Positions 1 through 64,000 of a stretch of DNA of 64,000 nucleotides are shown piece by piece. Position 1 is the first letter of the stretch, and each line of letters begins with the position of its first letter. Source of the DNA: Anaerolineae bacterium (lineage in GTDB: Bacteria > Chloroflexota > Anaerolineae > DRVO01); contig JABLXR010000026.1 in assembly GCA_013178015.1 (NCBI GenBank), positions 1-64,000 of the forward strand. Reading direction: 5' to 3'. Position numbers and translations under genes: made by a program. The notes below the pieces were generated by a model. It was not told the DNA's origin. It ran no database searches and worked only from the letters and a program-made list of their open reading frames with translations.

Positions 1-1
1 G

Positions 2-958
2 CAAGGAGCCGCCGGCAACAGCCTCGGCAGTGCCGGCAAGGGGTTAGGGCTGGCCATCGCCAAGCGCTTTGTAGCCATGCATGGCGGGCGTATCTGGGCA
101 GAAAGCGAGGTGGGCAAGGGTAGCACTTTCAGTTTCAGCCTGCCCCGGGCCGAGAAACAGGTGGCGATGTTACCCCCTCCGCCGTTGCTGCCATTGAGCA
201 GCACCCAGACAGACCCCCCGACCGTAGTGGTTGTAGACAACGGTCGGGCAGTCACACTTCTCTCGCGGCGAATCGAAGGGGTGCAGTTCCTTAGCGCTCC
301 TGACCTCCGCGAAGCACGCAAGCTGGTGCGCCAGGAGCACCCACAGGCTCTGATCTTGAACCGGCCACTAGAGATGGAGGACCTGGGCTCGCCCGTTCCC
401 CCTCTCATCCTGGAAGAGCCAGTGCCCGTGGTGCAATGCGCGCTGCCGCTGGGGAGATCTCGATCGGAGACGGAGCTCTTTGACGACTGGTTGGTGAAAC
501 CGGTGGGCGCAGAAGTCCTGCTATCGGCCATCTCTGCCTTCCCTAGAGCAAGGAGAATACTGGTGGTCGACGATGACGTGCCCTTCGCCCATCTGATACA
601 GCGCATTCTGGAAGCGCAAGAAGGCCGCTTCCAGGTGGCAACAGCACATGATGGAAGGTCTGCCCTGCGCCTGGCGGAGGAATTCTCTCCCGATCTGGTG
701 CTACTTGACATTGCCTTACCGGGTCTGGAGGGCAGAGAGCTGGCGACAGTATTGCGGCAGAGGGCGAGCCAGGAAGTAGCTATTATCGCTGTGACGGCCC
801 TGCAGCCAGATATGGGGGAAACGTCCAGCGGGGCGCGAACGTTCGCTGTCACCTCCTTGATGGGGTTCAGCGAGGAGGAGCTTCTTGCACTGATCCGGGC
901 GTGTTTACATCACCTACGGCCGGCGTACGTTGCTGAGCCAGTTGTCGCAGGCTCTTGA
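2..958 (+). CDS. Hybrid histidine kinase, C-terminal part (5' end outside window)
   Basis: The reading frame is open from the window edge, so only the end of the protein is seen. It starts in the G2 box of a histidine-kinase ATPase domain ([12 protein letters not shown], then [17 protein letters not shown]). A degenerate receiver follows: the phospho-acceptor position reads LILNRP (Asn for Asp), yet the LVKP lysine motif is kept. A second receiver ends the protein, with an acidic pocket (VVDDD), the acceptor Asp in VLLDIALPG and the Thr in AVTAL, but no Lys-Pro; that place reads FAVTSLMGF. The kinase would phosphorylate its own receiver or a partner. Its last 92 bp lie antisense to the end of the gene at 867-2108. 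It is a paralogue of the kinases at 56756 and 63474. Confidence 0.85.
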
Positions 959-2108
959 GCAGATCGCGGCGGGAGATTGGCTTAGTCAAGTAAGCGGCTG
1001 CACCTAAGGCCATCCCAAGTTCAGGGTCGTTCACCACGGAGCAGACTATGACCGGCACGGCGCTGGTACGGGGGTTCAGCTTCAGCGCCTGCAGGACGTC
1101 CCAACCGTCCGCCTCCGCCATCATGATGTCCAGTATGACGGCCTCCACTTGCCTGGAGGCGGTGATGTCCACGGCCAGGCGCGGGTGGGGCACGGTCACG
1201 GGCTCCCACTCGCTGTTGGCCAGGTAGCGCTCGTAGAGAGCGCAAGCTCCCGGATTGTCCTCTACTATGGCCACGCGCCGGCGCTTGGCTGACGGCACTC
1301 GCAAGCGCAGTGTCAAGCCGCCTGCGCTCGCAGCCAGCTCGTGCTCCACGCCCTGAACATCCGCCACTCTGAGGGCCGACTGCAGTAGGTCGCGCTTGGA
1401 TAGTTCTTCGGGGCGCCTCATCGGTATGATGATCGTGGCCACTTTGTCATCGCCCTCAAGGGCCACGTTGATGGTTTCATCAGGTTGGCTCTGCAATAAG
1501 CAACTGAGCACTTGCGTCAGAACTTCACGCAGTACCGCGGGAGTGGCGGTGACCATTATGTTCTTGCGGGGAGCCATCAGCTGCACGGAGACGCCCTGCC
1601 TTTCCGCCAGGCGCGACACCGTATCAATGGCCGAGCGCACCAATTCCACCAGATGCACCGGCTCCGGCTTGTGAGCCAGGGCGCGGATCTCCTCGCTCAG
1701 TACATCATCCGCCTGGCGTTCGCTATCGGTAGGGACTTGGTCTAGTTGAGGAGCTGGGCCAGGCTGAAGCAAGTAGCACAGTTGTTCCTCGGCGAAGCGC
1801 AGATCGCGATATGCCTGGCGCTCACTGAGAGAAAGCCGGCGGGCCACCTCCTCGACGCTGAAGCCGGAGACATAGCGCAACCTAAGGCAATCGTAGGCAC
1901 GGCTCGCTGAGGCAGGCAGGCCGCTGCGCAGGTTGGAGCGCAAGGCAGCAATGGCGTCCAAGAGCTTGCCTCGCACAGCCTGAGCCCTCGCCAGAGGGTC
2001 ACCGGTGTCCCGTGTTTCCGGCAAGAGCCTAGCCAGCTCGCAATCAGCCAGGCCCTGGGGAATGTAGAGGAGAAGGAGCGCCTCACGAGCTTGCTCCGGT
2101 GTGATCAT
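867..2108 (-). CDS. HTH / pseudo-GHKL / receiver-domain regulator (module A)
   Basis: 413 residues in an unusual order. An N-terminal helical part ends in a sigma-region-4-like helix-turn-helix (about residues 70-112, [12 protein letters not shown] then [12 protein letters not shown]). Residues 150-275 look like the ATP-binding fold of histidine kinases without its N and G boxes. A C-terminal receiver (278-392) has the acidic pair in IVEDN, phospho-acceptor Asp327 (VILDIMM), Ser357 and Lys376 (LTKP). Ordinary response regulators carry the receiver first. The likely role is signal-dependent control of transcription, driven by the convergent kinase at 2-958; this pairing is inferred. The stop codon lies inside the kinase gene. 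Very close paralogues sit at 55579 and 62351; the copy at 62351 has its Asp, Ser and Lys at identical residue numbers. ATG start, with AAGGGA upstream. Confidence 0.8.
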
Positions 2109-2474
2109 TCTATCCCTTGCTCCCAGCAGCTGCCGCCGGCGCCGGCGAAAAATGGCAAAATCATGGCAAGTTTCTGTCAGGTGACACCGGCTTCAGGCAG
2201 CCTCACATGAGCTATGATGGCCATGCTACTCGAGATGCTTCCTATCCTCAACTGTTGGCAGCATAGGGCCTGCACTTCAAAACGGGGGCAGAGTGTCGGC
2301 TTGGCCAGAGCCACTCTCGACTGAAGTCGGATCTATAGGGCTGGCAGCCAGGCGTCGGGGCAGGCCGACGGTTGGCCAAAGACCCTCCAGCCCTGGTTTC
2401 AACCCAGGACTACTCTGCCCCGCACTGAATCGCACCCCGGCATCGGGCCTTCTATTCGCGCAAAGGAGGTAGAG
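2109..2474. other. Non-coding gap between divergent genes
   Basis: 366 bp separate the start of the minus-strand regulator from the start of the plus-strand sugar-binding protein. Promoters for both directions must lie here. I see no convincing -35/-10 pair, operator palindrome or RNA gene. The only clear signal is the ribosome binding site AAAGGAGG at 2461-2468. Confidence 0.5.
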
Positions 2475-3887
2475 ATGGTAATGCAGAGGAGATCCAGCAG
2501 ACGTTCGTTCTTGCGGGCAGCCGGGGCGTTGACCGGTGCAGCGGTGCTCTCGGCATGCGCTACTGCTGCCCCACAGACGGTGAAGGAGACCGTAGTGGTG
2601 AGGGAGGAGGTCGTGGTTACGGCCACACTCGAGCCCTCCGCCCTAGACCGCAGCAGGCAGGTTACGTTGACAGTCGCCGCGTACGGCTCACCTTCGCACC
2701 AACGGTATGGTGACACGCTCAAAGCGCTCTTCGAGAAGAACAATCCAAGCGTAACGCTCAAGATGGAATACTGGATGGGCGATGATCAGTCCTTCCTGGA
2801 CAGCATGACCGCCCGATTGGTCGCCGGCAACCCACCCGACGTTGGTTTCGCCGGTGGTCTCTCTTGGGTACAGCAGTTCCTGGCCACCGGGGGCATCCTG
2901 GACCTAAGACCTTTCTGGGATCTCGTGAGCCAGGAAGAAAAGGATGACTTCTACCCTGGGCCGTTGGCCATCTATACGGGCAAGGGTGGCGAGCTCTGGG
3001 CCATCCCTCACCGGGTCTTCGCCGAGACGGTGTACTTCTGGAAGCCAGCCTTCGATGAGGTAGGGCTGGAGTACCCTGGTGAGGACTGGACCTACGAGGA
3101 CGTACTCCTTGCAGCCAAGCAGACACAGAAGGAAGCTGACGACCGGGTGGTGCGCTGGGGATGGGAGAATTGGGCCAGCTACGGCGATATGTGGCACATG
3201 GCTCCTGCAGTCTGGGCCTACGGGGGCGACTGGTTCAATCCAGACTACACGCAGTTCATCGCTGATTCCCCGGAGGCGCTCGCAGGGTTGCAGGTGCTGC
3301 ATGATTTCATATGGAAGGAGAAGGTAGCGCCGGCTCCTTCCATGCTCTCTCAACAACAGACCGACACGTACACTATGTTCGCTACCGGTTTCTACGGTAT
3401 GTGGATGCAGGGATCCTGGGCATATGGCAACCTGCGAGATAAAGTGAGGGGCACCGAAAACGCCAACGCTTGGGACATCGCTCGCCTGCCCAAGGGGCCG
3501 AAGGGGCGCTGCACTCCCCTTGCCAGCAATCCTGTGTACGCTTTCAAGGCGACCAAGGAGCCCCAGTGGACCTGGGAGCTTGTCAAGTTCTGGAGCAGCA
3601 CGGAGGCGATGTCGATAGCTGCACTGGTTTTTGGCACCGACGGAGCCCGCAAGTCTGCGGCCGGTGCGTCCAAGGACCCCAGCCAGCCACCAGAGCACGC
3701 TGATCGCATCTCGGCGGAGATGGCCGAGTGCGGCAAGCCAGCGCCCCAGCCGCCTCATTACAGCGAGGTGATGGATACCTTCAGCAACATCATGCAGCAA
3801 ACCTTCGCCGATAACAAGATGCCGGTGGAGCAAGCGGTGGCCGAAGCCAAGAAGAAGATCGAGGAGATCTTGGCCCAACCCGAGTAG
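2475..3887 (+). CDS. ABC sugar importer, extracellular binding lipoprotein
   Basis: 470-residue solute-binding protein of family 1 (MalE/UgpB type). The leader has a twin-arginine-like stretch (SRRSFLRAAG, residues 8-17) and a lipobox LSAC ending at Cys28, so the mature protein should be lipid-anchored outside the membrane. The body has typical features of the family, such as TARLVAGNPPDVGF near residue 111 and repeated Trp-rich ligand-cleft segments. The start is fixed by AAAGGAGG six bases upstream. Two permeases follow at once, so it is the first gene of a sugar-import operon; no ATPase gene is present. The substrate cannot be read from sequence, but the downstream hydrolases suggest an oligosaccharide. 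Confidence 0.9.
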   Translation: MVMQRRSSRRSFLRAAGALTGAAVLSACATAAPQTVKETVVVREEVVVTATLEPSALDRSRQVTLTVAAYGSPSHQRYGDTLKALFEKNNPSVTLKMEYWMGDDQSFLDSMTARLVAGNPPDVGFAGGLSWVQQFLATGGILDLRPFWDLVSQEEKDDFYPGPLAIYTGKGGELWAIPHRVFAETVYFWKPAFDEVGLEYPGEDWTYEDVLLAAKQTQKEADDRVVRWGWENWASYGDMWHMAPAVWAYGGDWFNPDYTQFIADSPEALAGLQVLHDFIWKEKVAPAPSMLSQQQTDTYTMFATGFYGMWMQGSWAYGNLRDKVRGTENANAWDIARLPKGPKGRCTPLASNPVYAFKATKEPQWTWELVKFWSSTEAMSIAALVFGTDGARKSAAGASKDPSQPPEHADRISAEMAECGKPAPQPPHYSEVMDTFSNIMQQTFADNKMPVEQAVAEAKKKIEEILAQPE

Positions 3888-3973
3888 GACAGGGCCTGCT
3901 GAGGCGTGCAGGGGGGATGCCACACATCCCCTCTGCACGAGCAGGCAAACAAGCAGTGGGGAGACAACTCTTG

Positions 3974-4924
3974 ATGACAGCATCCACCGACAACACCGCC
4001 CGTCCCTTGCTCATCCCCAGGTTGCAGTGGAACCGGCAAGCGCGGGAGGACATCGCCGGCTACCTCTTCATCTCACCCTGGTTGATCGGCTTCATTATCT
4101 TCACCGTCGGCCCCTTTATCGCTTCCTTCATTTTCAGCCTCTTTAACACCAACCTGATCAACAAGTTCGAGTTCGTGGGCCTGGGCAATTACGTCGAGCT
4201 GCTCAAGAACGAGATCTGGTGGAAGAGCCTCTACAACACCTGCTTTCTGGCCTTCTTCGGGCTAGCCACCGGCATCCCACTTGGCCTAGCGATCGCCTTG
4301 CTCCTCAACGAGCAGGTGGCCGGGCTCAAGATCTTCCGCACTACGTTCTACCTGCCTTCGGTTGTCGCGGGCGTGGCTGTCTTTCTTATCTGGATTACCA
4401 TTTTCGACTACAACTATGGCCTATTGAACAGTTTCGTTGAGGCCCTCGGCCTGCCGCCACAACGGTGGCTGACCAGTTCGGAGTGGGTGAAACCCTCGAT
4501 GGTGTTGATGAGCTGGTGGGGGGTTGGCGGTGGCGTCATCCTTTACCTGGCTGGCCTGCAGGCCATCCCGAAGGAGCTCTACGAGGCCGCAGAGCTAGAC
4601 GGAGCAGCGCGACCACAGCGCTTCCGCCGCATCACCCTGCCCATGCTCTCGCCGACCATCTTCTTCATGCTCATCACTGGCATCATTGGCTCGCTGCAGA
4701 CCTTTGTCGGCCCCCTGGTGATGACGGGGGGCGGCCCCAACTACGCCTCGACCACCGTGGTGCTGTGGCTGTACTACAACGGCTTCCGTTACTTCAAAAT
4801 GGGATATGCATCGGCCATGGCTTGGGTGCTGTTCTTCATTATCGCCATGTTCTCCGCATTGGTGTTTCGCTCCTCGAGCGCCTGGGTCTACTACGAAGGT
4901 GAGATCCTGGGCAAGCGGGGCTAG
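3974..4924 (+). CDS. ABC sugar importer permease (MalF/UgpA type)
   Basis: 316 residues from the ATG at 3974. The frame opens at 3917, but that upstream start has no usable spacing and would add an unconserved leader; GGGGAG lies about 10 bases before 3974. Six hydrophobic helices start at YLFISPWLIGFIIF. The cytoplasmic EAA loop (ELYEAAELDGAARPQRF) contacts the ATPase. The protein forms half of the channel with the product at 4926, whose start almost abuts this stop codon. It serves the binding protein encoded at 2475. The ATPase must come from elsewhere, as is common for this carbohydrate-transporter family, where one MsmK/UgpC-type ATPase can serve several systems. Confidence 0.92.
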   Translation: MTASTDNTARPLLIPRLQWNRQAREDIAGYLFISPWLIGFIIFTVGPFIASFIFSLFNTNLINKFEFVGLGNYVELLKNEIWWKSLYNTCFLAFFGLATGIPLGLAIALLLNEQVAGLKIFRTTFYLPSVVAGVAVFLIWITIFDYNYGLLNSFVEALGLPPQRWLTSSEWVKPSMVLMSWWGVGGGVILYLAGLQAIPKELYEAAELDGAARPQRFRRITLPMLSPTIFFMLITGIIGSLQTFVGPLVMTGGGPNYASTTVVLWLYYNGFRYFKMGYASAMAWVLFFIIAMFSALVFRSSSAWVYYEGEILGKRG

Positions 4925-4925
4925 G

Positions 4926-5816
4926 ATGAAGGGCACCAACGTCCACTACGCGCGCAAGAGGGAAAGCATCTTCGGTAGGTACCGGCTGCGCCACCTTCTG
5001 GGGCGAGCGATCATATACACTGTCCTCATAAGCCTCAGCATCGTCTACCTGCTCCCCCTGTTTTGGATGATCTCCACTTCCCTCAAGCCGGCCGGGCAGG
5101 TGACCATCTACCCGGTGAAATGGATCCCTGACCCGGTGCGCTGGCAGAATTACGTGGAGGCCTGGAACCTCTATCCCTTCACCAAGTTCACCTTCAACTC
5201 GCTCTTCATCGTCATCATGACGGTCATCGGTGCCATCGCCTCATGCACTCTCATTGCCTATGGCTTTGGCAGGGTACGATTCCGCGGGCGGAACGTCCTC
5301 TTCTTTGTACTTCTCAGCAGCATGATGTTGCCCGGCGCCGTCACCATGATCCCGGTCTACGTGCTCTTCGCCAAGCTGAGCTGGGTGGACACGTACAAGC
5401 CGCTCATCGTGCCCTCCTACTTCGGCAGCGCTTACTACGTCTTCTTCTTGCGCCAGTTCATGATGAGCTTGCCGCTGGAGCTGGACGAGGCAGCGCGCAT
5501 AGACGGCGCCGGCCATTTGACCACGCTCACCAGAGTCATCCTTCCTCTGATCAAGCCGCCCCTTGTCGCTGTGGGCATATTCACCGCCTTTGATCGCTGG
5601 AACGATTTCTTTGGTCCGCTGCTATATCTGAGCAGCCGCGAGAAGTTTACCTTCGTGTTGGCGCTGCGCGCTCTCCAAGTCGACACCGTCTATGGCTCCC
5701 ACTACGAGTGGTTGATGGCGCTCTCGCTTATCCAACTGGCGCCGATGATAACCATCTACTTCCTGGCCCAGCGCTATTTCATTGAGGGCCTCTCCATCAC
5801 CGGCGTGCGCGGCTGA
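4926..5816 (+). CDS. ABC sugar importer permease (MalG/UgpE type)
   Basis: 296 residues from the ATG at 4926, one base after the preceding stop codon; the frame runs open further upstream but overlaps the previous gene. Six membrane helices are visible, beginning IIYTVLISLSIVYLLPLFWM. The EAA loop is ELDEAARIDGAGHLTTLTRVILPL. The C-terminus (FIEGLSITGVRG) is typical of MalG-like permeases. It pairs with the permease at 3974. The spacing implies one transcript and translational coupling. Confidence 0.92.
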   Translation: MKGTNVHYARKRESIFGRYRLRHLLGRAIIYTVLISLSIVYLLPLFWMISTSLKPAGQVTIYPVKWIPDPVRWQNYVEAWNLYPFTKFTFNSLFIVIMTVIGAIASCTLIAYGFGRVRFRGRNVLFFVLLSSMMLPGAVTMIPVYVLFAKLSWVDTYKPLIVPSYFGSAYYVFFLRQFMMSLPLELDEAARIDGAGHLTTLTRVILPLIKPPLVAVGIFTAFDRWNDFFGPLLYLSSREKFTFVLALRALQVDTVYGSHYEWLMALSLIQLAPMITIYFLAQRYFIEGLSITGVRG

Positions 5817-5878
5817 ACGCGGCCCATGGGCCAAGGCCTCCTCATAACACCGATATCCACGACAACGAGGCTTCTCAT

Positions 5879-6427
5879 ATGGACGGGGCCACGAGAGCCA
5901 CAGTGCGTCAGAGCCTGCGCTGGGGTGAGATTGACAGCTATGTACTGCTGCCATCGGGCAACGGCGACATAACCGGCCTTTTTGACCCTTTCGCAGGCAA
6001 GGTCTACGACGAGTTGCGCTACAGCTCTGGCAAGCAGCGGGACATGCGCACGCTCTTGCTCAGCCGTCTCTTCTCTCAGGACTACTAGGAGTACTAGATC
6101 TGGGACTCACCGCTGCACCGCTGTCTGCAGGAGATATTCCGCTTCTCGCAGCCGCCCTGGATCATGTTCCGCGAGGACGTCAAGCAGGTGCCGGGGCGTA
6201 TGCCTTGCTACCTGGCGGCGCACGCCCTGTTCGTCCAGGGCATAGACGAGATGCTGTTGCAGGACTGGTCTGGGGAGATAAGAGCCTTTCCCGCCTGTCC
6301 CTTCGCCGATGCCGCTTTCGGCCTACGCGCCGGCAGGTACATCGTTGAGGGCGAGAAGAAGGGCGATAGCCTGAGCGTTCACAAGACGCTAGCAAGCGAG
6401 AACAACACGATGGAGCAGGAAGAGTGA
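5879..6427 (+). pseudogene. Broken glycosidase-like gene with two in-frame TAG codons
   Basis: One reading frame codes on both sides of two TAG codons at 6086-6088 and 6095-6097 (tac-tag-gag-tac-tag). The part after the stops has a tail seen in GH95-like and related glycosidases: a helical segment AAHALFVQGIDEML, then LLQDWSGEIRAFPACP, ADAAF.LRAGRYIV. The 183 codons are far fewer than a whole enzyme, so the gene is both truncated and interrupted. The last codons overlap the GTG start of the next gene (GTGA), so the frame was once translationally coupled in this operon. The family assignment is tentative. A small family protein with two sequencing errors is the alternative. Confidence 0.55.
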
Positions 6428-7593
6428 GCAGCCGCGATCTATCGAATGGGCGGCCGGTGAGAGTGGCCATAGTCGGCGTCGGCAGCCAGGGCATGGGCTT
6501 CCTGCACGCGCTGCGCCTGGTGCCGGAGCAGTTCGAGGTGGTGGGCGTGGCCGATGTAAGGCCCGGCCAACTGGAGCAGGCTGCTAGGCGCTACGAGGTT
6601 ACACGCACTACCAGCAACTGGCGCGAGTTCCTAGAAGACAGAACTGTGGACCTGATGTACTTCGGCACACCTGGCGACCAGCATTCTGAAAACGCACTTG
6701 CAGCGCTGGCAGCCGGCAAGCATGTCTACATCGAGAAGCCGGTCACCTGCAATACCAACGATGCTCGTCAGGCCCTGGAATTGGCTCGCGAGCACCAGCT
6801 TACTGTTATGGTGTGCATGAATGTCAGGCAGTATTGGCCTTTTCCGATCATCAAACGCTTTGTTGACGACGGGCTGCTGGGCGACATTTTCTTCGCTCAG
6901 CAGGACTACCTGCACGATTGCCGCTACGTGCTTATGCCCGATAGCCCCCGCTTCTGGAGCACCAACGAGAGGCCGATAAACTTCCACCGCGAGTCCGCCA
7001 TCCACCCGCTTGACACCCTAGTGTGGTTGCTAGGCCCTATCAAGAGGGTGTGGGCGCAGCAAGTCGAGGGCATAGTCGCACAGAGGAACCCCGGCCTCTT
7101 GCGCCCGAGCGACTGTGTCTCGCTGGAACTGGAGTTCTGCCGGCCCAATATGATCGGCCGCAGCCTCACCAATGTGGGCTACATCGGCTACTACGCTTTC
7201 CCCTACTACTCCATAAGCCTCTATGGCACCGAGGGTACGGCTTTGCCACAGGGCATCTTCTTGGGCCGAGACAACAATCAGGATTACGAGCAGGTGCACG
7301 ATCCCGAACGCCAAGTGCTTATCCAATACACGCAGGAGCTACATGACCAGTTGGGCATAACCTCGGACATCCCCATTGTGCCCTATGAGTATCAGCCCGG
7401 GGACCCTAGTCATGTCGCCTGCCACTTGCGTCTATTCAAGCTACTGTTGCCGGCCTTACGGCGGCGACAGCCGGTTGATCCGGGTCTGGGCTCGAACGCG
7501 AGGTTGCTGGCGGTTCTTGAGGCAGCTCAGCGCTCGCTAGAGACCGCGCAGTTCGAGGTAGTGGACTACACAGGCTTAGAAACAGTGTCCTAG
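6424..7593 (+). CDS. Gfo/Idh/MocA family oxidoreductase
   Basis: 389 residues from GTG at 6424, overlapping the stop of the broken gene. The N-terminal Rossmann fold has the dinucleotide-binding loop VAIVGVGSQGMGF (residues 14-26). The conserved motif HVYIEKPVTCN holds the lysine (EKP) expected in the active site of the family. The C-terminal half is the alpha/beta domain that binds sugar or inositol-like substrates. These enzymes oxidise or reduce sugars and their derivatives with NAD(P). Placed between a sugar importer and esterase-like genes, it probably processes an imported sugar; the substrate is unknown. Confidence 0.9.
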   Translation: MSSRDLSNGRPVRVAIVGVGSQGMGFLHALRLVPEQFEVVGVADVRPGQLEQAARRYEVTRTTSNWREFLEDRTVDLMYFGTPGDQHSENALAALAAGKHVYIEKPVTCNTNDARQALELAREHQLTVMVCMNVRQYWPFPIIKRFVDDGLLGDIFFAQQDYLHDCRYVLMPDSPRFWSTNERPINFHRESAIHPLDTLVWLLGPIKRVWAQQVEGIVAQRNPGLLRPSDCVSLELEFCRPNMIGRSLTNVGYIGYYAFPYYSISLYGTEGTALPQGIFLGRDNNQDYEQVHDPERQVLIQYTQELHDQLGITSDIPIVPYEYQPGDPSHVACHLRLFKLLLPALRRRQPVDPGLGSNARLLAVLEAAQRSLETAQFEVVDYTGLETVS

Positions 7594-7598
7594 CTGGG

Positions 7599-9656
7599 GT
7601 GCCCGGTTTGAACGTTGAGCGAGAGAAGGCAAGTTCTGTGCTGGCCGACCTGACACCAGACATGCTGCACCGCTTCACCATGCGGCTGGCGGAGAGGCCG
7701 CCTTTCCCGATAGACCGGTTTCCGGACGCCGATGCCTGGCTGGAGTACCGCCACAATCTACGGCAGCGCGTACAGGAGGTGCTGGGGTTTCATCTCTACC
7801 AGTCGTGTGAGCTGGCCGCGCGCACTACTGGTGTACTAGAGCGCGATGACTACTGTATTGAGAAAGTGCTCTTCTACAGCCAGCCGGACGTGCCGGTAAC
7901 TGCCAACCTCTACTTGCCGAACGCGCTGGCAGCACCTGCTCCGGCCATATTGCACCCACATGGCCATTGGGGGTTCGGCAAAGCAGCCGAACCTGTGCAG
8001 AAGCGCTGTATCTGGCTTGCCAGGCATGGCTTCGTATCCCTAGCCCCAGACGGCTGGGGTTTCGGAGAGCGGGCGGCGACCGGACATCGCTACGAGCAAG
8101 CCCTGGCGCTGACCGGTGCCAGCATCGCCGGCCTGGAGACCTGGGATAACCAGCGCGCCCTCGACTACCTCTGCACGCGACCGGAGGTGGATCCCAGCCG
8201 ACTGGGCGTCACAGGCTGCTCCGGTGGCGGGCTGCAGACGACTCTGCTTGTGGCCACCGATGACCGCTTGGCGGCTGCCGCGGCCGTCTGCTTTCCGGTG
8301 ACCTGGCATTCGCTGTTTAGCACAGACGTGAGTCACTGCCTCTGCAACTTCATCCCCAACATCTACCGGTATGCAGATGTTCCTGAGCTGCTAGCCACTT
8401 TCGCCCCCAACCCGTTGCTGCATGTCACCGCCCGGCGCGATCGTTCTTTCCCGCCAGGCGGTGCCAGAGAGTGCTTTGCCCGTGCTTCCGCCTACTGGCA
8501 GCTGCTCGGCTGCGCAGAGAACGCCCGCTATCTCGAGGTGGACGACGAGCACGGCTACAGCCAGCCCATGCGTGAGGCCATGTACGGCTGGTTCCTGCAT
8601 CACCTGGCCGGCGTTGGTGATGGCGGGGCCGTCGATGAGGGCGAGATAACGCCGGAACCGGAGGCGTCGCGGCGGCTTTGGTGCCTGCCCGATGGCCTGC
8701 CGGAGGGCACAACCACGGCCTCGGCGCTCAATCGCCGTTTCGCCCTGGCCATCACTCGGCCGCAGATGTCTTCTGAGGTTCTCCGTAGGGTCATCCGCGA
8801 GGGAATACTCGGTGGCTTCCCAGCGGCCCCGGCGCCGGTCGTCACAGCTGGAGAGGAAGGGCGGGTAGTTACAGACGGCGCAGCGACCAGGATCGTCTAT
8901 CTCAGCGAGCCGGGCATCGCCGTACCGGCACTCTTGTTGGAGCCCGGCGCCGGCGGCCACGTAGGCTCTGCGGCTCTCTACCTCTCACCAAGCCACAAGG
9001 AGCAGGCACTGACAGACCCGGTGGTGACAGAGCTGATGCGACGCGGCTGGACGGTGCTGGCGCCGGATCTGCGCGGCCGCGGCGAGACACATTGGCCGGC
9101 CGACGAGAGCCGGGGCAGCGACGAGTACACCTCTTTCTCCCGCCTGCAACTGCTTGGGCGGCCGTTGTTCGCCTGCCGGGTATGGGACGCCATGCAGTCT
9201 CTGAAGCTGCTTCGCTCCCGACCTGGCGTCAGCCAAGGGCACGTGGCAGTGGTGAGCGACGGCGTGGCAGGGCTGGAAGCCCTATACCTGGCTGCCTTGG
9301 ATGAGGAAGTCGCTGCGGTGGCCATCTGGGGGGCGCTAGTCAGCTACGTGCCCGATGAGCCTGGAGTGTTCTCAACCGAGATACCATTCAGCACTTTCCT
9401 GCCCGGTATCCTCGCTCTGGCCGACTTACCGCAGGTGGCAGCGCTGGTCGCGCCGCGACCACTGCTGCTGGCCGGCGGGGTAAACAGCCTCAATCGGCCA
9501 GCCCTTGGGGCGCAGGATCGGTATCGCACCACCAAGGAAGTGTACGAGAGCTTGGGCGCCGGGGAGCGTTTCGAGCTCTACCAGGCCGATCAGAACGCTC
9601 GCGATGACCTGCTTGCCGGGTGGCTGGTGCGGTGGCTGCCTGCAGGGAGAGCATGA
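7599..9656 (+). CDS. Tandem alpha/beta-hydrolase (active half first), acetylxylan-esterase-like
   Basis: 685 residues with two alpha/beta-hydrolase folds. The first half has an oxyanion region ILHPHGHWG, the nucleophile elbow GVTGCSGGG (Ser208) and the late histidine in DDEHGYSQPM (His318), as in acetylxylan-esterase-like and related family members. The second half (about 400-685) keeps the fold pattern, but its elbow reads VVSDGVAGLEA without a serine, so it is probably inactive. No signal peptide is visible, so it should act in the cytoplasm on imported esters. GTG start six bases after the preceding stop codon; the ribosome site is weak, so coupling is likely. Paralogues are at 9703 and 37459. 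Confidence 0.82.
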   Translation: MPGLNVEREKASSVLADLTPDMLHRFTMRLAERPPFPIDRFPDADAWLEYRHNLRQRVQEVLGFHLYQSCELAARTTGVLERDDYCIEKVLFYSQPDVPVTANLYLPNALAAPAPAILHPHGHWGFGKAAEPVQKRCIWLARHGFVSLAPDGWGFGERAATGHRYEQALALTGASIAGLETWDNQRALDYLCTRPEVDPSRLGVTGCSGGGLQTTLLVATDDRLAAAAAVCFPVTWHSLFSTDVSHCLCNFIPNIYRYADVPELLATFAPNPLLHVTARRDRSFPPGGARECFARASAYWQLLGCAENARYLEVDDEHGYSQPMREAMYGWFLHHLAGVGDGGAVDEGEITPEPEASRRLWCLPDGLPEGTTTASALNRRFALAITRPQMSSEVLRRVIREGILGGFPAAPAPVVTAGEEGRVVTDGAATRIVYLSEPGIAVPALLLEPGAGGHVGSAALYLSPSHKEQALTDPVVTELMRRGWTVLAPDLRGRGETHWPADESRGSDEYTSFSRLQLLGRPLFACRVWDAMQSLKLLRSRPGVSQGHVAVVSDGVAGLEALYLAALDEEVAAVAIWGALVSYVPDEPGVFSTEIPFSTFLPGILALADLPQVAALVAPRPLLLAGGVNSLNRPALGAQDRYRTTKEVYESLGAGERFELYQADQNARDDLLAGWLVRWLPAGRA

Positions 9657-9702
9657 TCCTGGCGGCTGTTCCTGCAGCGTCGATAGACAAGCGAGGGGCG
9701 CA

Positions 9703-11721
9703 ATGAGAGGGGACTGGGTAGGACGTTGGGGCGAGCGGCTGCCAGTCTCACCGCACTTACAGCCGCTGGTGCAATCATTGGAGATGTTGGGCCAGCGCCA
9801 AGCGACCGCGGACAGCCAAGTGCGGCGGCAGTTGCGCACCACGACCGATTTCGAGGAATACCGCGATAAGGTTCGCCGCAATCTGTGGGAGGTATTGGGT
9901 GGAATGCCGGAGCGCACGTCACTCGACCCGCGCCTGGTGGGCATGCTGGAGCGCGACGGCTACCGCATTGAGAAGGTGATATTCGAGAGCCGGCCACGCT
10001 TCTACGTCACTGCCCTCGTCTACGTGCCCACCGGCGGGAAGCCCCCCTTTCCTGCCGTGCTCCGGCCCCTGGGCCATTACCCTCAGGGTAAGGCTACCTA
10101 CTATGGCGGCGGCCCTGAAGTACAGGGTCACTGCATCGCTTTGGCCCGTAAAGGCTACGTCGTGCTCACCTTCGATCCTTATGGCCAACTAGAGCGCGGC
10201 AGCTACTTCGACCCCCGCTCCGGCAACAATCATTTCATCCAGGGCACGCAGGGTATCCTCACCGGCATGCACTTGGGCCAGCACTACCTATGGGATGCAG
10301 TGCGGGCGCTGGACTATCTGGTCAGCCGCCCAGAGGTAGATGCTCAGCGCCTCTGCGTCACCGGCACATCCGGTGGCGGCACGCAGACGGTGTACCTGGC
10401 GGCGGTGGATGAGCGCCTGGCTGTCTCAGTGCCTGTGTGTTACGTGATGGAAAGCCACCGCCAGTTTGGCCCCAGTCAGCTTCACCCGGAGTCGGTATTC
10501 CCAGGCTGCGTTCAGCCCTACGGCCCAAACAACACCGCCTTAGCTTGCTGCTTTGCGCCAAAGCCACAGCTCATCATCGGTGCGCTACATGATCCCGCCT
10601 TTCCCCACGAGTCTATGCAGGCTGTCTACGAGGAAGTGCGTCACGTGTATCGGCTATATGATGCCGAGGAGCGCCTAGCCCTGGTTTTGACGGACTCCGA
10701 TCACGGCTACACCCTGCCCATGCGCCAGGCCATGTATCGCTGGGCCAACTACTGGCTGGGCGTGGATGCCGATGATGAGGAGACAGAGATACACCTGGAA
10801 CGTCCGGACGATCTCTTCTGCTTGCCAGGCGGCGATGTCGCCAGCCTCGGAGGTGAAACGGCCTTCAGCCTCAATCTCATCCATGCCCATGCTCAAGCGC
10901 GTGCCTGTACAGAGCGCCGCTTTCGTGGTCTGTCATCGCCAACAGCATACAAGGCGGAGGTGCGTAGCGGATTGGCCAGGAGTCTGCTATTGCATAGGCC
11001 GACGTGCTTTCCACCGGCCACCGTCGTTGGCGAGAGCGAGACGGGGTTGGACCGTACCATCAGCTACCACTTCCAGCCGGAGCCGGGCTTTGACGTGCTC
11101 CTCACCCTCAGCCTGCCCAAGTGTGCAGAGCGCCCCTGTCCCGTCGTTCTGCACTGCAACGATGAATGGAACCTGCCCCGCGCCGGGCTGGCGACGGCAC
11201 TTCTGCGGACAGGATTAGGCCTAGTGGCAATAGGCGTGCGCCTGGGACCCGGCCATATGGCGCTCACCTTTGGCAGAACCGAAGTAGGCATGGCGGTAGT
11301 CGACCTGATGCGGGCGGCCGACTGGTTGGCAGGCATGGCCGAGATTGACTGTGCGCGCTTGGCGCTCCATGGTGAGGGCGTTAAGGCCGGGCTCGTAGCC
11401 CTGATGGCCGGCGCCTTGGATGAACGCTTCCGTGCCGTCGCTGCCGCCGGATTCGAGCCGTCACTCTTGGCACTGGTGGAGGAACCCGACAGGCGCTCGG
11501 ATTCACACTTGCTGCCGGGAGCGTTGCGGTACTACGACGTACCCGATGTGTGTGCCGCCATAGCACCTAGAGCTCTGTGGCTTCTGCACGACAAAGCAGA
11601 CGTGGTTTGGCCGAAACAGTTCTACGCTGCTGTAGGCAGCCCGCAGAACCTCAGAGTTGACCTTCCCTCCGACGATCGAGATTCACGAGTCGTACGGTGG
11701 CTAAAGGAGAGCTTATGCTGA
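9703..11721 (+). CDS. Tandem alpha/beta-hydrolase (active half first), second copy
   Basis: 672 residues from the ATG at 9703, with GAGGGG just upstream; the frame is open further upstream, but that part overlaps the previous gene and is not conserved. The first half carries CVTGTSGGGTQTVYL (Ser223) and DSDHGYTLPM (His334). The second half has the degenerate elbow LALHGEGVKAGLVA. It is clearly homologous to the preceding gene throughout, so the pair arose by duplication. It overlaps the start of the GH67-like gene by seven bases. It probably removes acyl groups from imported or surface-degraded oligosaccharides; this follows from family and context only. Confidence 0.82.
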   Translation: MRGDWVGRWGERLPVSPHLQPLVQSLEMLGQRQATADSQVRRQLRTTTDFEEYRDKVRRNLWEVLGGMPERTSLDPRLVGMLERDGYRIEKVIFESRPRFYVTALVYVPTGGKPPFPAVLRPLGHYPQGKATYYGGGPEVQGHCIALARKGYVVLTFDPYGQLERGSYFDPRSGNNHFIQGTQGILTGMHLGQHYLWDAVRALDYLVSRPEVDAQRLCVTGTSGGGTQTVYLAAVDERLAVSVPVCYVMESHRQFGPSQLHPESVFPGCVQPYGPNNTALACCFAPKPQLIIGALHDPAFPHESMQAVYEEVRHVYRLYDAEERLALVLTDSDHGYTLPMRQAMYRWANYWLGVDADDEETEIHLERPDDLFCLPGGDVASLGGETAFSLNLIHAHAQARACTERRFRGLSSPTAYKAEVRSGLARSLLLHRPTCFPPATVVGESETGLDRTISYHFQPEPGFDVLLTLSLPKCAERPCPVVLHCNDEWNLPRAGLATALLRTGLGLVAIGVRLGPGHMALTFGRTEVGMAVVDLMRAADWLAGMAEIDCARLALHGEGVKAGLVALMAGALDERFRAVAAAGFEPSLLALVEEPDRRSDSHLLPGALRYYDVPDVCAAIAPRALWLLHDKADVVWPKQFYAAVGSPQNLRVDLPSDDRDSRVVRWLKESLC

Positions 11722-14120
11722 ACCTGGCTGTTGACCCACGGCTGCACCCAGCGGTAAGGAAGGCCGCCCTGAGGCTGCATTCCCTTCTCGAGGATCTTGG
11801 CGTGCCTTGTGAGAGGCCGCACCCAGGTACAGAGAGCTCCGGCATCCTGATCACGCGCGGCGACACAATGGCAAGAGAGGTTGAGAGCCTGGCCATGGGC
11901 CTGAGGCCGGAGGGCTTCGCGTGGCGCCTCGGCCGGGATAGTGATGGAGAACCTACAGCTCTGATCTGCGGTGCTGATGACCGCGGAGCGCTCTACGCCA
12001 TACACGACCTCTGTGAGCGCATCGGCTTGGCCAGGGGCTGGCCAGAGGCGAGCGCCGGCACCAGCAACCCCTTCTTCCCGGTGCGCCGTTGGTCCATCGC
12101 GATCTCGCGCTTGCACCGCCGGCCTTGGGACGATCGTCGCACTCTCTGGGACGGGCTGGATCGCGTGCGCCGCATCATGGCACTGGCGCCAAACTATGGT
12201 GTCAATTCCATAGAGCTCAATGGCCGGCCAGGCGATGGCTTCGACCCGGATTGGCTTCTGGCCTACCGACATTACCCACAGTTCCGTGCTACCCGCTCCG
12301 TCGAGGCAAGCGATGACAGCTTACTGCTGCTGGAGGAAACAGCTCGCTCCGCACGTGACCTCTTACTCGACCTGTATGTGTGGAGTCACGAGCTGTACGT
12401 GCCACCGGAGTTCTTCGCCCTCTTCCCGGAGACGAAGGGAGTAGACTACGACCTGTGCACCTCCCATCCCCTGGTACAGCGCTTCATCTATGACCGTTAC
12501 GCCGAGCTGTTCGAGGGCGCACCCCACTTGGCGGGGGTGGTGCTCTCAGTGACTGAGTCAGGACACTTTAGCCTCATCACCGATGCCGGCTGTCAGTGCG
12601 ACCACTGCCGCCACATGAGCCGCAGCGACAGATTGCTCGCAGTGCTGACACCGGTCTATCGCGCCTGCCGCGACTACGGCAAGACGCTCGTGGCGCGCAC
12701 CTTTCAAGCAGCGTTTATCAAGGACCTGGATTCCCACCCGGAGTTGGACATCATCCGCGAGGCCTTCTCCCACCTGCCTGGGGACGTGTACCTGATGTCT
12801 AAGTACTGTCCCCAGGATTTCTACGGCACCGAAATCGTGGACGAGCCACTCATCGGAGCTTTCGCCAACCCCCACCTGGTGGAGTTCAGCCTGGACCGCG
12901 AGTGGTCGGGGCGCACCTTCATCCCAGTGCTGACTCCCGACGATTTCCAGAAGCGGTTGCGCCACGCTGTCGAGAAAGGAGTCGTGGGCACCGTAGCGCG
13001 GGTGGATTTCCCCTTCCCGGAGATGGAGCCAGAGGAGATATTCACCCATTTCAACGAATTCAATGCCTATGTATTCGGGAAACTCTCTTGGGACCCTAAC
13101 TACGATCTGGACCAGGCCTGGCAGCAATGGGGCCTGATGCACTACGGCGCCGAAGCAGCACCAGCGGTGACGGCTGCCCTAAAACACACCGAGCTGGCCA
13201 GCGAGCGTGTCTTCTTCGTCAAGGGCGTGACGGTAGTCAACTACCACAACATGATCGCCGCCTTGGAGCACTCTCTGGAGAATCTGTGGGCGCGCGCCCC
13301 CAGTAAGTGGGAACCGGAGAAGCGCTGGCTCACCGACAAGTTCTTCCATCCCGATGAGGACTTCATCCGGGAAGTGGCCTCTTCGCCTCTGGAAGCGTGC
13401 CGTGAGGCAGAGGCGGCGCTGCAGCAGCTAGCCGACGGGCGCGATGCCATGCCACCGGCGCAGTACCTGAAGCTGCGCAACCAACTGGAGGTCATGCGGG
13501 ACGCAGGTGCCCTCTGGTCGAGATTGAACGAGCTCTTCTTCCGCTACGTCGCCTGGCAGGACCACGACCAGTTGCCCAGCGCTGAGGAGATGGCCAAGTC
13601 CTTGGAAGCAGCCCAGGGCGTCATCCGCCAGGCACTAGCTATGGAGAGGCGCCACGGGCTGTACTCCTGGCCGGTCTTTTCGCCTGACCGCGGCATCAGC
13701 GCCTACGAGTTCGTCGAGCAGGTGTGGTGCCGCTATCTATCTACCTACCTGGGCGTGCCGGTGCCTGAGTTCGTTATTACCCGTTGGTCCGCGTCGTTCT
13801 GGTACTCCTATGCCCACGATGAACCGGGCCATGAGCGCCAGGGTTTCCTGGCGCTATGGCTCGACTGTCTGGAGGCAGCTCGCCGGCACTGGGGTTACCG
13901 GAGCAATGGTCGCTTGCTCAATTGGCCACCGGAGATAGAGGGCGCCAGTTTCGCCAGTGAGGCGATAGACCTGCACAAGAATGGCGCTGCTTTCCCTCTG
14001 CCGGTGGGGCTGCCCATACAAGGTCCGTCTATTCCATCGGGGAACGGCGACGTCTGGCGAGTGTGTCGTACCGAGGAAGGGCTGGGCGTTGAGTTAGGTC
14101 ACAACTGGGAAAGGCCATGA
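11715..14120 (+). CDS. GH67-like (alpha-glucuronidase-related) glycoside hydrolase candidate
   Basis: 801 residues from the ATG at 11715 (AAAGGAG six bases before), overlapping the stop of the hydrolase gene. Near residues 85-110, GADDRGALYAIHDLCERIGL matches the N-terminal domain shared by GH67, GH20 and related glycosidases. A long central region looks like a TIM barrel, with VVLSVTESGHF carrying a possible catalytic Glu and a CQCDHCRH cluster after it. The C-terminal third is helical. No signal peptide is seen. Alpha-glucuronidases of GH67 remove (methyl)glucuronic acid from xylo-oligosaccharides, which would fit the esterase-like neighbours, but the match is partial and the true substrate is unknown. 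Confidence 0.6.
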   Translation: MLNLAVDPRLHPAVRKAALRLHSLLEDLGVPCERPHPGTESSGILITRGDTMAREVESLAMGLRPEGFAWRLGRDSDGEPTALICGADDRGALYAIHDLCERIGLARGWPEASAGTSNPFFPVRRWSIAISRLHRRPWDDRRTLWDGLDRVRRIMALAPNYGVNSIELNGRPGDGFDPDWLLAYRHYPQFRATRSVEASDDSLLLLEETARSARDLLLDLYVWSHELYVPPEFFALFPETKGVDYDLCTSHPLVQRFIYDRYAELFEGAPHLAGVVLSVTESGHFSLITDAGCQCDHCRHMSRSDRLLAVLTPVYRACRDYGKTLVARTFQAAFIKDLDSHPELDIIREAFSHLPGDVYLMSKYCPQDFYGTEIVDEPLIGAFANPHLVEFSLDREWSGRTFIPVLTPDDFQKRLRHAVEKGVVGTVARVDFPFPEMEPEEIFTHFNEFNAYVFGKLSWDPNYDLDQAWQQWGLMHYGAEAAPAVTAALKHTELASERVFFVKGVTVVNYHNMIAALEHSLENLWARAPSKWEPEKRWLTDKFFHPDEDFIREVASSPLEACREAEAALQQLADGRDAMPPAQYLKLRNQLEVMRDAGALWSRLNELFFRYVAWQDHDQLPSAEEMAKSLEAAQGVIRQALAMERRHGLYSWPVFSPDRGISAYEFVEQVWCRYLSTYLGVPVPEFVITRWSASFWYSYAHDEPGHERQGFLALWLDCLEAARRHWGYRSNGRLLNWPPEIEGASFASEAIDLHKNGAAFPLPVGLPIQGPSIPSGNGDVWRVCRTEEGLGVELGHNWERP

Positions 14121-14206
14121 GCAAGTAAGCTGCGCCGACAAGGAATCGTTGGCACCGGGGGGAGCTCATGGCCCGTGCCACTGTAGGTCAGGGTTGTCAC
14201 TCCAGG

Positions 14207-14237
14207 AAGAGGGGGAGTCGGCGTCCGGCACCCTCTT
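14207..14237 (+). terminator. Weak hairpin between GH67-like gene and ABC exporter
   Basis: AAGAGGG at 14207-14213 can pair with CCCTCTT at 14231-14237 across a 17-base loop, about 90 bp after the GH67-like stop codon. There is no U-run. It may separate the carbohydrate operon from the exporter genes. Confidence 0.3.
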
Positions 14238-14312
14238 GTCCGATGGACGAGGCTCCGCTATTCTGAGCCGTCGTCTCCCGCCCTGACCCACCTCCCACCG
14301 CGAGGTGCCAAC

Positions 14313-15230
14313 GTGAACCAGATTGCCCTGGAAGTGACCAACCTTCGCAAGCGGTATGGCGACCTACAGGCCGTGGACGGGGTGTCGTTCTCGATCCGCT
14401 CAGGCGAAGTCTTCGGCATCCTGGGTCCCAACGGCGCCGGCAAGACCACCACCGTCGAGTGCATCGAGGGGCTGCGACAGCCGGATTCGGGCCAAGTCGT
14501 CATCTTGGGCGAGCCCTTCGGCGCCAACCGCCCCGAGTTTCGCCAGCGCCTGGGGATACAGCTCCAAACCACCGGCCTCTACCCCAAGCTCACTGTACGG
14601 GAGATAGTGGAGCTGTTCGCTTCCTTCTACCAGCACTCTCTGGACCCCGACGCTTTGCTCGACCTGGTGGGACTGCGCGAGGTGCAGGGCACCGCCAGCG
14701 CCAAGCTGTCCGGGGGCCAACTGCAGCGGCTCTCCCTGGCCCTGGCGCTGGTCAACGAGCCCGAGATGCTGTTCCTGGACGAGCCTACCACCGGGCTCGA
14801 CCCCCAGTCCCGCCGCAGCGTCTGGGAGATCGTCAAGGACCTGCGCCGCCAGGGCAGGACCGTGCTCCTGACCACCCACTACATGGAGGAGGCGGAGGAG
14901 CTGTGCGATAGGGTGGCCATCATGGACCGGGGGCGTATCATCGAACTGGATACTCCGCGTGAACTGATCGGCCAGCACTTCCAGGAGACGGCCATCGAGG
15001 TGGGCTCGGTGGAGGGCCTGAGGGAGACGGAGCTGGCCGAGCTCCCATCGGTATCGGACGTCACGTCGGAGGACGGCCGGTTCACCATCTACTCCGCCGA
15101 CGTACCCCGTACCATGGCAGGACTCTTCGACCTCGCCGAACGGCAGTCGCTGGCGCTCGGCGCCCTCACCATCCGCCAGGCCACGCTGGAAGACGTGTTC
15201 CTGAAGATCACCGGAAGGAGGATCCGCTGA
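14313..15230 (+). CDS. ABC-2 type exporter, ATP-binding subunit
   Basis: 305 residues from GTG at 14313. All nucleotide-binding motifs are present: Walker A GPNGAGKTT (38-46), signature LSGGQ (132-136), Walker B LFLDEP (153-158) and the following TTGLDP. The C-terminal extension is that of the drug/antibiotic/lipid exporter group (DrrA/CcmA-like). It overlaps its permease by one base (TGATG), which implies coupled translation. The substrate is not predictable. Confidence 0.93.
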   Translation: MNQIALEVTNLRKRYGDLQAVDGVSFSIRSGEVFGILGPNGAGKTTTVECIEGLRQPDSGQVVILGEPFGANRPEFRQRLGIQLQTTGLYPKLTVREIVELFASFYQHSLDPDALLDLVGLREVQGTASAKLSGGQLQRLSLALALVNEPEMLFLDEPTTGLDPQSRRSVWEIVKDLRRQGRTVLLTTHYMEEAEELCDRVAIMDRGRIIELDTPRELIGQHFQETAIEVGSVEGLRETELAELPSVSDVTSEDGRFTIYSADVPRTMAGLFDLAERQSLALGALTIRQATLEDVFLKITGRRIR

Positions 15231-16327
15231 TGGGAGCCTTCAGGGCGCTCTATCTGGCCAATGCCCGGGAGTTTGTCCGCGACAAGCTGGCTATGACCAT
15301 CACCATCATTATGCCTCTGCTGTTCGCCGGCTTCTTCGGCGTAATCTTCGGCCGCAGCGGTGAGGGCATCAGGATACAGCTGGGCCTAATGGTACAGGAC
15401 AGCGGCCCAGCTGGCCAGCAGATCGCTTCGCTGCTGGAGGGTGACCGGACGATCGGCACGGTCTCCACACGTCGAGGGGAGATGGACCCGCTGCTGGAGT
15501 CGCTGCGGGCAGGAGATCTTCACGTCATCCTGGTGCTGCCGGAGGGGCTGACGCAGAGGATGAGCAGCGGCCAGCCCACCGCCCTCCCGGTCTATTACGA
15601 CCCCACCAGTCAGGTCTCTTCAGGCGTGGGGCTGGGATTCGTGAGAAGCTTCCTCAGCCAGGCCAACCTAGCCATTGCCTCTGCGCCAGAGCTCCTGACC
15701 GCAGAGCCGCTCAGCGTCCAGGTGGAAAGACAGAGCCCTGCCTCCTTCTACGTCCCCAGTATGCTCGGCCTGGCCATCCTCTGGCTGGGGGTGTTCGGCA
15801 CCGCTATGCCTCTGGTGGAAATGCGCGAGAAGAAGGTGCTGCGACGACTGGCGGTGGCGCCTCTCTCCACCCGGACGATGCTGGCAGGGCAGGTCGCTTG
15901 GCGAGTGACGGTGGGCATCGCCCAGGCAGTCCTGTTCGTCGCCTTCGGCATCCTGGTCTTGGGACTCAACCCTGGCAACCAGTTTTTGCTCTTCCCGGCC
16001 ATTGTCCTCCTTGGCGCGGTTGCTTTCGTGACGATGGGGTACTTCATCGCTGCCCTGTCCCCCAGCAGCGAGGCCGCCGTGGCCGTGGCTCAGGTGGTGA
16101 ACTTCGCCATGACCTTCCTGTCCGGCAGCTTCTTCGAGGCAGAGTTGCTGCCCTCCGTCCTGCGCCCGGTCATGTACGTCATGCCCCTGACCTACCTCTC
16201 GGATGCCCTCCGCCAGGTCATGGTGGACTTTCGGCCCATGTTCCCTCTCTGGCTAGACGCAGCTGTGCTGGGTGCTCTCCTCCTGCTGCTGGTCCCCCTG
16301 ACCATCAAGTTCTGGCGCTGGGAGTAG
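15230..16327 (+). CDS. ABC-2 type exporter, permease subunit
   Basis: 365 residues. One helix near the N-terminus (AMTITIIMPLLFAGFFGVIFG) is followed by a large extracytoplasmic region, then five more helices in the C-terminal half, the usual layout of ABC-2 permeases of the YhhJ/LinK type. It pairs with the ATPase at 14313. The stop codon TAG at 16325 is the first unit of a short-repeat hairpin that separates this gene from the convergent gene at 16492. Confidence 0.9.
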   Translation: MGAFRALYLANAREFVRDKLAMTITIIMPLLFAGFFGVIFGRSGEGIRIQLGLMVQDSGPAGQQIASLLEGDRTIGTVSTRRGEMDPLLESLRAGDLHVILVLPEGLTQRMSSGQPTALPVYYDPTSQVSSGVGLGFVRSFLSQANLAIASAPELLTAEPLSVQVERQSPASFYVPSMLGLAILWLGVFGTAMPLVEMREKKVLRRLAVAPLSTRTMLAGQVAWRVTVGIAQAVLFVAFGILVLGLNPGNQFLLFPAIVLLGAVAFVTMGYFIAALSPSSEAAVAVAQVVNFAMTFLSGSFFEAELLPSVLRPVMYVMPLTYLSDALRQVMVDFRPMFPLWLDAAVLGALLLLLVPLTIKFWRWE

Positions 16328-16505
16328 GGGGTAGGTTACAGGTTACAGGTTACAGGTTACAGGGGACAGGGGACAGGGGGTAGGCAGGAGAGGCGGCGGG
16401 TGCGGGGAGCGCATCGGCAGTCTCCGCTCGACCTACTACAACTGAGCGCCCGTCCCCTATAGCCTGTCCCCTGTCCCCTGTAACCTATCCCCTATCCCCT
16501 GCCCT
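16325..16505. repeat. Inverted heptamer arrays (GGTTACA / GGGGACA) between convergent genes
   Basis: The left arm holds four GGTTACA units and two GGGGACA units (about 16332-16383). The right arm (about 16447-16503) is the reverse complement of the same units plus GGGGATA variants. About 23 bases can pair without a mismatch around a roughly 64-base loop. Both flanking genes end in TAG codons supplied by the repeat units. The structure could act as a two-way terminator. The same units recur at 31853-31945. Confidence 0.85.
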
Positions 16506-18000
16506 TGAGGTCCCTGACCGTGGGGCCGTGGATGAAGGTGCCGTCGGGGCGGAAGCGGGACCCGTGACAGGGGCAGTCCCAGGTTCGTTCGGCCGCGTTC
16601 CACCGCACCAGGCAGCCCTGGTGCGCACAGGAGGGGGACAGAGCGTGTAGGCCGCCCTGCTCGTCCTTGTAGAGGGCCACCTTCTTCCCTTCGAGTTCGA
16701 GCACCCGGCCCTCGCCCGGGGCCAGGTCCGCCGGCGTCCCCTGTTCCACGTGGCGCAGCCGGTCCACCGCGTAGTGCTGCACGAACCGGGCACCGCCCTC
16801 GACGAGATGCTCCGCCCCCTTGAGCTGGGCTACCCGGGCCGGGTAGAAGGCCGGAAGCCAGTCGTTCTCCCGCCTCTGGATCAGGTCGGACAGCATCATG
16901 GCCGCGGCGACCCCGTTGCTCATGCCCCAGCCGCCGAACCCAGTGGCGACGTACAGGTTGTCGGAGATGGGGCTGTAGCGACCCACGTAGGGGGCGCCGT
17001 CCAGAGTGTAGTTGTCCTGGGTGGACCAGCGGTACTCGATGGACTCCAGGTCGAAGTGGGCACGGGCGTACTCCGCCAGGTCTGCGTAGTACCGGGTAGT
17101 GTCGCCCCCACGGCCGGTGACGTGCTGCCCCCCGCCGAGCAGGACGAGCCAGCCGTCGGCGGTGGGGTGCGGCCGAATGGAGTGGAAGCCGGGCTTGACG
17201 CTGATGTAGAGCTCCAGAGGTACCTCTCCTCGAAGCCGCGTGGCCAAGACGTAGGATCGCCTGGGTGTCTGGCGGGCGAAGTACAGCCCGCGATCCAGGA
17301 AGGGAGTGTGGGTGGCCACGAGGCAATGCTCGGCCCTGATGCGTCCTCGGTCCGTGCGGACCACCGGCCGGACCCCTTCGTCCACGTCGAGCGCTCGCGT
17401 CTCCTCCCAGACGTAACTCCCTTCGCCGGGAATGGCATCCGCCAAGGCGAGAAGAAAGCGACGGGGGTGGAACAGGGCCTGGTTATGGAAGCAGACGGCG
17501 CCGTAGGTGGGGTAGGGGAGGGAGGCCTCCTTCCCGAAGGAAGCCGGCAGGCCGAGCGAGCGGGATACCTCTGCCTCCTCCTGCACGATCTCGGCGTCCC
17601 CCGGACGCTCAGCGAAGGTGCAGGAAGGCAGGCGGCGGAAGTCGCATTCGATGCCCCTCTCCGCCACCAGCGAGGCCACCTTCTCTATAGCAGCCTGGTT
17701 GGCCTGGCCGTAGAGCTGAGCCCGCTCCCGACCCAGGCGGGAGACCAGGTCCCGGTAGAGGATGCCGTGTTGGGAGGTGAGCTTGCCGGTAGTGTGGCCG
17801 GTGACACCGGTGACTATGCGGTGGGCCTCCACTACCGCCACGCGCAGGCCTGCCTGTCTCAGCAAGTATGCCGCGGTGATGCCCACGATGCCGCCCCCGA
17901 GGATGGCGACGTCCACCTGTGCGTCTTGAGGTTGTGGGGGGAAGTCCGTCTCGGGGGTGCTGGCGATCCAGTACGACTGAGGTCTGCCGGGGAGATCCAT
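16492..18000 (-). CDS. FAD-dependent oxidoreductase fused to a Rieske [2Fe-2S] domain
   Basis: 502 residues. Residues 28-60 are an FAD-binding Rossmann fold (VDVAILGGGIVGITAAYLL, ending VAVVEAH). A DAO-type body runs to about 400, with the flavin-closing motif NLYVATGFGGWGMSNG. The last 90 residues form a Rieske domain with both cluster ligand pairs, CAHQGC and CPCHG. Such DAO-Rieske fusions are known in bacteria as putative amine or amino-acid oxidoreductases that pass electrons through the cluster. There is no signal peptide. The stop codon TAG is part of the adjoining repeat array. Its neighbours on the same strand are the IorA-like gene and an alcohol dehydrogenase, but gaps of more than 100 bp make a single operon uncertain. 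Confidence 0.9.
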   Translation of the reverse strand: MDLPGRPQSYWIASTPETDFPPQPQDAQVDVAILGGGIVGITAAYLLRQAGLRVAVVEAHRIVTGVTGHTTGKLTSQHGILYRDLVSRLGRERAQLYGQANQAAIEKVASLVAERGIECDFRRLPSCTFAERPGDAEIVQEEAEVSRSLGLPASFGKEASLPYPTYGAVCFHNQALFHPRRFLLALADAIPGEGSYVWEETRALDVDEGVRPVVRTDRGRIRAEHCLVATHTPFLDRGLYFARQTPRRSYVLATRLRGEVPLELYISVKPGFHSIRPHPTADGWLVLLGGGQHVTGRGGDTTRYYADLAEYARAHFDLESIEYRWSTQDNYTLDGAPYVGRYSPISDNLYVATGFGGWGMSNGVAAAMMLSDLIQRRENDWLPAFYPARVAQLKGAEHLVEGGARFVQHYAVDRLRHVEQGTPADLAPGEGRVLELEGKKVALYKDEQGGLHALSPSCAHQGCLVRWNAAERTWDCPCHGSRFRPDGTFIHGPTVRDLKGRG

Positions 18001-18109
18001 GTCTATTCCTCCAGACTAACGCTCAAAGGCCAAGCTTCGCTGACAGTTGAGAGCCATGATAGGGGCTGAGGTCCGCGCGTCAACTGAGGGTCAATGTGGG
18101 CGAAGGCCT

Positions 18110-19729
18110 CTATCCACCCCGCGGGCACGGCGCCCTGGCGATCACTACTCGCAGGCCCTCAGCGTCCAGGCTCTGCGCCAGCGCCACCCGGAACGCACCT
18201 CTGCGGCGAGGGTCAGCCACCCATACTCGCTCCACTCCGCAGGCCCGCACCAGCCGCTCCAGGTCCACCGGCCGTCGGGGCTGGCCCCTCAGGTCGCGAC
18301 CGCTGGCGGCGTGGGGTTGGCCGCCGGTGAGGGCCACCGTCGCGTTGTCCAAAACCATGACCATGAGAGGAGCGTCAGCCTGAGCCGCATCTATCAGCTC
18401 CTGCAGACCCGTGTGCAGCAGGGCTGAGTCCCCCGCCAGGGATACCACCTTCTTCTCTCTCTGCGCCCGGGCCAGCCCCGCTGCTAGCCCGATGCTGGAG
18501 CCCATGGCGTACTTTACGTCCAGCAGCTCGAAGGGTGGCAGCAGTGCCCGTACCATGCATCCGGGCTCGCCCGTGACCACGAAGGCTTCGCGTCCGCCGC
18601 GGGCCTCGAAGGCGGCCAGCAACTCCAGGAAGGCGGGCACGTAGGGGCAGTCCGGGCACAGGCTCTCCTGGCTGGGAAGGTGCCGGGTCGGCGCTTCCAC
18701 CGCCGGCCAGAGATGACCCGGCAGCAGTGCGGCCAACGCCCGGCCTATGTCTCCCTCGGTGATCTCTCCCGCCGAGGGGATGTGGCCGGTCAGACGGCCC
18801 AGTACCGGCAGGGTCAGGCCTCGGCGCCGGGACAGGGCCAAGAGCCTCTCCTCCAGGTAGGGCAGGGTCTCCTCCACTACCAGCGCCCGAGCAACGGCAG
18901 CCAGGAAACCGGCCAGGGTTTCCTCGGGCAGGGGAAGCAAGGTGCCCAGGGTCAGAACCTGGAGGGGCGGGCCACCGGCGGCCCTCAGGTAGCGCTCCAG
19001 CTTGGCGGCCGCGTTCCCGGCAGCGACCACCCCGGCCTCTCCTTCGCCTCGACGCCGGTTGAGGGAGGAGCGCTCGAACTCGCGGCCGATGGCGGCCAGC
19101 GTCCGGTGCAGCCGCCGGTGATAGGCGACCACCGTAGCGGGCAGGACGGTGTATCGGCCCGGTTCGCGCCGGAAATCGACTCTCACCCGGACCTCCGGCC
19201 GGTTGGCCGCCGGTGGAGGGCCGGATTCCAGGGCCAGGCTGGAGGTCAGGCGCACCAGAACGGGGACGGCATGCCGGCGGGACAGGTCGAAGGCGTGGGC
19301 CATAGCGGCCGCGCAGCTAGCGGCGCCGGTGGCCTCCAGGAGGGGCACCTCGGCGGCAGCGGCCAGCAGGCGGGAGTCCTGCTCGTTCTGAGAGCCCCAG
19401 GCCCCCGGGTCGTCGCCCACCAGGACCACGAACCCGCCCGGCCCGCCGGCTAGGTTGGCCGCCATCAGCGAGTCCAGGGCCACGTTGAGCCCCACTCCCT
19501 TGAGGCACACCAGGGAGGGCACCCCAGCCAGGGAGGCACCGAAGGCAGCATCGAAGGCGGAGCGTTCGTTAGTGGCCCACTCCACCACCACTTCCTCGCC
19601 GGTGAGACGGGCCAGGGTCTCCATCACTCCGGTGACGGGCGCGCCGGGGTAGCCGGCGGCGAGCCGGACCCCGGCGTCCAGCGCCCCCAGGGCCAGCAGC
19701 TCGGGAACGGTGCCAGTCCGGCTCAACAT
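18110..19729 (-). CDS. iorA: IorA-like indolepyruvate ferredoxin oxidoreductase alpha subunit lacking the ferredoxin domain
   Basis: 539 residues from the ATG at 19729. The N-terminal part has the pyruvate-ferredoxin-oxidoreductase fold start (ALDAGVRLAAGYPGAPVTGVMETL) and VVVEWATNERSAFDAAFGASLAG. The middle keeps the CPDCPY pair. The C-terminal part is a thiamine-diphosphate domain with SLAGDSALLHTGLQELIDA and MVLDNATVALTGGQP. Full IorA proteins are 600-650 residues and end in a two-cluster ferredoxin domain. Here the frame stops right after VIARAPCPRGG, so that domain is missing, and no iorB (gamma subunit) lies nearby. The protein may use a separate ferredoxin, may have another role, or may be decaying. 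A frame from 19792 is open but adds an unlikely leader. Confidence 0.8.
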   Translation of the reverse strand: MLSRTGTVPELLALGALDAGVRLAAGYPGAPVTGVMETLARLTGEEVVVEWATNERSAFDAAFGASLAGVPSLVCLKGVGLNVALDSLMAANLAGGPGGFVVLVGDDPGAWGSQNEQDSRLLAAAAEVPLLEATGAASCAAAMAHAFDLSRRHAVPVLVRLTSSLALESGPPPAANRPEVRVRVDFRREPGRYTVLPATVVAYHRRLHRTLAAIGREFERSSLNRRRGEGEAGVVAAGNAAAKLERYLRAAGGPPLQVLTLGTLLPLPEETLAGFLAAVARALVVEETLPYLEERLLALSRRRGLTLPVLGRLTGHIPSAGEITEGDIGRALAALLPGHLWPAVEAPTRHLPSQESLCPDCPYVPAFLELLAAFEARGGREAFVVTGEPGCMVRALLPPFELLDVKYAMGSSIGLAAGLARAQREKKVVSLAGDSALLHTGLQELIDAAQADAPLMVMVLDNATVALTGGQPHAASGRDLRGQPRRPVDLERLVRACGVERVWVADPRRRGAFRVALAQSLDAEGLRVVIARAPCPRGG

Positions 19730-19937
19730 CGCGACGAGGGGGAAAGGGGACCCAACTGCAGTGAACGCCCAGATCGCAGAGAGGAGCAGCAATGGACGCC
19801 GCGGTGGGCGCCGGCCTTGGGAGAGGATACCGCCTTCCGGTTCGGTCCTACCTGGGAGCAGTCTCCACCAGGAATGGGATTCCTGGCAGACAGGGGCGTA
19901 TTACCGCGATTCACCATGCGTGAGCAGGGTTGGGCGA

Positions 19938-19977
19938 GATCTGTCACGCGTCACGCGTCACTCGTCACCGCGTCACT
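19938..19977. repeat. Single arm of GTCACGC heptamer repeats
   Basis: Five near-identical heptamers (GTCACGC/GTCACTC, with one 8-base variant) lie directly after the alcohol dehydrogenase on the minus strand. Read on that strand, the first unit GTGACGC contains the TGA stop codon of that gene. The same unit in reverse orientation is found at 59050-59118. No facing inverted arm is present here. Confidence 0.7.
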
Positions 19978-21097
19978 CCTCTTTCCACGGATCCACCGCA
20001 ATCTTGATCACCTCCTGGCCGTCCATGCGCCAGCCACCCTTGATAATGGCCTCCACAGCTTCCTTGATGCGCCCCAGCCCGATGATGGGATCCACTAGCT
20101 TCTCGTAGGGATACTCGCGCCGCTCCATCAGGGCCACGGCCTGGAGGAAGTAGGGCACGCCCCCGCCCCACACGGCGTACAGGTCCAGGTTCTTCTGCAT
20201 CAGGTGCCAGTGCGGGTTGATCTCCACCGGGCCCATGTCGGTGAAGTGGCCCATCTCCACGAAGCGGCCGCTATCCCGCACCATCCGCAACCCCTCGGGC
20301 AGGGCAGCGGGCACGCCGGCACACTCGAAGACGATGTCGGCCCCTCGCCGCCCGGGCGTCGCCTCGAGCACCAGCCGCACCCGTTCGTCGGCGTCGCGGA
20401 CCTCCCCGATGTCTATGGTAACGTCGGCGCCTAGCTCGCGGGCTAGCTCCAACCGCCTCGCCGGGCCCCCGGTGACGATGGTCCTGGCAGCGCCGCTGTA
20501 GCGAGCTATGATCAGCGTCGCCAGGCCGATGGCGCCCGATCCCTGGATCACCACCGTATCTCCGGCGTAGACCCGGCCCCGGTTGACCCCGTGTACCGCT
20601 ATGTTGATGGGCTCGGTGAGCACGGCCACCCGGGCGGGCAGATCGGTCTTGATGAAGCCGGTGCCGGGAAAGCGGGCGTAGACGTACTGGGAGAAGCCCC
20701 CCGCCAGGGGGAACTCGTCATCCAGGGCGAAGCCGTACACCCGGCTGTTGGTGCAGCGATTGGGGGTGCGGGCCACGGCACAGAAGTAGCAGCGCCCGCA
20801 GGCCACCCCGGGCAGCATGATGACCCGATCTCCCTCCTGTACCGGCTCGTCCCGGAGGTCATGAGTGACTCCCTCGCCCAACCGGTCCAGAATGCCGCAG
20901 AACTCATGCCCGAGGACGATGGGATAGGGCACCCCTGCCAGGTGGCCGTAGTACATGTGAGCGTCGGTGCCACACACTCCGGCCATCTCGGTGCGGAGGA
21001 TGAAGGTCCCCGGAGCCGGCTCCGGCACTTCGTATTCCTTGACCTCGAACTCCCCTCCAATACGGTCCAGCACAGCAGCTTTGGCGATCCTGGCCAC
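19973..21097 (-). CDS. Zinc-dependent alcohol dehydrogenase (MDR family)
   Basis: 374 residues from GTG at 21097, chosen because GGGGGAGG lies eight bases upstream; the frame is open to 21184, but the extra residues are unconserved. Catalytic zinc ligands are Cys42 (GVCGTDAH) and His64-Glu65 (GHEF). The structural zinc lobe has Cys100, Cys103, Cys106 and Cys115 (CGRCYFC...C). A Rossmann fold (VIQGSGAIGLATLI) binds NAD(P). The overall pattern resembles sorbitol/threonine dehydrogenase-type members. It oxidises a secondary alcohol or polyol; the actual substrate is open. The TGA stop lies in a heptamer repeat. Confidence 0.92.
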   Translation of the reverse strand: MARIAKAAVLDRIGGEFEVKEYEVPEPAPGTFILRTEMAGVCGTDAHMYYGHLAGVPYPIVLGHEFCGILDRLGEGVTHDLRDEPVQEGDRVIMLPGVACGRCYFCAVARTPNRCTNSRVYGFALDDEFPLAGGFSQYVYARFPGTGFIKTDLPARVAVLTEPINIAVHGVNRGRVYAGDTVVIQGSGAIGLATLIIARYSGAARTIVTGGPARRLELARELGADVTIDIGEVRDADERVRLVLEATPGRRGADIVFECAGVPAALPEGLRMVRDSGRFVEMGHFTDMGPVEINPHWHLMQKNLDLYAVWGGGVPYFLQAVALMERREYPYEKLVDPIIGLGRIKEAVEAIIKGGWRMDGQEVIKIAVDPWKEE

Positions 21098-21220
21098 AGC
21101 AGCACCTCCCCCTGCAGGCATAAGACGGCTGATAGGGAGCATTGTACTTCGCCCACTAGGACCTGTACATGATGCCTCTGTCACATCAGAGCCTCTGGCG
21201 GTGTTAAGTTGGCAGAAGCT

Positions 21221-21805
21221 ATGATCGGCATCATGGGCGATGAATCACTCCATAGCCGGGTCTTCATGCAACGCCTGTCCGCCGGCGACCGGCGCGCTTT
21301 CGAACAGATCTTCCGCGCCTGCTACGGCAGGGTGTACGCCGTCGCTTACCGCCTGCTCGGGGAAGGCTCGGCGGCGGAGGAGGTGGCTCAGGAGGCCTTC
21401 ATCCGGCTCTATCGGCGCCCGCCCGTCGGCAGCGCCAGCCCCAATTTGGTCGGCTGGCTGGTCACGGTGGCCACCAACCTGTGCTACAACCGACTGCGCA
21501 CTGACCGCCGCCGCCGATCGCGGGAGGCGCGCGCCGCAGCGCTGGAGGCCCCATCAGCGGACACGGGCGACGTCGCGGTTCGGAACGACGCGGTCGAGCG
21601 GGTGCGGCGGGTGCTGGGGGAGCTGCCCGAGCGGCAAGCCCTCATCCTCCTTCTGCGCCATTCCGGCCTATCCTACGCCGAGATCGCCCATCAGTTGGAG
21701 GTAGCGCCCGGCAGCGTGGGCACGCTGCTGGCCCGCGCCGAGCGCGCCTTCCGGGAGAGCTACGAGAAGCTGGAGAGCGGAGGTTCCCATGCCGAGCACT
21801 CCTGA
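21221..21805 (+). CDS. ECF-type RNA polymerase sigma factor
   Basis: 194 residues from the ATG at 21221; starts at TTG 21209 or ATG 21233 are also possible, and no strong ribosome site decides. Region 2 reads FEQIFRACYGRVYAVAYRLLG with EEVAQEAFIRLYRR. Region 4 has LPERQALILLLRHSGLSYAEIA and a helix-turn-helix. It directs RNA polymerase to a small stress or envelope regulon. Its stop codon overlaps the start of the anti-sigma gene by 17 bp, the usual arrangement for such pairs. Confidence 0.9.
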   Translation: MIGIMGDESLHSRVFMQRLSAGDRRAFEQIFRACYGRVYAVAYRLLGEGSAAEEVAQEAFIRLYRRPPVGSASPNLVGWLVTVATNLCYNRLRTDRRRRSREARAAALEAPSADTGDVAVRNDAVERVRRVLGELPERQALILLLRHSGLSYAEIAHQLEVAPGSVGTLLARAERAFRESYEKLESGGSHAEHS

Positions 21806-22910
21806 ATGCCTGACCGAGGGCGAGCTACGCGCCCACCTGGACGGAATGCCTCCGGATCGGAGCCGGCCCGATGTGGAGGAACACCTGCGAGCCTGTGCCC
21901 GCTGCCGCGAGCGACTGTCACGAATGCGCGACGACGCTGCGCTGGCCGAGGCCGCGTTCTCCGCGTCGGCGCCGCCGGTTCCGGATGTGGCCCAGGCCTG
22001 GCAGCGCTTCCGGGCCCGGGCCACCGGCGATGCCGCTGATCCGCCCCTGAGGAGGGTACTGGACATGACTACTCACGCGTATTGTCGTCTGAGACGCCCG
22101 CTACTGGGCCTGGCGAGCGCCGCCGTAGTGCTGGCGGCACTCATACTCGTCCCCCCGTTGCGCACGGCAGCGGGGCAGTTCCTCGACATCTTCCGGGTGC
22201 GTCGCATCGAGGTAGTGACCTTCGATCCCGACCGCGCCGTGGGCCTGGACGAGAGGCTGTTCACCAGGGTGGTGATGGAGGAGCCTCAGCCGCAAGCGGT
22301 GTCCGGCGTGGAGGAAGCGGGCCGGTTGACGGGGAGGCCGGTGCTCTCGGCCGGCCAGGTACCGCCCGGCTTCGCCCTCACTGAGTTCACCGTCATTCCC
22401 CAGCGGTCCGCCCGTGCCTGGGTGGACATCGAAGCCGCCCGAGCGCTCCTGGAGATGGCTGGGCTGCCCACCGATGTCCTGCCTGAAGACCCCGATGCCA
22501 ACATCATCTCCGCTTCCATTCCGCCCATGTCCGATCAGCGCTACTCCGACGGCACTTCCTCCTTTGCCGTCCTCCAGGTTGCCAGCCCGGAGGTCTCGGT
22601 GCCACAGGGGATGGATGCCGAGAGGGTGGCGGAGCTGGGGCTGCAGTTGCTGGGCTTCAGCGCCGAAGAGGCGCGCGGCCTGGCTCAGAGCATAGACTGG
22701 GCCACCACTCTGGTGGTGCCCGTGCCTCGCGACGTCGCCTCTGTCCAGGAAGTCACGGTCCAAGGGGTGAAGGGGTACGTGCTGGAGAATCGAGAGAATG
22801 AGGAGTACACTGAGACTGCTGTGGTCTGGGAGAAGGACGACACGGTGCACGTGGTGGCGGGCGACTTGCCCGCTGAGCAGCTCCTGGCTGTGGCCCAGTC
22901 GCTGAGGTAG
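21789..22910 (+). CDS. Zinc-finger anti-sigma factor, membrane anchored
   Basis: 373 residues. The N-terminus has the ZAS motif His32-x3-Cys36-x2-Cys39 (EHLRACARC), which binds the ECF sigma factor. One membrane helix (about 104-122, LLGLASAAVVLAALILVPP) follows. The external part ends in a domain with GYVLENRENEEYTETAVVWEKDDTV-like segments, similar to DUF4367 sensors. It should hold the sigma factor encoded at 21221 inactive until an envelope signal arrives. The TAG stop codon lies at the start of a purine-rich repeat array. Confidence 0.85.
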   Translation: MPSTPECLTEGELRAHLDGMPPDRSRPDVEEHLRACARCRERLSRMRDDAALAEAAFSASAPPVPDVAQAWQRFRARATGDAADPPLRRVLDMTTHAYCRLRRPLLGLASAAVVLAALILVPPLRTAAGQFLDIFRVRRIEVVTFDPDRAVGLDERLFTRVVMEEPQPQAVSGVEEAGRLTGRPVLSAGQVPPGFALTEFTVIPQRSARAWVDIEAARALLEMAGLPTDVLPEDPDANIISASIPPMSDQRYSDGTSSFAVLQVASPEVSVPQGMDAERVAELGLQLLGFSAEEARGLAQSIDWATTLVVPVPRDVASVQEVTVQGVKGYVLENRENEEYTETAVVWEKDDTVHVVAGDLPAEQLLAVAQSLR

Positions 22911-23140
22911 AGGAGGAGAGGAGGGGAGGAGACAGGAGCAAAGTAGTCACGACACAGGAGAGGGGAGATGGGAGAGCACGGTCTTGAGGTGCTTGCCGCC
23001 ACCGATGAGCATCACCCGCTATGCTCGGCATCACCTGAGGCGCTGCAGCAAAGGAAGAGCTAACAGGATGCTCTCCGGTTTCCTTCAGTTCTTTACTCCT
23101 GTCTCCTTTACTCCTTCGCTCCTCTACTCCTCCCCCACGG
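22908..23140. repeat. Inverted purine-rich short repeats between anti-sigma gene and ABC exporter
   Basis: The left arm (22908-22945) is made of AGGAG/AGGGG units and contains AGGAGACAGGAGCAAAG. The right arm (about 23088-23136) is the reverse complement of closely related units, with 16 of 17 bases matching in that block. About 140 bp lie between. The arms could fold as a long imperfect hairpin between two genes in the same direction. The left arm supplies the TAG stop codon of the anti-sigma gene. Confidence 0.7.
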
Positions 23141-23149
23141 AGAAGCACG

Positions 23150-24067
23150 TTGCCTGACGCTGCTCTACGAATCGAGGGCCTGCGCAAGGAGTACGGCCTG
23201 ACGCTGGCGCTGGACGGCATCAACCTGACTGTGAACCGCGGTGAAGTATTCGGCTTCCTAGGACCCAACGGCGCCGGCAAGACCACCGCGGTCAAGATCT
23301 GCCTGGACCTCGCCCGGCCTACAGCCGGGACGGTGCAGCTCCTGGGGCGTCCGGCTGCCGACTGGCGGGCTCGGGCCCGCGTGGGGTTTCTTCCCGAGCA
23401 CTTCCGCTTCCAGGAGTGGCTCACTGCCTTGGAGTTCATGGACGTGCATGGCCGCCTCCACGGCATCCCTCAGCCCGAACGGCGCCGCCGCGCCCACGAG
23501 CTCCTGGAGCTCGTAGACCTGGGCCGTCACGCGCACCGTCGTCTGCGGGACTTCTCTAAGGGCATGCTTCAGCGCGTAGGCCTGGCCCAGGCACTGATCA
23601 ACCAACCCGAACTCGTCTTCCTCGACGAGCCTACCTCGGGCCTAGACCCCCTGGGCCGGCGCCTGGTGCGGGAGATCATCCAGGACCTGCGGCGTCGCGG
23701 TACTACCGTTTTCCTCAACTCCCACTTGCTGAGCGAAATCGAGGTCACCTGCGACCGGGTAGCCTTTATCCGGCGCGGTCGGGTAGTGCACTCTGGACCC
23801 CTACGTGATCTGCTTGCGGCGGAGACGGAGGTCGAGGTCCGGCTGGAACCCGGCACCCCGCTCCCGGTCGCCGATCTGGTCGCACGGGGGTGGCCGGCCG
23901 TGGGCGACGGAGACCGCATTAGCGTCCACCTCCGCGACGAGGAGCACGTGCCCGATCTGGTGGCCTGGATGGTGGAGCATGGCCTCCGCCTGCGAGCGGT
24001 CACGCCACGCCGCCGCTCGCTGGAGGAGGCTTTCCTGCGGTTAATGGAGGGTGAGGAGGCCGGGTGA
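23150..24067 (+). CDS. ABC-2 type exporter, ATP-binding subunit (second system)
   Basis: 305 residues from TTG at 23150, with GGAGAAG upstream. Walker A GPNGAGKTT (38-46) and Walker B VFLDEP (156-161) are intact. The signature is FSKGM (135-139) in place of LSGGQ, a variant common in the NatA/BcrA-like exporter group. The gene overlaps its permease by four bases (GTGA). The substrate is unknown; by position the sigma factor encoded at 21221 could control it, but the intervening hairpin argues for a separate transcript. Confidence 0.92.
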   Translation: MPDAALRIEGLRKEYGLTLALDGINLTVNRGEVFGFLGPNGAGKTTAVKICLDLARPTAGTVQLLGRPAADWRARARVGFLPEHFRFQEWLTALEFMDVHGRLHGIPQPERRRRAHELLELVDLGRHAHRRLRDFSKGMLQRVGLAQALINQPELVFLDEPTSGLDPLGRRLVREIIQDLRRRGTTVFLNSHLLSEIEVTCDRVAFIRRGRVVHSGPLRDLLAAETEVEVRLEPGTPLPVADLVARGWPAVGDGDRISVHLRDEEHVPDLVAWMVEHGLRLRAVTPRRRSLEEAFLRLMEGEEAG

Positions 24068-24897
24068 GGCCCATCCTGTTCATCGCCTGGCTCACTTTGC
24101 GCGAGGCCGGCCGGCGCCGCATCCTCTGGCTGGTGGGAGGCCTGAGTCTGGTCTTCCTGATCGTCTTCGCCGTAGGCTTCCGCCTGGTGTACGCCGAGAT
24201 CCTGGCACACATGCCCCGATCTGGGCGCGAGGGGGAGGCAGCGTCGTTCTTCGCTATCGCCGGGCTCTACGCCGCCAACTTCCTGGTCATCATGCTCAGC
24301 GTACTGGCGGCGGTGGACACGGTCTCAGGCGAGGTTGCCTCGCACTCCATCCACAGCCTCGTGTCCAAGCCCATCCGGAGGCGCGAGGTCATCCTGGGCA
24401 AGTGGCTGGGCTTCGCTGCGCTGGTGGTGGGGGCGGTACTGGCCCTGGGCGGCGGCGTGGTGGCCATCTCCTGGGCCATCACCGGATATCTGATCCCCAA
24501 TACCCTGGTAGGCCTCTCTCTGATCGTGCTCGAGGGACTGGTCCTGACCTCCCTCACCATCCTGGGAGGGACCCGCCTCTCCACGCTGGCCAACGGAGTG
24601 CTGGTGTTCATGCTCTTCGGGCTGGCCTTCCTGGGAGGCTGGACGGAGCAGATCGGCGGCTTCCTAGGCAACCAGGCCGCCATCCGGGTGGGGATCGTCA
24701 CCAGCCTCATCCTCCCCACCGAGGCCCTCTGGAAGCGGGCTGCCCATCTGATGCAGCCTGCGGTGTACCAGAGCTTCGCTTCCACCCCCTTCGCCGTGAC
24801 CTCCGTTCCCAGCCCCGCCATGGTGTACTACAGCCTGGTCTACTGCCTGGCCGTGGTAGCGGCGGCTGTCGCCACTTTCGATCGGCGCGACCTCTAG
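24064..24897 (+). CDS. ABC-2 type exporter, permease subunit (second system)
   Basis: 277 residues from GTG at 24064, coupled to the ATPase stop. Six hydrophobic helices are visible, e.g. ILWLVGGLSLVFLIVFAVGF, then SVLAAVDTVSGEVASHSIHSLVSKPIRRREVILGKW as the cytoplasmic coupling segment typical of ABC-2 permeases of the NosY type. It forms the membrane channel for the ATPase encoded at 23150. Confidence 0.9.
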   Translation: MRPILFIAWLTLREAGRRRILWLVGGLSLVFLIVFAVGFRLVYAEILAHMPRSGREGEAASFFAIAGLYAANFLVIMLSVLAAVDTVSGEVASHSIHSLVSKPIRRREVILGKWLGFAALVVGAVLALGGGVVAISWAITGYLIPNTLVGLSLIVLEGLVLTSLTILGGTRLSTLANGVLVFMLFGLAFLGGWTEQIGGFLGNQAAIRVGIVTSLILPTEALWKRAAHLMQPAVYQSFASTPFAVTSVPSPAMVYYSLVYCLAVVAAAVATFDRRDL

Positions 24898-25804
24898 CGC
24901 CAGCGCCCTACATCTAGCACCCTCCCGCGCCGTTGACGCCCGCTTGATCTCCTGGGTCCACCTGGTCTGCACCGTCTACCCAGCGCCGCACCAACCTGCC
25001 AGCCTCCATGGGTAGCATGTGCTCTCTCAAGGGTCAGGGCCGCTGGGCTATCGCTGCTGCCTGGCCTTGCCGCTCGCTGCTTCGCCGGATCCGCCCCCCT
25101 AATAACTTCCCGCGCGACAGCGCAGGATCGGGCCCACGGATTGCGGCCAGCACGGCGGCTCGGGTCCTCCCCTGCGCTCAGGCTCCTAGAGCCAGCCAGA
25201 CTCGATTGGAAGCGCACCTTCATTGGAGCAGTCAGCGCCCCCAGGCGCATCGCGTCTCGATGTGCCGACCGCGTTCGGGAGCCCTCGCTGTTCAACGACA
25301 AGCGCTTGCCAGTTGCGGCACCGCGGTGCCGTGCCTGCCGTTGTTCACAGTACTTATCCTCACCTGATCTCCTGAATCCCTCTTAAGATACAGTAGTCCT
25401 AGTAGAGGAGGGACAACCTGTGGACAAACCCACCCTTAGACGAGCACGGCGCCCTATATCGTGCCTCCGAAGGCACGAGACCCTATATGGGGAGCGGGGC
25501 CGGCCACAGAGGCTGTGGGATGGGTGTGGATATGTCTGGGAGAGCCGTGCCTATACTCCACAGGGCCCCCAGGGCTGGGGAGAACTGCGGCAGCACTGTG
25601 GATAAGTGGGCCGGATAGGGCCGACTTATCCACATAACTGGAGAGTTATCCACCGAATGCGGCGCAGTTATCCACAGGCTGTGAGCCGGTTATGGACAGG
25701 TTCTGCCCTGCCGGTGGCAGACGGGGCTGGCTGTGGGCGGGGGAGGTTCGAGCGCGAGAGCGCGATTGGCAGCAGCCAGGAGGATCAGGGAGTAGGCGAT
25801 GGTC
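24898..25804. other. Long non-coding stretch with palindromes and DnaA boxes
   Basis: About 900 bp without a convincing gene. The left half (24898-25340) holds only low-quality frames. A hairpin CGTGCCT-CCGA-AGGCACG lies at 25460-25477, flanked by two copies of CCCTATAT (about 25452 and 25481). The right half carries the DnaA-box cluster listed separately. No rpmH, rnpA, dnaA or dnaN sequence could be recognised beside it. Confidence 0.6.
25354..25676. other. DnaA-box cluster, candidate replication origin or DnaA-binding locus
   Basis: The 9-mer TTATCCACA occurs exactly at 25626-25634 and 25668-25676, and as its complement TGTGGATAA at 25597-25605. Close variants are at 25646-25654 (TTATCCACC), 25525-25533 (TGTGGATAT), 25419-25427 (TGTGGACAA, the form favoured in GC-rich genomes) and 25354-25362 (TTATCCTCA). 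Four sites fall within 80 bp in both orientations, far more than chance allows. A comparatively AT-rich segment lies at 25350-25410. The position between an exporter and an nfeD-type gene is not the classical dnaA neighbourhood. Confidence 0.7.
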
Positions 25805-27112
25805 CTAACTGGCGGGGACGGGCTCGACCACCAGCCACAGTCCCTCGACGGCTACCACCTTCACCGTCGCACCCGCGGGAATCGTGGCCCCCTGGCTGCG
25901 CGCCTGCCACAACTCTCCCTCCACCAGCACCATCCCCTCCGGGTCCAGGGGCTCACGCACTCGGGCCAGCGCTCCTATTAGCCCCTCGCGGCCGGTGGCG
26001 GAAGGGCGGCGCTGGGCCGTCACGGCCTTGGTGACCACGAAGGCGAAGAACGCGCCGGTGAACAGAGCCACGGTCACCACCAGCGTGAGCGACACCTGGT
26101 AGACGGGCGAGCTGAAGAGGATTACGGCGCCGAGGGCGAAGGACAGCACTCCGAGGCCGGTGAGGACGCCCAGGCTAGGGGTCATCACATCGGCAACGAA
26201 GAGCGCAAAAGCCAGGACGATGAGCCCCAAGCCGGTCCAGTTGACGTCGAGGACGCCCAGGGCGAAGAAGCCAAGGACCAGGCAGATGGCGCCTACAACG
26301 CCGGCCAGGTAGCCGCCTGGGCTGGAGAGCTCGAAGAGGATCGCGTTCATGCCGATGGTCAGCAGGATGAAAGCGATGTTGGGGTCGAGGATGGTGTCGA
26401 GGAACTGCTCGATGATCGTCTGCGGGAGCTGGCGTATCTCAAGGTCGCCCAAGTCCAGTGTGGTGACCTCTTCCCGCAGGCGCACCTCCAGCCCGTCAAG
26501 CTGGCGAAGGGCCTCCTCGACGGTAGGAGCCACAGCGTCCACCACCCCGAGGTCCAAGGCCTCGGTGGCGGAGAGGGCAGCCGATTCGGTTACCGCCCGC
26601 TCCACCCAAGCCTGCGCCTCGGGCGAACGGTGTTCTGTGAGCGCCTTGAGGTCGGCGATGATGATGTTCTCCGCCTTGCGCCGCGCCACTTCGTCCATCT
26701 CGCCCTGCATACTCACCGGGCTGGCGGCACCGATGCTGGTGCCGGGGGCCATGACGGCGGCGTGCCCCGCCAGGGTAAGGATGGTGCCCGCGGAGGCGGC
26801 CGTGGCGCCGGCCGGCGACACGTACACCACAATGGGGACGGCGGAGGCGCGCATGCGTTCCACTATCTCCCTGGTGGTGGTGAGGCCGCCCCCGGGGGTG
26901 TTCAGGAGCATCACCAGGGCGGCCGCCCGCTGGCTCTCGGCCACAGCGATGGCGCGCTCGACATAACTCTGGGTCACCACAGTTATCGGGCCCCGCAGCT
27001 CTATCACGTACGCCACCCGTTCGGCCTGTCCCTTCGCCTGGGAGGGCAAGAGAAGGGCGAGGAACAGAGCCAGAAGCGAGCACGTGGAGGCCAGGTTAGG
27101 CCGTAAGTACAT
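25805..27112 (-). CDS. nfeD: NfeD-family membrane serine protease (ClpP-class)
   Basis: 435 residues from the ATG at 27112; an upstream ATG at 27163 is possible but its ribosome site is too close. A signal or anchor helix (SLLALFLALLLP) leads into a ClpP-like protease domain: NTPGGGLTTTREIV, then VSPAGATAASAGT with the likely nucleophile Ser, and RRKAENI with the likely general-base Lys. Four or five helices follow (PNIAFILLTIGMNAILFEL onward), and a C-terminal OB-fold NfeD domain (GREGLIGALARVREPL to the end). Members cleave stomatin-type partners and act in membrane quality control. No stomatin gene is adjacent, which is unusual for long NfeD forms. Confidence 0.9.
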   Translation of the reverse strand: MYLRPNLASTCSLLALFLALLLPSQAKGQAERVAYVIELRGPITVVTQSYVERAIAVAESQRAAALVMLLNTPGGGLTTTREIVERMRASAVPIVVYVSPAGATAASAGTILTLAGHAAVMAPGTSIGAASPVSMQGEMDEVARRKAENIIIADLKALTEHRSPEAQAWVERAVTESAALSATEALDLGVVDAVAPTVEEALRQLDGLEVRLREEVTTLDLGDLEIRQLPQTIIEQFLDTILDPNIAFILLTIGMNAILFELSSPGGYLAGVVGAICLVLGFFALGVLDVNWTGLGLIVLAFALFVADVMTPSLGVLTGLGVLSFALGAVILFSSPVYQVSLTLVVTVALFTGAFFAFVVTKAVTAQRRPSATGREGLIGALARVREPLDPEGMVLVEGELWQARSQGATIPAGATVKVVAVEGLWLVVEPVPAS

Positions 27113-27316
27113 TCGGTCGCTGTTCCTGCTGCCGGCGCGCCGCGCCGCTCTTGAGCCTGGCATGCCTCCATGATAGCACAAGGGGCATTCTAGAGCCGGA
27201 ACTAGCGAGAGTCTCTCGCGTTCGGCCCACGGAGGGGCAGCGCTGTGGGCGCCCTGTTGTCCTCCAGTCGCTGCTGTCCTAGACTTCCGCCATCGCAGTG
27301 CCCGGAGAGTGCAGCT

Positions 27317-29527
27317 ATGAATCCCGCCGACGCATTCACCGATTTTGGCCACGTCACCCTCCCGCAGGCGGAGAACCGTGCCAGCCGCCGCTACCTGGAC
27401 CTGGTGCTCCGCTGGATCCCCGTCGGCCGGCAGTATTTCAACCCCTGGCAGGGCCGGCCTCGCTGTGGCCACTTCTTTGGGGGAGTCTACTGGTACGGGG
27501 GAGAGACGGCCATGCCCATGGAGGCCTTTGCCTTCGCCGCTTCGTCCCCCGACTACGACGCCAGCGTCGCCGGCATCTCAGCGGAGGAGGCGCGGGAGAT
27601 GGCCCTTCAGGCCCTGCGCTACCTCTGCTTCGTGCACGACACCGGCCCGGAGGACTGCGTGCGACCTAGGGAAAGCTGGGGCCGACCCGAACCAGCGGGG
27701 ACCAAGTGGGGGGAGCGCGGGCAGGGCTTCTTTCGCGAGAGCCAGTGCGGCCATACGGTGGGAGCCTTGGCCCGCACGGCGGCCCTGGTTTTCGACCTTC
27801 TGGGCCAGGAGGAGCGGTCCATGCTGGCCGCCATAGCCGCAGACTATCTGGACCGCTTCGGGATGATGGAGCCCAGGAGCGGCGTCTACGCGGACACCCA
27901 GATGGAGGAGAACGCCTGGACGGCCGAAGGCCTGACTGCCTCCCTCTTGCTCCTTCCTGGGCATCCTCAGTGGGATAGCCTGTGGGAGAACGCGCGCCTT
28001 TGGATGTTCCGCACCGCCACTAGGCCTCAGGACGTGCACGACTATGCCCTCTTCGCCCAGGGCAAGACGGTGCGCGACCTCTGCGGCCGGTCGTTCACCA
28101 CTCTGCCCGACGGCACGGCCGAGAACCACTACATAGTGCACCCGGGCTACATGATGAGCTGCGTCACTTTCAGCGGCCTGACCGCCACCATGTTGCGCCT
28201 GTTCGGGCAGGACGCCCCCGAGGAGTTGTGGTGGCATCGCCGGGACACGTACGACCTGCTCAAAGCCTGGGCTGATGACACCGGGGCTTTGCACCCAGTG
28301 CAAGGTATGGACTGGCCTTACCTGTCCTATCCTTCTGACTGTCTCTTCCACGCCGTGGGCGCCGAGCTCCTGCGCGATCCCGAGGCGGCTCTGTTGGAGG
28401 AGCGGAGCCTGAGCACGGTGGAACGCGCCATGGCTGCCCACGCAGGCAGGGTGGTGCCCGAGAGCATCCTGGCCCACTGCCACAGCATTCAGGACCCCGC
28501 CATCATGTCGGAGCGCAGTGGGGCGAACCTGGCCCGGTGCTATCTGGTGCACCGGTTGGGCGACGGCGGGCCCAGGCCGGCCAAGGATCGGGACTTCGAT
28601 GAGCGCCTGCGCGGGGTGCACCTGTACCTCCACGGTGGGGCCCTGCTGCACCGCCACCCACGAGGCAAGACCAGCTTCGCCTGGCGCAACAATACCATGG
28701 TGCTGCCCAACACCAGCGAGGGCCTGCGATTGGTGGGTCCGGCCGCCGGTTCCCTGCTGGCGCGCGTCTATGTGCGGGACCGCGCCCCCAGTGCCCGAGA
28801 GCGTCTCCTTCGGCTTCGGGAAGGGCAGGACCGGGTGGCGGCCCTCTTCGTCGAGGATCTGTGTCAGGACAGCCTCAGGCGGCAGGTGCTGTTCTGCTCC
28901 CTGCCCGACGGACGCTGTCTCACGGCCGAGCGGCTGGTGGCGCTCGAGGATGTGACAGTGGAGCGGGTAGAGCAGGGTACCCTGGAAGTGATGAACGATC
29001 CATACTTCGGCGACTACCCGGATCTGCGAGGGCACCGACGGCTGTACTGGGCTGGGGGCGAGCGCGAGCTCCTTGGCTACGCCAGCTCCTCGGCGGATGA
29101 GGACGAGGCCATACCGCTGGAGGGCGGCTGGCTCAACGTGGACGACCGGCTGGGGCTGGTGTTCGCCGGCAGCGGCAGGTCGCTCTACACCAACCGCCAC
29201 CTCTTCCGTCCCTGGCATGCGGTGGCCGACCTCATCACCCTGAGCCTGATGGACGAGCCTCGGCCAGTGAGAGCAGGCGAGACGGTGGCGCAGCTGGCAG
29301 CGCTGTGGTGCCCGGAGGAGGACCACCACCAGACTGGCAGGAGGCGGCTTGAGGTGAAGGCCTGGGACCGAGCCCGCATCTACGTCATGGTGGACGGGTT
29401 TGCCTGCCTCTGCAACTTGGCGCCGGACGAGGTGACCTTTAGCGTGGAGGGAGTGGCTGTGCCTCTAGCCGGACAGGAGCCGGCCATCCGGGCCCTGGTT
29501 CCGTGCCAGCTGGGGGCACACGAGTGA
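27317..29527 (+). CDS. Large protein of unknown function, possibly heparinase-like
   Basis: 736 residues from the ATG at 27317 (GGAGAG upstream). No signal peptide is seen. The first 400 residues are helical and rich in aromatics, with HFFGGVYWYGGETAMPMEAF, YADTQMEENAWTAEGL and ENHYIVHPGYMM. This pattern resembles the alpha/alpha-barrel of heparinase II/III-type lyases and of some glycoside hydrolases. The last 300 residues look like beta-strands (LHGGALLHRHPRGKTSFAWRN, LNVDDRLGLVFAG), which also fits a lyase's C-terminal beta-sandwich. I cannot name a family with confidence. It stands alone, followed by a hairpin terminator. Confidence 0.6.
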   Translation: MNPADAFTDFGHVTLPQAENRASRRYLDLVLRWIPVGRQYFNPWQGRPRCGHFFGGVYWYGGETAMPMEAFAFAASSPDYDASVAGISAEEAREMALQALRYLCFVHDTGPEDCVRPRESWGRPEPAGTKWGERGQGFFRESQCGHTVGALARTAALVFDLLGQEERSMLAAIAADYLDRFGMMEPRSGVYADTQMEENAWTAEGLTASLLLLPGHPQWDSLWENARLWMFRTATRPQDVHDYALFAQGKTVRDLCGRSFTTLPDGTAENHYIVHPGYMMSCVTFSGLTATMLRLFGQDAPEELWWHRRDTYDLLKAWADDTGALHPVQGMDWPYLSYPSDCLFHAVGAELLRDPEAALLEERSLSTVERAMAAHAGRVVPESILAHCHSIQDPAIMSERSGANLARCYLVHRLGDGGPRPAKDRDFDERLRGVHLYLHGGALLHRHPRGKTSFAWRNNTMVLPNTSEGLRLVGPAAGSLLARVYVRDRAPSARERLLRLREGQDRVAALFVEDLCQDSLRRQVLFCSLPDGRCLTAERLVALEDVTVERVEQGTLEVMNDPYFGDYPDLRGHRRLYWAGGERELLGYASSSADEDEAIPLEGGWLNVDDRLGLVFAGSGRSLYTNRHLFRPWHAVADLITLSLMDEPRPVRAGETVAQLAALWCPEEDHHQTGRRRLEVKAWDRARIYVMVDGFACLCNLAPDEVTFSVEGVAVPLAGQEPAIRALVPCQLGAHE

Positions 29528-29528
29528 G

Positions 29529-29590
29529 TGGGCGAGCGCCCCTCCCCTGAGGCCCCTGCTTAGCCCGCGGGGGCGGGCTTCGCTCGCCCA
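29529..29590 (+). terminator. Nested hairpin after the unknown large gene
   Basis: TGGGCGAGCG (29529-29538) pairs with CGCTCGCCCA (29581-29590). Inside it, AGCCCGC (29562-29568) pairs with GCGGGCT (29573-29579) around a G4 loop. It begins directly at the stop codon of the gene ending at 29527. The rest of the 342-bp gap to 29870 shows no gene. Confidence 0.6.
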
Positions 29591-29869
29591 TGACTCGGCC
29601 GCGTGCCTGAGCGATGGTGCTCGTCAGAACGCGCTCCGGCTTTCGGGTTCCCCCTTGAGATTGGCCTGGCCATCCGCTATACTCACTGTACTTCACATTC
29701 CCCAACGGCTTTGGGGCCCATAGCGTCACGCCCGCCTGGCTCCAAGTCAGGCGAGGGTTCCAGTGGCAGTGTCGCCGCTAAGTGGTTGACATCCTCGGAG
29801 AGCGGGGCGACCCCGAGGTGTCACGGATATCGTGCCGGTACCTTCGACTTACAGCCAAGGGAGGTTCGT

Positions 29870-31855
29870 ATGTCCGAAAGCAGACTCACACGGCGTGACT
29901 TACTTCGGGTATCAGCCATAGCCACCGGTGCGGCAGTAGCCTCCGCTTGCGCCGGTGCTCCTGCTCCGACGACGGCTCCGGCCCCCGTAGAGGCCACCAC
30001 GGCCCCAGAGCCCACGGCCGCGCCCGCCGAAGCCACGACCGCCCCAGTCGAGGCCCCGCCCTCCCGCTACAACGAAGCGCCCATGCTGGCCGAGATGGTG
30101 AAGGCAGGTACGCTTCCCCCGGTGGAGGAGCGGCTCCCCAAGGAGCCACTGGTCGTCCCGGTGATTGAGGAGATCGGCCAGTACGGTGGTATCTGGGACA
30201 TGGCCGTCACCGGCCAGGCCGACCTCAACGGCGCCATGGGCTACCAGATCGAACCCTGGATCCTGTACAACGCGGCGGGCGACGCCTGGTCCCCCAACCT
30301 GGCCAAGGCGGTGGAGATCAGCCCGGACGGCTCCGAGTTCACCTTCCACATGCGTGAGGGCATGAAGTGGTCCGACGGCGAGCCCTTCACTGCCGACGAC
30401 GTGCTCTTCTGGTATGAGGATCTGGTCCTCAACGATGAGCTCTCGCCCAGCAAGCCGGGCTGGCTCAAGTCCGAGGGCGAACTGGCGGTGATCACCAAGG
30501 TGGATGACTACACGTTCAAGGTCACCTTCGCCAAGCCGGCCGGCCTGTTCCTGCCCTACATCGCCTACGTCTGGGGCACCAGAGACATGTGGGCCCCGAA
30601 GCACTACCTGATGCAGTTCCATCCCAAGTACGCCGACGCGGACGAACTGGCCGCCAAGGTGAAAGAGGCCGGTTTCGAGACCTGGGTGCAGCTCATGGGC
30701 GACAGGCGTCAGGAGAGGATGAACCCGGACGTGCCCGTGATCTACGCCTGGAAGCTCAAGGAGCTGGGGCCGCCCTGGATATTCGAGCGCAACCCCTACT
30801 TCTACAAAGTTGACCCGGAGGGCAACCAGCTCCCGTACATTGACACCATCCGCGCGAGCGCCGTCGAGAACGCTCAGATGATCTCCATGAAGGCCCTAGC
30901 CGGAGAGCTGAGCTATCAGGCGCGCAACATCGCCTTCAGCGACATGCCGCTCTACATGGACAACCGGGAGAAGGGCGACTATCGCGTCATCAAGAAGATG
31001 GGTGAGAACGTCGGGTTCACCATCTTCCCCAACCAGACATTGGTGGGCGACGATGGCATGCTGGCGCTGATCAAGGACATCCGCTTCCGCAAGGCCCTCA
31101 ACCTGGCCATAGACCGAGACGAGCTCAACGAGCTCATCTACCTGGGCGAGCGTACCGACATCCCTGCGATATTCCCTCTGCTTGAGGGCGAGTCGGAGTT
31201 GTTCGAGCATCTAACGCTGGACGTGGATGCGGCCAATGCCCTCCTCGACGAGATGGGGCTGGAGATGGGGGCCGATGGCGTCCGGCTACGGCCTGATGGC
31301 GGACAGCTCATCATCAAGTTGGACATGTTCTCCTCTAAGGAGTTGATGGACGCTGCCGAGCTGGTCACCAACTACTGGACCGCCATCGGGGTGAAGACGT
31401 CCCCGGAGGAAGTGTCTTACGACCTGTGGTGGCCGCGCATCTACTCCCATGAGTACGCCTTCTGTGGCTACGTCAAGGACGGCCTGCAGAAGCTGGCCTG
31501 CTACGTCTATCTACGCTCCTACGCTCCGGTGGACCACAGCACCTACTGGGCCCCGGCCTGGGGCCAGTGGTACCAGACGGGCGGACTGGAGGGAGTGGAG
31601 CCCGACCACGAGGACGCCCGCAAAGGCCAGCTGCTCTTCGATGAAGCTAAGGTGACAGTGGACACCAACAAGCTTCTCGACATCCTGGCTGAGATCCAGC
31701 GCCTAGACCTGAGGAACATCTGGGAAGTGCTGACGGTGGGCGCCGGCCCCGGCATCACCATCGTGAAGAACAACTTCCGCAACGTTCCAGAGGTGCCGTT
31801 CTCGCTCCTCCACGACTCCGACAACTGGGCCGAGCAGTACTTCATCAAGGGATAG
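29870..31855 (+). CDS. ABC oligopeptide-type binding lipoprotein (SBP family 5), copy 1
   Basis: 661 residues from the ATG at 29870 with AGGGAGG upstream; the longer open frame from 29603 has no leader sense. The leader has the Tat motif LTRRDLLRV and lipobox VASAC. An Ala/Pro/Thr linker with repeated EATTAP-like blocks joins it to the domain. The body carries FHMREGMKWSDGEPFTADDVLFWYEDL, the family-5 signature. It feeds the two permeases that follow. Paralogues at 39523 and 42033 share the block RYxEAPMLAEMV...LPPVEERLP. The stop codon TAG lies in a repeat unit. Confidence 0.92.
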   Translation: MSESRLTRRDLLRVSAIATGAAVASACAGAPAPTTAPAPVEATTAPEPTAAPAEATTAPVEAPPSRYNEAPMLAEMVKAGTLPPVEERLPKEPLVVPVIEEIGQYGGIWDMAVTGQADLNGAMGYQIEPWILYNAAGDAWSPNLAKAVEISPDGSEFTFHMREGMKWSDGEPFTADDVLFWYEDLVLNDELSPSKPGWLKSEGELAVITKVDDYTFKVTFAKPAGLFLPYIAYVWGTRDMWAPKHYLMQFHPKYADADELAAKVKEAGFETWVQLMGDRRQERMNPDVPVIYAWKLKELGPPWIFERNPYFYKVDPEGNQLPYIDTIRASAVENAQMISMKALAGELSYQARNIAFSDMPLYMDNREKGDYRVIKKMGENVGFTIFPNQTLVGDDGMLALIKDIRFRKALNLAIDRDELNELIYLGERTDIPAIFPLLEGESELFEHLTLDVDAANALLDEMGLEMGADGVRLRPDGGQLIIKLDMFSSKELMDAAELVTNYWTAIGVKTSPEEVSYDLWWPRIYSHEYAFCGYVKDGLQKLACYVYLRSYAPVDHSTYWAPAWGQWYQTGGLEGVEPDHEDARKGQLLFDEAKVTVDTNKLLDILAEIQRLDLRNIWEVLTVGAGPGITIVKNNFRNVPEVPFSLLHDSDNWAEQYFIKG

Positions 31856-31945
31856 GTTACAGGGAACAGGTTACAGGGGACAGGGATAAGGCTGCGGCGA
31901 GCAGTCCCGTTCCCTGGCCCCTGTAACCTGTAACCTACTCCCTAT
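31853..31945. repeat. Inverted GGTTACA/GGGGACA heptamer arrays, second locus
   Basis: The left arm (31853-31888) has GGTTACA, GGAACAG and GGGGACA units. The right arm (about 31906-31945) is the reverse complement of the same units. They face each other over a short GC-rich loop, giving a long imperfect hairpin between the binding-protein gene and its permease. It could weaken read-through so that less permease than binding protein is made; that is inference. Confidence 0.8.
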
Positions 31946-31968
31946 GACCTGTTCTGGAGCGGACTCGC

Positions 31969-32967
31969 ATGCTGACTTACATTCTGAGGCGCGTCCTCTA
32001 CGCCATACCTACCCTGACACTGATCACCATCGTGTCGTTTGCCATCATCGAGCTCCCCCCGGGGGACTATCTCAGCAGCTACGTTGCCCAGCTCGAGGCG
32101 CGCGGAGAGAGAGTGAGTCGGGATGAGCTGGACGCTCTCCGGGAGCGCTACGGCCTGGGCCGGCCCATTTACGTGCGCTACTGGAAGTGGGTGACCGGCC
32201 TGGTGCAGGGAGACTTCGGAGTGTCGTTCGAGTGGAACCGGCCCGTGTCCCAGCTCATCTACGACCGGCTCGGGCTCACCGCGGCCATCGCCTTACTGAG
32301 CACGGCGTTCATCTGGGCCGTGGCGCTACCGATCGGCATCTACTCCGCCACGCATCAGTACTCCCTGAGCGACTATATCTTCACCTTCTTCGGCTTCGTC
32401 GGGGTGGGCATTCCCGACTTCCTGCTGGCGTTGGTGCTGCTGTGGTGGGCCTGGAGCACTTTCGGGGTGAATCTGGGCGGCCTGTATCCCATAGACTACG
32501 AGGGCCAGCCCTGGACCTGGGCCAAGATCTTCGAGGTATTCAAGCGCATCTGGCTGCCCATGGTCATCATTGGCACCAGCGGCACTGCCGGCATGATCCG
32601 CACCATGCGTGCCAACCTGCTGGACGAGCTGCGCCAGCCCTACGTGATCACCGCTCGCGCCAAGGGGCTCCACGAGCGCCGCATTGTCCTCAAGTACCCG
32701 GTACGCATCGCTCTCAATCCGTTCATTAGCACCGTGGGCTGGATGCTGCCGGGCCTGATCTCCGGTGCCACCATCGTCTCCATCGTTCTCAGCCTGCCCA
32801 CGAACGGACCCATGCTTCTGAAGGCCCTGATGTCCCAGGACATGTACCTGGCCGGGTCGTTCGTCTTCCTGTTGAGCGCTCTCACGGTATTGGGCACGCT
32901 CATCTCGGACATCCTGCTGGTGATAGTGGACCCACGCATCCGCTATGTCGGCGTGGGATCTCGGTAG
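31969..32967 (+). CDS. ABC oligopeptide-type importer permease (DppB/OppB type)
   Basis: 332 residues, six helices. It starts MLTYILRRVLYAIPTLTLITIVSFAI, the standard DppB N-terminus. ERYGLGRPIYVRYWKWVTGLVQGDFGVSF is the conserved first loop. The EAA-type loop is ELRQPYVITARAKGLHERRIVLKYPVR. It pairs with the permease encoded at 32983, fifteen bases downstream. Confidence 0.93.
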   Translation: MLTYILRRVLYAIPTLTLITIVSFAIIELPPGDYLSSYVAQLEARGERVSRDELDALRERYGLGRPIYVRYWKWVTGLVQGDFGVSFEWNRPVSQLIYDRLGLTAAIALLSTAFIWAVALPIGIYSATHQYSLSDYIFTFFGFVGVGIPDFLLALVLLWWAWSTFGVNLGGLYPIDYEGQPWTWAKIFEVFKRIWLPMVIIGTSGTAGMIRTMRANLLDELRQPYVITARAKGLHERRIVLKYPVRIALNPFISTVGWMLPGLISGATIVSIVLSLPTNGPMLLKALMSQDMYLAGSFVFLLSALTVLGTLISDILLVIVDPRIRYVGVGSR

Positions 32968-32982
32968 GGACTGCAGCCCAAG

Positions 32983-34137
32983 ATGATAGCCAACCAGGAA
33001 AGCGTACCCGAAGGGTTCGTGGATGTCGCCAGGACCGAAGGCGAAGAGACGATCTTCGTGGCTTCGCAGTGGCAGCTAATGTGGTGGCGCTTCCGCAAGC
33101 ACCGCCTGGCCAACATCGGGGCCACCGTGGTGATCCTCTTCTACATCGGCGCCATCTTCTGCGAGTTCCTCGCCCCGTACAACCCCAATACCTACGAGCG
33201 CACGCTAACCTTCGTGCCGCCCATGAAAGTGTACCTGCTCCGCCAAGGCCAGTTCCACTGGCCTCCGGTCGCCTATGGGCTCATCCGTACCCGTGACCCA
33301 GAGACCTACATCATCACGTACGAAGAGGACACCAGCGTGACCTATCCGCTGCGCTTCCTCGTCCACGGCGACCCGTACAAGCTCTGGGGTCTCTTCGAGA
33401 GCGATCTACACCTTTTCGGCCTGGCCGGAGGCGAGGCAGACCAGCGCCTCTACCTGCTGGGCACGGACCGATTGGGGCGGGACATGTTCTCCCGCATTTT
33501 GTACGGTTCCCGCATATCCCTTTCCATCGGTCTGGTGGGCGTCTTCATCTCCTTTGTCATCGGCATAATCGCCGGCGGCTTCTCTGGCTACCTGGGCGGC
33601 GTGTTGGATGAGGTGATGCAAAGGATCATCGAGTTTCTGCGCTCCATCCCCACCATCCCGCTGTGGATGGCGCTCAGCGCCGCCCTCCCTCGGGAATGGA
33701 GCACCGTGCAGCGCTATTTCGCCATCGTGGTGCTGCTCTCTCTCATCGGCTGGACGGGCCTGGCACGAGTGGTGCGGGGTCGCTTCTTGGCTGTGCGGGA
33801 GGAGGACTTCGTGATGGCTGCCCGGCTGCAGGGGGCGAGTGAGTCGCGCATCGTCTTTCGCCACATGCTTCCCTCTTTCCTTAGCTACATCATAGCCTCC
33901 ATCACCCTTTCCATCCCGGGCATGATCCTGGGCGAGACCAGCCTATCCTTCCTCGGCCTGGGGCTGCGCCCGCCCACCATAAGCTGGGGGGTGCTACTGC
34001 AAGAGGCGCAGGACCTGAAGACGGTCGCCCTGGCGCCCTGGCTGCTCATACCTGCCCTGTTCGTGGTAGCCGCCATACTGTCCTTCAACTTCATGGGCGA
34101 CGGCCTGCGGGATGCCGCTGACCCCTATGCCCGGTAG
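32983..34137 (+). CDS. ABC oligopeptide-type importer permease (DppC/OppC type)
   Basis: 384 residues, longer than the usual 300 because of an insert of about 90 residues after the first helix (from the region FLAPYNPNTYERTLTFVPP to LAGGEADQRLYLLGTDRLGRDMFS). The core has five further helices, and the coupling loop reads REEDFVMAARLQGASESRIVFRHMLPS. The dppD/dppF-like ATPase genes that normally come next are missing; 71 bp downstream an IS481-like element begins. Confidence 0.93.
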   Translation: MIANQESVPEGFVDVARTEGEETIFVASQWQLMWWRFRKHRLANIGATVVILFYIGAIFCEFLAPYNPNTYERTLTFVPPMKVYLLRQGQFHWPPVAYGLIRTRDPETYIITYEEDTSVTYPLRFLVHGDPYKLWGLFESDLHLFGLAGGEADQRLYLLGTDRLGRDMFSRILYGSRISLSIGLVGVFISFVIGIIAGGFSGYLGGVLDEVMQRIIEFLRSIPTIPLWMALSAALPREWSTVQRYFAIVVLLSLIGWTGLARVVRGRFLAVREEDFVMAARLQGASESRIVFRHMLPSFLSYIIASITLSIPGMILGETSLSFLGLGLRPPTISWGVLLQEAQDLKTVALAPWLLIPALFVVAAILSFNFMGDGLRDAADPYAR

Positions 34138-34207
34138 AGGAGCCTTTGTGCTCGTCTGCAACTTCGTACCCGCCCGCCCACACCATCCCCGTAAGGGCGA
34201 AGGTGCG

Positions 34208-35490
34208 TCCGGTATCACGACATCGCTGACACTTTCTATCAGGACATGGTTGACACATCGGACACCGGCTGCACCAGAGGCACAGTGTGCTTGGTGGCTA
34301 GGTCGATCTGGCGGATGAACATGTGGCGGAAGCTGACCAGGAGCTTATCGTCGAAGCGCTGCACTCCCACCGGCTCGCAAGCTAGGGCCTCACAGACGAA
34401 GTAGCGACGTCCCTGGTAGGGTAGCATCCCCTGGCTATTGAGAGCCAGCACCTCCACCCCTGGGGGGTAGTGCCAGGGGGCAGGGGTGGGGTTGTAGGGC
34501 CGGGGGCTGGCCTGGTAGTGCTGGGCCGGCACGTCCATGTCCAGGCTCTCATGGGGGCGCAGGTGGTTGTAGTCATGGCGGAAGGTGGCCAAGAAGGCCT
34601 CAGCCTCAGCCAGGTCCTGGGGAGCTCCCAGGTGCTGCAAAGCCCAGGCTAAGCTGCCGTGGAGACGCTCCACCTTGCCCTGGGTCTGGGGATGACCTAC
34701 GCCGCTAAAGTGGAGGCAGATGCCTTGCTTGATGAGAGCCACCGACACCCAGGTCAAGCCCAGGGCATTGGTGGTGCTCCACCAGGGACTGCCGTGATCC
34801 ATGAGCATGGCCTGAGGCAGGCCGTAGCCCTGGAAGGCCTGCACCAGCCGCTCATGGACCGGCTTGGCCTGGGTGCCCAGCAGGGGGTGGGAAGCCACCA
34901 GGAAGCGAGAGTGGTCGTCGAGAATGCTAAGAGGGTGGCAGAGACCCTCGACAATGGCGAAGTGGCCCTTGAAGTCCATCTGCCACAGCTCATTGGCAGC
35001 CTGCCGACAGAAGCGCTTAGTGGCGGGCCGGTGGCGGTCCCGGGGAGCCACCAGCCCCTTTCGGGAGAGGATGCGGTTGATGGTGGCCTCCCCCAACAAG
35101 ATGCCTTCCTCCTCCAAGCGTACCTTGATCTTGCGCGCCCCCCAGGCGTGGCGCTCTCGCAACTGCACCACCCGCGCCTCCAGCTCGGCCGGTGTACGCT
35201 GGGGGCTGGTGTGAGGGCGTCGGGAAGCCTCGGCCAGGCCCTCCAGAGAGCCCGCCTCCTCGTAGCGCCTCAACCATTTGTAGCCGGTCTGGCGGCTGAC
35301 GCCAAACTCCTCACACAGGGCGCTGAAGGGACGGTCCTCTTGATGGACCAGAACTACGAAACGGATGCGTTCTTCCATGGCTGAGCTCTCTTTCCAGGGC
35401 ATGCTCCCCTCCTGTGTGCGCATGGGGAGTATGCCCCAAGAGTGTCAACCATGTCCTGATAGAAAGTGTCAGCGATGTGGTGATACCGGA
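34208..35490. mobile_element. IS481-like insertion sequence
   Basis: Two 49-bp terminal inverted repeats (34208-34256 and 35442-35490) match at all but one or two positions. They enclose a single transposase gene whose TGA stop codon lies inside the left repeat. Outside the repeats a further CGAAGGTG appears in inverted orientation with a 2-base offset on one side. No clear target duplication is seen. The element looks intact. Confidence 0.9.
34239..35423 (-). CDS. IS481-family transposase
   Basis: 394 residues (shorter starts at 35402 or 35378 are equally possible). The N-terminal part has two helix-turn-helix segments (SALCEEFGVSRQTGYKWLRRY and the second near GEATINRILSRKGL). The DDE integrase core shows MDFKGHF, ILDDHSRF and QGKVERLHG. 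The C-terminus has the PHESLDMDVPAQHY block common to the IS481/IS3 groups. It catalyses cut-and-paste or copy-out movement of the element that encodes it. Confidence 0.93.
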   Translation of the reverse strand: MRTQEGSMPWKESSAMEERIRFVVLVHQEDRPFSALCEEFGVSRQTGYKWLRRYEEAGSLEGLAEASRRPHTSPQRTPAELEARVVQLRERHAWGARKIKVRLEEEGILLGEATINRILSRKGLVAPRDRHRPATKRFCRQAANELWQMDFKGHFAIVEGLCHPLSILDDHSRFLVASHPLLGTQAKPVHERLVQAFQGYGLPQAMLMDHGSPWWSTTNALGLTWVSVALIKQGICLHFSGVGHPQTQGKVERLHGSLAWALQHLGAPQDLAEAEAFLATFRHDYNHLRPHESLDMDVPAQHYQASPRPYNPTPAPWHYPPGVEVLALNSQGMLPYQGRRYFVCEALACEPVGVQRFDDKLLVSFRHMFIRQIDLATKHTVPLVQPVSDVSTMS

Positions 35491-35583
35491 CACCTTCGTG
35501 TTCGCCCGCAGTATTCGCCGATAGTCATCTCTGGTGGCCTGCCCCAGAACTTTGACAAAGCCCCATCCTGCCCCCAGCGCGAG

Positions 35584-36812
35584 GGCGATTGCATCTTATT
35601 GGTTTATGAGGCGAAGTAAGTAGTCCTCATTCCAGCCAGCGGCCTTGCGCTTGGCCTTGATACCGGCCTTGATGGTGGTGTCTTGCTTGAGCAGGCTCAG
35701 GGCCAGGTGGCGCATAAGGGCCAGGTTCTGGGCCCCGTTCCCGGCTCGGGCTCGGCAGCGGTCCTCGTCGAAGGCCACATCCAGCACCCAGTGCAGGCCG
35801 TTCTCGATGCTCCAGTGGGTGCGGCTGACCTTGAGGATCTTTTCGGCATCGGCCTCCAGGCTGGTGATGTAGTAGAGGGTCTCCTCCTGCACCTTACCCT
35901 CTTGGCCCCAGGTACGCCTTTGCCGCCTCACCATGGCCAGGCTCTTTAGCCCCGCCCACCCTGCGTGTTGGCCCAGGCAGGCCAGGCACTCTTTGTCCTG
36001 GATGGCCCAGCACTCCCGTGTCTCCAGGCGGCCATGGCCCTTATCCACGCTCCTGGCATGGCTATGGGGCACGTCCTTGAAGTCAAACTCCATCGCTGTC
36101 TGGAACACATCCTCGATCTCTTCTCGCAGCCCCGGCTGGTTGTCCTTGACGGGCAGGAGGTAGTGAGCCCCGCCCTCCACGATCTGGTCCACTATGGCCC
36201 TTTGGGTCCCTATGGCATCTATAGTAATGATGCAGCCCGACAGGTCCAGCACCCGCAGCAGCTCAGGGATGGCTGCTATCTCATTGCACTTGTCCTCTAC
36301 CTTCACCTGCCCCAACACCAGGCGGTTTCCTGCCGCCCAGGCACTGACCATACAAATGGCGCTCTTGCCCAGCACACCGTCCCTTGAGCCTCGCAGGCTC
36401 TTGCCATCAATGGCCACCACCTGACCCTCTGTAGCCTCCTGTACCGCCTGTACCCAACTCATGAAGCAGCGGCCAAACTCCACTGGGTCCAAAGCAGCAA
36501 ACACTCGCCCAAAGGTGTCGTGGGAGGGGATGCCGTTGGGTAGCTCCAGCCAGGTGGCAAACCATTCCTTCTTGCACTCCCCAAAAAGGGCGATATCCAC
36601 CCAGTTGTCGGCCCCGCAGATGGTGGCACAAAGGGTGATGGCCACGATATCCACTAGCTTGTGCCAGCGGGTGCGCTCCACCCGAGGATCGGTCAGCTCC
36701 GAGAAGTGCTCCACCAGACTCGCTCCAGCCATGACAGCCCCCTCTCCCTACATCGCTGCTCCCCACCTCCTGCAGGTTCCTTGCCTACACTAACCACTTA
36801 GATGCAATCGCC
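35584..36812. mobile_element. ISAs1-family insertion sequence
   Basis: 15-bp terminal inverted repeats at 35584-35598 and 36798-36812 (GGCGATTGCATCTWA, 14 of 15 matching) flank one transposase gene, whose stop codon falls within the left repeat. The element lies only 93 bp from the IS481-like element. A target duplication is not evident. Confidence 0.85.
35596..36732 (-). CDS. ISAs1-family transposase
   Basis: 378 residues, full length for the family. An N-terminal associated domain (SLVEHFSELTDPRVERTRWHKL) is followed by the DDE domain: VVAIDGKSLRGS with the first Asp, ITIDAIGTQ with the second, and HWSIENGLHWVLDVAFDED with the conserved Glu. The open frame and complete motifs suggest it is active. 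A decayed relative is found at 48239-49479. Confidence 0.93.
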   Translation of the reverse strand: MAGASLVEHFSELTDPRVERTRWHKLVDIVAITLCATICGADNWVDIALFGECKKEWFATWLELPNGIPSHDTFGRVFAALDPVEFGRCFMSWVQAVQEATEGQVVAIDGKSLRGSRDGVLGKSAICMVSAWAAGNRLVLGQVKVEDKCNEIAAIPELLRVLDLSGCIITIDAIGTQRAIVDQIVEGGAHYLLPVKDNQPGLREEIEDVFQTAMEFDFKDVPHSHARSVDKGHGRLETRECWAIQDKECLACLGQHAGWAGLKSLAMVRRQRRTWGQEGKVQEETLYYITSLEADAEKILKVSRTHWSIENGLHWVLDVAFDEDRCRARAGNGAQNLALMRHLALSLLKQDTTIKAGIKAKRKAAGWNEDYLLRLINQ

Positions 36813-37458
36813 TTAAGTACGGACCGCTCCCAGACCGGGTGCCGCAACGCGCGGCTGAGCACAACAAGATCGAAGCTCAGGCGCAATCCCAGGGCCGAAG
36901 GGCGGTCCATTCACACCCGACCGCGGGCGGGAAGCTGCGGCCGAGGACACGAAGTGAACCGTCAAACGGCAGTGCACAGGCAGCAGGCCATCAATGAACC
37001 CGGTTCCATCTGTTGTCGTTAGGGACCCCAGCTACGCGATCCCGCTCCCAGCGGACGCAGGTACCGAGACAGACCACCAGCTGCAGCGATTCATCTGGGT
37101 GCAAAGGCCGCACCCGCAACCGCCGACAGGGAACGCGGCCGAGTGCATCGGTACCCTTCGCATCAGGACGCACATCACAACGCAGGGAACTCTGGAGCGA
37201 GCGGCTGAAAGCGATCACTGAGAGACTACGGCCAAGAGGGGAAGCCCACGGGGGGAGGTCCCTGGAAGCCCTGCACATCAGTGATGGCGAGCGCGTGCAT
37301 CAGATGGGTAGGAGCTCTCGACCGGTGGCCCACCCGACCGGCCAACAGCGGGGTAGTCCCTGTCTGAACGCTGAGGCCAAAGCGGCACTGGTCACGGTCC
37401 AGCTGAGGCGGTGCTGCGACGCTGCTCCAGCGCTCTCCTGCGTCGCTGGTGTGTCAGC
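36813..37458. other. Gap without a recognisable gene
   Basis: 646 bp between the ISAs1 element and the tandem hydrolase gene. Frames of 70-95 codons exist on both strands, but they overlap each other, lack ribosome sites and show no family motif. I see no repeat, RNA gene or terminator. It may be decayed sequence left behind by insertion. Confidence 0.5.
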
Positions 37459-39438
37459 CTACAGCCATCTCTTCATCCACGTGCGCACGCCCTCTTGCAG
37501 CTCAACGGGGTATGCGTGCGGCCCCTCGGCCACCTGGTATCCCAGCCTATCGGCCGCGCCGCTTGCCTCATACGCCTTGCGGAGGCGCCTCATGGCTTCT
37601 TCAACTCCCTCCAGAGGGAAGCAGTTGTCCCGTGATGTGGCCAGCACGCATAGGGGGCGAGGCGCGATGAGCGAGGCAAACTCAGGCTGGTCTCCGAGCT
37701 CCAGCAGCCCGGGAACGTAGTAGTAGATGCTGTGGCTGTCCAGGCAGCTCATGAAGCTAGAATCAATGGACTCGTCGCGGATGCATCGGGCGATAGCGTC
37801 GTAGGTGGAGATGCCTACCACGGGCGCAGCTACCTTCACCCGCTCGTCGGCCGCCGCCAGCAGCCAGGTCTGCGTCCCCCCAATGGAGATACCGAAGCAG
37901 CCGATCTTCCCGGTGTCCACATCCTCTCGGGTCTCGAGGTAGTCGATGGCCCGCACCAGGTCGTAGGTCATCTGCCCCAGGGTCGACGTGCCGCGGGCGA
38001 TGGTCTCGGCTGCCGCCTGCTGACCCCGCTTGCCGAAGCGGCTCGCCTTCACGTCCACCGCGAAGACCCCGAAGCCTTCCTCCAGTAGGGGCCGACCCCA
38101 GGGCACAGCTACATTCTCGGCCGTAGCGCTGGAACCCGGCAGGCACAGCACCACCGGCAGCCGACCTCTGGCTCCTCTCGGCTTGGCGAAGAGGCCCGGG
38201 ACCACCACATCCGGCTCGCCACGGAAGAACACCTCCTCCAGGTCAAACTCGCCATGCTCAAGCGGCCGGCTCCAGGCCTCCATCTCGGTCCTGGCGGGGA
38301 AGCCCCCAAGGGCAGTGATGAATCGGTCGCGCAGCCCGGCGGCGGCGAAAGCCCGCTGCATATTGGGAAACCGCACTCGCCCGGCGGGGGCAGGCCGTCC
38401 TTCGCTGGTTGCCGTCCCCTCCAGGGCCCTGACCCAAGAGGCAAAGGCCTCCGAGTCGTAGGCCTCGGCGGAGCACACGCACTGCGGTGCCTCCTCGCTC
38501 GCCACCGGGCAGCAGAAGCGGGCCGACCAGCGGGCTGCCTCCAGTGGCGCCGCCATGGCCTCCCTGCTCCCGCTCGCGACAACCAGCAGCCCGTTCGGCG
38601 GCACCAACGCCGCCAGGGTGGCCACGTCCAGAATGCGGCGGGACTCGGGCAACAGCATCAAGTGTTCCGTGGGCCAGAGATCGGTGGAGGTCGAGTCGCG
38701 CACCACGCAGCCAGCGATCCCAGGCAAGATCGCCCCAGCGAGCAGGCTTACCAGGCCAGCGTGCCCCTCCCCGGCTACCACCACCGACGCGTATCCCGCC
38801 TCCGCCGCCAGCCAATCGGCCACGCCGGCGATCTCGGCCAGGAGTTGGGAGATGAAGGTGGTTCCCTCGAGCAGCCAGCGCTTCACCCAGGCGGTGCTGG
38901 CCCGCTCCAGTACGGCGAACCGAGCCGTTACCAGAGCAGCGGAGGTGCCGGCCAGGCCGCCCCAGCGCTCGGGCGAACCTCGGCGCCCGGTCCCCAGGGT
39001 GACCTCCAGGTCGGGCAGCACCAGCAGCGCCGTCCTCGGCCTGGGCTCCCCGGCGGGGACCACCTCAGTCACCGGTACTAGGCGGTTCTCGCAGCCAGCG
39101 CCGGTCAGGGTCAGTAGTCGGGTACGGACGATGCCGGCCGCTTCTCGCTGCACCGGCAGGCTGAGCTCGGCGCGGTCCACGGTGAGCAGCGGGATCTCGC
39201 CCAGGGTGGAGCGCACTGCCGCTCTCCTCTGCGCCGCCCAGGCCAGCCACGAGTCGCGGCAGAGGTCTGGGTCATCGGCAGCAGCGTGGCCAAACTCGCT
39301 CAGCTGGGTCAGCAGCGCCCCTAGACCCTCGCGGTCGCGGGCCAGTTCTCGGGCCCAGCGGAGGCCGTTGGCCCGCGCCACCGGCTCCGGCAGGGGCGAC
39401 TCTCGGAACGTCCTAGGGTACCAGTCCCGAATGGGCAC
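37459..39438 (-). CDS. Tandem alpha/beta-hydrolase with active half last
   Basis: 659 residues. The first half (about 1-330) is a degenerate fold whose elbow reads VVVAGEGHAGLVSLLAG (no Ser). The second half is the active one: CFGISIGGTQTWLLA with Ser518, a lid-like DSSFMSCLDSHSIYYY, an acid in SRDNCFP, and the histidine in GPHAYPVEL. The order of active and dead halves is opposite to that at 7599 and 9703. No signal peptide is present. It is probably an acetylxylan-esterase-like or other carboxylic-ester hydrolase. The downstream gap gives no operon partner; upstream lies a binding-protein gene on the same strand. Confidence 0.8.
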   Translation of the reverse strand: MPIRDWYPRTFRESPLPEPVARANGLRWARELARDREGLGALLTQLSEFGHAAADDPDLCRDSWLAWAAQRRAAVRSTLGEIPLLTVDRAELSLPVQREAAGIVRTRLLTLTGAGCENRLVPVTEVVPAGEPRPRTALLVLPDLEVTLGTGRRGSPERWGGLAGTSAALVTARFAVLERASTAWVKRWLLEGTTFISQLLAEIAGVADWLAAEAGYASVVVAGEGHAGLVSLLAGAILPGIAGCVVRDSTSTDLWPTEHLMLLPESRRILDVATLAALVPPNGLLVVASGSREAMAAPLEAARWSARFCCPVASEEAPQCVCSAEAYDSEAFASWVRALEGTATSEGRPAPAGRVRFPNMQRAFAAAGLRDRFITALGGFPARTEMEAWSRPLEHGEFDLEEVFFRGEPDVVVPGLFAKPRGARGRLPVVLCLPGSSATAENVAVPWGRPLLEEGFGVFAVDVKASRFGKRGQQAAAETIARGTSTLGQMTYDLVRAIDYLETREDVDTGKIGCFGISIGGTQTWLLAAADERVKVAAPVVGISTYDAIARCIRDESIDSSFMSCLDSHSIYYYVPGLLELGDQPEFASLIAPRPLCVLATSRDNCFPLEGVEEAMRRLRKAYEASGAADRLGYQVAEGPHAYPVELQEGVRTWMKRWL

Positions 39439-39522
39439 AGTGATCTCCTTCCGCCAGCAGTCGGCAAGGAAGAGGGGCCCCGGTCCCCCAGGGCCCCCTG
39501 GCGCGTCTCGCCCGGCGCCGGT

Positions 39523-41514
39523 CTAGTACTCCATGAAGAACTGCTCGGTCTTGGCTGGCCTGGGGCCATACACCGCCCACGCCAGGCTGCCCCATTCAGG
39601 CACGTTCTTGAAACCGTTCTTCACGATGCAGGGCTCCGGACGGCTGCCCAAGGTGAGTATGGGCCATAGGTTGAGAGCGCAGATCCGGAAGGCTTCGTCC
39701 TCGAGTTCCTTGCGCTTGGCTGCATCCACCGTCACCTGAACTTCATCCCAGATCTCCACCAGCCGGGCGGCTTCGCCCTGGGGCGGCTCACCGTTCTTGC
39801 CCCCTGTGTCGTAGTACCAGCCCCACATCGGCGCCCAGTAGGTATCCATCACTATGGGGAAGTAGGCCCGCGGATAAGTGAGCCAGTGCAGGTTACCACC
39901 GGTGTAGTCCACCTCGTAAGCGATGACGTCGTGCGTGCTCTCCTGCAACCGAGCCGACCACAACTCGCTGGCAAACCAGTCCTGGTTCAGCCTTATGCCT
40001 ACGTCCGCCCAGTATTCGCCCACGATCTCGGCGGCGTCCCGGTGGGTAGCGTAGGCGGTGGTGCCGATGCACAGGAGAGTCAGAGGTGCCCCGCTGGGCA
40101 GCACCCTCATGCCCTCGGCGTCGCGCTGGTCCAGCCCAATGCTGTCCAGCAGACGGTTAGCCTCGTCCACGTCATAGGTCATCAGGTCCTGCACCTCGGG
40201 GTCGCTCTTGACCGACTCGGGCAGCATGTCCAGCGCCTTCCCAGCCTGTCCCAGATACAGCAGCTGGTTGATGTCATCCCGATCGAAGGCCTTCGAGAGC
40301 GCGACACGGAAGTCACGGTTGCGCAGTATGTCGCGCTGCTCATCGTTGCCCATCTTGGTCTGGTTGATGTGCATGGCTGTGACCGAGGCCCCGTAGTCCC
40401 AGATGCTGACGTTGTAGTCGCCTTTCTCCCGGTTCTCCATGTACAAGGTGTAATTAACGAAGCCGGTCTTGAACTCCAGTTCGTCAATCTCACCAGACAC
40501 GACTTTGAGTGGGATTAGCTCGGCATCTCCCACAATCCACCACATGACCTCGTCAATGTAAGGGAGCTGGTTGCCTTCCGTGTCCACCTTCCAGTAGTAG
40601 GGATTGCGCCGACCGGTAGCGCTGATAGTCCACTCCTTGCTGGTGATCTGCCAGGGGCGGATCGTGGGCAGGTCGGGGTTCCGGGTCAGGTCCACCTCGG
40701 CGGCAAAGAGCTGGAACCACTGCTCGAAGCCGCGGTCCTTCACTAACTGAGCCAACTCGTTGGCGTCCGCATACTTAGGGTGGAACCTCTCTAGATAGTG
40801 TCTGCAGTAGTAGGTAATGCTGTTGCCGCGAAAGCACATCTGATCCAGGAAGATGCCGTAGGGCACGGCGAAGATGAACTTGACCGTGTAGTCGTCGAGC
40901 TTCTCCACTACCGCCTTCTCGCCCCCGGGCTTGAGCCAGGTGGGGAAAACGGGCGTTAGCTCCTCGTTCAGAATGACGTCCTCCCACCAGAACATGATGT
41001 CGTCGGCGGTGTAGGGCGCCCCGTCCGACCAGCGGACCCCTTCGCGCAGGTAGAACGTGTACTCCTTGCCCTCCGCCCCGACCTCCCACTTCCATGCCAG
41101 ATTGGGCTCCACTGTGACCCAGTCACGACCGTAGAAAACCAGCGGTTCGGCACCGACGCGGGCAGAGATGGCCCCGGGCTGCGTGTTGGCGCGTCGCCAG
41201 CGCCCGCCGTACTTCCCCACCTCGTTGAGAGGCTCGATCACCATGGGGTTCTTGGGCAGCCTCTCTTCCACCGGGGGCAGGGTGCCAGCAGCCACCATCT
41301 CGGCCAGCATAGGAGCTTCGCTGTACCGAGAGACCGGGGCCGCAGTAGCCTCAGGAGCAGCGGTGGCCTCCGGAGCCGTGGTAGCCGCGGGGGCCTGCGT
41401 GGGCGCCTCCGTTGGTGCGGGGGCCCCACCGGCGCAGGCAGCTATGCCGGCGGCCGTCGCAGCCAGGGCAGATACCCGCAAAAAGGTACGTCGATCGAGC
41501 TTGCCGGCAGACAT
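39523..41514 (-). CDS. ABC oligopeptide-type binding lipoprotein (SBP family 5), copy 2
   Basis: 663 residues; GGAGGAAGAG directly precedes the ATG. The Tat leader is LDRRTFLRVSA and the lipobox IAAC. An Ala/Pro/Thr linker (ATTAPEATAAP repeated) follows. FYLREGVRWSDGAPYTADDIMFWWEDV is the family signature. It is more like the copy at 42033 than that at 29870 (shared AEVDLTRNPDLPTIRPW versus AEVNPRDNPALPTVRPW). No permease or ATPase gene is next to it, so it must dock to a transporter elsewhere, possibly the one at 31969-34137. Confidence 0.92.
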   Translation of the reverse strand: MSAGKLDRRTFLRVSALAATAAGIAACAGGAPAPTEAPTQAPAATTAPEATAAPEATAAPVSRYSEAPMLAEMVAAGTLPPVEERLPKNPMVIEPLNEVGKYGGRWRRANTQPGAISARVGAEPLVFYGRDWVTVEPNLAWKWEVGAEGKEYTFYLREGVRWSDGAPYTADDIMFWWEDVILNEELTPVFPTWLKPGGEKAVVEKLDDYTVKFIFAVPYGIFLDQMCFRGNSITYYCRHYLERFHPKYADANELAQLVKDRGFEQWFQLFAAEVDLTRNPDLPTIRPWQITSKEWTISATGRRNPYYWKVDTEGNQLPYIDEVMWWIVGDAELIPLKVVSGEIDELEFKTGFVNYTLYMENREKGDYNVSIWDYGASVTAMHINQTKMGNDEQRDILRNRDFRVALSKAFDRDDINQLLYLGQAGKALDMLPESVKSDPEVQDLMTYDVDEANRLLDSIGLDQRDAEGMRVLPSGAPLTLLCIGTTAYATHRDAAEIVGEYWADVGIRLNQDWFASELWSARLQESTHDVIAYEVDYTGGNLHWLTYPRAYFPIVMDTYWAPMWGWYYDTGGKNGEPPQGEAARLVEIWDEVQVTVDAAKRKELEDEAFRICALNLWPILTLGSRPEPCIVKNGFKNVPEWGSLAWAVYGPRPAKTEQFFMEY

Positions 41515-42032
41515 CTCTTCCTCCTTCGGTCGTGGGTCGGCAGGCGGTACGGCAAGCCGACCGCTGCCCTCGACCCGACGGAACCAGGTGCATTATACTG
41601 CTGGGTGTGCCCTCCTTCCAGCACCCTAGCGAGGCGAGCCTGGGTCAGGATCCGGGCAGCCGGGGCGGGCGGCTGGGGCTCTGGCTGCACGCCGGCAACT
41701 GGCGAAGCAGTTCTTCACTGGGCACAGAGGCTGTCCTGGGGCTGCCTGGCTTGCGTGTACCCCGTTCCTGACTCGCACCCGATGCAGGGAGCAGGCCCCT
41801 CCCGAGTGGGGCCAGCCAGAAGCCGCCGCTAGCTCATCTCGCGCGCGGGCGGTGTAGGGGGTTTAGCCCGGGGCCCCGCCCCGGCTCTCCGCCGGGACGG
41901 TCTGCCCATCGGGTGGATCGAGTGCATGGAGCTGGCAGTGACCGCCGCACCCGACTACCGGAGGAGAACGAACGGGGGCTCGCGCCTAGGCGCGAGCCCC
42001 CTGACTGCCAAGCGGCCGAGGCTCTATGGGCC
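41515..42032. other. Gap between two binding-protein genes
   Basis: 518 bp holding the promoter side of the gene at 39523 and a strong palindromic terminator for the gene at 42033. No other gene is supported; the open frames here have no ribosome site or recognisable motif. Confidence 0.5.
41974..42001 (-). terminator. 28-bp perfect palindrome downstream of binding-protein copy 3
   Basis: Each half is GGGGGCTCGCGCCT or its complement, centred on CCTAGG. It lies about 30 bp after the stop codon of the minus-strand gene at 42033, the position of a terminator. There is no long U-run. Confidence 0.7.
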
Positions 42033-44048
42033 TCAGGCTTGCTGCCGGTAGAAGTGCTCGGGGTTGTAGAGTTTGGGCGAGTACACCGGCCACGCCAGCG
42101 AGCCCACCTCCGGCACATTGCGTACGCCGTTCTTCACCACACAAGGAGCGATGTCCCCTCCGAAGATGGGGATGGTCCACAGGTTGGTGGCCTGAACGCG
42201 GAAGCCCTCATCCACGAGAGCCTGGCGCTCGGCCCGGTCCACCGTGATCTTGACCTGCTCCCACAGATCCACCAGTTGCGCCGCCTCGCCTTCGGGCGGT
42301 TCCCCGTTCTGCCCGTTGGTGGCGTAGTACCAGCCCCAGAGCGAGGCCCAGTAGGTGCTCAGCTCCACCGGGAAGATAGCGCGAGGGTAGGCCAGCCAGA
42401 ACAGGTTGCCGGGCGCGTAGTCAGCATCGTAGCAGAGGATGTCGTAGTCACTCTGCTGAAGCCGCGGCGTCCACAGCTCGCCGGCCACGAACTCGATGGT
42501 AGTGCGAATACCCACCTCGCCTAGGAACTGGCCCTCCACCTCGGCCACGTCTCGGTGCACGGGGTAAGCCGCATGCCCGAAAAGCCGCAACGTGAGCTGA
42601 CGCCCCGAGGGCAGGAGACGCATGCCCTCCCCATCGCGCTGGTCCAACCCGAGGCTGTCGAGCAACCGGTTGGCTTCGTCCACGTCATAGACGAAGTGAT
42701 TCTGGATCTCCGGGTCCTCCGCCACTGACTGGGGATACAAAGCGAGCACGTTCTGGGACAGGCCGAAGTAGAAGAGCTCGTTGAACTCGTCCCGGTTGAT
42801 GGCCTTGGAGAGGGCGATGCGGAAGTCACGCTGGCGGAGAAGCTCCCGCATCTCGTCGTCGCCGGTGCGGGTCTGGTTCACGAACATGGTGCTCCCACTC
42901 AGGCCCGGGTCCCACAAGCGCACCTCGTAGTCGCCCGCCTCGCGGTTCTCCATGAGGAGGGTGTAGTTGGGGAACCCGATGTACATGGCCTGCATGTCGA
43001 CCTCGCCCGAGACCACGCGAAGCGGGATGAGGTCTACACTGCCGACGATGTTCCAGAAGATGCGGTCGAAGTAGGGCAACTGCTTGCCCTCGGTATCCAC
43101 TTTCCAGTAGTAGGGGTTGCGCTCGGCTGTGGCCGTGGTGGTCCAGTTCTCGGTTACCATCTTCCAGGGCCGAACGGTGGGAAGAGCCGGGTTGTCCCTA
43201 GGGTTGACCTCGGCACCGAAGAGCTGGAACCAGGACTCGAAGCCCCGCTCGCTCACCATCCGGTTCAGTTCGTCCTCGTCAGCGTAGTTGATGTGGAACC
43301 GTTCCAGGTAATGGCGGGGGTAGTTCAGGATGGCGTTGCCGCTGAAAGCGAGGTTGTCCAGCGCCAGCCCCGACGGCACGGCGTAGATGAACTTGACGGT
43401 GTAGTCGTCCACCTTCTCCACCACAGCCCGCTCCCCGCCGGCTATCATCCAGGCCGGGAACGCGGGACTCAGCTCCTCGTTCAGGAGCACGTCCTCGTAC
43501 CAGAACATGATGTCGTCGGCGGTGAAGGGCTCCCCGTCGGACCAGCGCACCCCCTGCCGGAGGTAGAAGGTGTACTCGGTGCCGTCCTCGCTTACCTCCC
43601 ATCGCGAGGCCAGGTTGGGGATGATGGTCTGGGCGTCGCGGGCCCAGGTGACCAGCGGTTCAGCGCCCAGCCGGGCAGCCACGTGGCCGGGGTTGGTCTC
43701 CGCCCGACGCCAGGTGTCGGAGTACTGCCCCGGCTCCTGAATGGCCTCGATGACCATCGGGTCCACGGGCAGCCGCTCTTCCACCGGTGGAAGGGTGCCA
43801 GCCTGCACCTGCTGGGCTAGCATCGGTGCTTCCGAGTAACGGGCCTCTGCCGGCGTGGGAGCCGGCGTCTCTTCCGGTGCCGCGGTCGGAGTCACAGCCG
43901 CGGTAGCCTCCGGCGTGGCAGCAGGTGGCTCGGTGGGGGCCAGCGTAGGCGTGGCCGCCGAGGGAGCGCACGCAGCTGCCAGGGCCGCAGTAGTGGCCAG
44001 ACCGGAGAAGTGAAGGAACCCACGGCGTGATAGCTTGTCCGATAGCAT
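42033..44048 (-). CDS. ABC oligopeptide-type binding lipoprotein (SBP family 5), copy 3
   Basis: 671 residues; GGAGGAAGAC precedes the ATG. The leader has LSRRGFLHFSG and lipobox LAAAC. The Thr/Pro/Ala linker is longer than in the other copies. FYLRQGVRWSDGEPFTADDIMFWYEDVLLNEELSPAFP matches the family signature. It is followed at 41974 by a terminator, so it is expressed on its own. The tandem arrangement with 39523 points to duplication followed by specialisation for different peptides or glycosides. Confidence 0.92.
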   Translation of the reverse strand: MLSDKLSRRGFLHFSGLATTAALAAACAPSAATPTLAPTEPPAATPEATAAVTPTAAPEETPAPTPAEARYSEAPMLAQQVQAGTLPPVEERLPVDPMVIEAIQEPGQYSDTWRRAETNPGHVAARLGAEPLVTWARDAQTIIPNLASRWEVSEDGTEYTFYLRQGVRWSDGEPFTADDIMFWYEDVLLNEELSPAFPAWMIAGGERAVVEKVDDYTVKFIYAVPSGLALDNLAFSGNAILNYPRHYLERFHINYADEDELNRMVSERGFESWFQLFGAEVNPRDNPALPTVRPWKMVTENWTTTATAERNPYYWKVDTEGKQLPYFDRIFWNIVGSVDLIPLRVVSGEVDMQAMYIGFPNYTLLMENREAGDYEVRLWDPGLSGSTMFVNQTRTGDDEMRELLRQRDFRIALSKAINRDEFNELFYFGLSQNVLALYPQSVAEDPEIQNHFVYDVDEANRLLDSLGLDQRDGEGMRLLPSGRQLTLRLFGHAAYPVHRDVAEVEGQFLGEVGIRTTIEFVAGELWTPRLQQSDYDILCYDADYAPGNLFWLAYPRAIFPVELSTYWASLWGWYYATNGQNGEPPEGEAAQLVDLWEQVKITVDRAERQALVDEGFRVQATNLWTIPIFGGDIAPCVVKNGVRNVPEVGSLAWPVYSPKLYNPEHFYRQQA

Positions 44049-44153
44049 GTCTTCCTCCTCTAGCTAAGTGGGCTAACGTATCCCAACGTCGGCAGATTAT
44101 AGTAGCTTGTCACTCAGGCATCAACCCAGATGGGCGCAAACTAGGCGCAGAGC

Positions 44154-45194
44154 TCAAGCCCGAATGTCGTACCTCCCCACCTGCTCCACCGGTAGGCGCC
44201 CCGCTTCCAGCATCAGCTTGAGAGGCGATTCCTTGACCGTTAGAGGGAAAGAGACTACACCCTGCCGGCGCACCGACTCGTACATGCCCATCATGATGGC
44301 CACGGTCTGATACGCCTTCTCCCCCGAGCCCCGGTAGTCCTTGATCTCACCATCCAGCCAGCGCAGAAACTCCCGCGCCTGCAGCACGTGCGAGGACACC
44401 TCGGCAGTCAGCGCCAGTTGCTGCTTGCCGCTGGCGTTGATCAGCGTGAGCCTCTGGGGCTCCAGCTGGATCCTGCCCTCGGTCCCCAGGAAGGTGTAAG
44501 GCCAGGAGGCCGCCTCCGCTGCCGTCGGCATGTCCACCTCCACCAGAGCCTGGGCCCCTCCGGAAAAGGCCACCAAACCGAGCAGGCGGTCCTCGATGGG
44601 TTCGCCCCGCTCGTAGCGGTCGGTCCGGCGCTCCAGCTGCCCCATGGCCCATTGCGGCAGAGGATCTCCCAGAATGTACCGAATCCCGTCTATGTAATGA
44701 GTGCCGTTGTTGAGCAGGCCGTCGGTTACCCTGCAGAGCGCCAAGAGCGGCTGGCCTATGGCCCCGTCGGCGATGAGCTCTTTGGCTCGGTTCCAGGCGG
44801 GATCAAAACGGTGCTGATGCCCGATGGCCAGCTTCGCCCCGTACTCGTCGCAGGCTTCCAGCATGGCAGCTGCCTCGCCCAGCGAGGGAGCCATGGGCTT
44901 CTCACACAGGATGCCGGCCACTCCGGCCTTGGCCGCGGCCACGGTGATCTCCGCGTGAGTGCCTGGCCAGGTGGCCACCGTCACCACGTCGAGATGCTCC
45001 TTCTCCAGCATCTCGCGATAGTCCTCGTAGAGGGGAACGCTCAGCTCGAATTTGCTGCACAGCCCTTCGCCCGCCTCGCGCTTGACGTCCGCCAGCGCTG
45101 CCAGCTCGTAGCCCTCCACCGCCCGAAAGCTGTTCACATGCGCCGGCGCGATGCGCCCGCAACCGATGATCCCCACGCGATACTTGCTACTCAT
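44154..45194 (-). CDS. Gfo/Idh/MocA family oxidoreductase, second copy
   Basis: 346 residues from the ATG at 45194 (GAGAAGGTG just upstream; the frame runs to 45245). The Rossmann motif is VGIIGCGRIAPAHV (7-20). The EKP motif occurs in GILCEKPMAPS, and the catalytic-type HYIDGIRYILGD (His in NGTHYIDG) follows. It oxidises a sugar, inositol or related polyol with NAD(P). It is only distantly similar to the copy at 6424. It lies downstream of the cytochrome gene on the same strand, but a terminator separates them. Confidence 0.9.
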   Translation of the reverse strand: MSSKYRVGIIGCGRIAPAHVNSFRAVEGYELAALADVKREAGEGLCSKFELSVPLYEDYREMLEKEHLDVVTVATWPGTHAEITVAAAKAGVAGILCEKPMAPSLGEAAAMLEACDEYGAKLAIGHQHRFDPAWNRAKELIADGAIGQPLLALCRVTDGLLNNGTHYIDGIRYILGDPLPQWAMGQLERRTDRYERGEPIEDRLLGLVAFSGGAQALVEVDMPTAAEAASWPYTFLGTEGRIQLEPQRLTLINASGKQQLALTAEVSSHVLQAREFLRWLDGEIKDYRGSGEKAYQTVAIMMGMYESVRRQGVVSFPLTVKESPLKLMLEAGRLPVEQVGRYDIRA

Positions 45195-45322
45195 CACCTT
45201 CTCCCAATCAAGCCGCCGGGCCGGCTCTGGCCCATGCCCCGACATCGCGAATCAAACCTCTGGATTGTGGGCCGCTGGTAAGCCTCCGTCAAACGTGTGA
45301 AGGCGCCCGCCGGGATGACAAA

Positions 45323-45346
45323 GGGAGGACCCCGCGGGGTCCTCCC
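45323..45346 (-). terminator. 24-bp palindrome after the cytochrome gene
   Basis: GGGAGGACCCCG and its complement form a perfect dyad about 55 bp beyond the stop codon of the minus-strand cytochrome gene. It probably ends that transcript before the oxidoreductase gene at 44154. Confidence 0.6.
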
Positions 45347-45401
45347 CTGGCAAAGCCTGCGTCCAGGCCGCGCGCCTGGCGGCGGCGTGGACGCGGTGAC
45401 T

Positions 45402-46253
45402 CTAGTGGCAGTCGCTACAAGGGTTGAGCGTGCCGGTGTGATGGCAAGCGCCGTAGCACCAACGGACGCCCGGGTCCACTTCGCCGGTGGCCTCGGTCAT
45501 CGGGATGGAGTGCGGCCTGTGGCAGTTGATGCAGGACGGGATGTTCGCCTCGATGCCCGGCTCCTCGTGCGGCACGTAAGTGTGCGGCGTGTTGGGCATG
45601 TCGGGGAAGGGCTCGTAGTCCTGCGTGGCGGCGATCAAAGCGTCGTACGGGCCATGGCAGGTGAGGCACTGGGCGACGGTCATCCTCACCGGCGTCACCG
45701 CCTCGGCCGCCTCGCCCGACTCGGTGCGGTGACAAGTGAGGCAGTCCTCGTCGACGAAGGCAGCGTGGCTCTCCGGGGCGGGCTCAAGCCCGGTCTCCAC
45801 CGCATGGCACATCAAGCACGCGTCCCGCCCGTCAAGAGTGTGTAGGATTGTCGGAGCCTGCAGCGGCGCGTAGCCGGCCGAAGCCTCGCCCTCTTCCGTC
45901 TCCCCTTCTTCCTCGGCCTCAGCCGTGGGCGCGACCGTAGGCTCAGCCGTGGCGGTGGCCGTCGGCTCCGCGGTGGCGGTGGCCGTCGGCTCCGTTGTCG
46001 CCGTGGGCGCGGTGGTCGGCGTCTCAGTGGGAGCCACCGTGGGCGCGGTGGTCGGCGTCTCGGTGGGCACCGCCGTGGGCGCGGGCGTGTCAGTGGGGAC
46101 GGCCGTGGCCGTCGGTTGAGTGGTGGCCGTAGGAGGCAGTGGAGTGGGCGTCGGCTCCGGACTGGAGCCCCGCTGCACCAGCACTGCCGCGGCCAGCACC
46201 AGCATTAGCACTACCACCAGTATCAGCACTACCAGGACCCTGCTAGCTTTCAT
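45402..46253 (-). CDS. Membrane-anchored hexahaem c-type cytochrome
   Basis: 283 residues. One N-terminal anchor helix (VLVVLILVVVLMLVLAAAVLV, 6-26) leads into a linker of about 80 residues made of Pro-Thr-Ala repeats. The C-terminal 140 residues hold six haem-attachment motifs: CLMCH 146-150, CLTCH 171-175, CLTCH 196-200, CINCH 241-245, the CxxxCH variant CYGACH 266-271, and CSDCH 279-283 at the very end. Extra histidines (e.g. HTLDGR, SHAAF, PHTYVPH) could be the distal ligands. It should carry electrons on the outer face of the membrane. The linker is long enough to reach a partner through a cell-wall layer. The neighbouring flavoprotein at 46546 is a likely partner. Confidence 0.88.
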   Translation of the reverse strand: MKASRVLVVLILVVVLMLVLAAAVLVQRGSSPEPTPTPLPPTATTQPTATAVPTDTPAPTAVPTETPTTAPTVAPTETPTTAPTATTEPTATATAEPTATATAEPTVAPTAEAEEEGETEEGEASAGYAPLQAPTILHTLDGRDACLMCHAVETGLEPAPESHAAFVDEDCLTCHRTESGEAAEAVTPVRMTVAQCLTCHGPYDALIAATQDYEPFPDMPNTPHTYVPHEEPGIEANIPSCINCHRPHSIPMTEATGEVDPGVRWCYGACHHTGTLNPCSDCH

Positions 46254-46473
46254 TATGCACGTTCCCCCCGTTTCCCTGCCTCGGAATCCCGAGCGACAGC
46301 TGTCGGCCGCATTGCCGGCGATAGCCGGTTGCGGCCCGGACTAGTCTTCCACGACCTGCCACAATCCGCCAGTTCGGCCACCAGATACAGTCGGTACTTG
46401 ACCATTGGGCCTGACATCTATCCTCACACTGTGGCCGTACCATTCCCGGCAGCTGCCGGGGCCGACAAGCCAA

Positions 46474-46503
46474 GAGGCCTGCCGGAGGGCTCCGGCAGGC
46501 CTC
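46474..46503 (-). terminator. Strong hairpin after the flavoprotein gene
   Basis: GAGGCCTGCCGGAG (46474-46487) pairs perfectly with 46490-46503 around a two-base loop. It lies 43 bp past the stop codon of the minus-strand flavoprotein gene and separates it from the cytochrome gene. Confidence 0.75.
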
Positions 46504-46545
46504 GTCGGTGGCGGACAGGTTTGCGGCCTCAGGCCGGGGAACCGC

Positions 46546-48153
46546 CTACTCCTCGTCTACCTCGGTGGCCGCCTTACCGGCCAGGTAGCCAAAGGTCCCG
46601 GCGATGCCGATGCCACCGCCGTAGATAACGTCGAACACGCCTCCACCGGCTGGCGGAACGGCATACAACCCTGGAATGGGGCCCTTCTGCCGGTCCAGGG
46701 CCTGGCACTTCTCGTTGATGGCAATGCCTCCGAACGTCATGTAGATCTGGGCGGTGACTGCTATGGCGTAGAAGGGCGGGTTCTCGATGGGGAAGAGGCC
46801 AGCGGCGCGGGGTACGTCCAGGTCCATTGTGGTTTCATCGGCGATGGCCTGGTTGTACTCCTCGATCGTGCGCAGGAAAGCGCCCCGACGCACACCGCGC
46901 TCCGCCAACTGGTCGGCCAGCTCCTCCAGGGTGTCGGCGACGATCACCGTCCCCCCTTCAGCCTCGATGGCCTCGATGGCCGCTGCGGAGCCCATGGCCG
47001 CATCGAAGATGGCCTGATCCCCGATCTGGTAGGCCATGCCTTCGGTCTGGTTGAGAACCGCCTGCTGCAGCCGCACGTACTTGCCCTCCAGCGGGCTGCT
47101 CTCGTCAATGAACCGCTTGCCCTCCTTGTTGACTAGTAGCCCCCGCACCTGCCCGGAGAAGAACCCAGCATCCAGGGGAAGCCACCCAGGAGGCGAGACC
47201 CTACCGGCCGAAAGCGGTCCGCCCAGTTCCTCCGGTGGAGTCTCTTGCAGCACCCGCTCGTACTCCTCCGCATTGGCGCAGAGGGGGTCACCCGGAGTTA
47301 GCGCCACCAAGGTGCCGGACCAGGTGCTCATGTTCCCGCTGAGGATGGCGCCCACTTCCTGGGCCATCATGATGCCCTCGCCAGTGGAATAGGGCACCCC
47401 CATGAGCTTGGCCCGATGAGCGAACGGGCCCACGTACCGATTGAGCATCTCCTTGTTGGCCATGAAGTTGCCGGTAGCCAGGATCACCGCCTTGGCGCCG
47501 ATGTTCAGGACTTCGCCGGTTTCCACGTTGACGGCCCGCAGGCCCACGACATTGCCTTCTTCGTCGGCAAACAGCTTGACCGCCCGCATGCGCGTCATCA
47601 GGGTGCCGCCGAACCTCGCCAGCGCTTCTTCCAGGCTGTCGAAGTACAGGCGATGGCGCAGGTAGCCAGGCTCACCATGGCCCATGGAGTAGTCGGCCGA
47701 GAAGGCTATGCCCGCACCCGGGCCCTCGAAGTAGGCCCCGATCTCCTCCAGCCAGGGGATGAACTCGTTGCGGAACGTCTCGATGTACGGCCGTCCCAGC
47801 ACCGGGTCATGGAGACCCTCGGTGTGGGCGTTGTACTCTTCCCAGTCCTGCAAGCCCATGGCGTGGATGTACCCGCCCGACCAGGCGGACCCGCCCCCCG
47901 TCTTGGAGCTGATCTCCAGGAGCAGAACGTCCGCCCCCTCTTCCGCCGCTGCTACCGCGGCGCATAGGCCGCCGTGACCGGCGCCGGCCACGACCACGTC
48001 AACTTCCATGTCCCATTCTTCGGGGGTAACCATCTGGCGGGAGGGTTCGGCTGCCGCGCCGGTGGACACTGCCGTGGCTGCCGCCACCCCTGCCCCCACG
48101 GCCGCCTTCCTGAGGAACGATCGCCTGCCAACACGTCTCAACTGCTCTGACAT
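46546..48153 (-). CDS. Tat-exported FAD-dependent oxidoreductase (FAD_binding_2 family)
   Basis: 535 residues from the ATG at 48153, whose ribosome site AGGAGGTGAT is near perfect; the frame is open to 48228. The leader VGRRSFLRKAAVGAGVAAATAVSTGAAA is a Tat signal without lipobox, so the protein is released outside. The FAD fold is VDVVVAGAGHGGLCAAVAAAEEGADVLLLE. The C-terminal GLYAVPPAGGGVFDVIYGGGIGIAGTFGYLAGKAA resembles fumarate reductase and 3-ketosteroid dehydrogenase relatives. Exported members of this group reduce or oxidise organic compounds such as fumarate, urocanate or acrylate derivatives through multihaem partners. The hexahaem cytochrome gene downstream supports that use. The substrate is unknown. 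Confidence 0.87.
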   Translation of the reverse strand: MSEQLRRVGRRSFLRKAAVGAGVAAATAVSTGAAAEPSRQMVTPEEWDMEVDVVVAGAGHGGLCAAVAAAEEGADVLLLEISSKTGGGSAWSGGYIHAMGLQDWEEYNAHTEGLHDPVLGRPYIETFRNEFIPWLEEIGAYFEGPGAGIAFSADYSMGHGEPGYLRHRLYFDSLEEALARFGGTLMTRMRAVKLFADEEGNVVGLRAVNVETGEVLNIGAKAVILATGNFMANKEMLNRYVGPFAHRAKLMGVPYSTGEGIMMAQEVGAILSGNMSTWSGTLVALTPGDPLCANAEEYERVLQETPPEELGGPLSAGRVSPPGWLPLDAGFFSGQVRGLLVNKEGKRFIDESSPLEGKYVRLQQAVLNQTEGMAYQIGDQAIFDAAMGSAAAIEAIEAEGGTVIVADTLEELADQLAERGVRRGAFLRTIEEYNQAIADETTMDLDVPRAAGLFPIENPPFYAIAVTAQIYMTFGGIAINEKCQALDRQKGPIPGLYAVPPAGGGVFDVIYGGGIGIAGTFGYLAGKAATEVDEE

Positions 48154-48238
48154 GTCATCACCTCCTGCTAACGCTACTGCGCCAACTTGCGCGCCCCTCG
48201 TATACCCGAAGGGCTTGCCGTCTGTCAAGGGCCCGGCG

Positions 48239-49479
48239 CTCGAGGGCAGGGCTTTTCAATGCTCTGACAGGAGCGGCCAGTTATGTTATGCTAGTAGCAG
48301 TTTGAGGCTGAGGTTAGGGCGATGGTGGATGAGACAGGGGAGGAAAGCCTGCTGGAGGGGTTGGCGCGGCTTCGTGATCACAGGCGTCGGCAAGGGCTCA
48401 TGTATCCTCTGGGGGCGATCGTGGGGATGCTGATACTGGGGGGTTGCACGGAGAGCAGTCGCTGCGGGGGATGCGACTGTGGGGGGTGGGGCACTGGCAG
48501 GAGATATGGCAGGCTTTGGGTTTTCGCAGTGGGCGGCGGCCTCCAGCCCACTCGACGGTATGGTATGCCCTGCGGGGTTTGGAGGAGGGGGCTCTGGAGG
48601 GGGTGTTGGGGCAGTGGGCCCAGAAGCAGTATGGGGAAGCGGAGCACATAAGCGTGGACGGCAAGACCCTGCGGGGCAGCCGGCGGGGCCGGGAGCGGGC
48701 CCTGGCGCTGGTGGTGGCGCTGGCCCAGGAGCTGCGGGTAGTGGTGGCCCAGCGGGGGGTGAAGGAGGGGGACGAACTGCAGGCGGCCCTGGGGGTGCTA
48801 AGGAGCCTGGACCTGGAGGGCAAGGTGGTGACGGTGGATGCCGGGCTTATGCAGCGAGGGGTAGTGGAGGCGGTAGTGGAGGGGGGAGGGCAGTATCTGG
48901 GCCCTCTCAAAGGCAACCACCCCGAGCTCAAGGCTCTGGTGGATGACTACATCCGACCCGAGGTTTTCCCCCCTGGGCCAGGAGCGAAGGGCTGATGTGT
49001 TGCGCTGGGATAAGCAGCGGGGGCGGCTGGAGCGTCGAGAGCTGTGGGTGGTGGAGGCGGGGGAGTTGGGGGCCTACCTGGAGCGGGAGTGGAACTGGCG
49101 GGGGCTGAGGCAGGCAGGTCTCATCAGGCGCACCAGGGTGGATATGGCCACGGGGCAGACGAAGGTAGAGACCACCACCTGGGTCACCAGCCTGAGCCCC
49201 CAGCAGGCCGACCCCGAGACCATCGCCAAGCTGCTGCGGGACCACTGGCAAATCGAGAATGCCCTGCATCGGGTGCGTGACGTGACCCAAGGCGAGGACC
49301 TCCACCTGCCCGAGTGACCGGCCTGGCCCTGGCAGCTATACGGAGCCTGGCCCTCAACCTCCTGCGCTCCCTAGGCTTCCCCCTTGTCCCCGACGCCATC
49401 CGTCACCTGCGTCTCCACCCTGAAGCCAGCCTTGCCCTCCTCACCCAACCATAGGAGGGTTGAAAAGCCCTGGCTCGAG
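48239..49479. mobile_element. Decayed ISAs1-type insertion sequence
   Basis: Inverted ends of about 20 bp (48239-48259 and 49460-49479, sharing AGGGCTTTTCAA next to CTCGAG, one indel) bracket a broken transposase gene. The length, about 1.24 kb, matches the family. Its ends differ from those of the intact ISAs1 element at 35584, so it is a separate lineage. Confidence 0.75.
48322..49454 (+). pseudogene. ISAs1-family transposase with three frameshifts
   Basis: The protein can be pieced together from four frame segments. 48322 to about 48440 reads MVDETGEESLLEGLARLRDHRRRQGLMYPLGAI in short. After a run of six G the frame moves (about 48444-48960), with ISVDGKTLRGSRRGRE holding the first Asp and VTVDAGLMQRG the second. 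It moves again near a run of C at 48966 (VTSLSPQQADPETIAKLL then DHWQIENALHRVRDV with the Glu). It moves a third time at 49315 before TGLALAAIRSLALNLLRS. Two of the three shifts sit in homopolymers, so sequencing error is possible, but three together make true decay more likely. Confidence 0.8.
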
Positions 49480-49706
49480 GGGCGCGGCTCTGCCGGGACG
49501 CCGCCCGGACAGACCCCGTGGGCCGAGCAGGGACTTCCCCGGCGGACCCCGAGCTCCAGGTCAACCTGGCCGAGGAGCGTCCGGATGTGTGTGCGCTGAT
49601 GCAGGAACGAGTGCTGCGCGACGCCGGAGGGGAGATACCTGAGCTTCTGCGCGGGTTCGAGGAGAAGCTCGGCTGTACCCCCTACGTCCAGGACGTATCG
49701 GGATGA
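49480..49706 (+). pseudogene. Sulfatase-like C-terminal fragment next to the decayed IS
   Basis: The frame is open from the IS end and ends at TGA 49704-49706. PADPELQVNLAEERPDVCALMQERV resembles the last part of many sulfatases, where a D-P-x-E-x-x-N-L-A motif precedes the final helix. No sulfatase body with its Cys/Ser-x-Pro-x-Arg site is found on the other side of the IS. It is most likely a leftover of a gene destroyed by insertion and deletion. Confidence is low because only the tail is seen. Confidence 0.35.
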
Positions 49707-49728
49707 CGTCCGGTGGGGATCCCGCTCG

Positions 49729-49753
49729 CCGTCCGGCCTGCCGGGCCGGACGG
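49729..49753. terminator. GC-rich hairpin
   Basis: CCGTCCGGCC (49729-49738) pairs with GGCCGGACGG (49744-49753) across five bases. It follows the sulfatase-like fragment and precedes the acetyltransferase gene. No U-run follows. Confidence 0.4.
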
Positions 49754-49953
49754 TGAATCACCCGTTCGCGAGGGGAAAGGGAGAGCTCCTGGTACGCTGC
49801 CTGATCGGGGGATCTGAGACCGGCTCTGGAGAAACGCCGTGCCAGTATGGCGCAGCGAGCGGAGCACCCCAGGCTGGTACACTGGCGCATGGCACGACGG
49901 TGTAGCAGAATGTGCGCCGACCACACCGCACGAAAGCGCAACCAGGAGCCCCA

Positions 49954-50499
49954 ATGACCCCTGACGCCAATAGCCTGACCCTACGACCCCTCTCCAAAGA
50001 CGAATTGCACCTGATCGCCCACGTTGACCGCTCCGAAGAGATCTTCCTAGGCTATCGCCTCGCGGACGGGCGGCTGGTGTCCGAGAAGGTGGAACGCAAG
50101 AAGGAGCGCTGGGACGAAGCCCAGGTGGAGCGCTTCCGCCTGCGGGCGCTAGACCAGCTCGAGCGCGGGGGACAGGCGGTAGGAGCCTTCGACGGCGACC
50201 GCCTAGTGGGCTTCGCCGTCCTGGGCCCAACGTTCCGCGGCCCCCGGCAGGACTACCTCCACCTCGACCTGCTGTACGTCACCCGCAGCCACCGGCGGAT
50301 GGGCGTGGCCTCCCGCCTCATGCAGGAGATCGAACGCCTGGCCCGGGAGAGGGGTGCGCGCCGGCTCTACATCTCCGCCACACCCTCGGAATCCGCCATC
50401 GCCTTCTACTTCAGTCGCGGTGCCCACCTGGCTCCCGAGCCTGATCCCGAGCTTCACGCCATGGAGCCCCTGGACATCCCCCTGATGCTGGAGCTCTGA
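49954..50499 (+). CDS. GNAT-family N-acetyltransferase
   Basis: 181 residues from the ATG at 49954 (CAGGAG upstream). The acetyl-CoA loop motif is YVTRSHRRMGVASRLMQEIERLARERGA (V/I-x-x-x-x-R-x-x-G-x-G/A pattern). The strand before it, YLHLDLLYV, and the strand LYISATPSESAIAFYFSRGAHL after it complete the fold. The acceptor is not predictable. It is a lone gene with no clear operon partner. Confidence 0.85.
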   Translation: MTPDANSLTLRPLSKDELHLIAHVDRSEEIFLGYRLADGRLVSEKVERKKERWDEAQVERFRLRALDQLERGGQAVGAFDGDRLVGFAVLGPTFRGPRQDYLHLDLLYVTRSHRRMGVASRLMQEIERLARERGARRLYISATPSESAIAFYFSRGAHLAPEPDPELHAMEPLDIPLMLEL

Positions 50500-50521
50500 C
50501 GGAAAGTCCACCTACGCCGGC

Positions 50522-50860
50522 TTACTGGTAGTCGCCGATCCAGCGGACCGGCGGTTCAGAGGCAGCCAGTCTCTCGTAGAGGCTCCGGTCGCCCGTCCAC
50601 AGAGGCGCGACCAGTTACTCCGCCAGCGCCAGATAGGCGGCCTCGTAGGCGGCGATGCCATGCCTCGGGGCGACGGCATGGACGGTGCTTGCCGGAGGGT
50701 CGGCCAGGCGGACCCCGAGGCGCTGCATCAGCCCACGTGCGAGCCGTGTCGCAGGCGCGATGCAGGCCGCAGTGGCGTGCGTGGGCTTGCCTCCGTCTGC
50801 ATGCGGAATCGGCCCACACGCGAGGGGGTGTGCCCTCCTTCCTGCCTCGCCACGGGTCAC
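50522..50860 (-). pseudogene. VapC-type PIN-domain toxin remnant with in-frame TAA
   Basis: The C-terminal half of a PIN nuclease is visible: AVAPRHGIAAYEAAYLALAE, a stop codon TAA at 50615-50617, then LVAPLWTGDRSLYERL in the same frame, ending at TAA 50522-50524. The conserved pieces are the Asp-equivalent region in AAYEAAYLALAE and the TGDR motif. The upstream 50 codons do not look like the N-terminal PIN strand and its Asp. No antitoxin gene is seen. It is a dead toxin-antitoxin locus. Confidence 0.65.
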
Positions 50861-50870
50861 TCCTCACGTG

Positions 50871-51917
50871 TTACGGCAAGCCGACGTCCTGGCGGTAGTG
50901 GTACAGGGGTTCCTGCTTGGCCTCATGCAGCTCGCTGAGGACCGGCGGGCGTAGCTCGGTGAGCAGACCGTAGGTGTCCGGGCGCCGCTTGCGCCAGATG
51001 TGCTCGCGATGCTCGTAGCCTGGCCTCAGCCAACCCGGTATCCTGGGCGCCTCCAGGTCCACGTCGGCCACCGCCAGCCCCTCCTGCCGCCCGGCGCAGG
51101 CGACCATGGCTCCCCGGCGGTCTATGACGCAACTGCGGCCACCGCACTGGTAGCTGCGGCTCCTGACGGCGAAGTTGGCGTAGACCAGAGCCACCGAGTT
51201 CTCCGCCGCGCGCACCCGAAGCCTGGCCTCTCCTACGACCTCCTCCTCGTCCGGGAAGTTGTAGCCTGCCGATGGATGCAAGATGACGTCGGCTCCCTGG
51301 AGGGCCAGGATCCGCGATGGCTCCGGGAAGACGATGTCGTAGCAGATCTGGAAGCCGATCTTCCCCACCTTGGTCTCGAACACCGGATACTCGCTTCCCG
51401 CCCGCAGGATAGCCGCCTCGCTGGAGTTCGTCCGCTCGTCCTCGTAGCCCGGCAGGTGCGTCTTGTGGTAGATCCCGGCGATCTCGCTCCGCTCATCGGT
51501 CAGGATGCCAGCATTGACCAGGTGCTGGCCATCCACGTAGTTGAGGCAGCTGCCGACCACCATGCCAGACTGCCTGGCGATGCCGGCCAGCTGGGAGAGG
51601 TACGCCTCCGCGCTCCAACGACATACCTCGCGCAAGCGCTCTTCCATGCCCACCCGCTTGAGGGTTCCGGTGGGAAGGGTGTTCTCCGGCAGGAGGAGGA
51701 GCTCTACGCCCCGGGCCCCGGCCTCCGCTACCAGACCAAGCAGGTACCGCTGCCAGTAAGCCATCCACGCCCGGAAGGTATCGTCGTCGTACCCGTCATC
51801 GGTGGGGTCGAGACGCCGCCGGAGCTCCTCCAGGTCTCGGGATTCGCTCCCCGCCCACCGCGCCATGAGTTCCTCCGGCGGCCTTGGCTGCAGGGCGGCC
51901 AATCTTGCCACGGTCAC
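50871..51917 (-). CDS. Carbon-nitrogen hydrolase (nitrilase superfamily)
   Basis: 348 residues from GTG at 51917, with AAAGGAGA just upstream. The catalytic triad of the superfamily is clear: Glu78 (LLLLPENT), Lys152 (IYHKTHLPG) and Cys192 (FQICYDIVFPE). These cytoplasmic enzymes hydrolyse amides, carbamoyl compounds or nitriles. It is the last gene of an operon that starts at 55258 with two permeases and a binding protein, which suggests it acts on the imported compound, perhaps an amino- or amide-containing sugar or a polyol derivative. The substrate is inferred from context only. Confidence 0.9.
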   Translation of the reverse strand: MTVARLAALQPRPPEELMARWAGSESRDLEELRRRLDPTDDGYDDDTFRAWMAYWQRYLLGLVAEAGARGVELLLLPENTLPTGTLKRVGMEERLREVCRWSAEAYLSQLAGIARQSGMVVGSCLNYVDGQHLVNAGILTDERSEIAGIYHKTHLPGYEDERTNSSEAAILRAGSEYPVFETKVGKIGFQICYDIVFPEPSRILALQGADVILHPSAGYNFPDEEEVVGEARLRVRAAENSVALVYANFAVRSRSYQCGGRSCVIDRRGAMVACAGRQEGLAVADVDLEAPRIPGWLRPGYEHREHIWRKRRPDTYGLLTELRPPVLSELHEAKQEPLYHYRQDVGLP

Positions 51918-51997
51918 TCTCCTTTAGCGTGAGGGCAGCGGGGCTCAGTGCGGGCCCCGCTGCCCTTCGGAGCGTTCCGGAATCGGCGCGCCGGCGA

Positions 51998-53317
51998 TCA
52001 GAGCTCGGCCACTTCCGCGATGATTGTGTTCATGATCTCCGCCGCCTGCGCCGCAAACTCCTCCACCGTGATCTTGCCGTCCAGTACCTGCTGCCAGCCC
52101 TCCCAAGGTTCGACGAGCAAGCGCAAGTCGGCAGGATGTTTGCCTACAGGGACAGCAAAGTCTATGGACTTCAGGTAGGCAGCATGATTCTTGCCCGGGG
52201 CGGGCGAGCTGAAGTCGTCGGACTCAGCGACAGCCCTGATGGCGGGGATCGCGCTTCCCTCCTTGACATAAAAACTCCGCTGCGCTTCCTCATCGCAGAG
52301 GTATTTCACCAGCTTCCAAGCGGAGTCCATGTCCTGGGTGCGGCTGGTGATGGAGAAGCCCTCGAAGGAGGTCCAGGTGCCACGTTTCCCCTGCGGCGGA
52401 GTGGGGAAGGCGGCGATATCCCAGTCGAAGTCCTCGATGGCAACAGCCACGGGCAGACCCCAACGGCCCAGCGTGATCATGGCGGCCTTCTGGTTCTGGA
52501 ACATGGCTATGGCGCCCTGCTCCTGAAGCACGTCGGCGGGCGGAACCGCTCCAGCCGTCACTCGCAGGTCGTAGTTCCACTGCAAAGCCCAGATTGTCTC
52601 TGGAGTGTTGATGGCGGACTGGGTGAAGCTGTTATCCCAAGCTCGCCCACCGGCCATGAAGTTGCCGATATAGACCCACAGGTCTCCCACACCATATTGG
52701 TCGCCCTCTGTCAGTGCAGAAGCGATGCTGTGGAAATCCTCGAGCTTCCAGTCGTCCGTTGGGTAAGGTACGCCCTTGGCATCGAACAGCGCCTTATTGT
52801 AGAACCAGACGCTTGTTGTGAAGCCGTAGGGCAGAGCGTAGAGCTTGCCGTCGTAGATGAAGCCGTCGACCACGCGCTCGTAGTAAGTGGTCAGGTCGAA
52901 CGACGCGTCGCCCTTGATGAGATCATCAAGGGGAGCAAACACCCCCTGGGCGGCAAAGCCGTTAGCGGCCAGCCCCGCCCAGAAGACGTTGGGCTCCGTA
53001 CCTGCAGCGTACATCACCTTCAGCTTGCCGTCGGGGTCGCTGGGCTCTTGTATGATTGTCAACTCGATATCAGGGTACTTCTCCTTGAAGCCAGCTTCCT
53101 GCTTCTCCATCCGAGCGATGGCCGGAGTCGTCGAGGTGTAATACATGAGGCTCACCTGCTTCTTGGTCGCTGCCGGGACCGCGGTGGCAGCTTCCCCCGC
53201 GCCCGTGGAAGCAGTAGCTGCGGGAGCAGGCGTTCCGGCACAACCAGCCAGTGCAAGGCCGACTCCAGCGATGCCAGCCTGCTTCAGCAGCGTTCGACGC
53301 GACAACCGAGTGATCAT
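51998..53317 (-). CDS. ABC sugar-type importer, extracellular binding lipoprotein
   Basis: 439 residues from the ATG at 53317, preceded by GAGGAGGTAGAG; the frame is open to 53452 but overlaps the permease gene. The leader has LSRRTLLKQAG and lipobox LAGC. The body is of family 1 (SLMYYTSTTPAIARMEKQEAGFKEKYPDIELTI). It delivers a carbohydrate-like ligand to the permeases at 53439 and 54344. It is not closely related to the binding protein at 2475. Confidence 0.92.
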   Translation of the reverse strand: MITRLSRRTLLKQAGIAGVGLALAGCAGTPAPAATASTGAGEAATAVPAATKKQVSLMYYTSTTPAIARMEKQEAGFKEKYPDIELTIIQEPSDPDGKLKVMYAAGTEPNVFWAGLAANGFAAQGVFAPLDDLIKGDASFDLTTYYERVVDGFIYDGKLYALPYGFTTSVWFYNKALFDAKGVPYPTDDWKLEDFHSIASALTEGDQYGVGDLWVYIGNFMAGGRAWDNSFTQSAINTPETIWALQWNYDLRVTAGAVPPADVLQEQGAIAMFQNQKAAMITLGRWGLPVAVAIEDFDWDIAAFPTPPQGKRGTWTSFEGFSITSRTQDMDSAWKLVKYLCDEEAQRSFYVKEGSAIPAIRAVAESDDFSSPAPGKNHAAYLKSIDFAVPVGKHPADLRLLVEPWEGWQQVLDGKITVEEFAAQAAEIMNTIIAEVAEL

Positions 53318-53438
53318 CTCTACCTCCTCATCCCATCGGGTCCTATCGTCAGCTATCCCTCGGCCGCCCCGGCTAGACACCTCGAAGCCTGCCAGCCTCA
53401 AGGGGCGATAGCCCGGATGGCCAAAGGCGCTCCCCCCG

Positions 53439-54347
53439 CTAGCCTTTGACACCGGTCAAGGCGATTCCCTCCACAAAGTATCTCTGAGCGACGATGAAGA
53501 TCACAGCGCAGGGCAGCATGACGACGAGCGACGCTGCCATCAGGTAGTTCCACTGGGTAGCGTACTGGTCCCGGAACAAGTTGAGGCCCACCGCCAGCGT
53601 CATCTTGTCCCGCGAATTGAGGTACAGTAGGGGGATCAGGAACTCGTTCCAGTGGCCTATGAAGGTGAAGATTCCAACTGCAGTGAGACCCGGTCTGGCC
53701 AGAGGAAGGATCACATTCCAGAACACGCCCAGCACCCCGGAGCCGTCCATAGTGGCGGCCTCATCCAGCTCGCGGGGGATGGTCATGTAGAACTGGCGCA
53801 GGAGGAAGATGTTGAAGGCACCACCGCCGAAGAATGCCGGGATGGTCAAGGGCTTGAAGGTATCTATCCACTTCAGCTTGGCGAACACGATGTACACTGG
53901 GATCATGGTGACGGCGTAGGGCAGCATGGTGGTGCTGAGCACCAGGATGAAGAGCCAGGACTTGCCCGGGAAGCGCAGGCGGGCGAAGGGATAGGCCACC
54001 AACGACGACGACGCCAACACGCCCACAAGTGAGATGCCGGTGATGGTGACCGTGTTCTTGAGCAGTATGGGGAACTTCATCGCCGCTAAGGCGGTGCGGA
54101 AGTTCTCCCAACGCCAGGTAGTGGGGATGAAGCTGGGCGGGATGGAGACGATCTCGCCGTCAGGCTTCAGGGCAGTGGTGAACATCCAGGCCAGGGGCAG
54201 GACCTGCACCACCGAGAAGGCGATCACCAATAGATAGATAGAGCCGCGCGACCTGAGCCACCGCAGGGCCCTCCCTAAGCCAGGGCTAGCAGGACGGGCA
54301 AGCGTCGAGCGGGCCCGCGCCGGGGCCGTGGATGAGCTGAGGCTCAC
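53439..54347 (-). CDS. ABC sugar-type importer permease (MalG type)
   Basis: 302 residues. Six helices begin SIYLLVIAFSVVQVLPLAWMF. The EAA loop is ELDEAATMDGSGVLGVFWNVILPL. The C-terminus (FVEGIALTGVKG) is nearly the same as that of the permease at 4926. It starts inside the stop codon of the partner gene (GTGA overlap), so the two are translated together. Confidence 0.93.
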   Translation of the reverse strand: MSLSSSTAPARARSTLARPASPGLGRALRWLRSRGSIYLLVIAFSVVQVLPLAWMFTTALKPDGEIVSIPPSFIPTTWRWENFRTALAAMKFPILLKNTVTITGISLVGVLASSSLVAYPFARLRFPGKSWLFILVLSTTMLPYAVTMIPVYIVFAKLKWIDTFKPLTIPAFFGGGAFNIFLLRQFYMTIPRELDEAATMDGSGVLGVFWNVILPLARPGLTAVGIFTFIGHWNEFLIPLLYLNSRDKMTLAVGLNLFRDQYATQWNYLMAASLVVMLPCAVIFIVAQRYFVEGIALTGVKG

Positions 54348-55258
54348 TTCCGAACCTCCCCCTCATAGTAGACCCACACGGCCGAGGAGCGGAAGACGAT
54401 GAGGGTCAGCACCAGAATGATAGCGAACAGGACCCACGCTTGTGCCGAGGCGTAGCCCATCTTCAGCTTGGTGAAGGCGTTCTCGTACAAGTACAGATTG
54501 TAGAAGAGTGTGGCATAGTTCGGACCGCCCTTGGTAATGACAAAGCCGCCGGTGAAGGTCTGGAAGGCGGCGATCAGGCCCATGACCAGGTTGAAGAACA
54601 TGGTGGCGCTGAGCATAGGCAGAGTGATGTAGCGGAACTTCTTGACGCTGTTAGCGCCGTCAATCTCCGCCGCCTCGTACAAGTGCCGCGGTATCGCCTG
54701 CAGTCCGGCCAGAAAGACGATCATAGTCCCCCCCACCAGCCAGACGCTGTAGATGACCATGGCGGGGAGGGCCAGCCGCTCGTTGGTCCACCAGGAAGTC
54801 AGCTTGATGCCGAACAGCCGCAGGAAGCCGTTCACGAAGCCGTAGTTGCTAAAGCCCCACATCCACAGCATCGAGATGGCTACCCCGGACACAACGGACG
54901 GCAGATAGAAGGCGGCCCGGAAGAAAGCCAGCCCCCGAATCTGCTGGTTGAGGAGCGAGGCCAGCAGCAGGGCGAAGGCAAGGGCAAGCGGCACGTAGGA
55001 TACTGAGAACAACACCGTCACCCGGAGAGACTGCCAGAACAGCGGATCCCGGAACAGGGTGGAGAAGTTCTCCCCGCCTATCCATGTCGGTGGCTTGAGC
55101 AGGCTGTATTTGGTCATGCTGTAGTACACCGACGCCAGCATGGGATACAGGATCCAGATCAGGAAGCCGAGAATCCAGGGGGAGATCAGGACGTAGGACC
55201 AGAGGGCCTCACTGCGGGCCCTGCGGCTGCCCTGAAACCAGGTTGTCCTGACGCTCAT
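54344..55258 (-). CDS. ABC sugar-type importer permease (MalF type)
   Basis: 304 residues, first gene of the operon. Six helices; start ALWSYVLISPWILGFLIWILYP. The EAA loop is HLYEAAEIDGANSVKKFRYITLPML. It forms the channel with the product at 53439. The repeat-rich gap 55259-55578 lies upstream. As in the other importers here, no ATPase gene is in the cluster. Confidence 0.93.
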   Translation of the reverse strand: MSVRTTWFQGSRRARSEALWSYVLISPWILGFLIWILYPMLASVYYSMTKYSLLKPPTWIGGENFSTLFRDPLFWQSLRVTVLFSVSYVPLALAFALLLASLLNQQIRGLAFFRAAFYLPSVVSGVAISMLWMWGFSNYGFVNGFLRLFGIKLTSWWTNERLALPAMVIYSVWLVGGTMIVFLAGLQAIPRHLYEAAEIDGANSVKKFRYITLPMLSATMFFNLVMGLIAAFQTFTGGFVITKGGPNYATLFYNLYLYENAFTKLKMGYASAQAWVLFAIILVLTLIVFRSSAVWVYYEGEVRK

Positions 55259-55578
55259 ATTCTCCTCAACCAGGGATGCCTATGTCCCCGCGCCTGGGGG
55301 AGCGACCAACCACCCCCGAGGAGTTCGCCCGCCCACGCGCGAAAGGGCCCTGCCGCCCCACGCCCCCGCCCGGTGCCGCCGCGCCTGGGAGCGCGAAGTC
55401 CTCAAGCAAGAGCACCAACCACCCCCGAGGAGTTCGCGCGCCCACGCGCGAAAGGGCTCTGATGCCGGACGTCCCCGCCCGGTGCCGCCGCGCCTCCTAA
55501 AAAGAGACCTGAGGTCTCACATCCAGTCTAGCGCGTTAGCGGCTGCGCGCGGTAGGATCATAGTGACCGGGCAGTGCC
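55259..55578. repeat. Two 82-bp direct repeats with hairpin arms
   Basis: Copies at 55305-55386 and 55414-55495 (period 109 bp) share ACCAACCACCCCCGAGGAGT, CCCACGCGCGAAAGGG and CGGTGCCGCCGCGCCT. Within copy 1, GAGGAGTTCGCCCGCCCACG (from 55318) can pair with 55380-55403, 20 of 24 bases matching. Copy 2 has the left arm (55427-55450) but only a stub of the right one. A relative with both arms is at 62059-62124. No gene lies in this stretch. Confidence 0.8.
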
Positions 55579-56853
55579 ATGGAGTGCCACCAAGGTGACA
55601 AAGAGCCAGCGGGCAACATGACCGACCAAGGACCGCCGCGCGAGTTCGCCAAACAGGTGCGGAACGCCCTGGCGCGTCTACACGATACCGCCCACCTGCA
55701 GCGGCACCCGCTGCTTCGTCTGCTGGTGCCCTCAGAGCTGACCGATCCCAGGGTTCGAGCCCAGTACCTGCGCGAAGCCATCGTGCAGGCGATCGGCGAA
55801 CTGAGACCGCCGGCTCGCGTCTCCCCCCATGATCCCGCCTATCGGCCGTACGGAATCCTGCGCCACCGCTTCATGGAGGGCATGGAAGCGGAGGAGGTGC
55901 AGGACGCCCTGGCCATCGGTAGGCGTCAGTACTACCGGGAGCAGCAACGCGCCATTGAGGCGGTGGCTACGCTCCTCTGGGCCAGGAGATCCGACGATTC
56001 CGCTACCGACGATGATCGTCGCCAGGCCCTCAACGACGAACTGGAGCAGTTGGGATTGCAGGCGCAGAACCTCGACCTCGAGGCGCTCACGCGGGAAGCC
56101 ATCGCCGCGGTGACGCCCCTGGCTCTGGCGCGCGATGTGGCCATCGCTCCTCCTGCCGAACGCCCGGTTCACGCCTTTGCCGACGAAGTCATCACCCGGC
56201 AAGTGCTGATTGACGTCCTCAGCGCCCTGCTCCAACGCACCGCTCACTGCTACCTGCGGGTGAAGCTGGCGGCGGCCGAGCCCTGGGCCACGGTGAACCT
56301 CGAGATCCCCATGCCACCACAGACGCTGGACTCGCTGCAGACCCACCTCCTCACGCCCATGCGCCTGGCCAACCGCGTGAGCGGCAGCCTAGACGCGCGG
56401 GAGGAGGACGGCATCCTTCACGTCCGCTTGCGGCTGCCTCTGAGCAGCGAGGAAGTGGTTGCCATAGTGGACGACAACCCCACCACGCTTCAGCTCTTTC
56501 GTCGCTACCTGGAGCCCTATAGCTACCGGCCGGTGCTCATCCAGGACAGCGCCACAGCCCTGGCCCAGATCCGCACTCTTCAGCCTGATGCCGTTGTCCT
56601 GGACATAATGATGCGCGACGTGGACGGCTGGCGCATCCTCCAGTCGCTGCGGGCCGATCCGGCCACTTCCCACATTCCCATTCTGGTGTGCTCTGTGCTG
56701 AGCGACGAGCACCTGGCCCTGACCATCGGCGCCGACGCCTACCTGCGCAAGCCCGTCAGCCAGAGTGAGCTGGTGCGGGCTCTGGCGCAGGCTCTGCGGG
56801 CAGCAGATGCCGGGCCGGGAACGTCTTCAGGGCGGTCTCCAGCCAGCGGGTGA
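55579..56853 (+). CDS. HTH / pseudo-GHKL / receiver-domain regulator (module B)
   Basis: 424 residues from the first ATG; an ATG at 55618 is also possible, as neither has a strong ribosome site. The domain order is the same as at 867: helical N-terminus, HTH-like segment (about 92-132, degenerate compared with the others), a pseudo-ATPase fold (170-288), then a receiver with VDDN (298-300), Asp342 (VVLDIMM), Ser372 in CSV and Lys391 (RKPV). The last 98 bp overlap antisense with the kinase gene at 56756. The pairing with that kinase is inferred from position. This copy is the most diverged of the three. Confidence 0.8.
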   Translation: MECHQGDKEPAGNMTDQGPPREFAKQVRNALARLHDTAHLQRHPLLRLLVPSELTDPRVRAQYLREAIVQAIGELRPPARVSPHDPAYRPYGILRHRFMEGMEAEEVQDALAIGRRQYYREQQRAIEAVATLLWARRSDDSATDDDRRQALNDELEQLGLQAQNLDLEALTREAIAAVTPLALARDVAIAPPAERPVHAFADEVITRQVLIDVLSALLQRTAHCYLRVKLAAAEPWATVNLEIPMPPQTLDSLQTHLLTPMRLANRVSGSLDAREEDGILHVRLRLPLSSEEVVAIVDDNPTTLQLFRRYLEPYSYRPVLIQDSATALAQIRTLQPDAVVLDIMMRDVDGWRILQSLRADPATSHIPILVCSVLSDEHLALTIGADAYLRKPVSQSELVRALAQALRAADAGPGTSSGRSPASG

Positions 56854-59002
56854 CCTCCCCCGCGGCGAACTGACGTCCCCGTCGAATGGTGATCACGCCC
56901 TCTGTCGGCGCCGCCGCATCGGCGGCAAAACCGTGGGCGGTGATGGCCACCACTGGAGTCCCTCCCATGCCCGGGGTGGTTCGCAGGCAGGCGAGCACCT
57001 CTAGGCCGGACCTCCCTGGGAGGACCAGATCCAGGAGCACCAGGTCCGGCCTCTCTTCCAGAAGCTCCACCGCCCGGTCCCCGTCATAGGCCTTCAGCAC
57101 CTTCGCCCCCGGCAGCAGGGCTCTCAGGCACCGTTCCGCCAGGCGCACCACCCCGGCGTCGTCGTCCACCACGAGCACCTTAGTGGCCCGCGGCGCTGCC
57201 CCGGCGACGACCCGCGACAGGTCCTCCGCGGTGAACGGCTTGGTGAGGCAGTGGCTGAACCCGGCCGCCACGGCCTGGTCCCTCTCCAGGGGCAGGGAGC
57301 AGGTGATCACGGGCAGCCCCAGGTCGGCCGTGGCAGCAGCCAGCTCCTTGGCTGCCGTGCCGTCCTGGGCGCCATCGGCCAGGACGACCGCGTCAGCCTG
57401 GGCCCGGCGCGCCGTCGCCTCTGCATCTGAGACGTCGGGTACGGCCAGAACCTCCGCATCCGGCAGGTACCTTCCCAGCAGACGGGCGAACTCGGCCGGC
57501 TCTGCCAGCGTCACCAGTCGGCGGCTACTCTCGGGCCTGCCGGCGGGATACCGCCACCCGGCCGGAAGCTCCGCCGCCTGGATCGGGACCACCTGCTTGC
57601 CAGGCAAGGGCAGAGTGAAGTGGAAGGCACTTCCGCGACCCACCTCGCTCTCCACCCATATGCGCCCGCCGTGGAGGGTGACGAAATGCTTGCAGATGGC
57701 GAGGCCCAGCCCGGTGCCATCGTGCCTGCGCCGCAGCGAGCCATCTACCTGATGGAACTCGGCGAACACCGAGTGCACCTGGTCGGGAGGAATGCCCACG
57801 CCGGTGTCCTCCACCACCACCTCGACGTCCTCGCGCTTCAGCTCAGCTCGGATGGTGATGCTTCCCTGATCGGTGAAACGGGCGGCGTTATTGAGCAAGT
57901 TGATCAGAACCTGACGGATGCGCGTCGGATCGGCATAGAGAGGAGGAAGGCTCTCGGGTAGCTCGAGCTTCAGCGCCACTTTGCAGCCGCGCAGGAGTCC
58001 GGAAGCCGTCTCGACGGCATCGTGGATGAGGGAGAGCAGGTCTACGCGCTCCTTGGCCACTGGCAGGCGGACCGCCTCGATGCGAGAAAGGTCCAGGACG
58101 TCGTCAATCAGGCGGAGCAGGTGGGAGGCGTTGTCGTACACCTCCTGGATGTCCCCTCGTAGCTCCGGAGTCCAGACTACCCCGCGGTAGGAGTCGGGCG
58201 AGGTACACATCATCTGAGAGAACCCGACGATGATGTGCAGGGGAGTCCGTAACTCGTGGCTGATGTTGGCAGCGAACTGGCTCTTGAGCGCCCGGGCCTG
58301 CTCGGCCTCTTCTCGCGCTTCCGCCAGGTCGAAAGCGGTCCGCTTGAGGAGCGAGTTGGCCACGGCCAGGGCCTTCATGGTCTGGTTCAGCTTGCCCCGC
58401 TGCGACTGGAGCTGGCGCATGGTGCGCCACGACGTCTCGTATCCATGGAGGGCCCAGGTGAGGACGGTATACAGGTCGCGCGAGGTCAGCCAGGCGACGG
58501 CAGCCATGGCCCAGTAGAGGGCCACCGCTGCCGAGACGATGCTCGAGGGCCACAGGCCGGGCAGCAGCCAGGTAGCCAGGCCCAGCACCGCCGTTGCCAG
58601 GGCAGCCGACACGAAGGCGGCAGCGGAACTGGCCACGAGGCTGGCGACGCCCACCGCGGCAACCGGGATGAAGGGAGCGTAGGGAGAACGCTGCACCAGG
58701 AGAGCCGCAGCGCCCACTGTCACCATGCCTAGAACGAACACGGTGGTGCGCAGGGAAGCAGGGCGCCGCACTAGCAACGTCAGCAGGCCCAGCGTCCCTA
58801 TGCCCAGGGGCAGGACGAGGGCCGACCACGAGAACCGCGGGTGCATCAGCATCCACTGGGCGACGGTCCACACATACCCGGCGACGGTGAGGCTACACCC
58901 CACCGTGTCCAGCGTGGATCGCCGCAGTTGCCCCAGCTCGTGCGACCAGTCCACCTGGTACACGGGCAACTCCCGATCCAGAGCGAACTCCCGGTACACC
59001 AT
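56756..59002 (-). CDS. Membrane hybrid histidine kinase with two complementary degenerate receivers (module B)
   Basis: 748 residues. Residues 30-175 hold about six membrane helices without a clear sensor domain. A coiled stretch precedes the dimerisation domain with His249 (NISHELRTPLH). The ATPase domain has the N box (INLLNNAARF), DTGVGI and GTGLGLAICKHF. A first receiver (about 495-603) lacks the acidic pocket (TLAEP) and the acceptor Asp (VVLAD) but keeps LTKPF (Lys588). The last receiver (607-725) keeps VVDDD, Asp658 and Thr688, but the Lys position reads ITIRRGR. The C-terminal tail is Pro/Ala-rich and encoded within the overlap with the regulator gene at 55579. It would sense a membrane signal and drive that regulator. 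Confidence 0.88.
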   Translation of the reverse strand: MVYREFALDRELPVYQVDWSHELGQLRRSTLDTVGCSLTVAGYVWTVAQWMLMHPRFSWSALVLPLGIGTLGLLTLLVRRPASLRTTVFVLGMVTVGAAALLVQRSPYAPFIPVAAVGVASLVASSAAAFVSAALATAVLGLATWLLPGLWPSSIVSAAVALYWAMAAVAWLTSRDLYTVLTWALHGYETSWRTMRQLQSQRGKLNQTMKALAVANSLLKRTAFDLAEAREEAEQARALKSQFAANISHELRTPLHIIVGFSQMMCTSPDSYRGVVWTPELRGDIQEVYDNASHLLRLIDDVLDLSRIEAVRLPVAKERVDLLSLIHDAVETASGLLRGCKVALKLELPESLPPLYADPTRIRQVLINLLNNAARFTDQGSITIRAELKREDVEVVVEDTGVGIPPDQVHSVFAEFHQVDGSLRRRHDGTGLGLAICKHFVTLHGGRIWVESEVGRGSAFHFTLPLPGKQVVPIQAAELPAGWRYPAGRPESSRRLVTLAEPAEFARLLGRYLPDAEVLAVPDVSDAEATARRAQADAVVLADGAQDGTAAKELAAATADLGLPVITCSLPLERDQAVAAGFSHCLTKPFTAEDLSRVVAGAAPRATKVLVVDDDAGVVRLAERCLRALLPGAKVLKAYDGDRAVELLEERPDLVLLDLVLPGRSGLEVLACLRTTPGMGGTPVVAITAHGFAADAAAPTEGVITIRRGRQFAAGEVTRWLETALKTFPARHLLPAEPAPEPAPAHSG

Positions 59003-59044
59003 CAGCGATCTCCTGGGGTACGAGACGCATTTGCCCCATTATAG

Positions 59045-59120
59045 CGCCGGTACGTGATGCGTGACTCGTGACCCGTGACAGGAGCCGAGTGAGACGGGTC
59101 ACGCATCACCTGGGTCTCTC
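59045..59120. repeat. Inverted GCGTGAC heptamers between divergent genes
   Basis: The left arm GTGATGCGTGACTCGTGACC (59055 onward) is made of GCGTGAC/TCGTGAC units. The right arm (about 59093-59109) is the complement of GTGATGCGTGACCCGTC. This copy sits between divergently transcribed genes, so it cannot be a simple terminator for both. The same heptamer is found, single-armed, at 19938-19977. Confidence 0.7.
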
Positions 59121-59196
59121 GACGAAAGGGCTTCCTGCCGATACATTAACGTAGTGACTGCAGGCCGGGTGATCAGCAGCTTTCATCGGGGGGAAC

Positions 59197-60348
59197 ATGC
59201 GCGTCACATCGGACTTCGAGTGCGGCAACGGGAAGAACATCCGGGAGGTGGTGCCCGGCCACTTCCGTCTGGACGAGGTGGGCGAGAAGCCGCCGTACTG
59301 CAAGTACTTCTGCCTGCGCCTGGAGGCAGAGGGAGATGGGGGGCCGGCCAGACTGGACATCTACCCCGACCCCGACCTAGGGGAGCCCGGTCGCCTGGGG
59401 ATGATGGGGCACTATCCCTCTCAGATCTGGTTCTCCACCGACGAGATGGAGACCTGGCGACCCACGGAGAACGTCTGGGACCACACGACGGAGTTCCACG
59501 AGACCCACCTGGTGGTGCGGGTGCGGCTCAAGCCGGGTTCTCGGATGTACGTGGCCAGCAACCCAGTGGCCCGCTACTCCCGGGTGGCCAACTGGGCCCG
59601 GGCACTGGGATGCGACCCGTCAGCCCGGTGCCAGAGCCTGTCTCTCGGGGCTAGCTACGAGGAGCGCCAGATTCCGCTAGTGCACTTCCCGGCCTGTGGT
59701 CCCGACCCCATCCGGGTCTTCCTGTTCGCCGGGCAACATCCATCGGAGCACTGTGCCGTGTTCATGGCCATGGGCGCGGCCGAGTTCCTCACCTCGGGTC
59801 ACCCGGAAGCGCAGGGCCTGCGAGAGCGCTTCGAGTTCTGGGTCTGCCCCATGATCAACGTGGACGGGAACGTGCACGGCCGCAACGGCTGGACCATGCA
59901 GGACGTGAACATGTCGGGCGACTTCGTCGGCGCGGCTGAGGGAGCAGAGCCACAGGCAGTGGAGGACCGGCTGCTGTGGCACTACCTCACCGAGGAGGTG
60001 CTGCCCCAAGTGACCTTCCAGTTCCACGGGTTCATGGGCAAGCGCGGCTTCATTGACCCGCCCTACGACGGCCTCTACACCTTCCCCGACCCGCAGTCGG
60101 TGTACGAGCAGGACAGCGGTGCCGCCCGGTATCAGGCGGTGCAGGCACTGCTGATGTGGGACACCGATGGCCTCACCGGCCACGGCCGACCCAGCGTCCT
60201 GGGGGAGGACTCCCTGGAGTACCAGTTGGCTCGGTTGCTGGGCACCATCCCCGTGTTCTACGAGATCAACCACGGCTACCACGGCGTGTGGGCCTCCAAG
60301 CGCAAAGGCGCCCACGTCCTTCGCACGGCTCTCCACGCCCTGGCCTAG
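59197..60348 (+). CDS. M14-family zinc carboxypeptidase-like protein
   Basis: 383 residues from the ATG at 59197. An N-terminal beta domain of about 150 residues is followed by the M14 fold: zinc ligands His181 and Glu184 (GQHPSEH) and His277 (FQFHGFMG), the substrate-binding block MINVDGNVHGRNG, and a likely catalytic Glu356 (VFYEINHG). The layout is like the cytosolic carboxypeptidase subgroup, which has a similar N-terminal domain. No signal peptide is visible, so it should trim peptides in the cytoplasm. It stands alone between two repeat hairpins. Confidence 0.8.
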   Translation: MRVTSDFECGNGKNIREVVPGHFRLDEVGEKPPYCKYFCLRLEAEGDGGPARLDIYPDPDLGEPGRLGMMGHYPSQIWFSTDEMETWRPTENVWDHTTEFHETHLVVRVRLKPGSRMYVASNPVARYSRVANWARALGCDPSARCQSLSLGASYEERQIPLVHFPACGPDPIRVFLFAGQHPSEHCAVFMAMGAAEFLTSGHPEAQGLRERFEFWVCPMINVDGNVHGRNGWTMQDVNMSGDFVGAAEGAEPQAVEDRLLWHYLTEEVLPQVTFQFHGFMGKRGFIDPPYDGLYTFPDPQSVYEQDSGAARYQAVQALLMWDTDGLTGHGRPSVLGEDSLEYQLARLLGTIPVFYEINHGYHGVWASKRKGAHVLRTALHALA

Positions 60349-60518
60349 GACCTCACCGCGGATGAGACGGGGAGACACGGAGAGGGGGTGACGCGGAGAC
60401 GCGGGGATGGTGAGCCACGGGGAGAGCAAGGCCGGCCCCAGGTCGTCTTCTCTCCCTGTCACCCCCTCTCCCCCTCTCTCTGTCTCCGCGTCCCCGCGTC
60501 TCCCCCATCTCCCCCTAC
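60346..60518. repeat. Inverted GGAGACGCGG-type arrays between convergent genes
   Basis: The left arm (about 60360-60412) has GGGGAGACACGGAGAG and GACGCGGAGACGCGGGGA. The right arm (60453-60518) is the complement of related units. The loop is about 40 bases. The DegT aminotransferase gene on the minus strand ends in a TAG that is part of the first unit. It is a candidate two-way terminator, built from different units than at 16325-16505. Confidence 0.75.
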
Positions 60519-61789
60519 GCCAGGTCCATCACCCGGCCGGCGTTCTCCGAGACCTTGGCGAAGGCCTCCACGTAGAGCTTCATCAGATCCAGGTCGTTGG
60601 GCGGGTGGACGCCGCTCAGGTAGGCGTGGGCTTCGATGAACTCGCTGGTCTTCGGGTACTCCGAGGCATCGTAGCGGATGCCGGCCCGGGCGTGACCGCA
60701 GGACCAGGGGCAGCCTTTGCCGTACCCCACCATGTCCTTGAACACGTCCTGCGCCGGCACGGGCATGGTCTGCCATTGGCCCACCCGCACCCCTTCGGCA
60801 GCCAGAGCCCTCTGCGCCGCCCGCTTCCACTCCCCGGGCGTGACGTCCAGCCCCACCTCCTGGGGCCGGAACTCGACCACATAGCTGAAGTAGCAGGGCT
60901 CGGCGTAGTCGGGGGTGTAGGGCCCCTTCAGGCCGGGGATGTCGGCCAACGCCTCGGTGAGGTAGGCGGCCAACTCTCGCCGCTTGGCGTTGTTATACTC
61001 TAGACGATCGAGCTGGGAGAGGATGAAGGCGTTCACGAACTCGTGGGGTCGGTACATCCAGCCCAGGCCGTAGGCGTTGTACTCCCGGTCCACGTGGGGT
61101 AGAACCACCTCGCCGAACTCGCGCAGCATGGCGGCCCGACGGTAGTACTCCTCGTTGTCCGAGGTCCACAGCCCGCCCTCGCCCCCGGATAGGTTCTTGG
61201 AGCGGTTGCAGCTGAAGCAGCCAATGTCACCCAGCGCCCCCGTCTTCCTTCCCTTGTAGGTGGCGCCGTGGGCCTGGCAGGCATCCTCGATCACGATCAG
61301 TCCATGCTTGCGGGCGATCGCTAGGATGGGTTCCATGTCGGCGGGCATGCCGTGGATGTGCACCGGCAGGATGGCCCTGGTGTGATCGCTGATCCGCTCC
61401 TCGATGAGAGAAGGATCCATGGTGTAGGTAAGCGGGTCTATGTCCACGAAGATGGGGATGGCGTTGTGGTGCAGGACGGCCGCCGCCGTGGACCAGTAAG
61501 TGAAGGCGCTGGTGATGACCTCGTCGCCCGGGCCGATGCCCGCCCCCGCTACCGCCATATGCAGAGCCGCCGTGCCACTGTTGGTGACCAGGCAGTACTT
61601 GGTGCCCACGTACTCCGCCCATCGGCGCTGCAACTCCAGCGCCCTGGGCGCCGAGGTGCCGTGCAAGTGACCGCTATCGAATACCGCCAGCACCGCGTCT
61701 CGGTCTGCCTGGGTCAAGGGGGGCCAGCTCTGGACCATCCCCTCGGGCACCACCGGCTTGCCCCCGTCAAGCGCCAGTCGCGACGCCAT
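60515..61789 (-). CDS. DegT/DnrJ/EryC1/StrS family PLP aminotransferase
   Basis: 424 residues from the ATG at 61789 (AAGGAGGCAGTACT upstream); the frame is open to 61912 but the extra part is unlikely. Fold type I signs are TNSGTAALHMAV, IEDACQAHGA and the PLP lysine Lys198 in CNRSKNLSGGEGG. C-terminal parts carry YFSYVVEF. Family members transaminate keto-sugars in cell-surface or natural-product pathways; some of this subgroup act in 3-amino-5-hydroxybenzoate or inositol pathways. No sugar-nucleotide genes are near, so its pathway is not known. Confidence 0.92.
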   Translation of the reverse strand: MASRLALDGGKPVVPEGMVQSWPPLTQADRDAVLAVFDSGHLHGTSAPRALELQRRWAEYVGTKYCLVTNSGTAALHMAVAGAGIGPGDEVITSAFTYWSTAAAVLHHNAIPIFVDIDPLTYTMDPSLIEERISDHTRAILPVHIHGMPADMEPILAIARKHGLIVIEDACQAHGATYKGRKTGALGDIGCFSCNRSKNLSGGEGGLWTSDNEEYYRRAAMLREFGEVVLPHVDREYNAYGLGWMYRPHEFVNAFILSQLDRLEYNNAKRRELAAYLTEALADIPGLKGPYTPDYAEPCYFSYVVEFRPQEVGLDVTPGEWKRAAQRALAAEGVRVGQWQTMPVPAQDVFKDMVGYGKGCPWSCGHARAGIRYDASEYPKTSEFIEAHAYLSGVHPPNDLDLMKLYVEAFAKVSENAGRVMDLA

Positions 61790-62350
61790 AGTACTGCCTC
61801 CTTCGAGTTCTCGATTCCGATCGCAGTCACCATGATACCACCCATCGCCCGAAACCTCCTGCGCGTCCGGGCTCTGGTCTGGCTGGCGTGGCCCAGGTAG
61901 CATCCACCACACTGAGAGGGTCTCGGTGGCTCGACCTCGATATCAGCAGCAGCTCAGGATCGGGGGGACACATGGCCACCAGCGCCGCCGCTCAGGGCCT
62001 TCGCTGGGCTCGGACTACGCGAGCCAGCCCCGACTGCACCGCAGATACACCTTCCTTGGAGGAGTGCGCGCGCCCACGCGCGCTGTCCCCAAGTGTCTAC
62101 CGCGCCTGGGGGCGCGGACTCCTCAGGAGGAGGCTGGAATCTGCCAGGACGCTGGCGCCTTGCCTTCCTAGCCGGCCGAAGAGCCTGCCGCGAAAGCCTG
62201 TGAGGAAACCACCTGCGTGCGACTGCCGGCTGAACACACTCGTCCCCCCGATCCTGAGCTCTTGCCGCTATCACTGCGCCGTCCGGATGTAGTATGCTTC
62301 TGCCATGGCGATCAGTGGCGATGCACGCGCGAAGCGCCTGTTGAGGAGAG
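61790..62350. other. Gap with a dispersed hairpin repeat and otherwise no gene
   Basis: 560 bp between the divergent aminotransferase and regulator genes. Apart from the hairpin at 62059-62124, I see no gene, RNA or operator. Frames of 60-180 codons here overlap each other and carry no motif. Confidence 0.5.
62059..62124. repeat. Hairpin repeat related to the 55.3-kb repeats
   Basis: GAGGAGTGCGCGCGCCCACG onwards (62059-62082) pairs with 62101-62124 at 21 of 24 positions around an 18-base loop. The arms are the same sequence family as those at 55318-55403 and 55427-55450, so the unit is dispersed. Confidence 0.75.
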
Positions 62351-63529
62351 ATGGGCGCGCCTAGCCAGGCTGAGGTTCACGAGGCTCTGGAGCGACTGGG
62401 GGACAGCGTGGCCCTGGCCCAGACGCGCCTTGCCGCCTGCTTTCCCCAGTTGCAGGAGATCACCCACCTCAACCAGCGGGCCCAGAAGCTGCGCGCCCTC
62501 CTGCTGGAGGCCATCGAGGCCCTCAGCCCCACCCAATCGGCGCCCTTCGGCTCTGTGGCTTCCCGCGCTTACGACGTGCTCACTCTGCGCTACGTGGAGC
62601 GCATGAGCGCCGTGGACATGGCGGAGGAGCTGTCGTTGAGCCGCCGCCAGGTGCACCGCGACCTGAAACTGGCCGAGGAGCGGCTGGCCGAGCTGCTGGG
62701 AAGCTGGGCTCAGTCAGGCTCGCAGGAACCCCTGACGCCCACCGAGGACCCTCTGAGCGAGGAGCTCGCGCTCTTCTCCATTCGCTCCACCGAGGTGCCT
62801 CTGAGGTCGGTGGTGGAAGAGGCGCTGTCGCTGGTGCAGCCCCTGGCTCATGGGCTCGGGGTGAGCATTCACGGCCCAGACCTGGCGGCGGCCTCCCAGC
62901 AAGTGGTGGGCAACCCAGCCTTCCTCAGACAGCTAGCCACCCAGGTCCTCAGCCTCGCCGTGCAGTCTACCGAGGACGGCAAGGTCGTGGTGGACTGCCG
63001 GACCGGCGATGACTCTGCCGTCCTGACGGTCCAGCTCCTGCTGGCTGACCCCGGGCCCCTCGCGGAGCGCTTGGCCGAGGTGCACCGCATGGCCCGATCT
63101 CAGGGCATGGCCTGCGCCGTCTCCTCCCTCCCCTCTCGGGAGGTGACCGTGTCGCTCACCTTCAGGCGCGGCACTCCCATCCGGGTGTTGGTGATCGAGG
63201 ACAATCCGGGGACAGTGGAGCTGTATCGCCGCTACCTGCCGGCAACCGAGTGGCAGGTGGAGGCGGCGGCAGATCCGCGCTTGGCCCACGAGCTGAGCAA
63301 GCGCCTCAAGCCTCAGGTAGTGATCCTAGACATCATGATGCCCCACGTGGACGGCTGGACTCTGCTGCGAACGCTCAAGCAGAGCCCAGAGACCCGCGAT
63401 ATCCCCATCCTCATCTGCTCGGTCACCAATGACCCAGCTCTGGGAAAGGCCCTGGGCGCCAGGGTCAGCCTGGTCAAACCGATCTCGCAGGCAGAGCTAC
63501 TTCTGGCTCTGCACCGTTGTCTGGAGTAG
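62351..63529 (+). CDS. HTH / pseudo-GHKL / receiver-domain regulator (module C)
   Basis: 392 residues; TTGAGGAGAG is just before the ATG. The helix-turn-helix (SRAYDVLTLRYV, LSLSRRQVHRDLKLAEERL, about 71-113) is nearly superimposable on that at 867. A pseudo-ATPase fold (about 150-272) lacks the catalytic boxes. The receiver (277-392) has VIEDN, Asp327 (VILDIMM), Ser357 in CSV and Lys376 (LVKPI), at the same residue numbers as in module A. Its last 56 bp overlap antisense with the kinase gene at 63474. It is likely a regulator controlled by that kinase. Confidence 0.82.
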   Translation: MGAPSQAEVHEALERLGDSVALAQTRLAACFPQLQEITHLNQRAQKLRALLLEAIEALSPTQSAPFGSVASRAYDVLTLRYVERMSAVDMAEELSLSRRQVHRDLKLAEERLAELLGSWAQSGSQEPLTPTEDPLSEELALFSIRSTEVPLRSVVEEALSLVQPLAHGLGVSIHGPDLAAASQQVVGNPAFLRQLATQVLSLAVQSTEDGKVVVDCRTGDDSAVLTVQLLLADPGPLAERLAEVHRMARSQGMACAVSSLPSREVTVSLTFRRGTPIRVLVIEDNPGTVELYRRYLPATEWQVEAAADPRLAHELSKRLKPQVVILDIMMPHVDGWTLLRTLKQSPETRDIPILICSVTNDPALGKALGARVSLVKPISQAELLLALHRCLE

Positions 63530-64000
63530 GCGAGCGCTCGCTGGCCAACTCAAGGATGGCGCTCAGGAGAGCAGCGAGCTCGCCGGGCCGGAATCGGTCC
63601 GGCAGGGCCAGCGTCAGGGTCGCACCCTGAGTAGCCAGATTGTCCTCTCCAGGCGTGGCCGCCGTGATGGCGATGACCGGTACCTGCCCCAGCCCTGGAT
63701 CCTCTCGCATAGCAGCCGCCACCTCGAAGCCGTTCATCTCGGGAAGCACCAGATCGAGCAGCACGCACGCCGGCCTGGCCCGGGCCATCTTCCGCAGCGC
63801 CTCCCGGCCGGTGTAGGCACCCTCCGTGAGGTAGTCTCTCCCCGCCACCTGGAGCAGCCGCTTCACCAGCTCTACGAACCCCCTGTCGTCGTCCACCAGG
63901 AGAAGCCTGGGGCGCGAGTTGGCTTCGGCCTCGGGCAGAACCTGGTCGAGCACTTTGAGTAAGCCCTCGCTGGTGATGGGCTTAGTGATCACGGCGGCGA
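63474..64000 (-). CDS. Hybrid histidine kinase, C-terminal end (5' part outside window; module C)
   Basis: The frame runs to the window edge, so only about 175 residues are seen. They begin in the end of a first receiver (VITKPITSEGLLKVLDQVL, Lys kept). A second receiver follows with LLLVDDD, acceptor Asp in VLLDLVLPE and Thr in AITAA. At the Lys-Pro place it reads TLTLALPDRF. This matches the kinases at 2 and 56756 in domain order and in the missing lysine. The end overlaps the regulator gene at 62351. Confidence 0.85.
   Translation of the reverse strand, partial: AAVITKPITSEGLLKVLDQVLPEAEANSRPRLLLVDDDRGFVELVKRLLQVAGRDYLTEGAYTGREALRKMARARPACVLLDLVLPEMNGFEVAAAMREDPGLGQVPVIAITAATPGEDNLATQGATLTLALPDRFRPGELAALLSAILELASERSPTPDNGAEPEVALPARSV

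Follow-up and report, generated by a model that had tools for sequence, protein, structure and literature searches.

Convergent kinase–regulator gene pairs with overlapping 3′ ends, expanded across Chloroflexota

Three overlapping gene pairs and their products

Why should a histidine kinase gene and a regulator gene converge until their coding sequences overlap, and do so three times in one stretch of bacterial DNA? The question arises from a 64,000-nucleotide window (positions 1 to 64,000 of contig JABLXR010000026.1, assembly GCA_013178015.1, from an Anaerolineae bacterium), in which a sequence-only reading had found three such pairs and had proposed that selection, or a constraint such as linked expression, maintains the sense-antisense coding of both C-termini. 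Our analysis recovered all three overlaps, of 92, 98 and 56 nt, at the same coordinates; each stop codon lies inside the partner gene, and in 3/3 pairs first codon positions oppose first codon positions (the 1:1 phase). In pair 1, the kinase gene (2..958, + strand) is truncated at the contig start and encodes the C-terminal part of a hybrid histidine kinase (HATPase end and receivers); its last 92 nt (867..958) are shared with the regulator gene (867..2108, − strand). Pair 2 joins a 424-aa regulator (55579..56853, +) to a 748-aa hybrid kinase (56756..59002, −) across 98 nt (56756..56853). Pair 3 consists of a 392-aa regulator (62351..63529, +), which has a confident structural model (pLDDT 93), and the C-terminal part of a hybrid kinase (63474..63998, −), which is truncated at the window end and extends in the full contig to about C26:65579. 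Their 56-nt overlap (63474..63529) contains the entire α5 helix of the regulator (residues 380-391), and in pair 2 the kinase α5 (714-727) lies mostly inside the overlap. Elsewhere in the window, the 5′ ends of an NfeD/Clp-type protease gene (25805-27472, −) and of the gene called after it (27245-29527, +) overlap by 228 nt, probably an artefact of start-codon choice; long antisense frames are likewise open at 25805-29527.

The kinase has about five to six membrane helices followed by HisKA, HATPase and two receivers, and no large extracellular domain was found in it. Its HisKA and HATPase boxes are intact, with the phosphoacceptor H249 and residues N368, N372, D399, G401, G403, G429, G431 and G433 invariant among 33 kinases. 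The regulator is built of N-terminal helices, a sigma-region-4-like helix-turn-helix (HTH), a HATPase-like domain lacking the glycine boxes, and a canonical receiver, in which D284 (acidic pocket), D327 (phosphoacceptor) and K376 (Lys) are invariant in 75 regulators. The kinase would transfer phosphate to its partner regulator. The HTH matches Pfam and PDB profiles near or below their cut-offs and its helical model is confident; the regulator would bind DNA through this predicted element. The order HisKA-HATPase-receiver with an adjacent receiver-bearing regulator is that of classical hybrid-kinase two-component systems such as TorS and BarA. However, here the genes converge with overlapping 3′ ends; the first kinase receiver retains Lys-Pro and shows no conserved Asp pocket, whereas the second retains Asp and lacks the conserved Lys; and the regulator carries an extra, degenerate HATPase, with its predicted DNA-binding part at the N-terminus.

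Neither the kinase nor the regulator reaches the cut-off of any curated NCBIfam model. Assignment of the regulator to the ECF sigma factors was rejected, as only a region-4-like segment was matched and sigma region 2 was not. For both the regulator model (E 7e-11) and its N-terminal profile, the best fold match is the hybrid-kinase core of ShkA (6qrj), so the regulator may have been derived from a hybrid kinase. It differs from ShkA in having an HTH in place of HisKA and no ATP-binding glycine boxes, and the global superposition is poor (TM about 0.3). An origin of the regulator receiver by inverted copying of the kinase receiver was also considered and set aside: the regulator is matched less well by the receivers of the partner kinases than by those of other proteins encoded in the genome.

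Distribution, orientation and phase across Chloroflexota

In the source genome (4.57 Mb, 97 contigs), full-length regulator paralogues number 36, with one further fragment at a contig edge, and kinases are present in corresponding numbers, nearly always next to a regulator. The earlier count of three modules is therefore right as to the pairs and far too low for the genome. Across Chloroflexota, removal of duplicates left 194 pairs, drawn from 80 genomes or contig sets with 24 family labels (unlabelled named contigs pooled as one). Orientation and overlap were taken from stop codons, making start prediction unnecessary. The pairs are convergent in 185 cases and tandem in 9. Among the convergent pairs, 164 overlap and 21 are separated by gaps of up to 858 nt. 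Among the 154 overlaps of at least 20 nt, 140 (91%) are in the 1:1 phase, 9 are codon-aligned and 5 are in the third phase. As the scans of the class and of the phylum scored 6-9 candidates per genome, copy numbers outside the source genome are lower bounds. Nearly all of the best named relatives are metagenome assemblies from Anaerolineae or other Chloroflexota. Nine more Chloroflexota genomes outside Anaerolineae have the family, and their pairs are convergent in 20/20 cases, with 18 overlapping and 16 in the 1:1 phase. For comparison, published two-component genes less than 200 bp apart share a strand by a ratio of more than 15:1 (PMC3018481). In the loci around the family pairs, convergent neighbours outside the family, as called by a crude gene caller, overlap in 16/61 cases and in mixed phases (7, 4 and 2). 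These results confirm that the convergent overlap and its shared phase occur far above chance expectation. The sequence-only reading had asked whether relatives would prove mostly divergent or gapped, or their overlaps randomly phased, and on this count the convergent one-phase pattern held.

The trees of regulators and kinases are congruent, both overall (r=0.87; best shuffle, 0.06) and within the source genome (r=0.82; best shuffle, 0.24), so the pairs duplicate and travel as units. Parsimony on the joint tree places the 1:1 phase at the root and requires 24 changes, compared with a mean of 44 with shuffled labels. Thus, the phase is mostly inherited and not chosen anew at each duplication. 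Overlap and phase were indeed kept through duplications, as had been proposed, though these were many and not the two first supposed.

Variant arrangements also occur. All six kinase-upstream tandem pairs of the wider set belong to one family, f35 (G345, G357, G362, G372, G387 and G392), and four of the nine codon-aligned cases belong to another, f20 (G261, G296, G370 and G395), with overlaps of about 90-108 nt. Since gapped and tandem versions exist, the overlap is not essential. The only tandem pair of the source genome (L045, G000:C6:9649-13074), in which the regulator starts immediately after the kinase stop, and its only orphan regulator with room downstream (L035, G000:C17:62128-63282) are sister sequences. 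In L233 (G300), which was excluded from the pair counts, the partner kinase frame enters the regulator (1087-2319) by 915 nt in an apparent codon-aligned antisense phase; this could fit a frame change that removed the usual stop, or alternatively a sequence error.

What the overlap consists of, and how it may be kept

The distance from the KP lysine of the regulator receiver to a leucine in the kinase α5 is 67-76 nt, in steps of three, in 71/77 overlapping 1:1 pairs of our first set. Despite this near-constant helix spacing, overlaps among the first-set 1:1 pairs can be as short as 20 nt or as long as 98 nt. When other landmarks are used on the full set, the spacing falls into two tight modes 12 nt apart, and from models and coordinates we estimate the helix ends to be roughly 13-26 nt apart. 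It is possible that selection for closeness itself lies behind the tight spacing. The tails beyond the helices are unconserved stretches rich in Pro, Ala and Gly whose length changes. Among close homologues, whose pairs are not fully independent, fourfold sites of the regulator helix facing the kinase tail have an identity of 0.549, compared with 0.535 in the core, and fourfold sites of the regulator tail facing the kinase helix are conserved (0.838). As a protein, the regulator tail is poorly conserved (0.489 versus 0.819). The fourfold-site pattern suggests that the α5 helices are selected and that the tails follow.

The kinase stop falls two codons past the KP lysine (K+2) in 71/140 pairs and at K-2 in 25/140. 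At K+2 the regulator most often reads GTC-AGC (Val-Ser), whose antisense reading supplies TGA; in pair 2, the kinase stop is the complement of this GTC-AGC within the regulator KPVS. The same antisense stop is present at the KP motif in 43% of non-overlapping relatives and in 9/15 other KP motifs. Thus, the receiver motif seems to offer a ready-made backstop for the partner gene.

We think it probable that these genes are Chloroflexota-expanded convergent two-component cassettes in which the overlap was inherited as a by-product of compaction, with the helices selected, the tails not, and the two helices together forming a latch. A membrane hybrid histidine kinase would sense a nutrient-linked signal and phosphorylate the regulator receiver, and the regulator would target its own promoter region as well as the adjoining divergent uptake or catabolic operon. 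In an ancestor, the coding sequences for the α5 helices of both receivers would have ended up almost back to back, and each gene would continue into the antisense of the partner helix until it met a stop, very often the KP-V-S complement. A break or frameshift between the genes would then damage one helix. Because there is almost no free DNA between the helices, linkage, orientation and phase would be hard to change. Eight regulators in the data set are orphans with no adjacent kinase, and their nearest relatives are gapped or tandem in 4/7 independent cases (p=0.014), a suggestive pattern in a small sample that is in line with the latch.

The overlap might instead be kept by expression coupling, with mRNA pairing or polymerase collision limiting kinase and regulator levels mutually, much as the sequence-only reading had suggested that mRNA overlap balances the two. 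Orientation and overlap are preserved phylum-wide and through dozens of paralogues, as such coupling would predict. No conserved hairpin or bidirectional terminator was found in the junction, where the mean z of −0.23 is like that of the flanks, and a terminator pattern scan of the pair 2 junction returned none, so transcripts may continue across it. A regulatory layout in which convergent mRNAs overlap with no intervening terminator has been described (PMC7154746), as in excludons, whose overlapping transcripts repress each other, and in convergent genes whose 3′ UTRs overlap. The family pairs share the convergence and the lack of any terminator found in the junction. They differ in that the coding sequences themselves overlap, and the partners belong to one pathway and do not oppose each other. 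Moreover, the 21 gapped pairs, the 9 tandem pairs and the 8 orphans persist, the junction has no conserved RNA element, and overlap length varies freely. These points are not decisive, because transcripts may overlap past the coding ends. We regard coupling as unlikely to be what keeps the overlap, and equally doubt that the family is a phylum-wide class of antisense- or collision-coupled two-component systems with up to about 36 copies per genome.

Could the shared phase reflect mutational or compositional bias only, with nearby convergent genes settling into it repeatedly and independently? The 1:1 phase is the commonest among published convergent overlaps of at least 5 nt (49%; PMC2174442), and it is the phase with most antisense stops in the family genes. 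Among simulated abutting genes from the same loci it makes up about 56% of 20-100 nt overlaps (phases equally weighted; our arithmetic from the printed simulation fractions), and 87% of simulated codon-aligned abutting genes extend beyond 200 nt. The observed share is much higher, however, at 91%; the trees point to common descent with few changes; and among the control convergent pairs of that DNA the mix is different. Bias as the only cause is thus very unlikely, although it may account for the ancestor having had this phase. Taken with the trees, these data indicate that the 1:1 phase was the likely one a priori and came near to fixation mainly by descent. Functional C-terminal tails, with 1:1 dual coding selected at the protein level as the sequence-only reading had envisaged, are the least probable explanation and hardly credible: although tails and the 1:1 phase occur very widely, the regulator-helix fourfold sites facing the kinase tail are as free to change as those of the core, rejecting purifying selection on that tail, the tails are unconserved and variable in length, the kinase tail is modelled with low confidence, and the arrangement has a single ancestral origin.

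Probable targets and relation to other regulators

Under the compaction and latch reading, the candidate targets are the genes next to the regulators. ABC transporter genes lie divergent from the pair 1 regulator (2475..5816, +), comprising an SBP_bac_1 gene (2475-3887), a BPD_transp_1 permease gene (3917-4924) and a second permease-like gene (4806-5816). Another set lies divergent from the pair 2 regulator (51998..55258, −), with an SBP_bac_8 gene (51998-53452) and two permease genes (53439-54347 and 54344-55258). By position, both are probable target operons. A possible target of the pair 3 regulator is a DegT/DnrJ/EryC1 aminotransferase gene (60515..61912, −) that lies upstream of it in divergent orientation; a short called ORF (61926-62171, +) lies between the two. 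In pair 2, the divergent region separating the regulator gene from the ABC permease gene contains a terminator-like hairpin followed by TTTTT (55504-55518, −), in the orientation of the transporter operon; it could act as an attenuator in the leader, or the match could be due to chance.

In the core set, the regulator is divergent from its upstream neighbour in 74/96 cases. A sugar ABC solute-binding protein or permease gene is found on the regulator side in 52/96 cases, compared with 12/82 on the kinase side (p=3e-8). The upstream neighbour is something other than a sugar transport gene in about 44/96, so the nutrient link is a statistical one. Other divergent neighbours tested encode mostly catabolic enzymes (methyltransferase, aminotransferase and oxidoreductases) and one LacI-type regulator. 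From this gene context, we infer that the regulator controls its divergent operon locally and in response to nutrients.

Bacteroides polysaccharide loci have hybrid two-component systems (HTCS), which are likewise many paralogous local regulators, one per sugar-uptake locus, and are single fused proteins. The family described here appears to work like them, as many paralogous local regulators beside sugar-uptake loci. It differs in having two separate genes (convergent in 185/194 pairs and tandem in 9) and ABC-type transporters. It was not classed with the Bacteroides-type HTCS, since its sensor kinase and DNA-binding domain are not fused in one protein. Our literature search returned nothing relevant on a convergent two-component family or on its expansion in Chloroflexota. 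The sequence-only reading was thus correct that this is a real, conserved signalling unit, and one that is apparently undescribed.

Two-component genes are textbook co-directional neighbours. Throughout the phylum this family departs from that rule in a single fixed manner, with about 36 copies in one genome, and the surprise lies in the scale and depth of the convergent arrangement and not in new chemistry. Well over a hundred junctions serve as natural replicates for asking how overlaps lock gene order and whether convergent transcription matters for signalling, and the f35 and f20 clades are natural tests of the role of the convergent layout. For many uncultured Chloroflexota, the family also indicates which genes are the probable nutrient regulators, with their candidate target operons adjoining.
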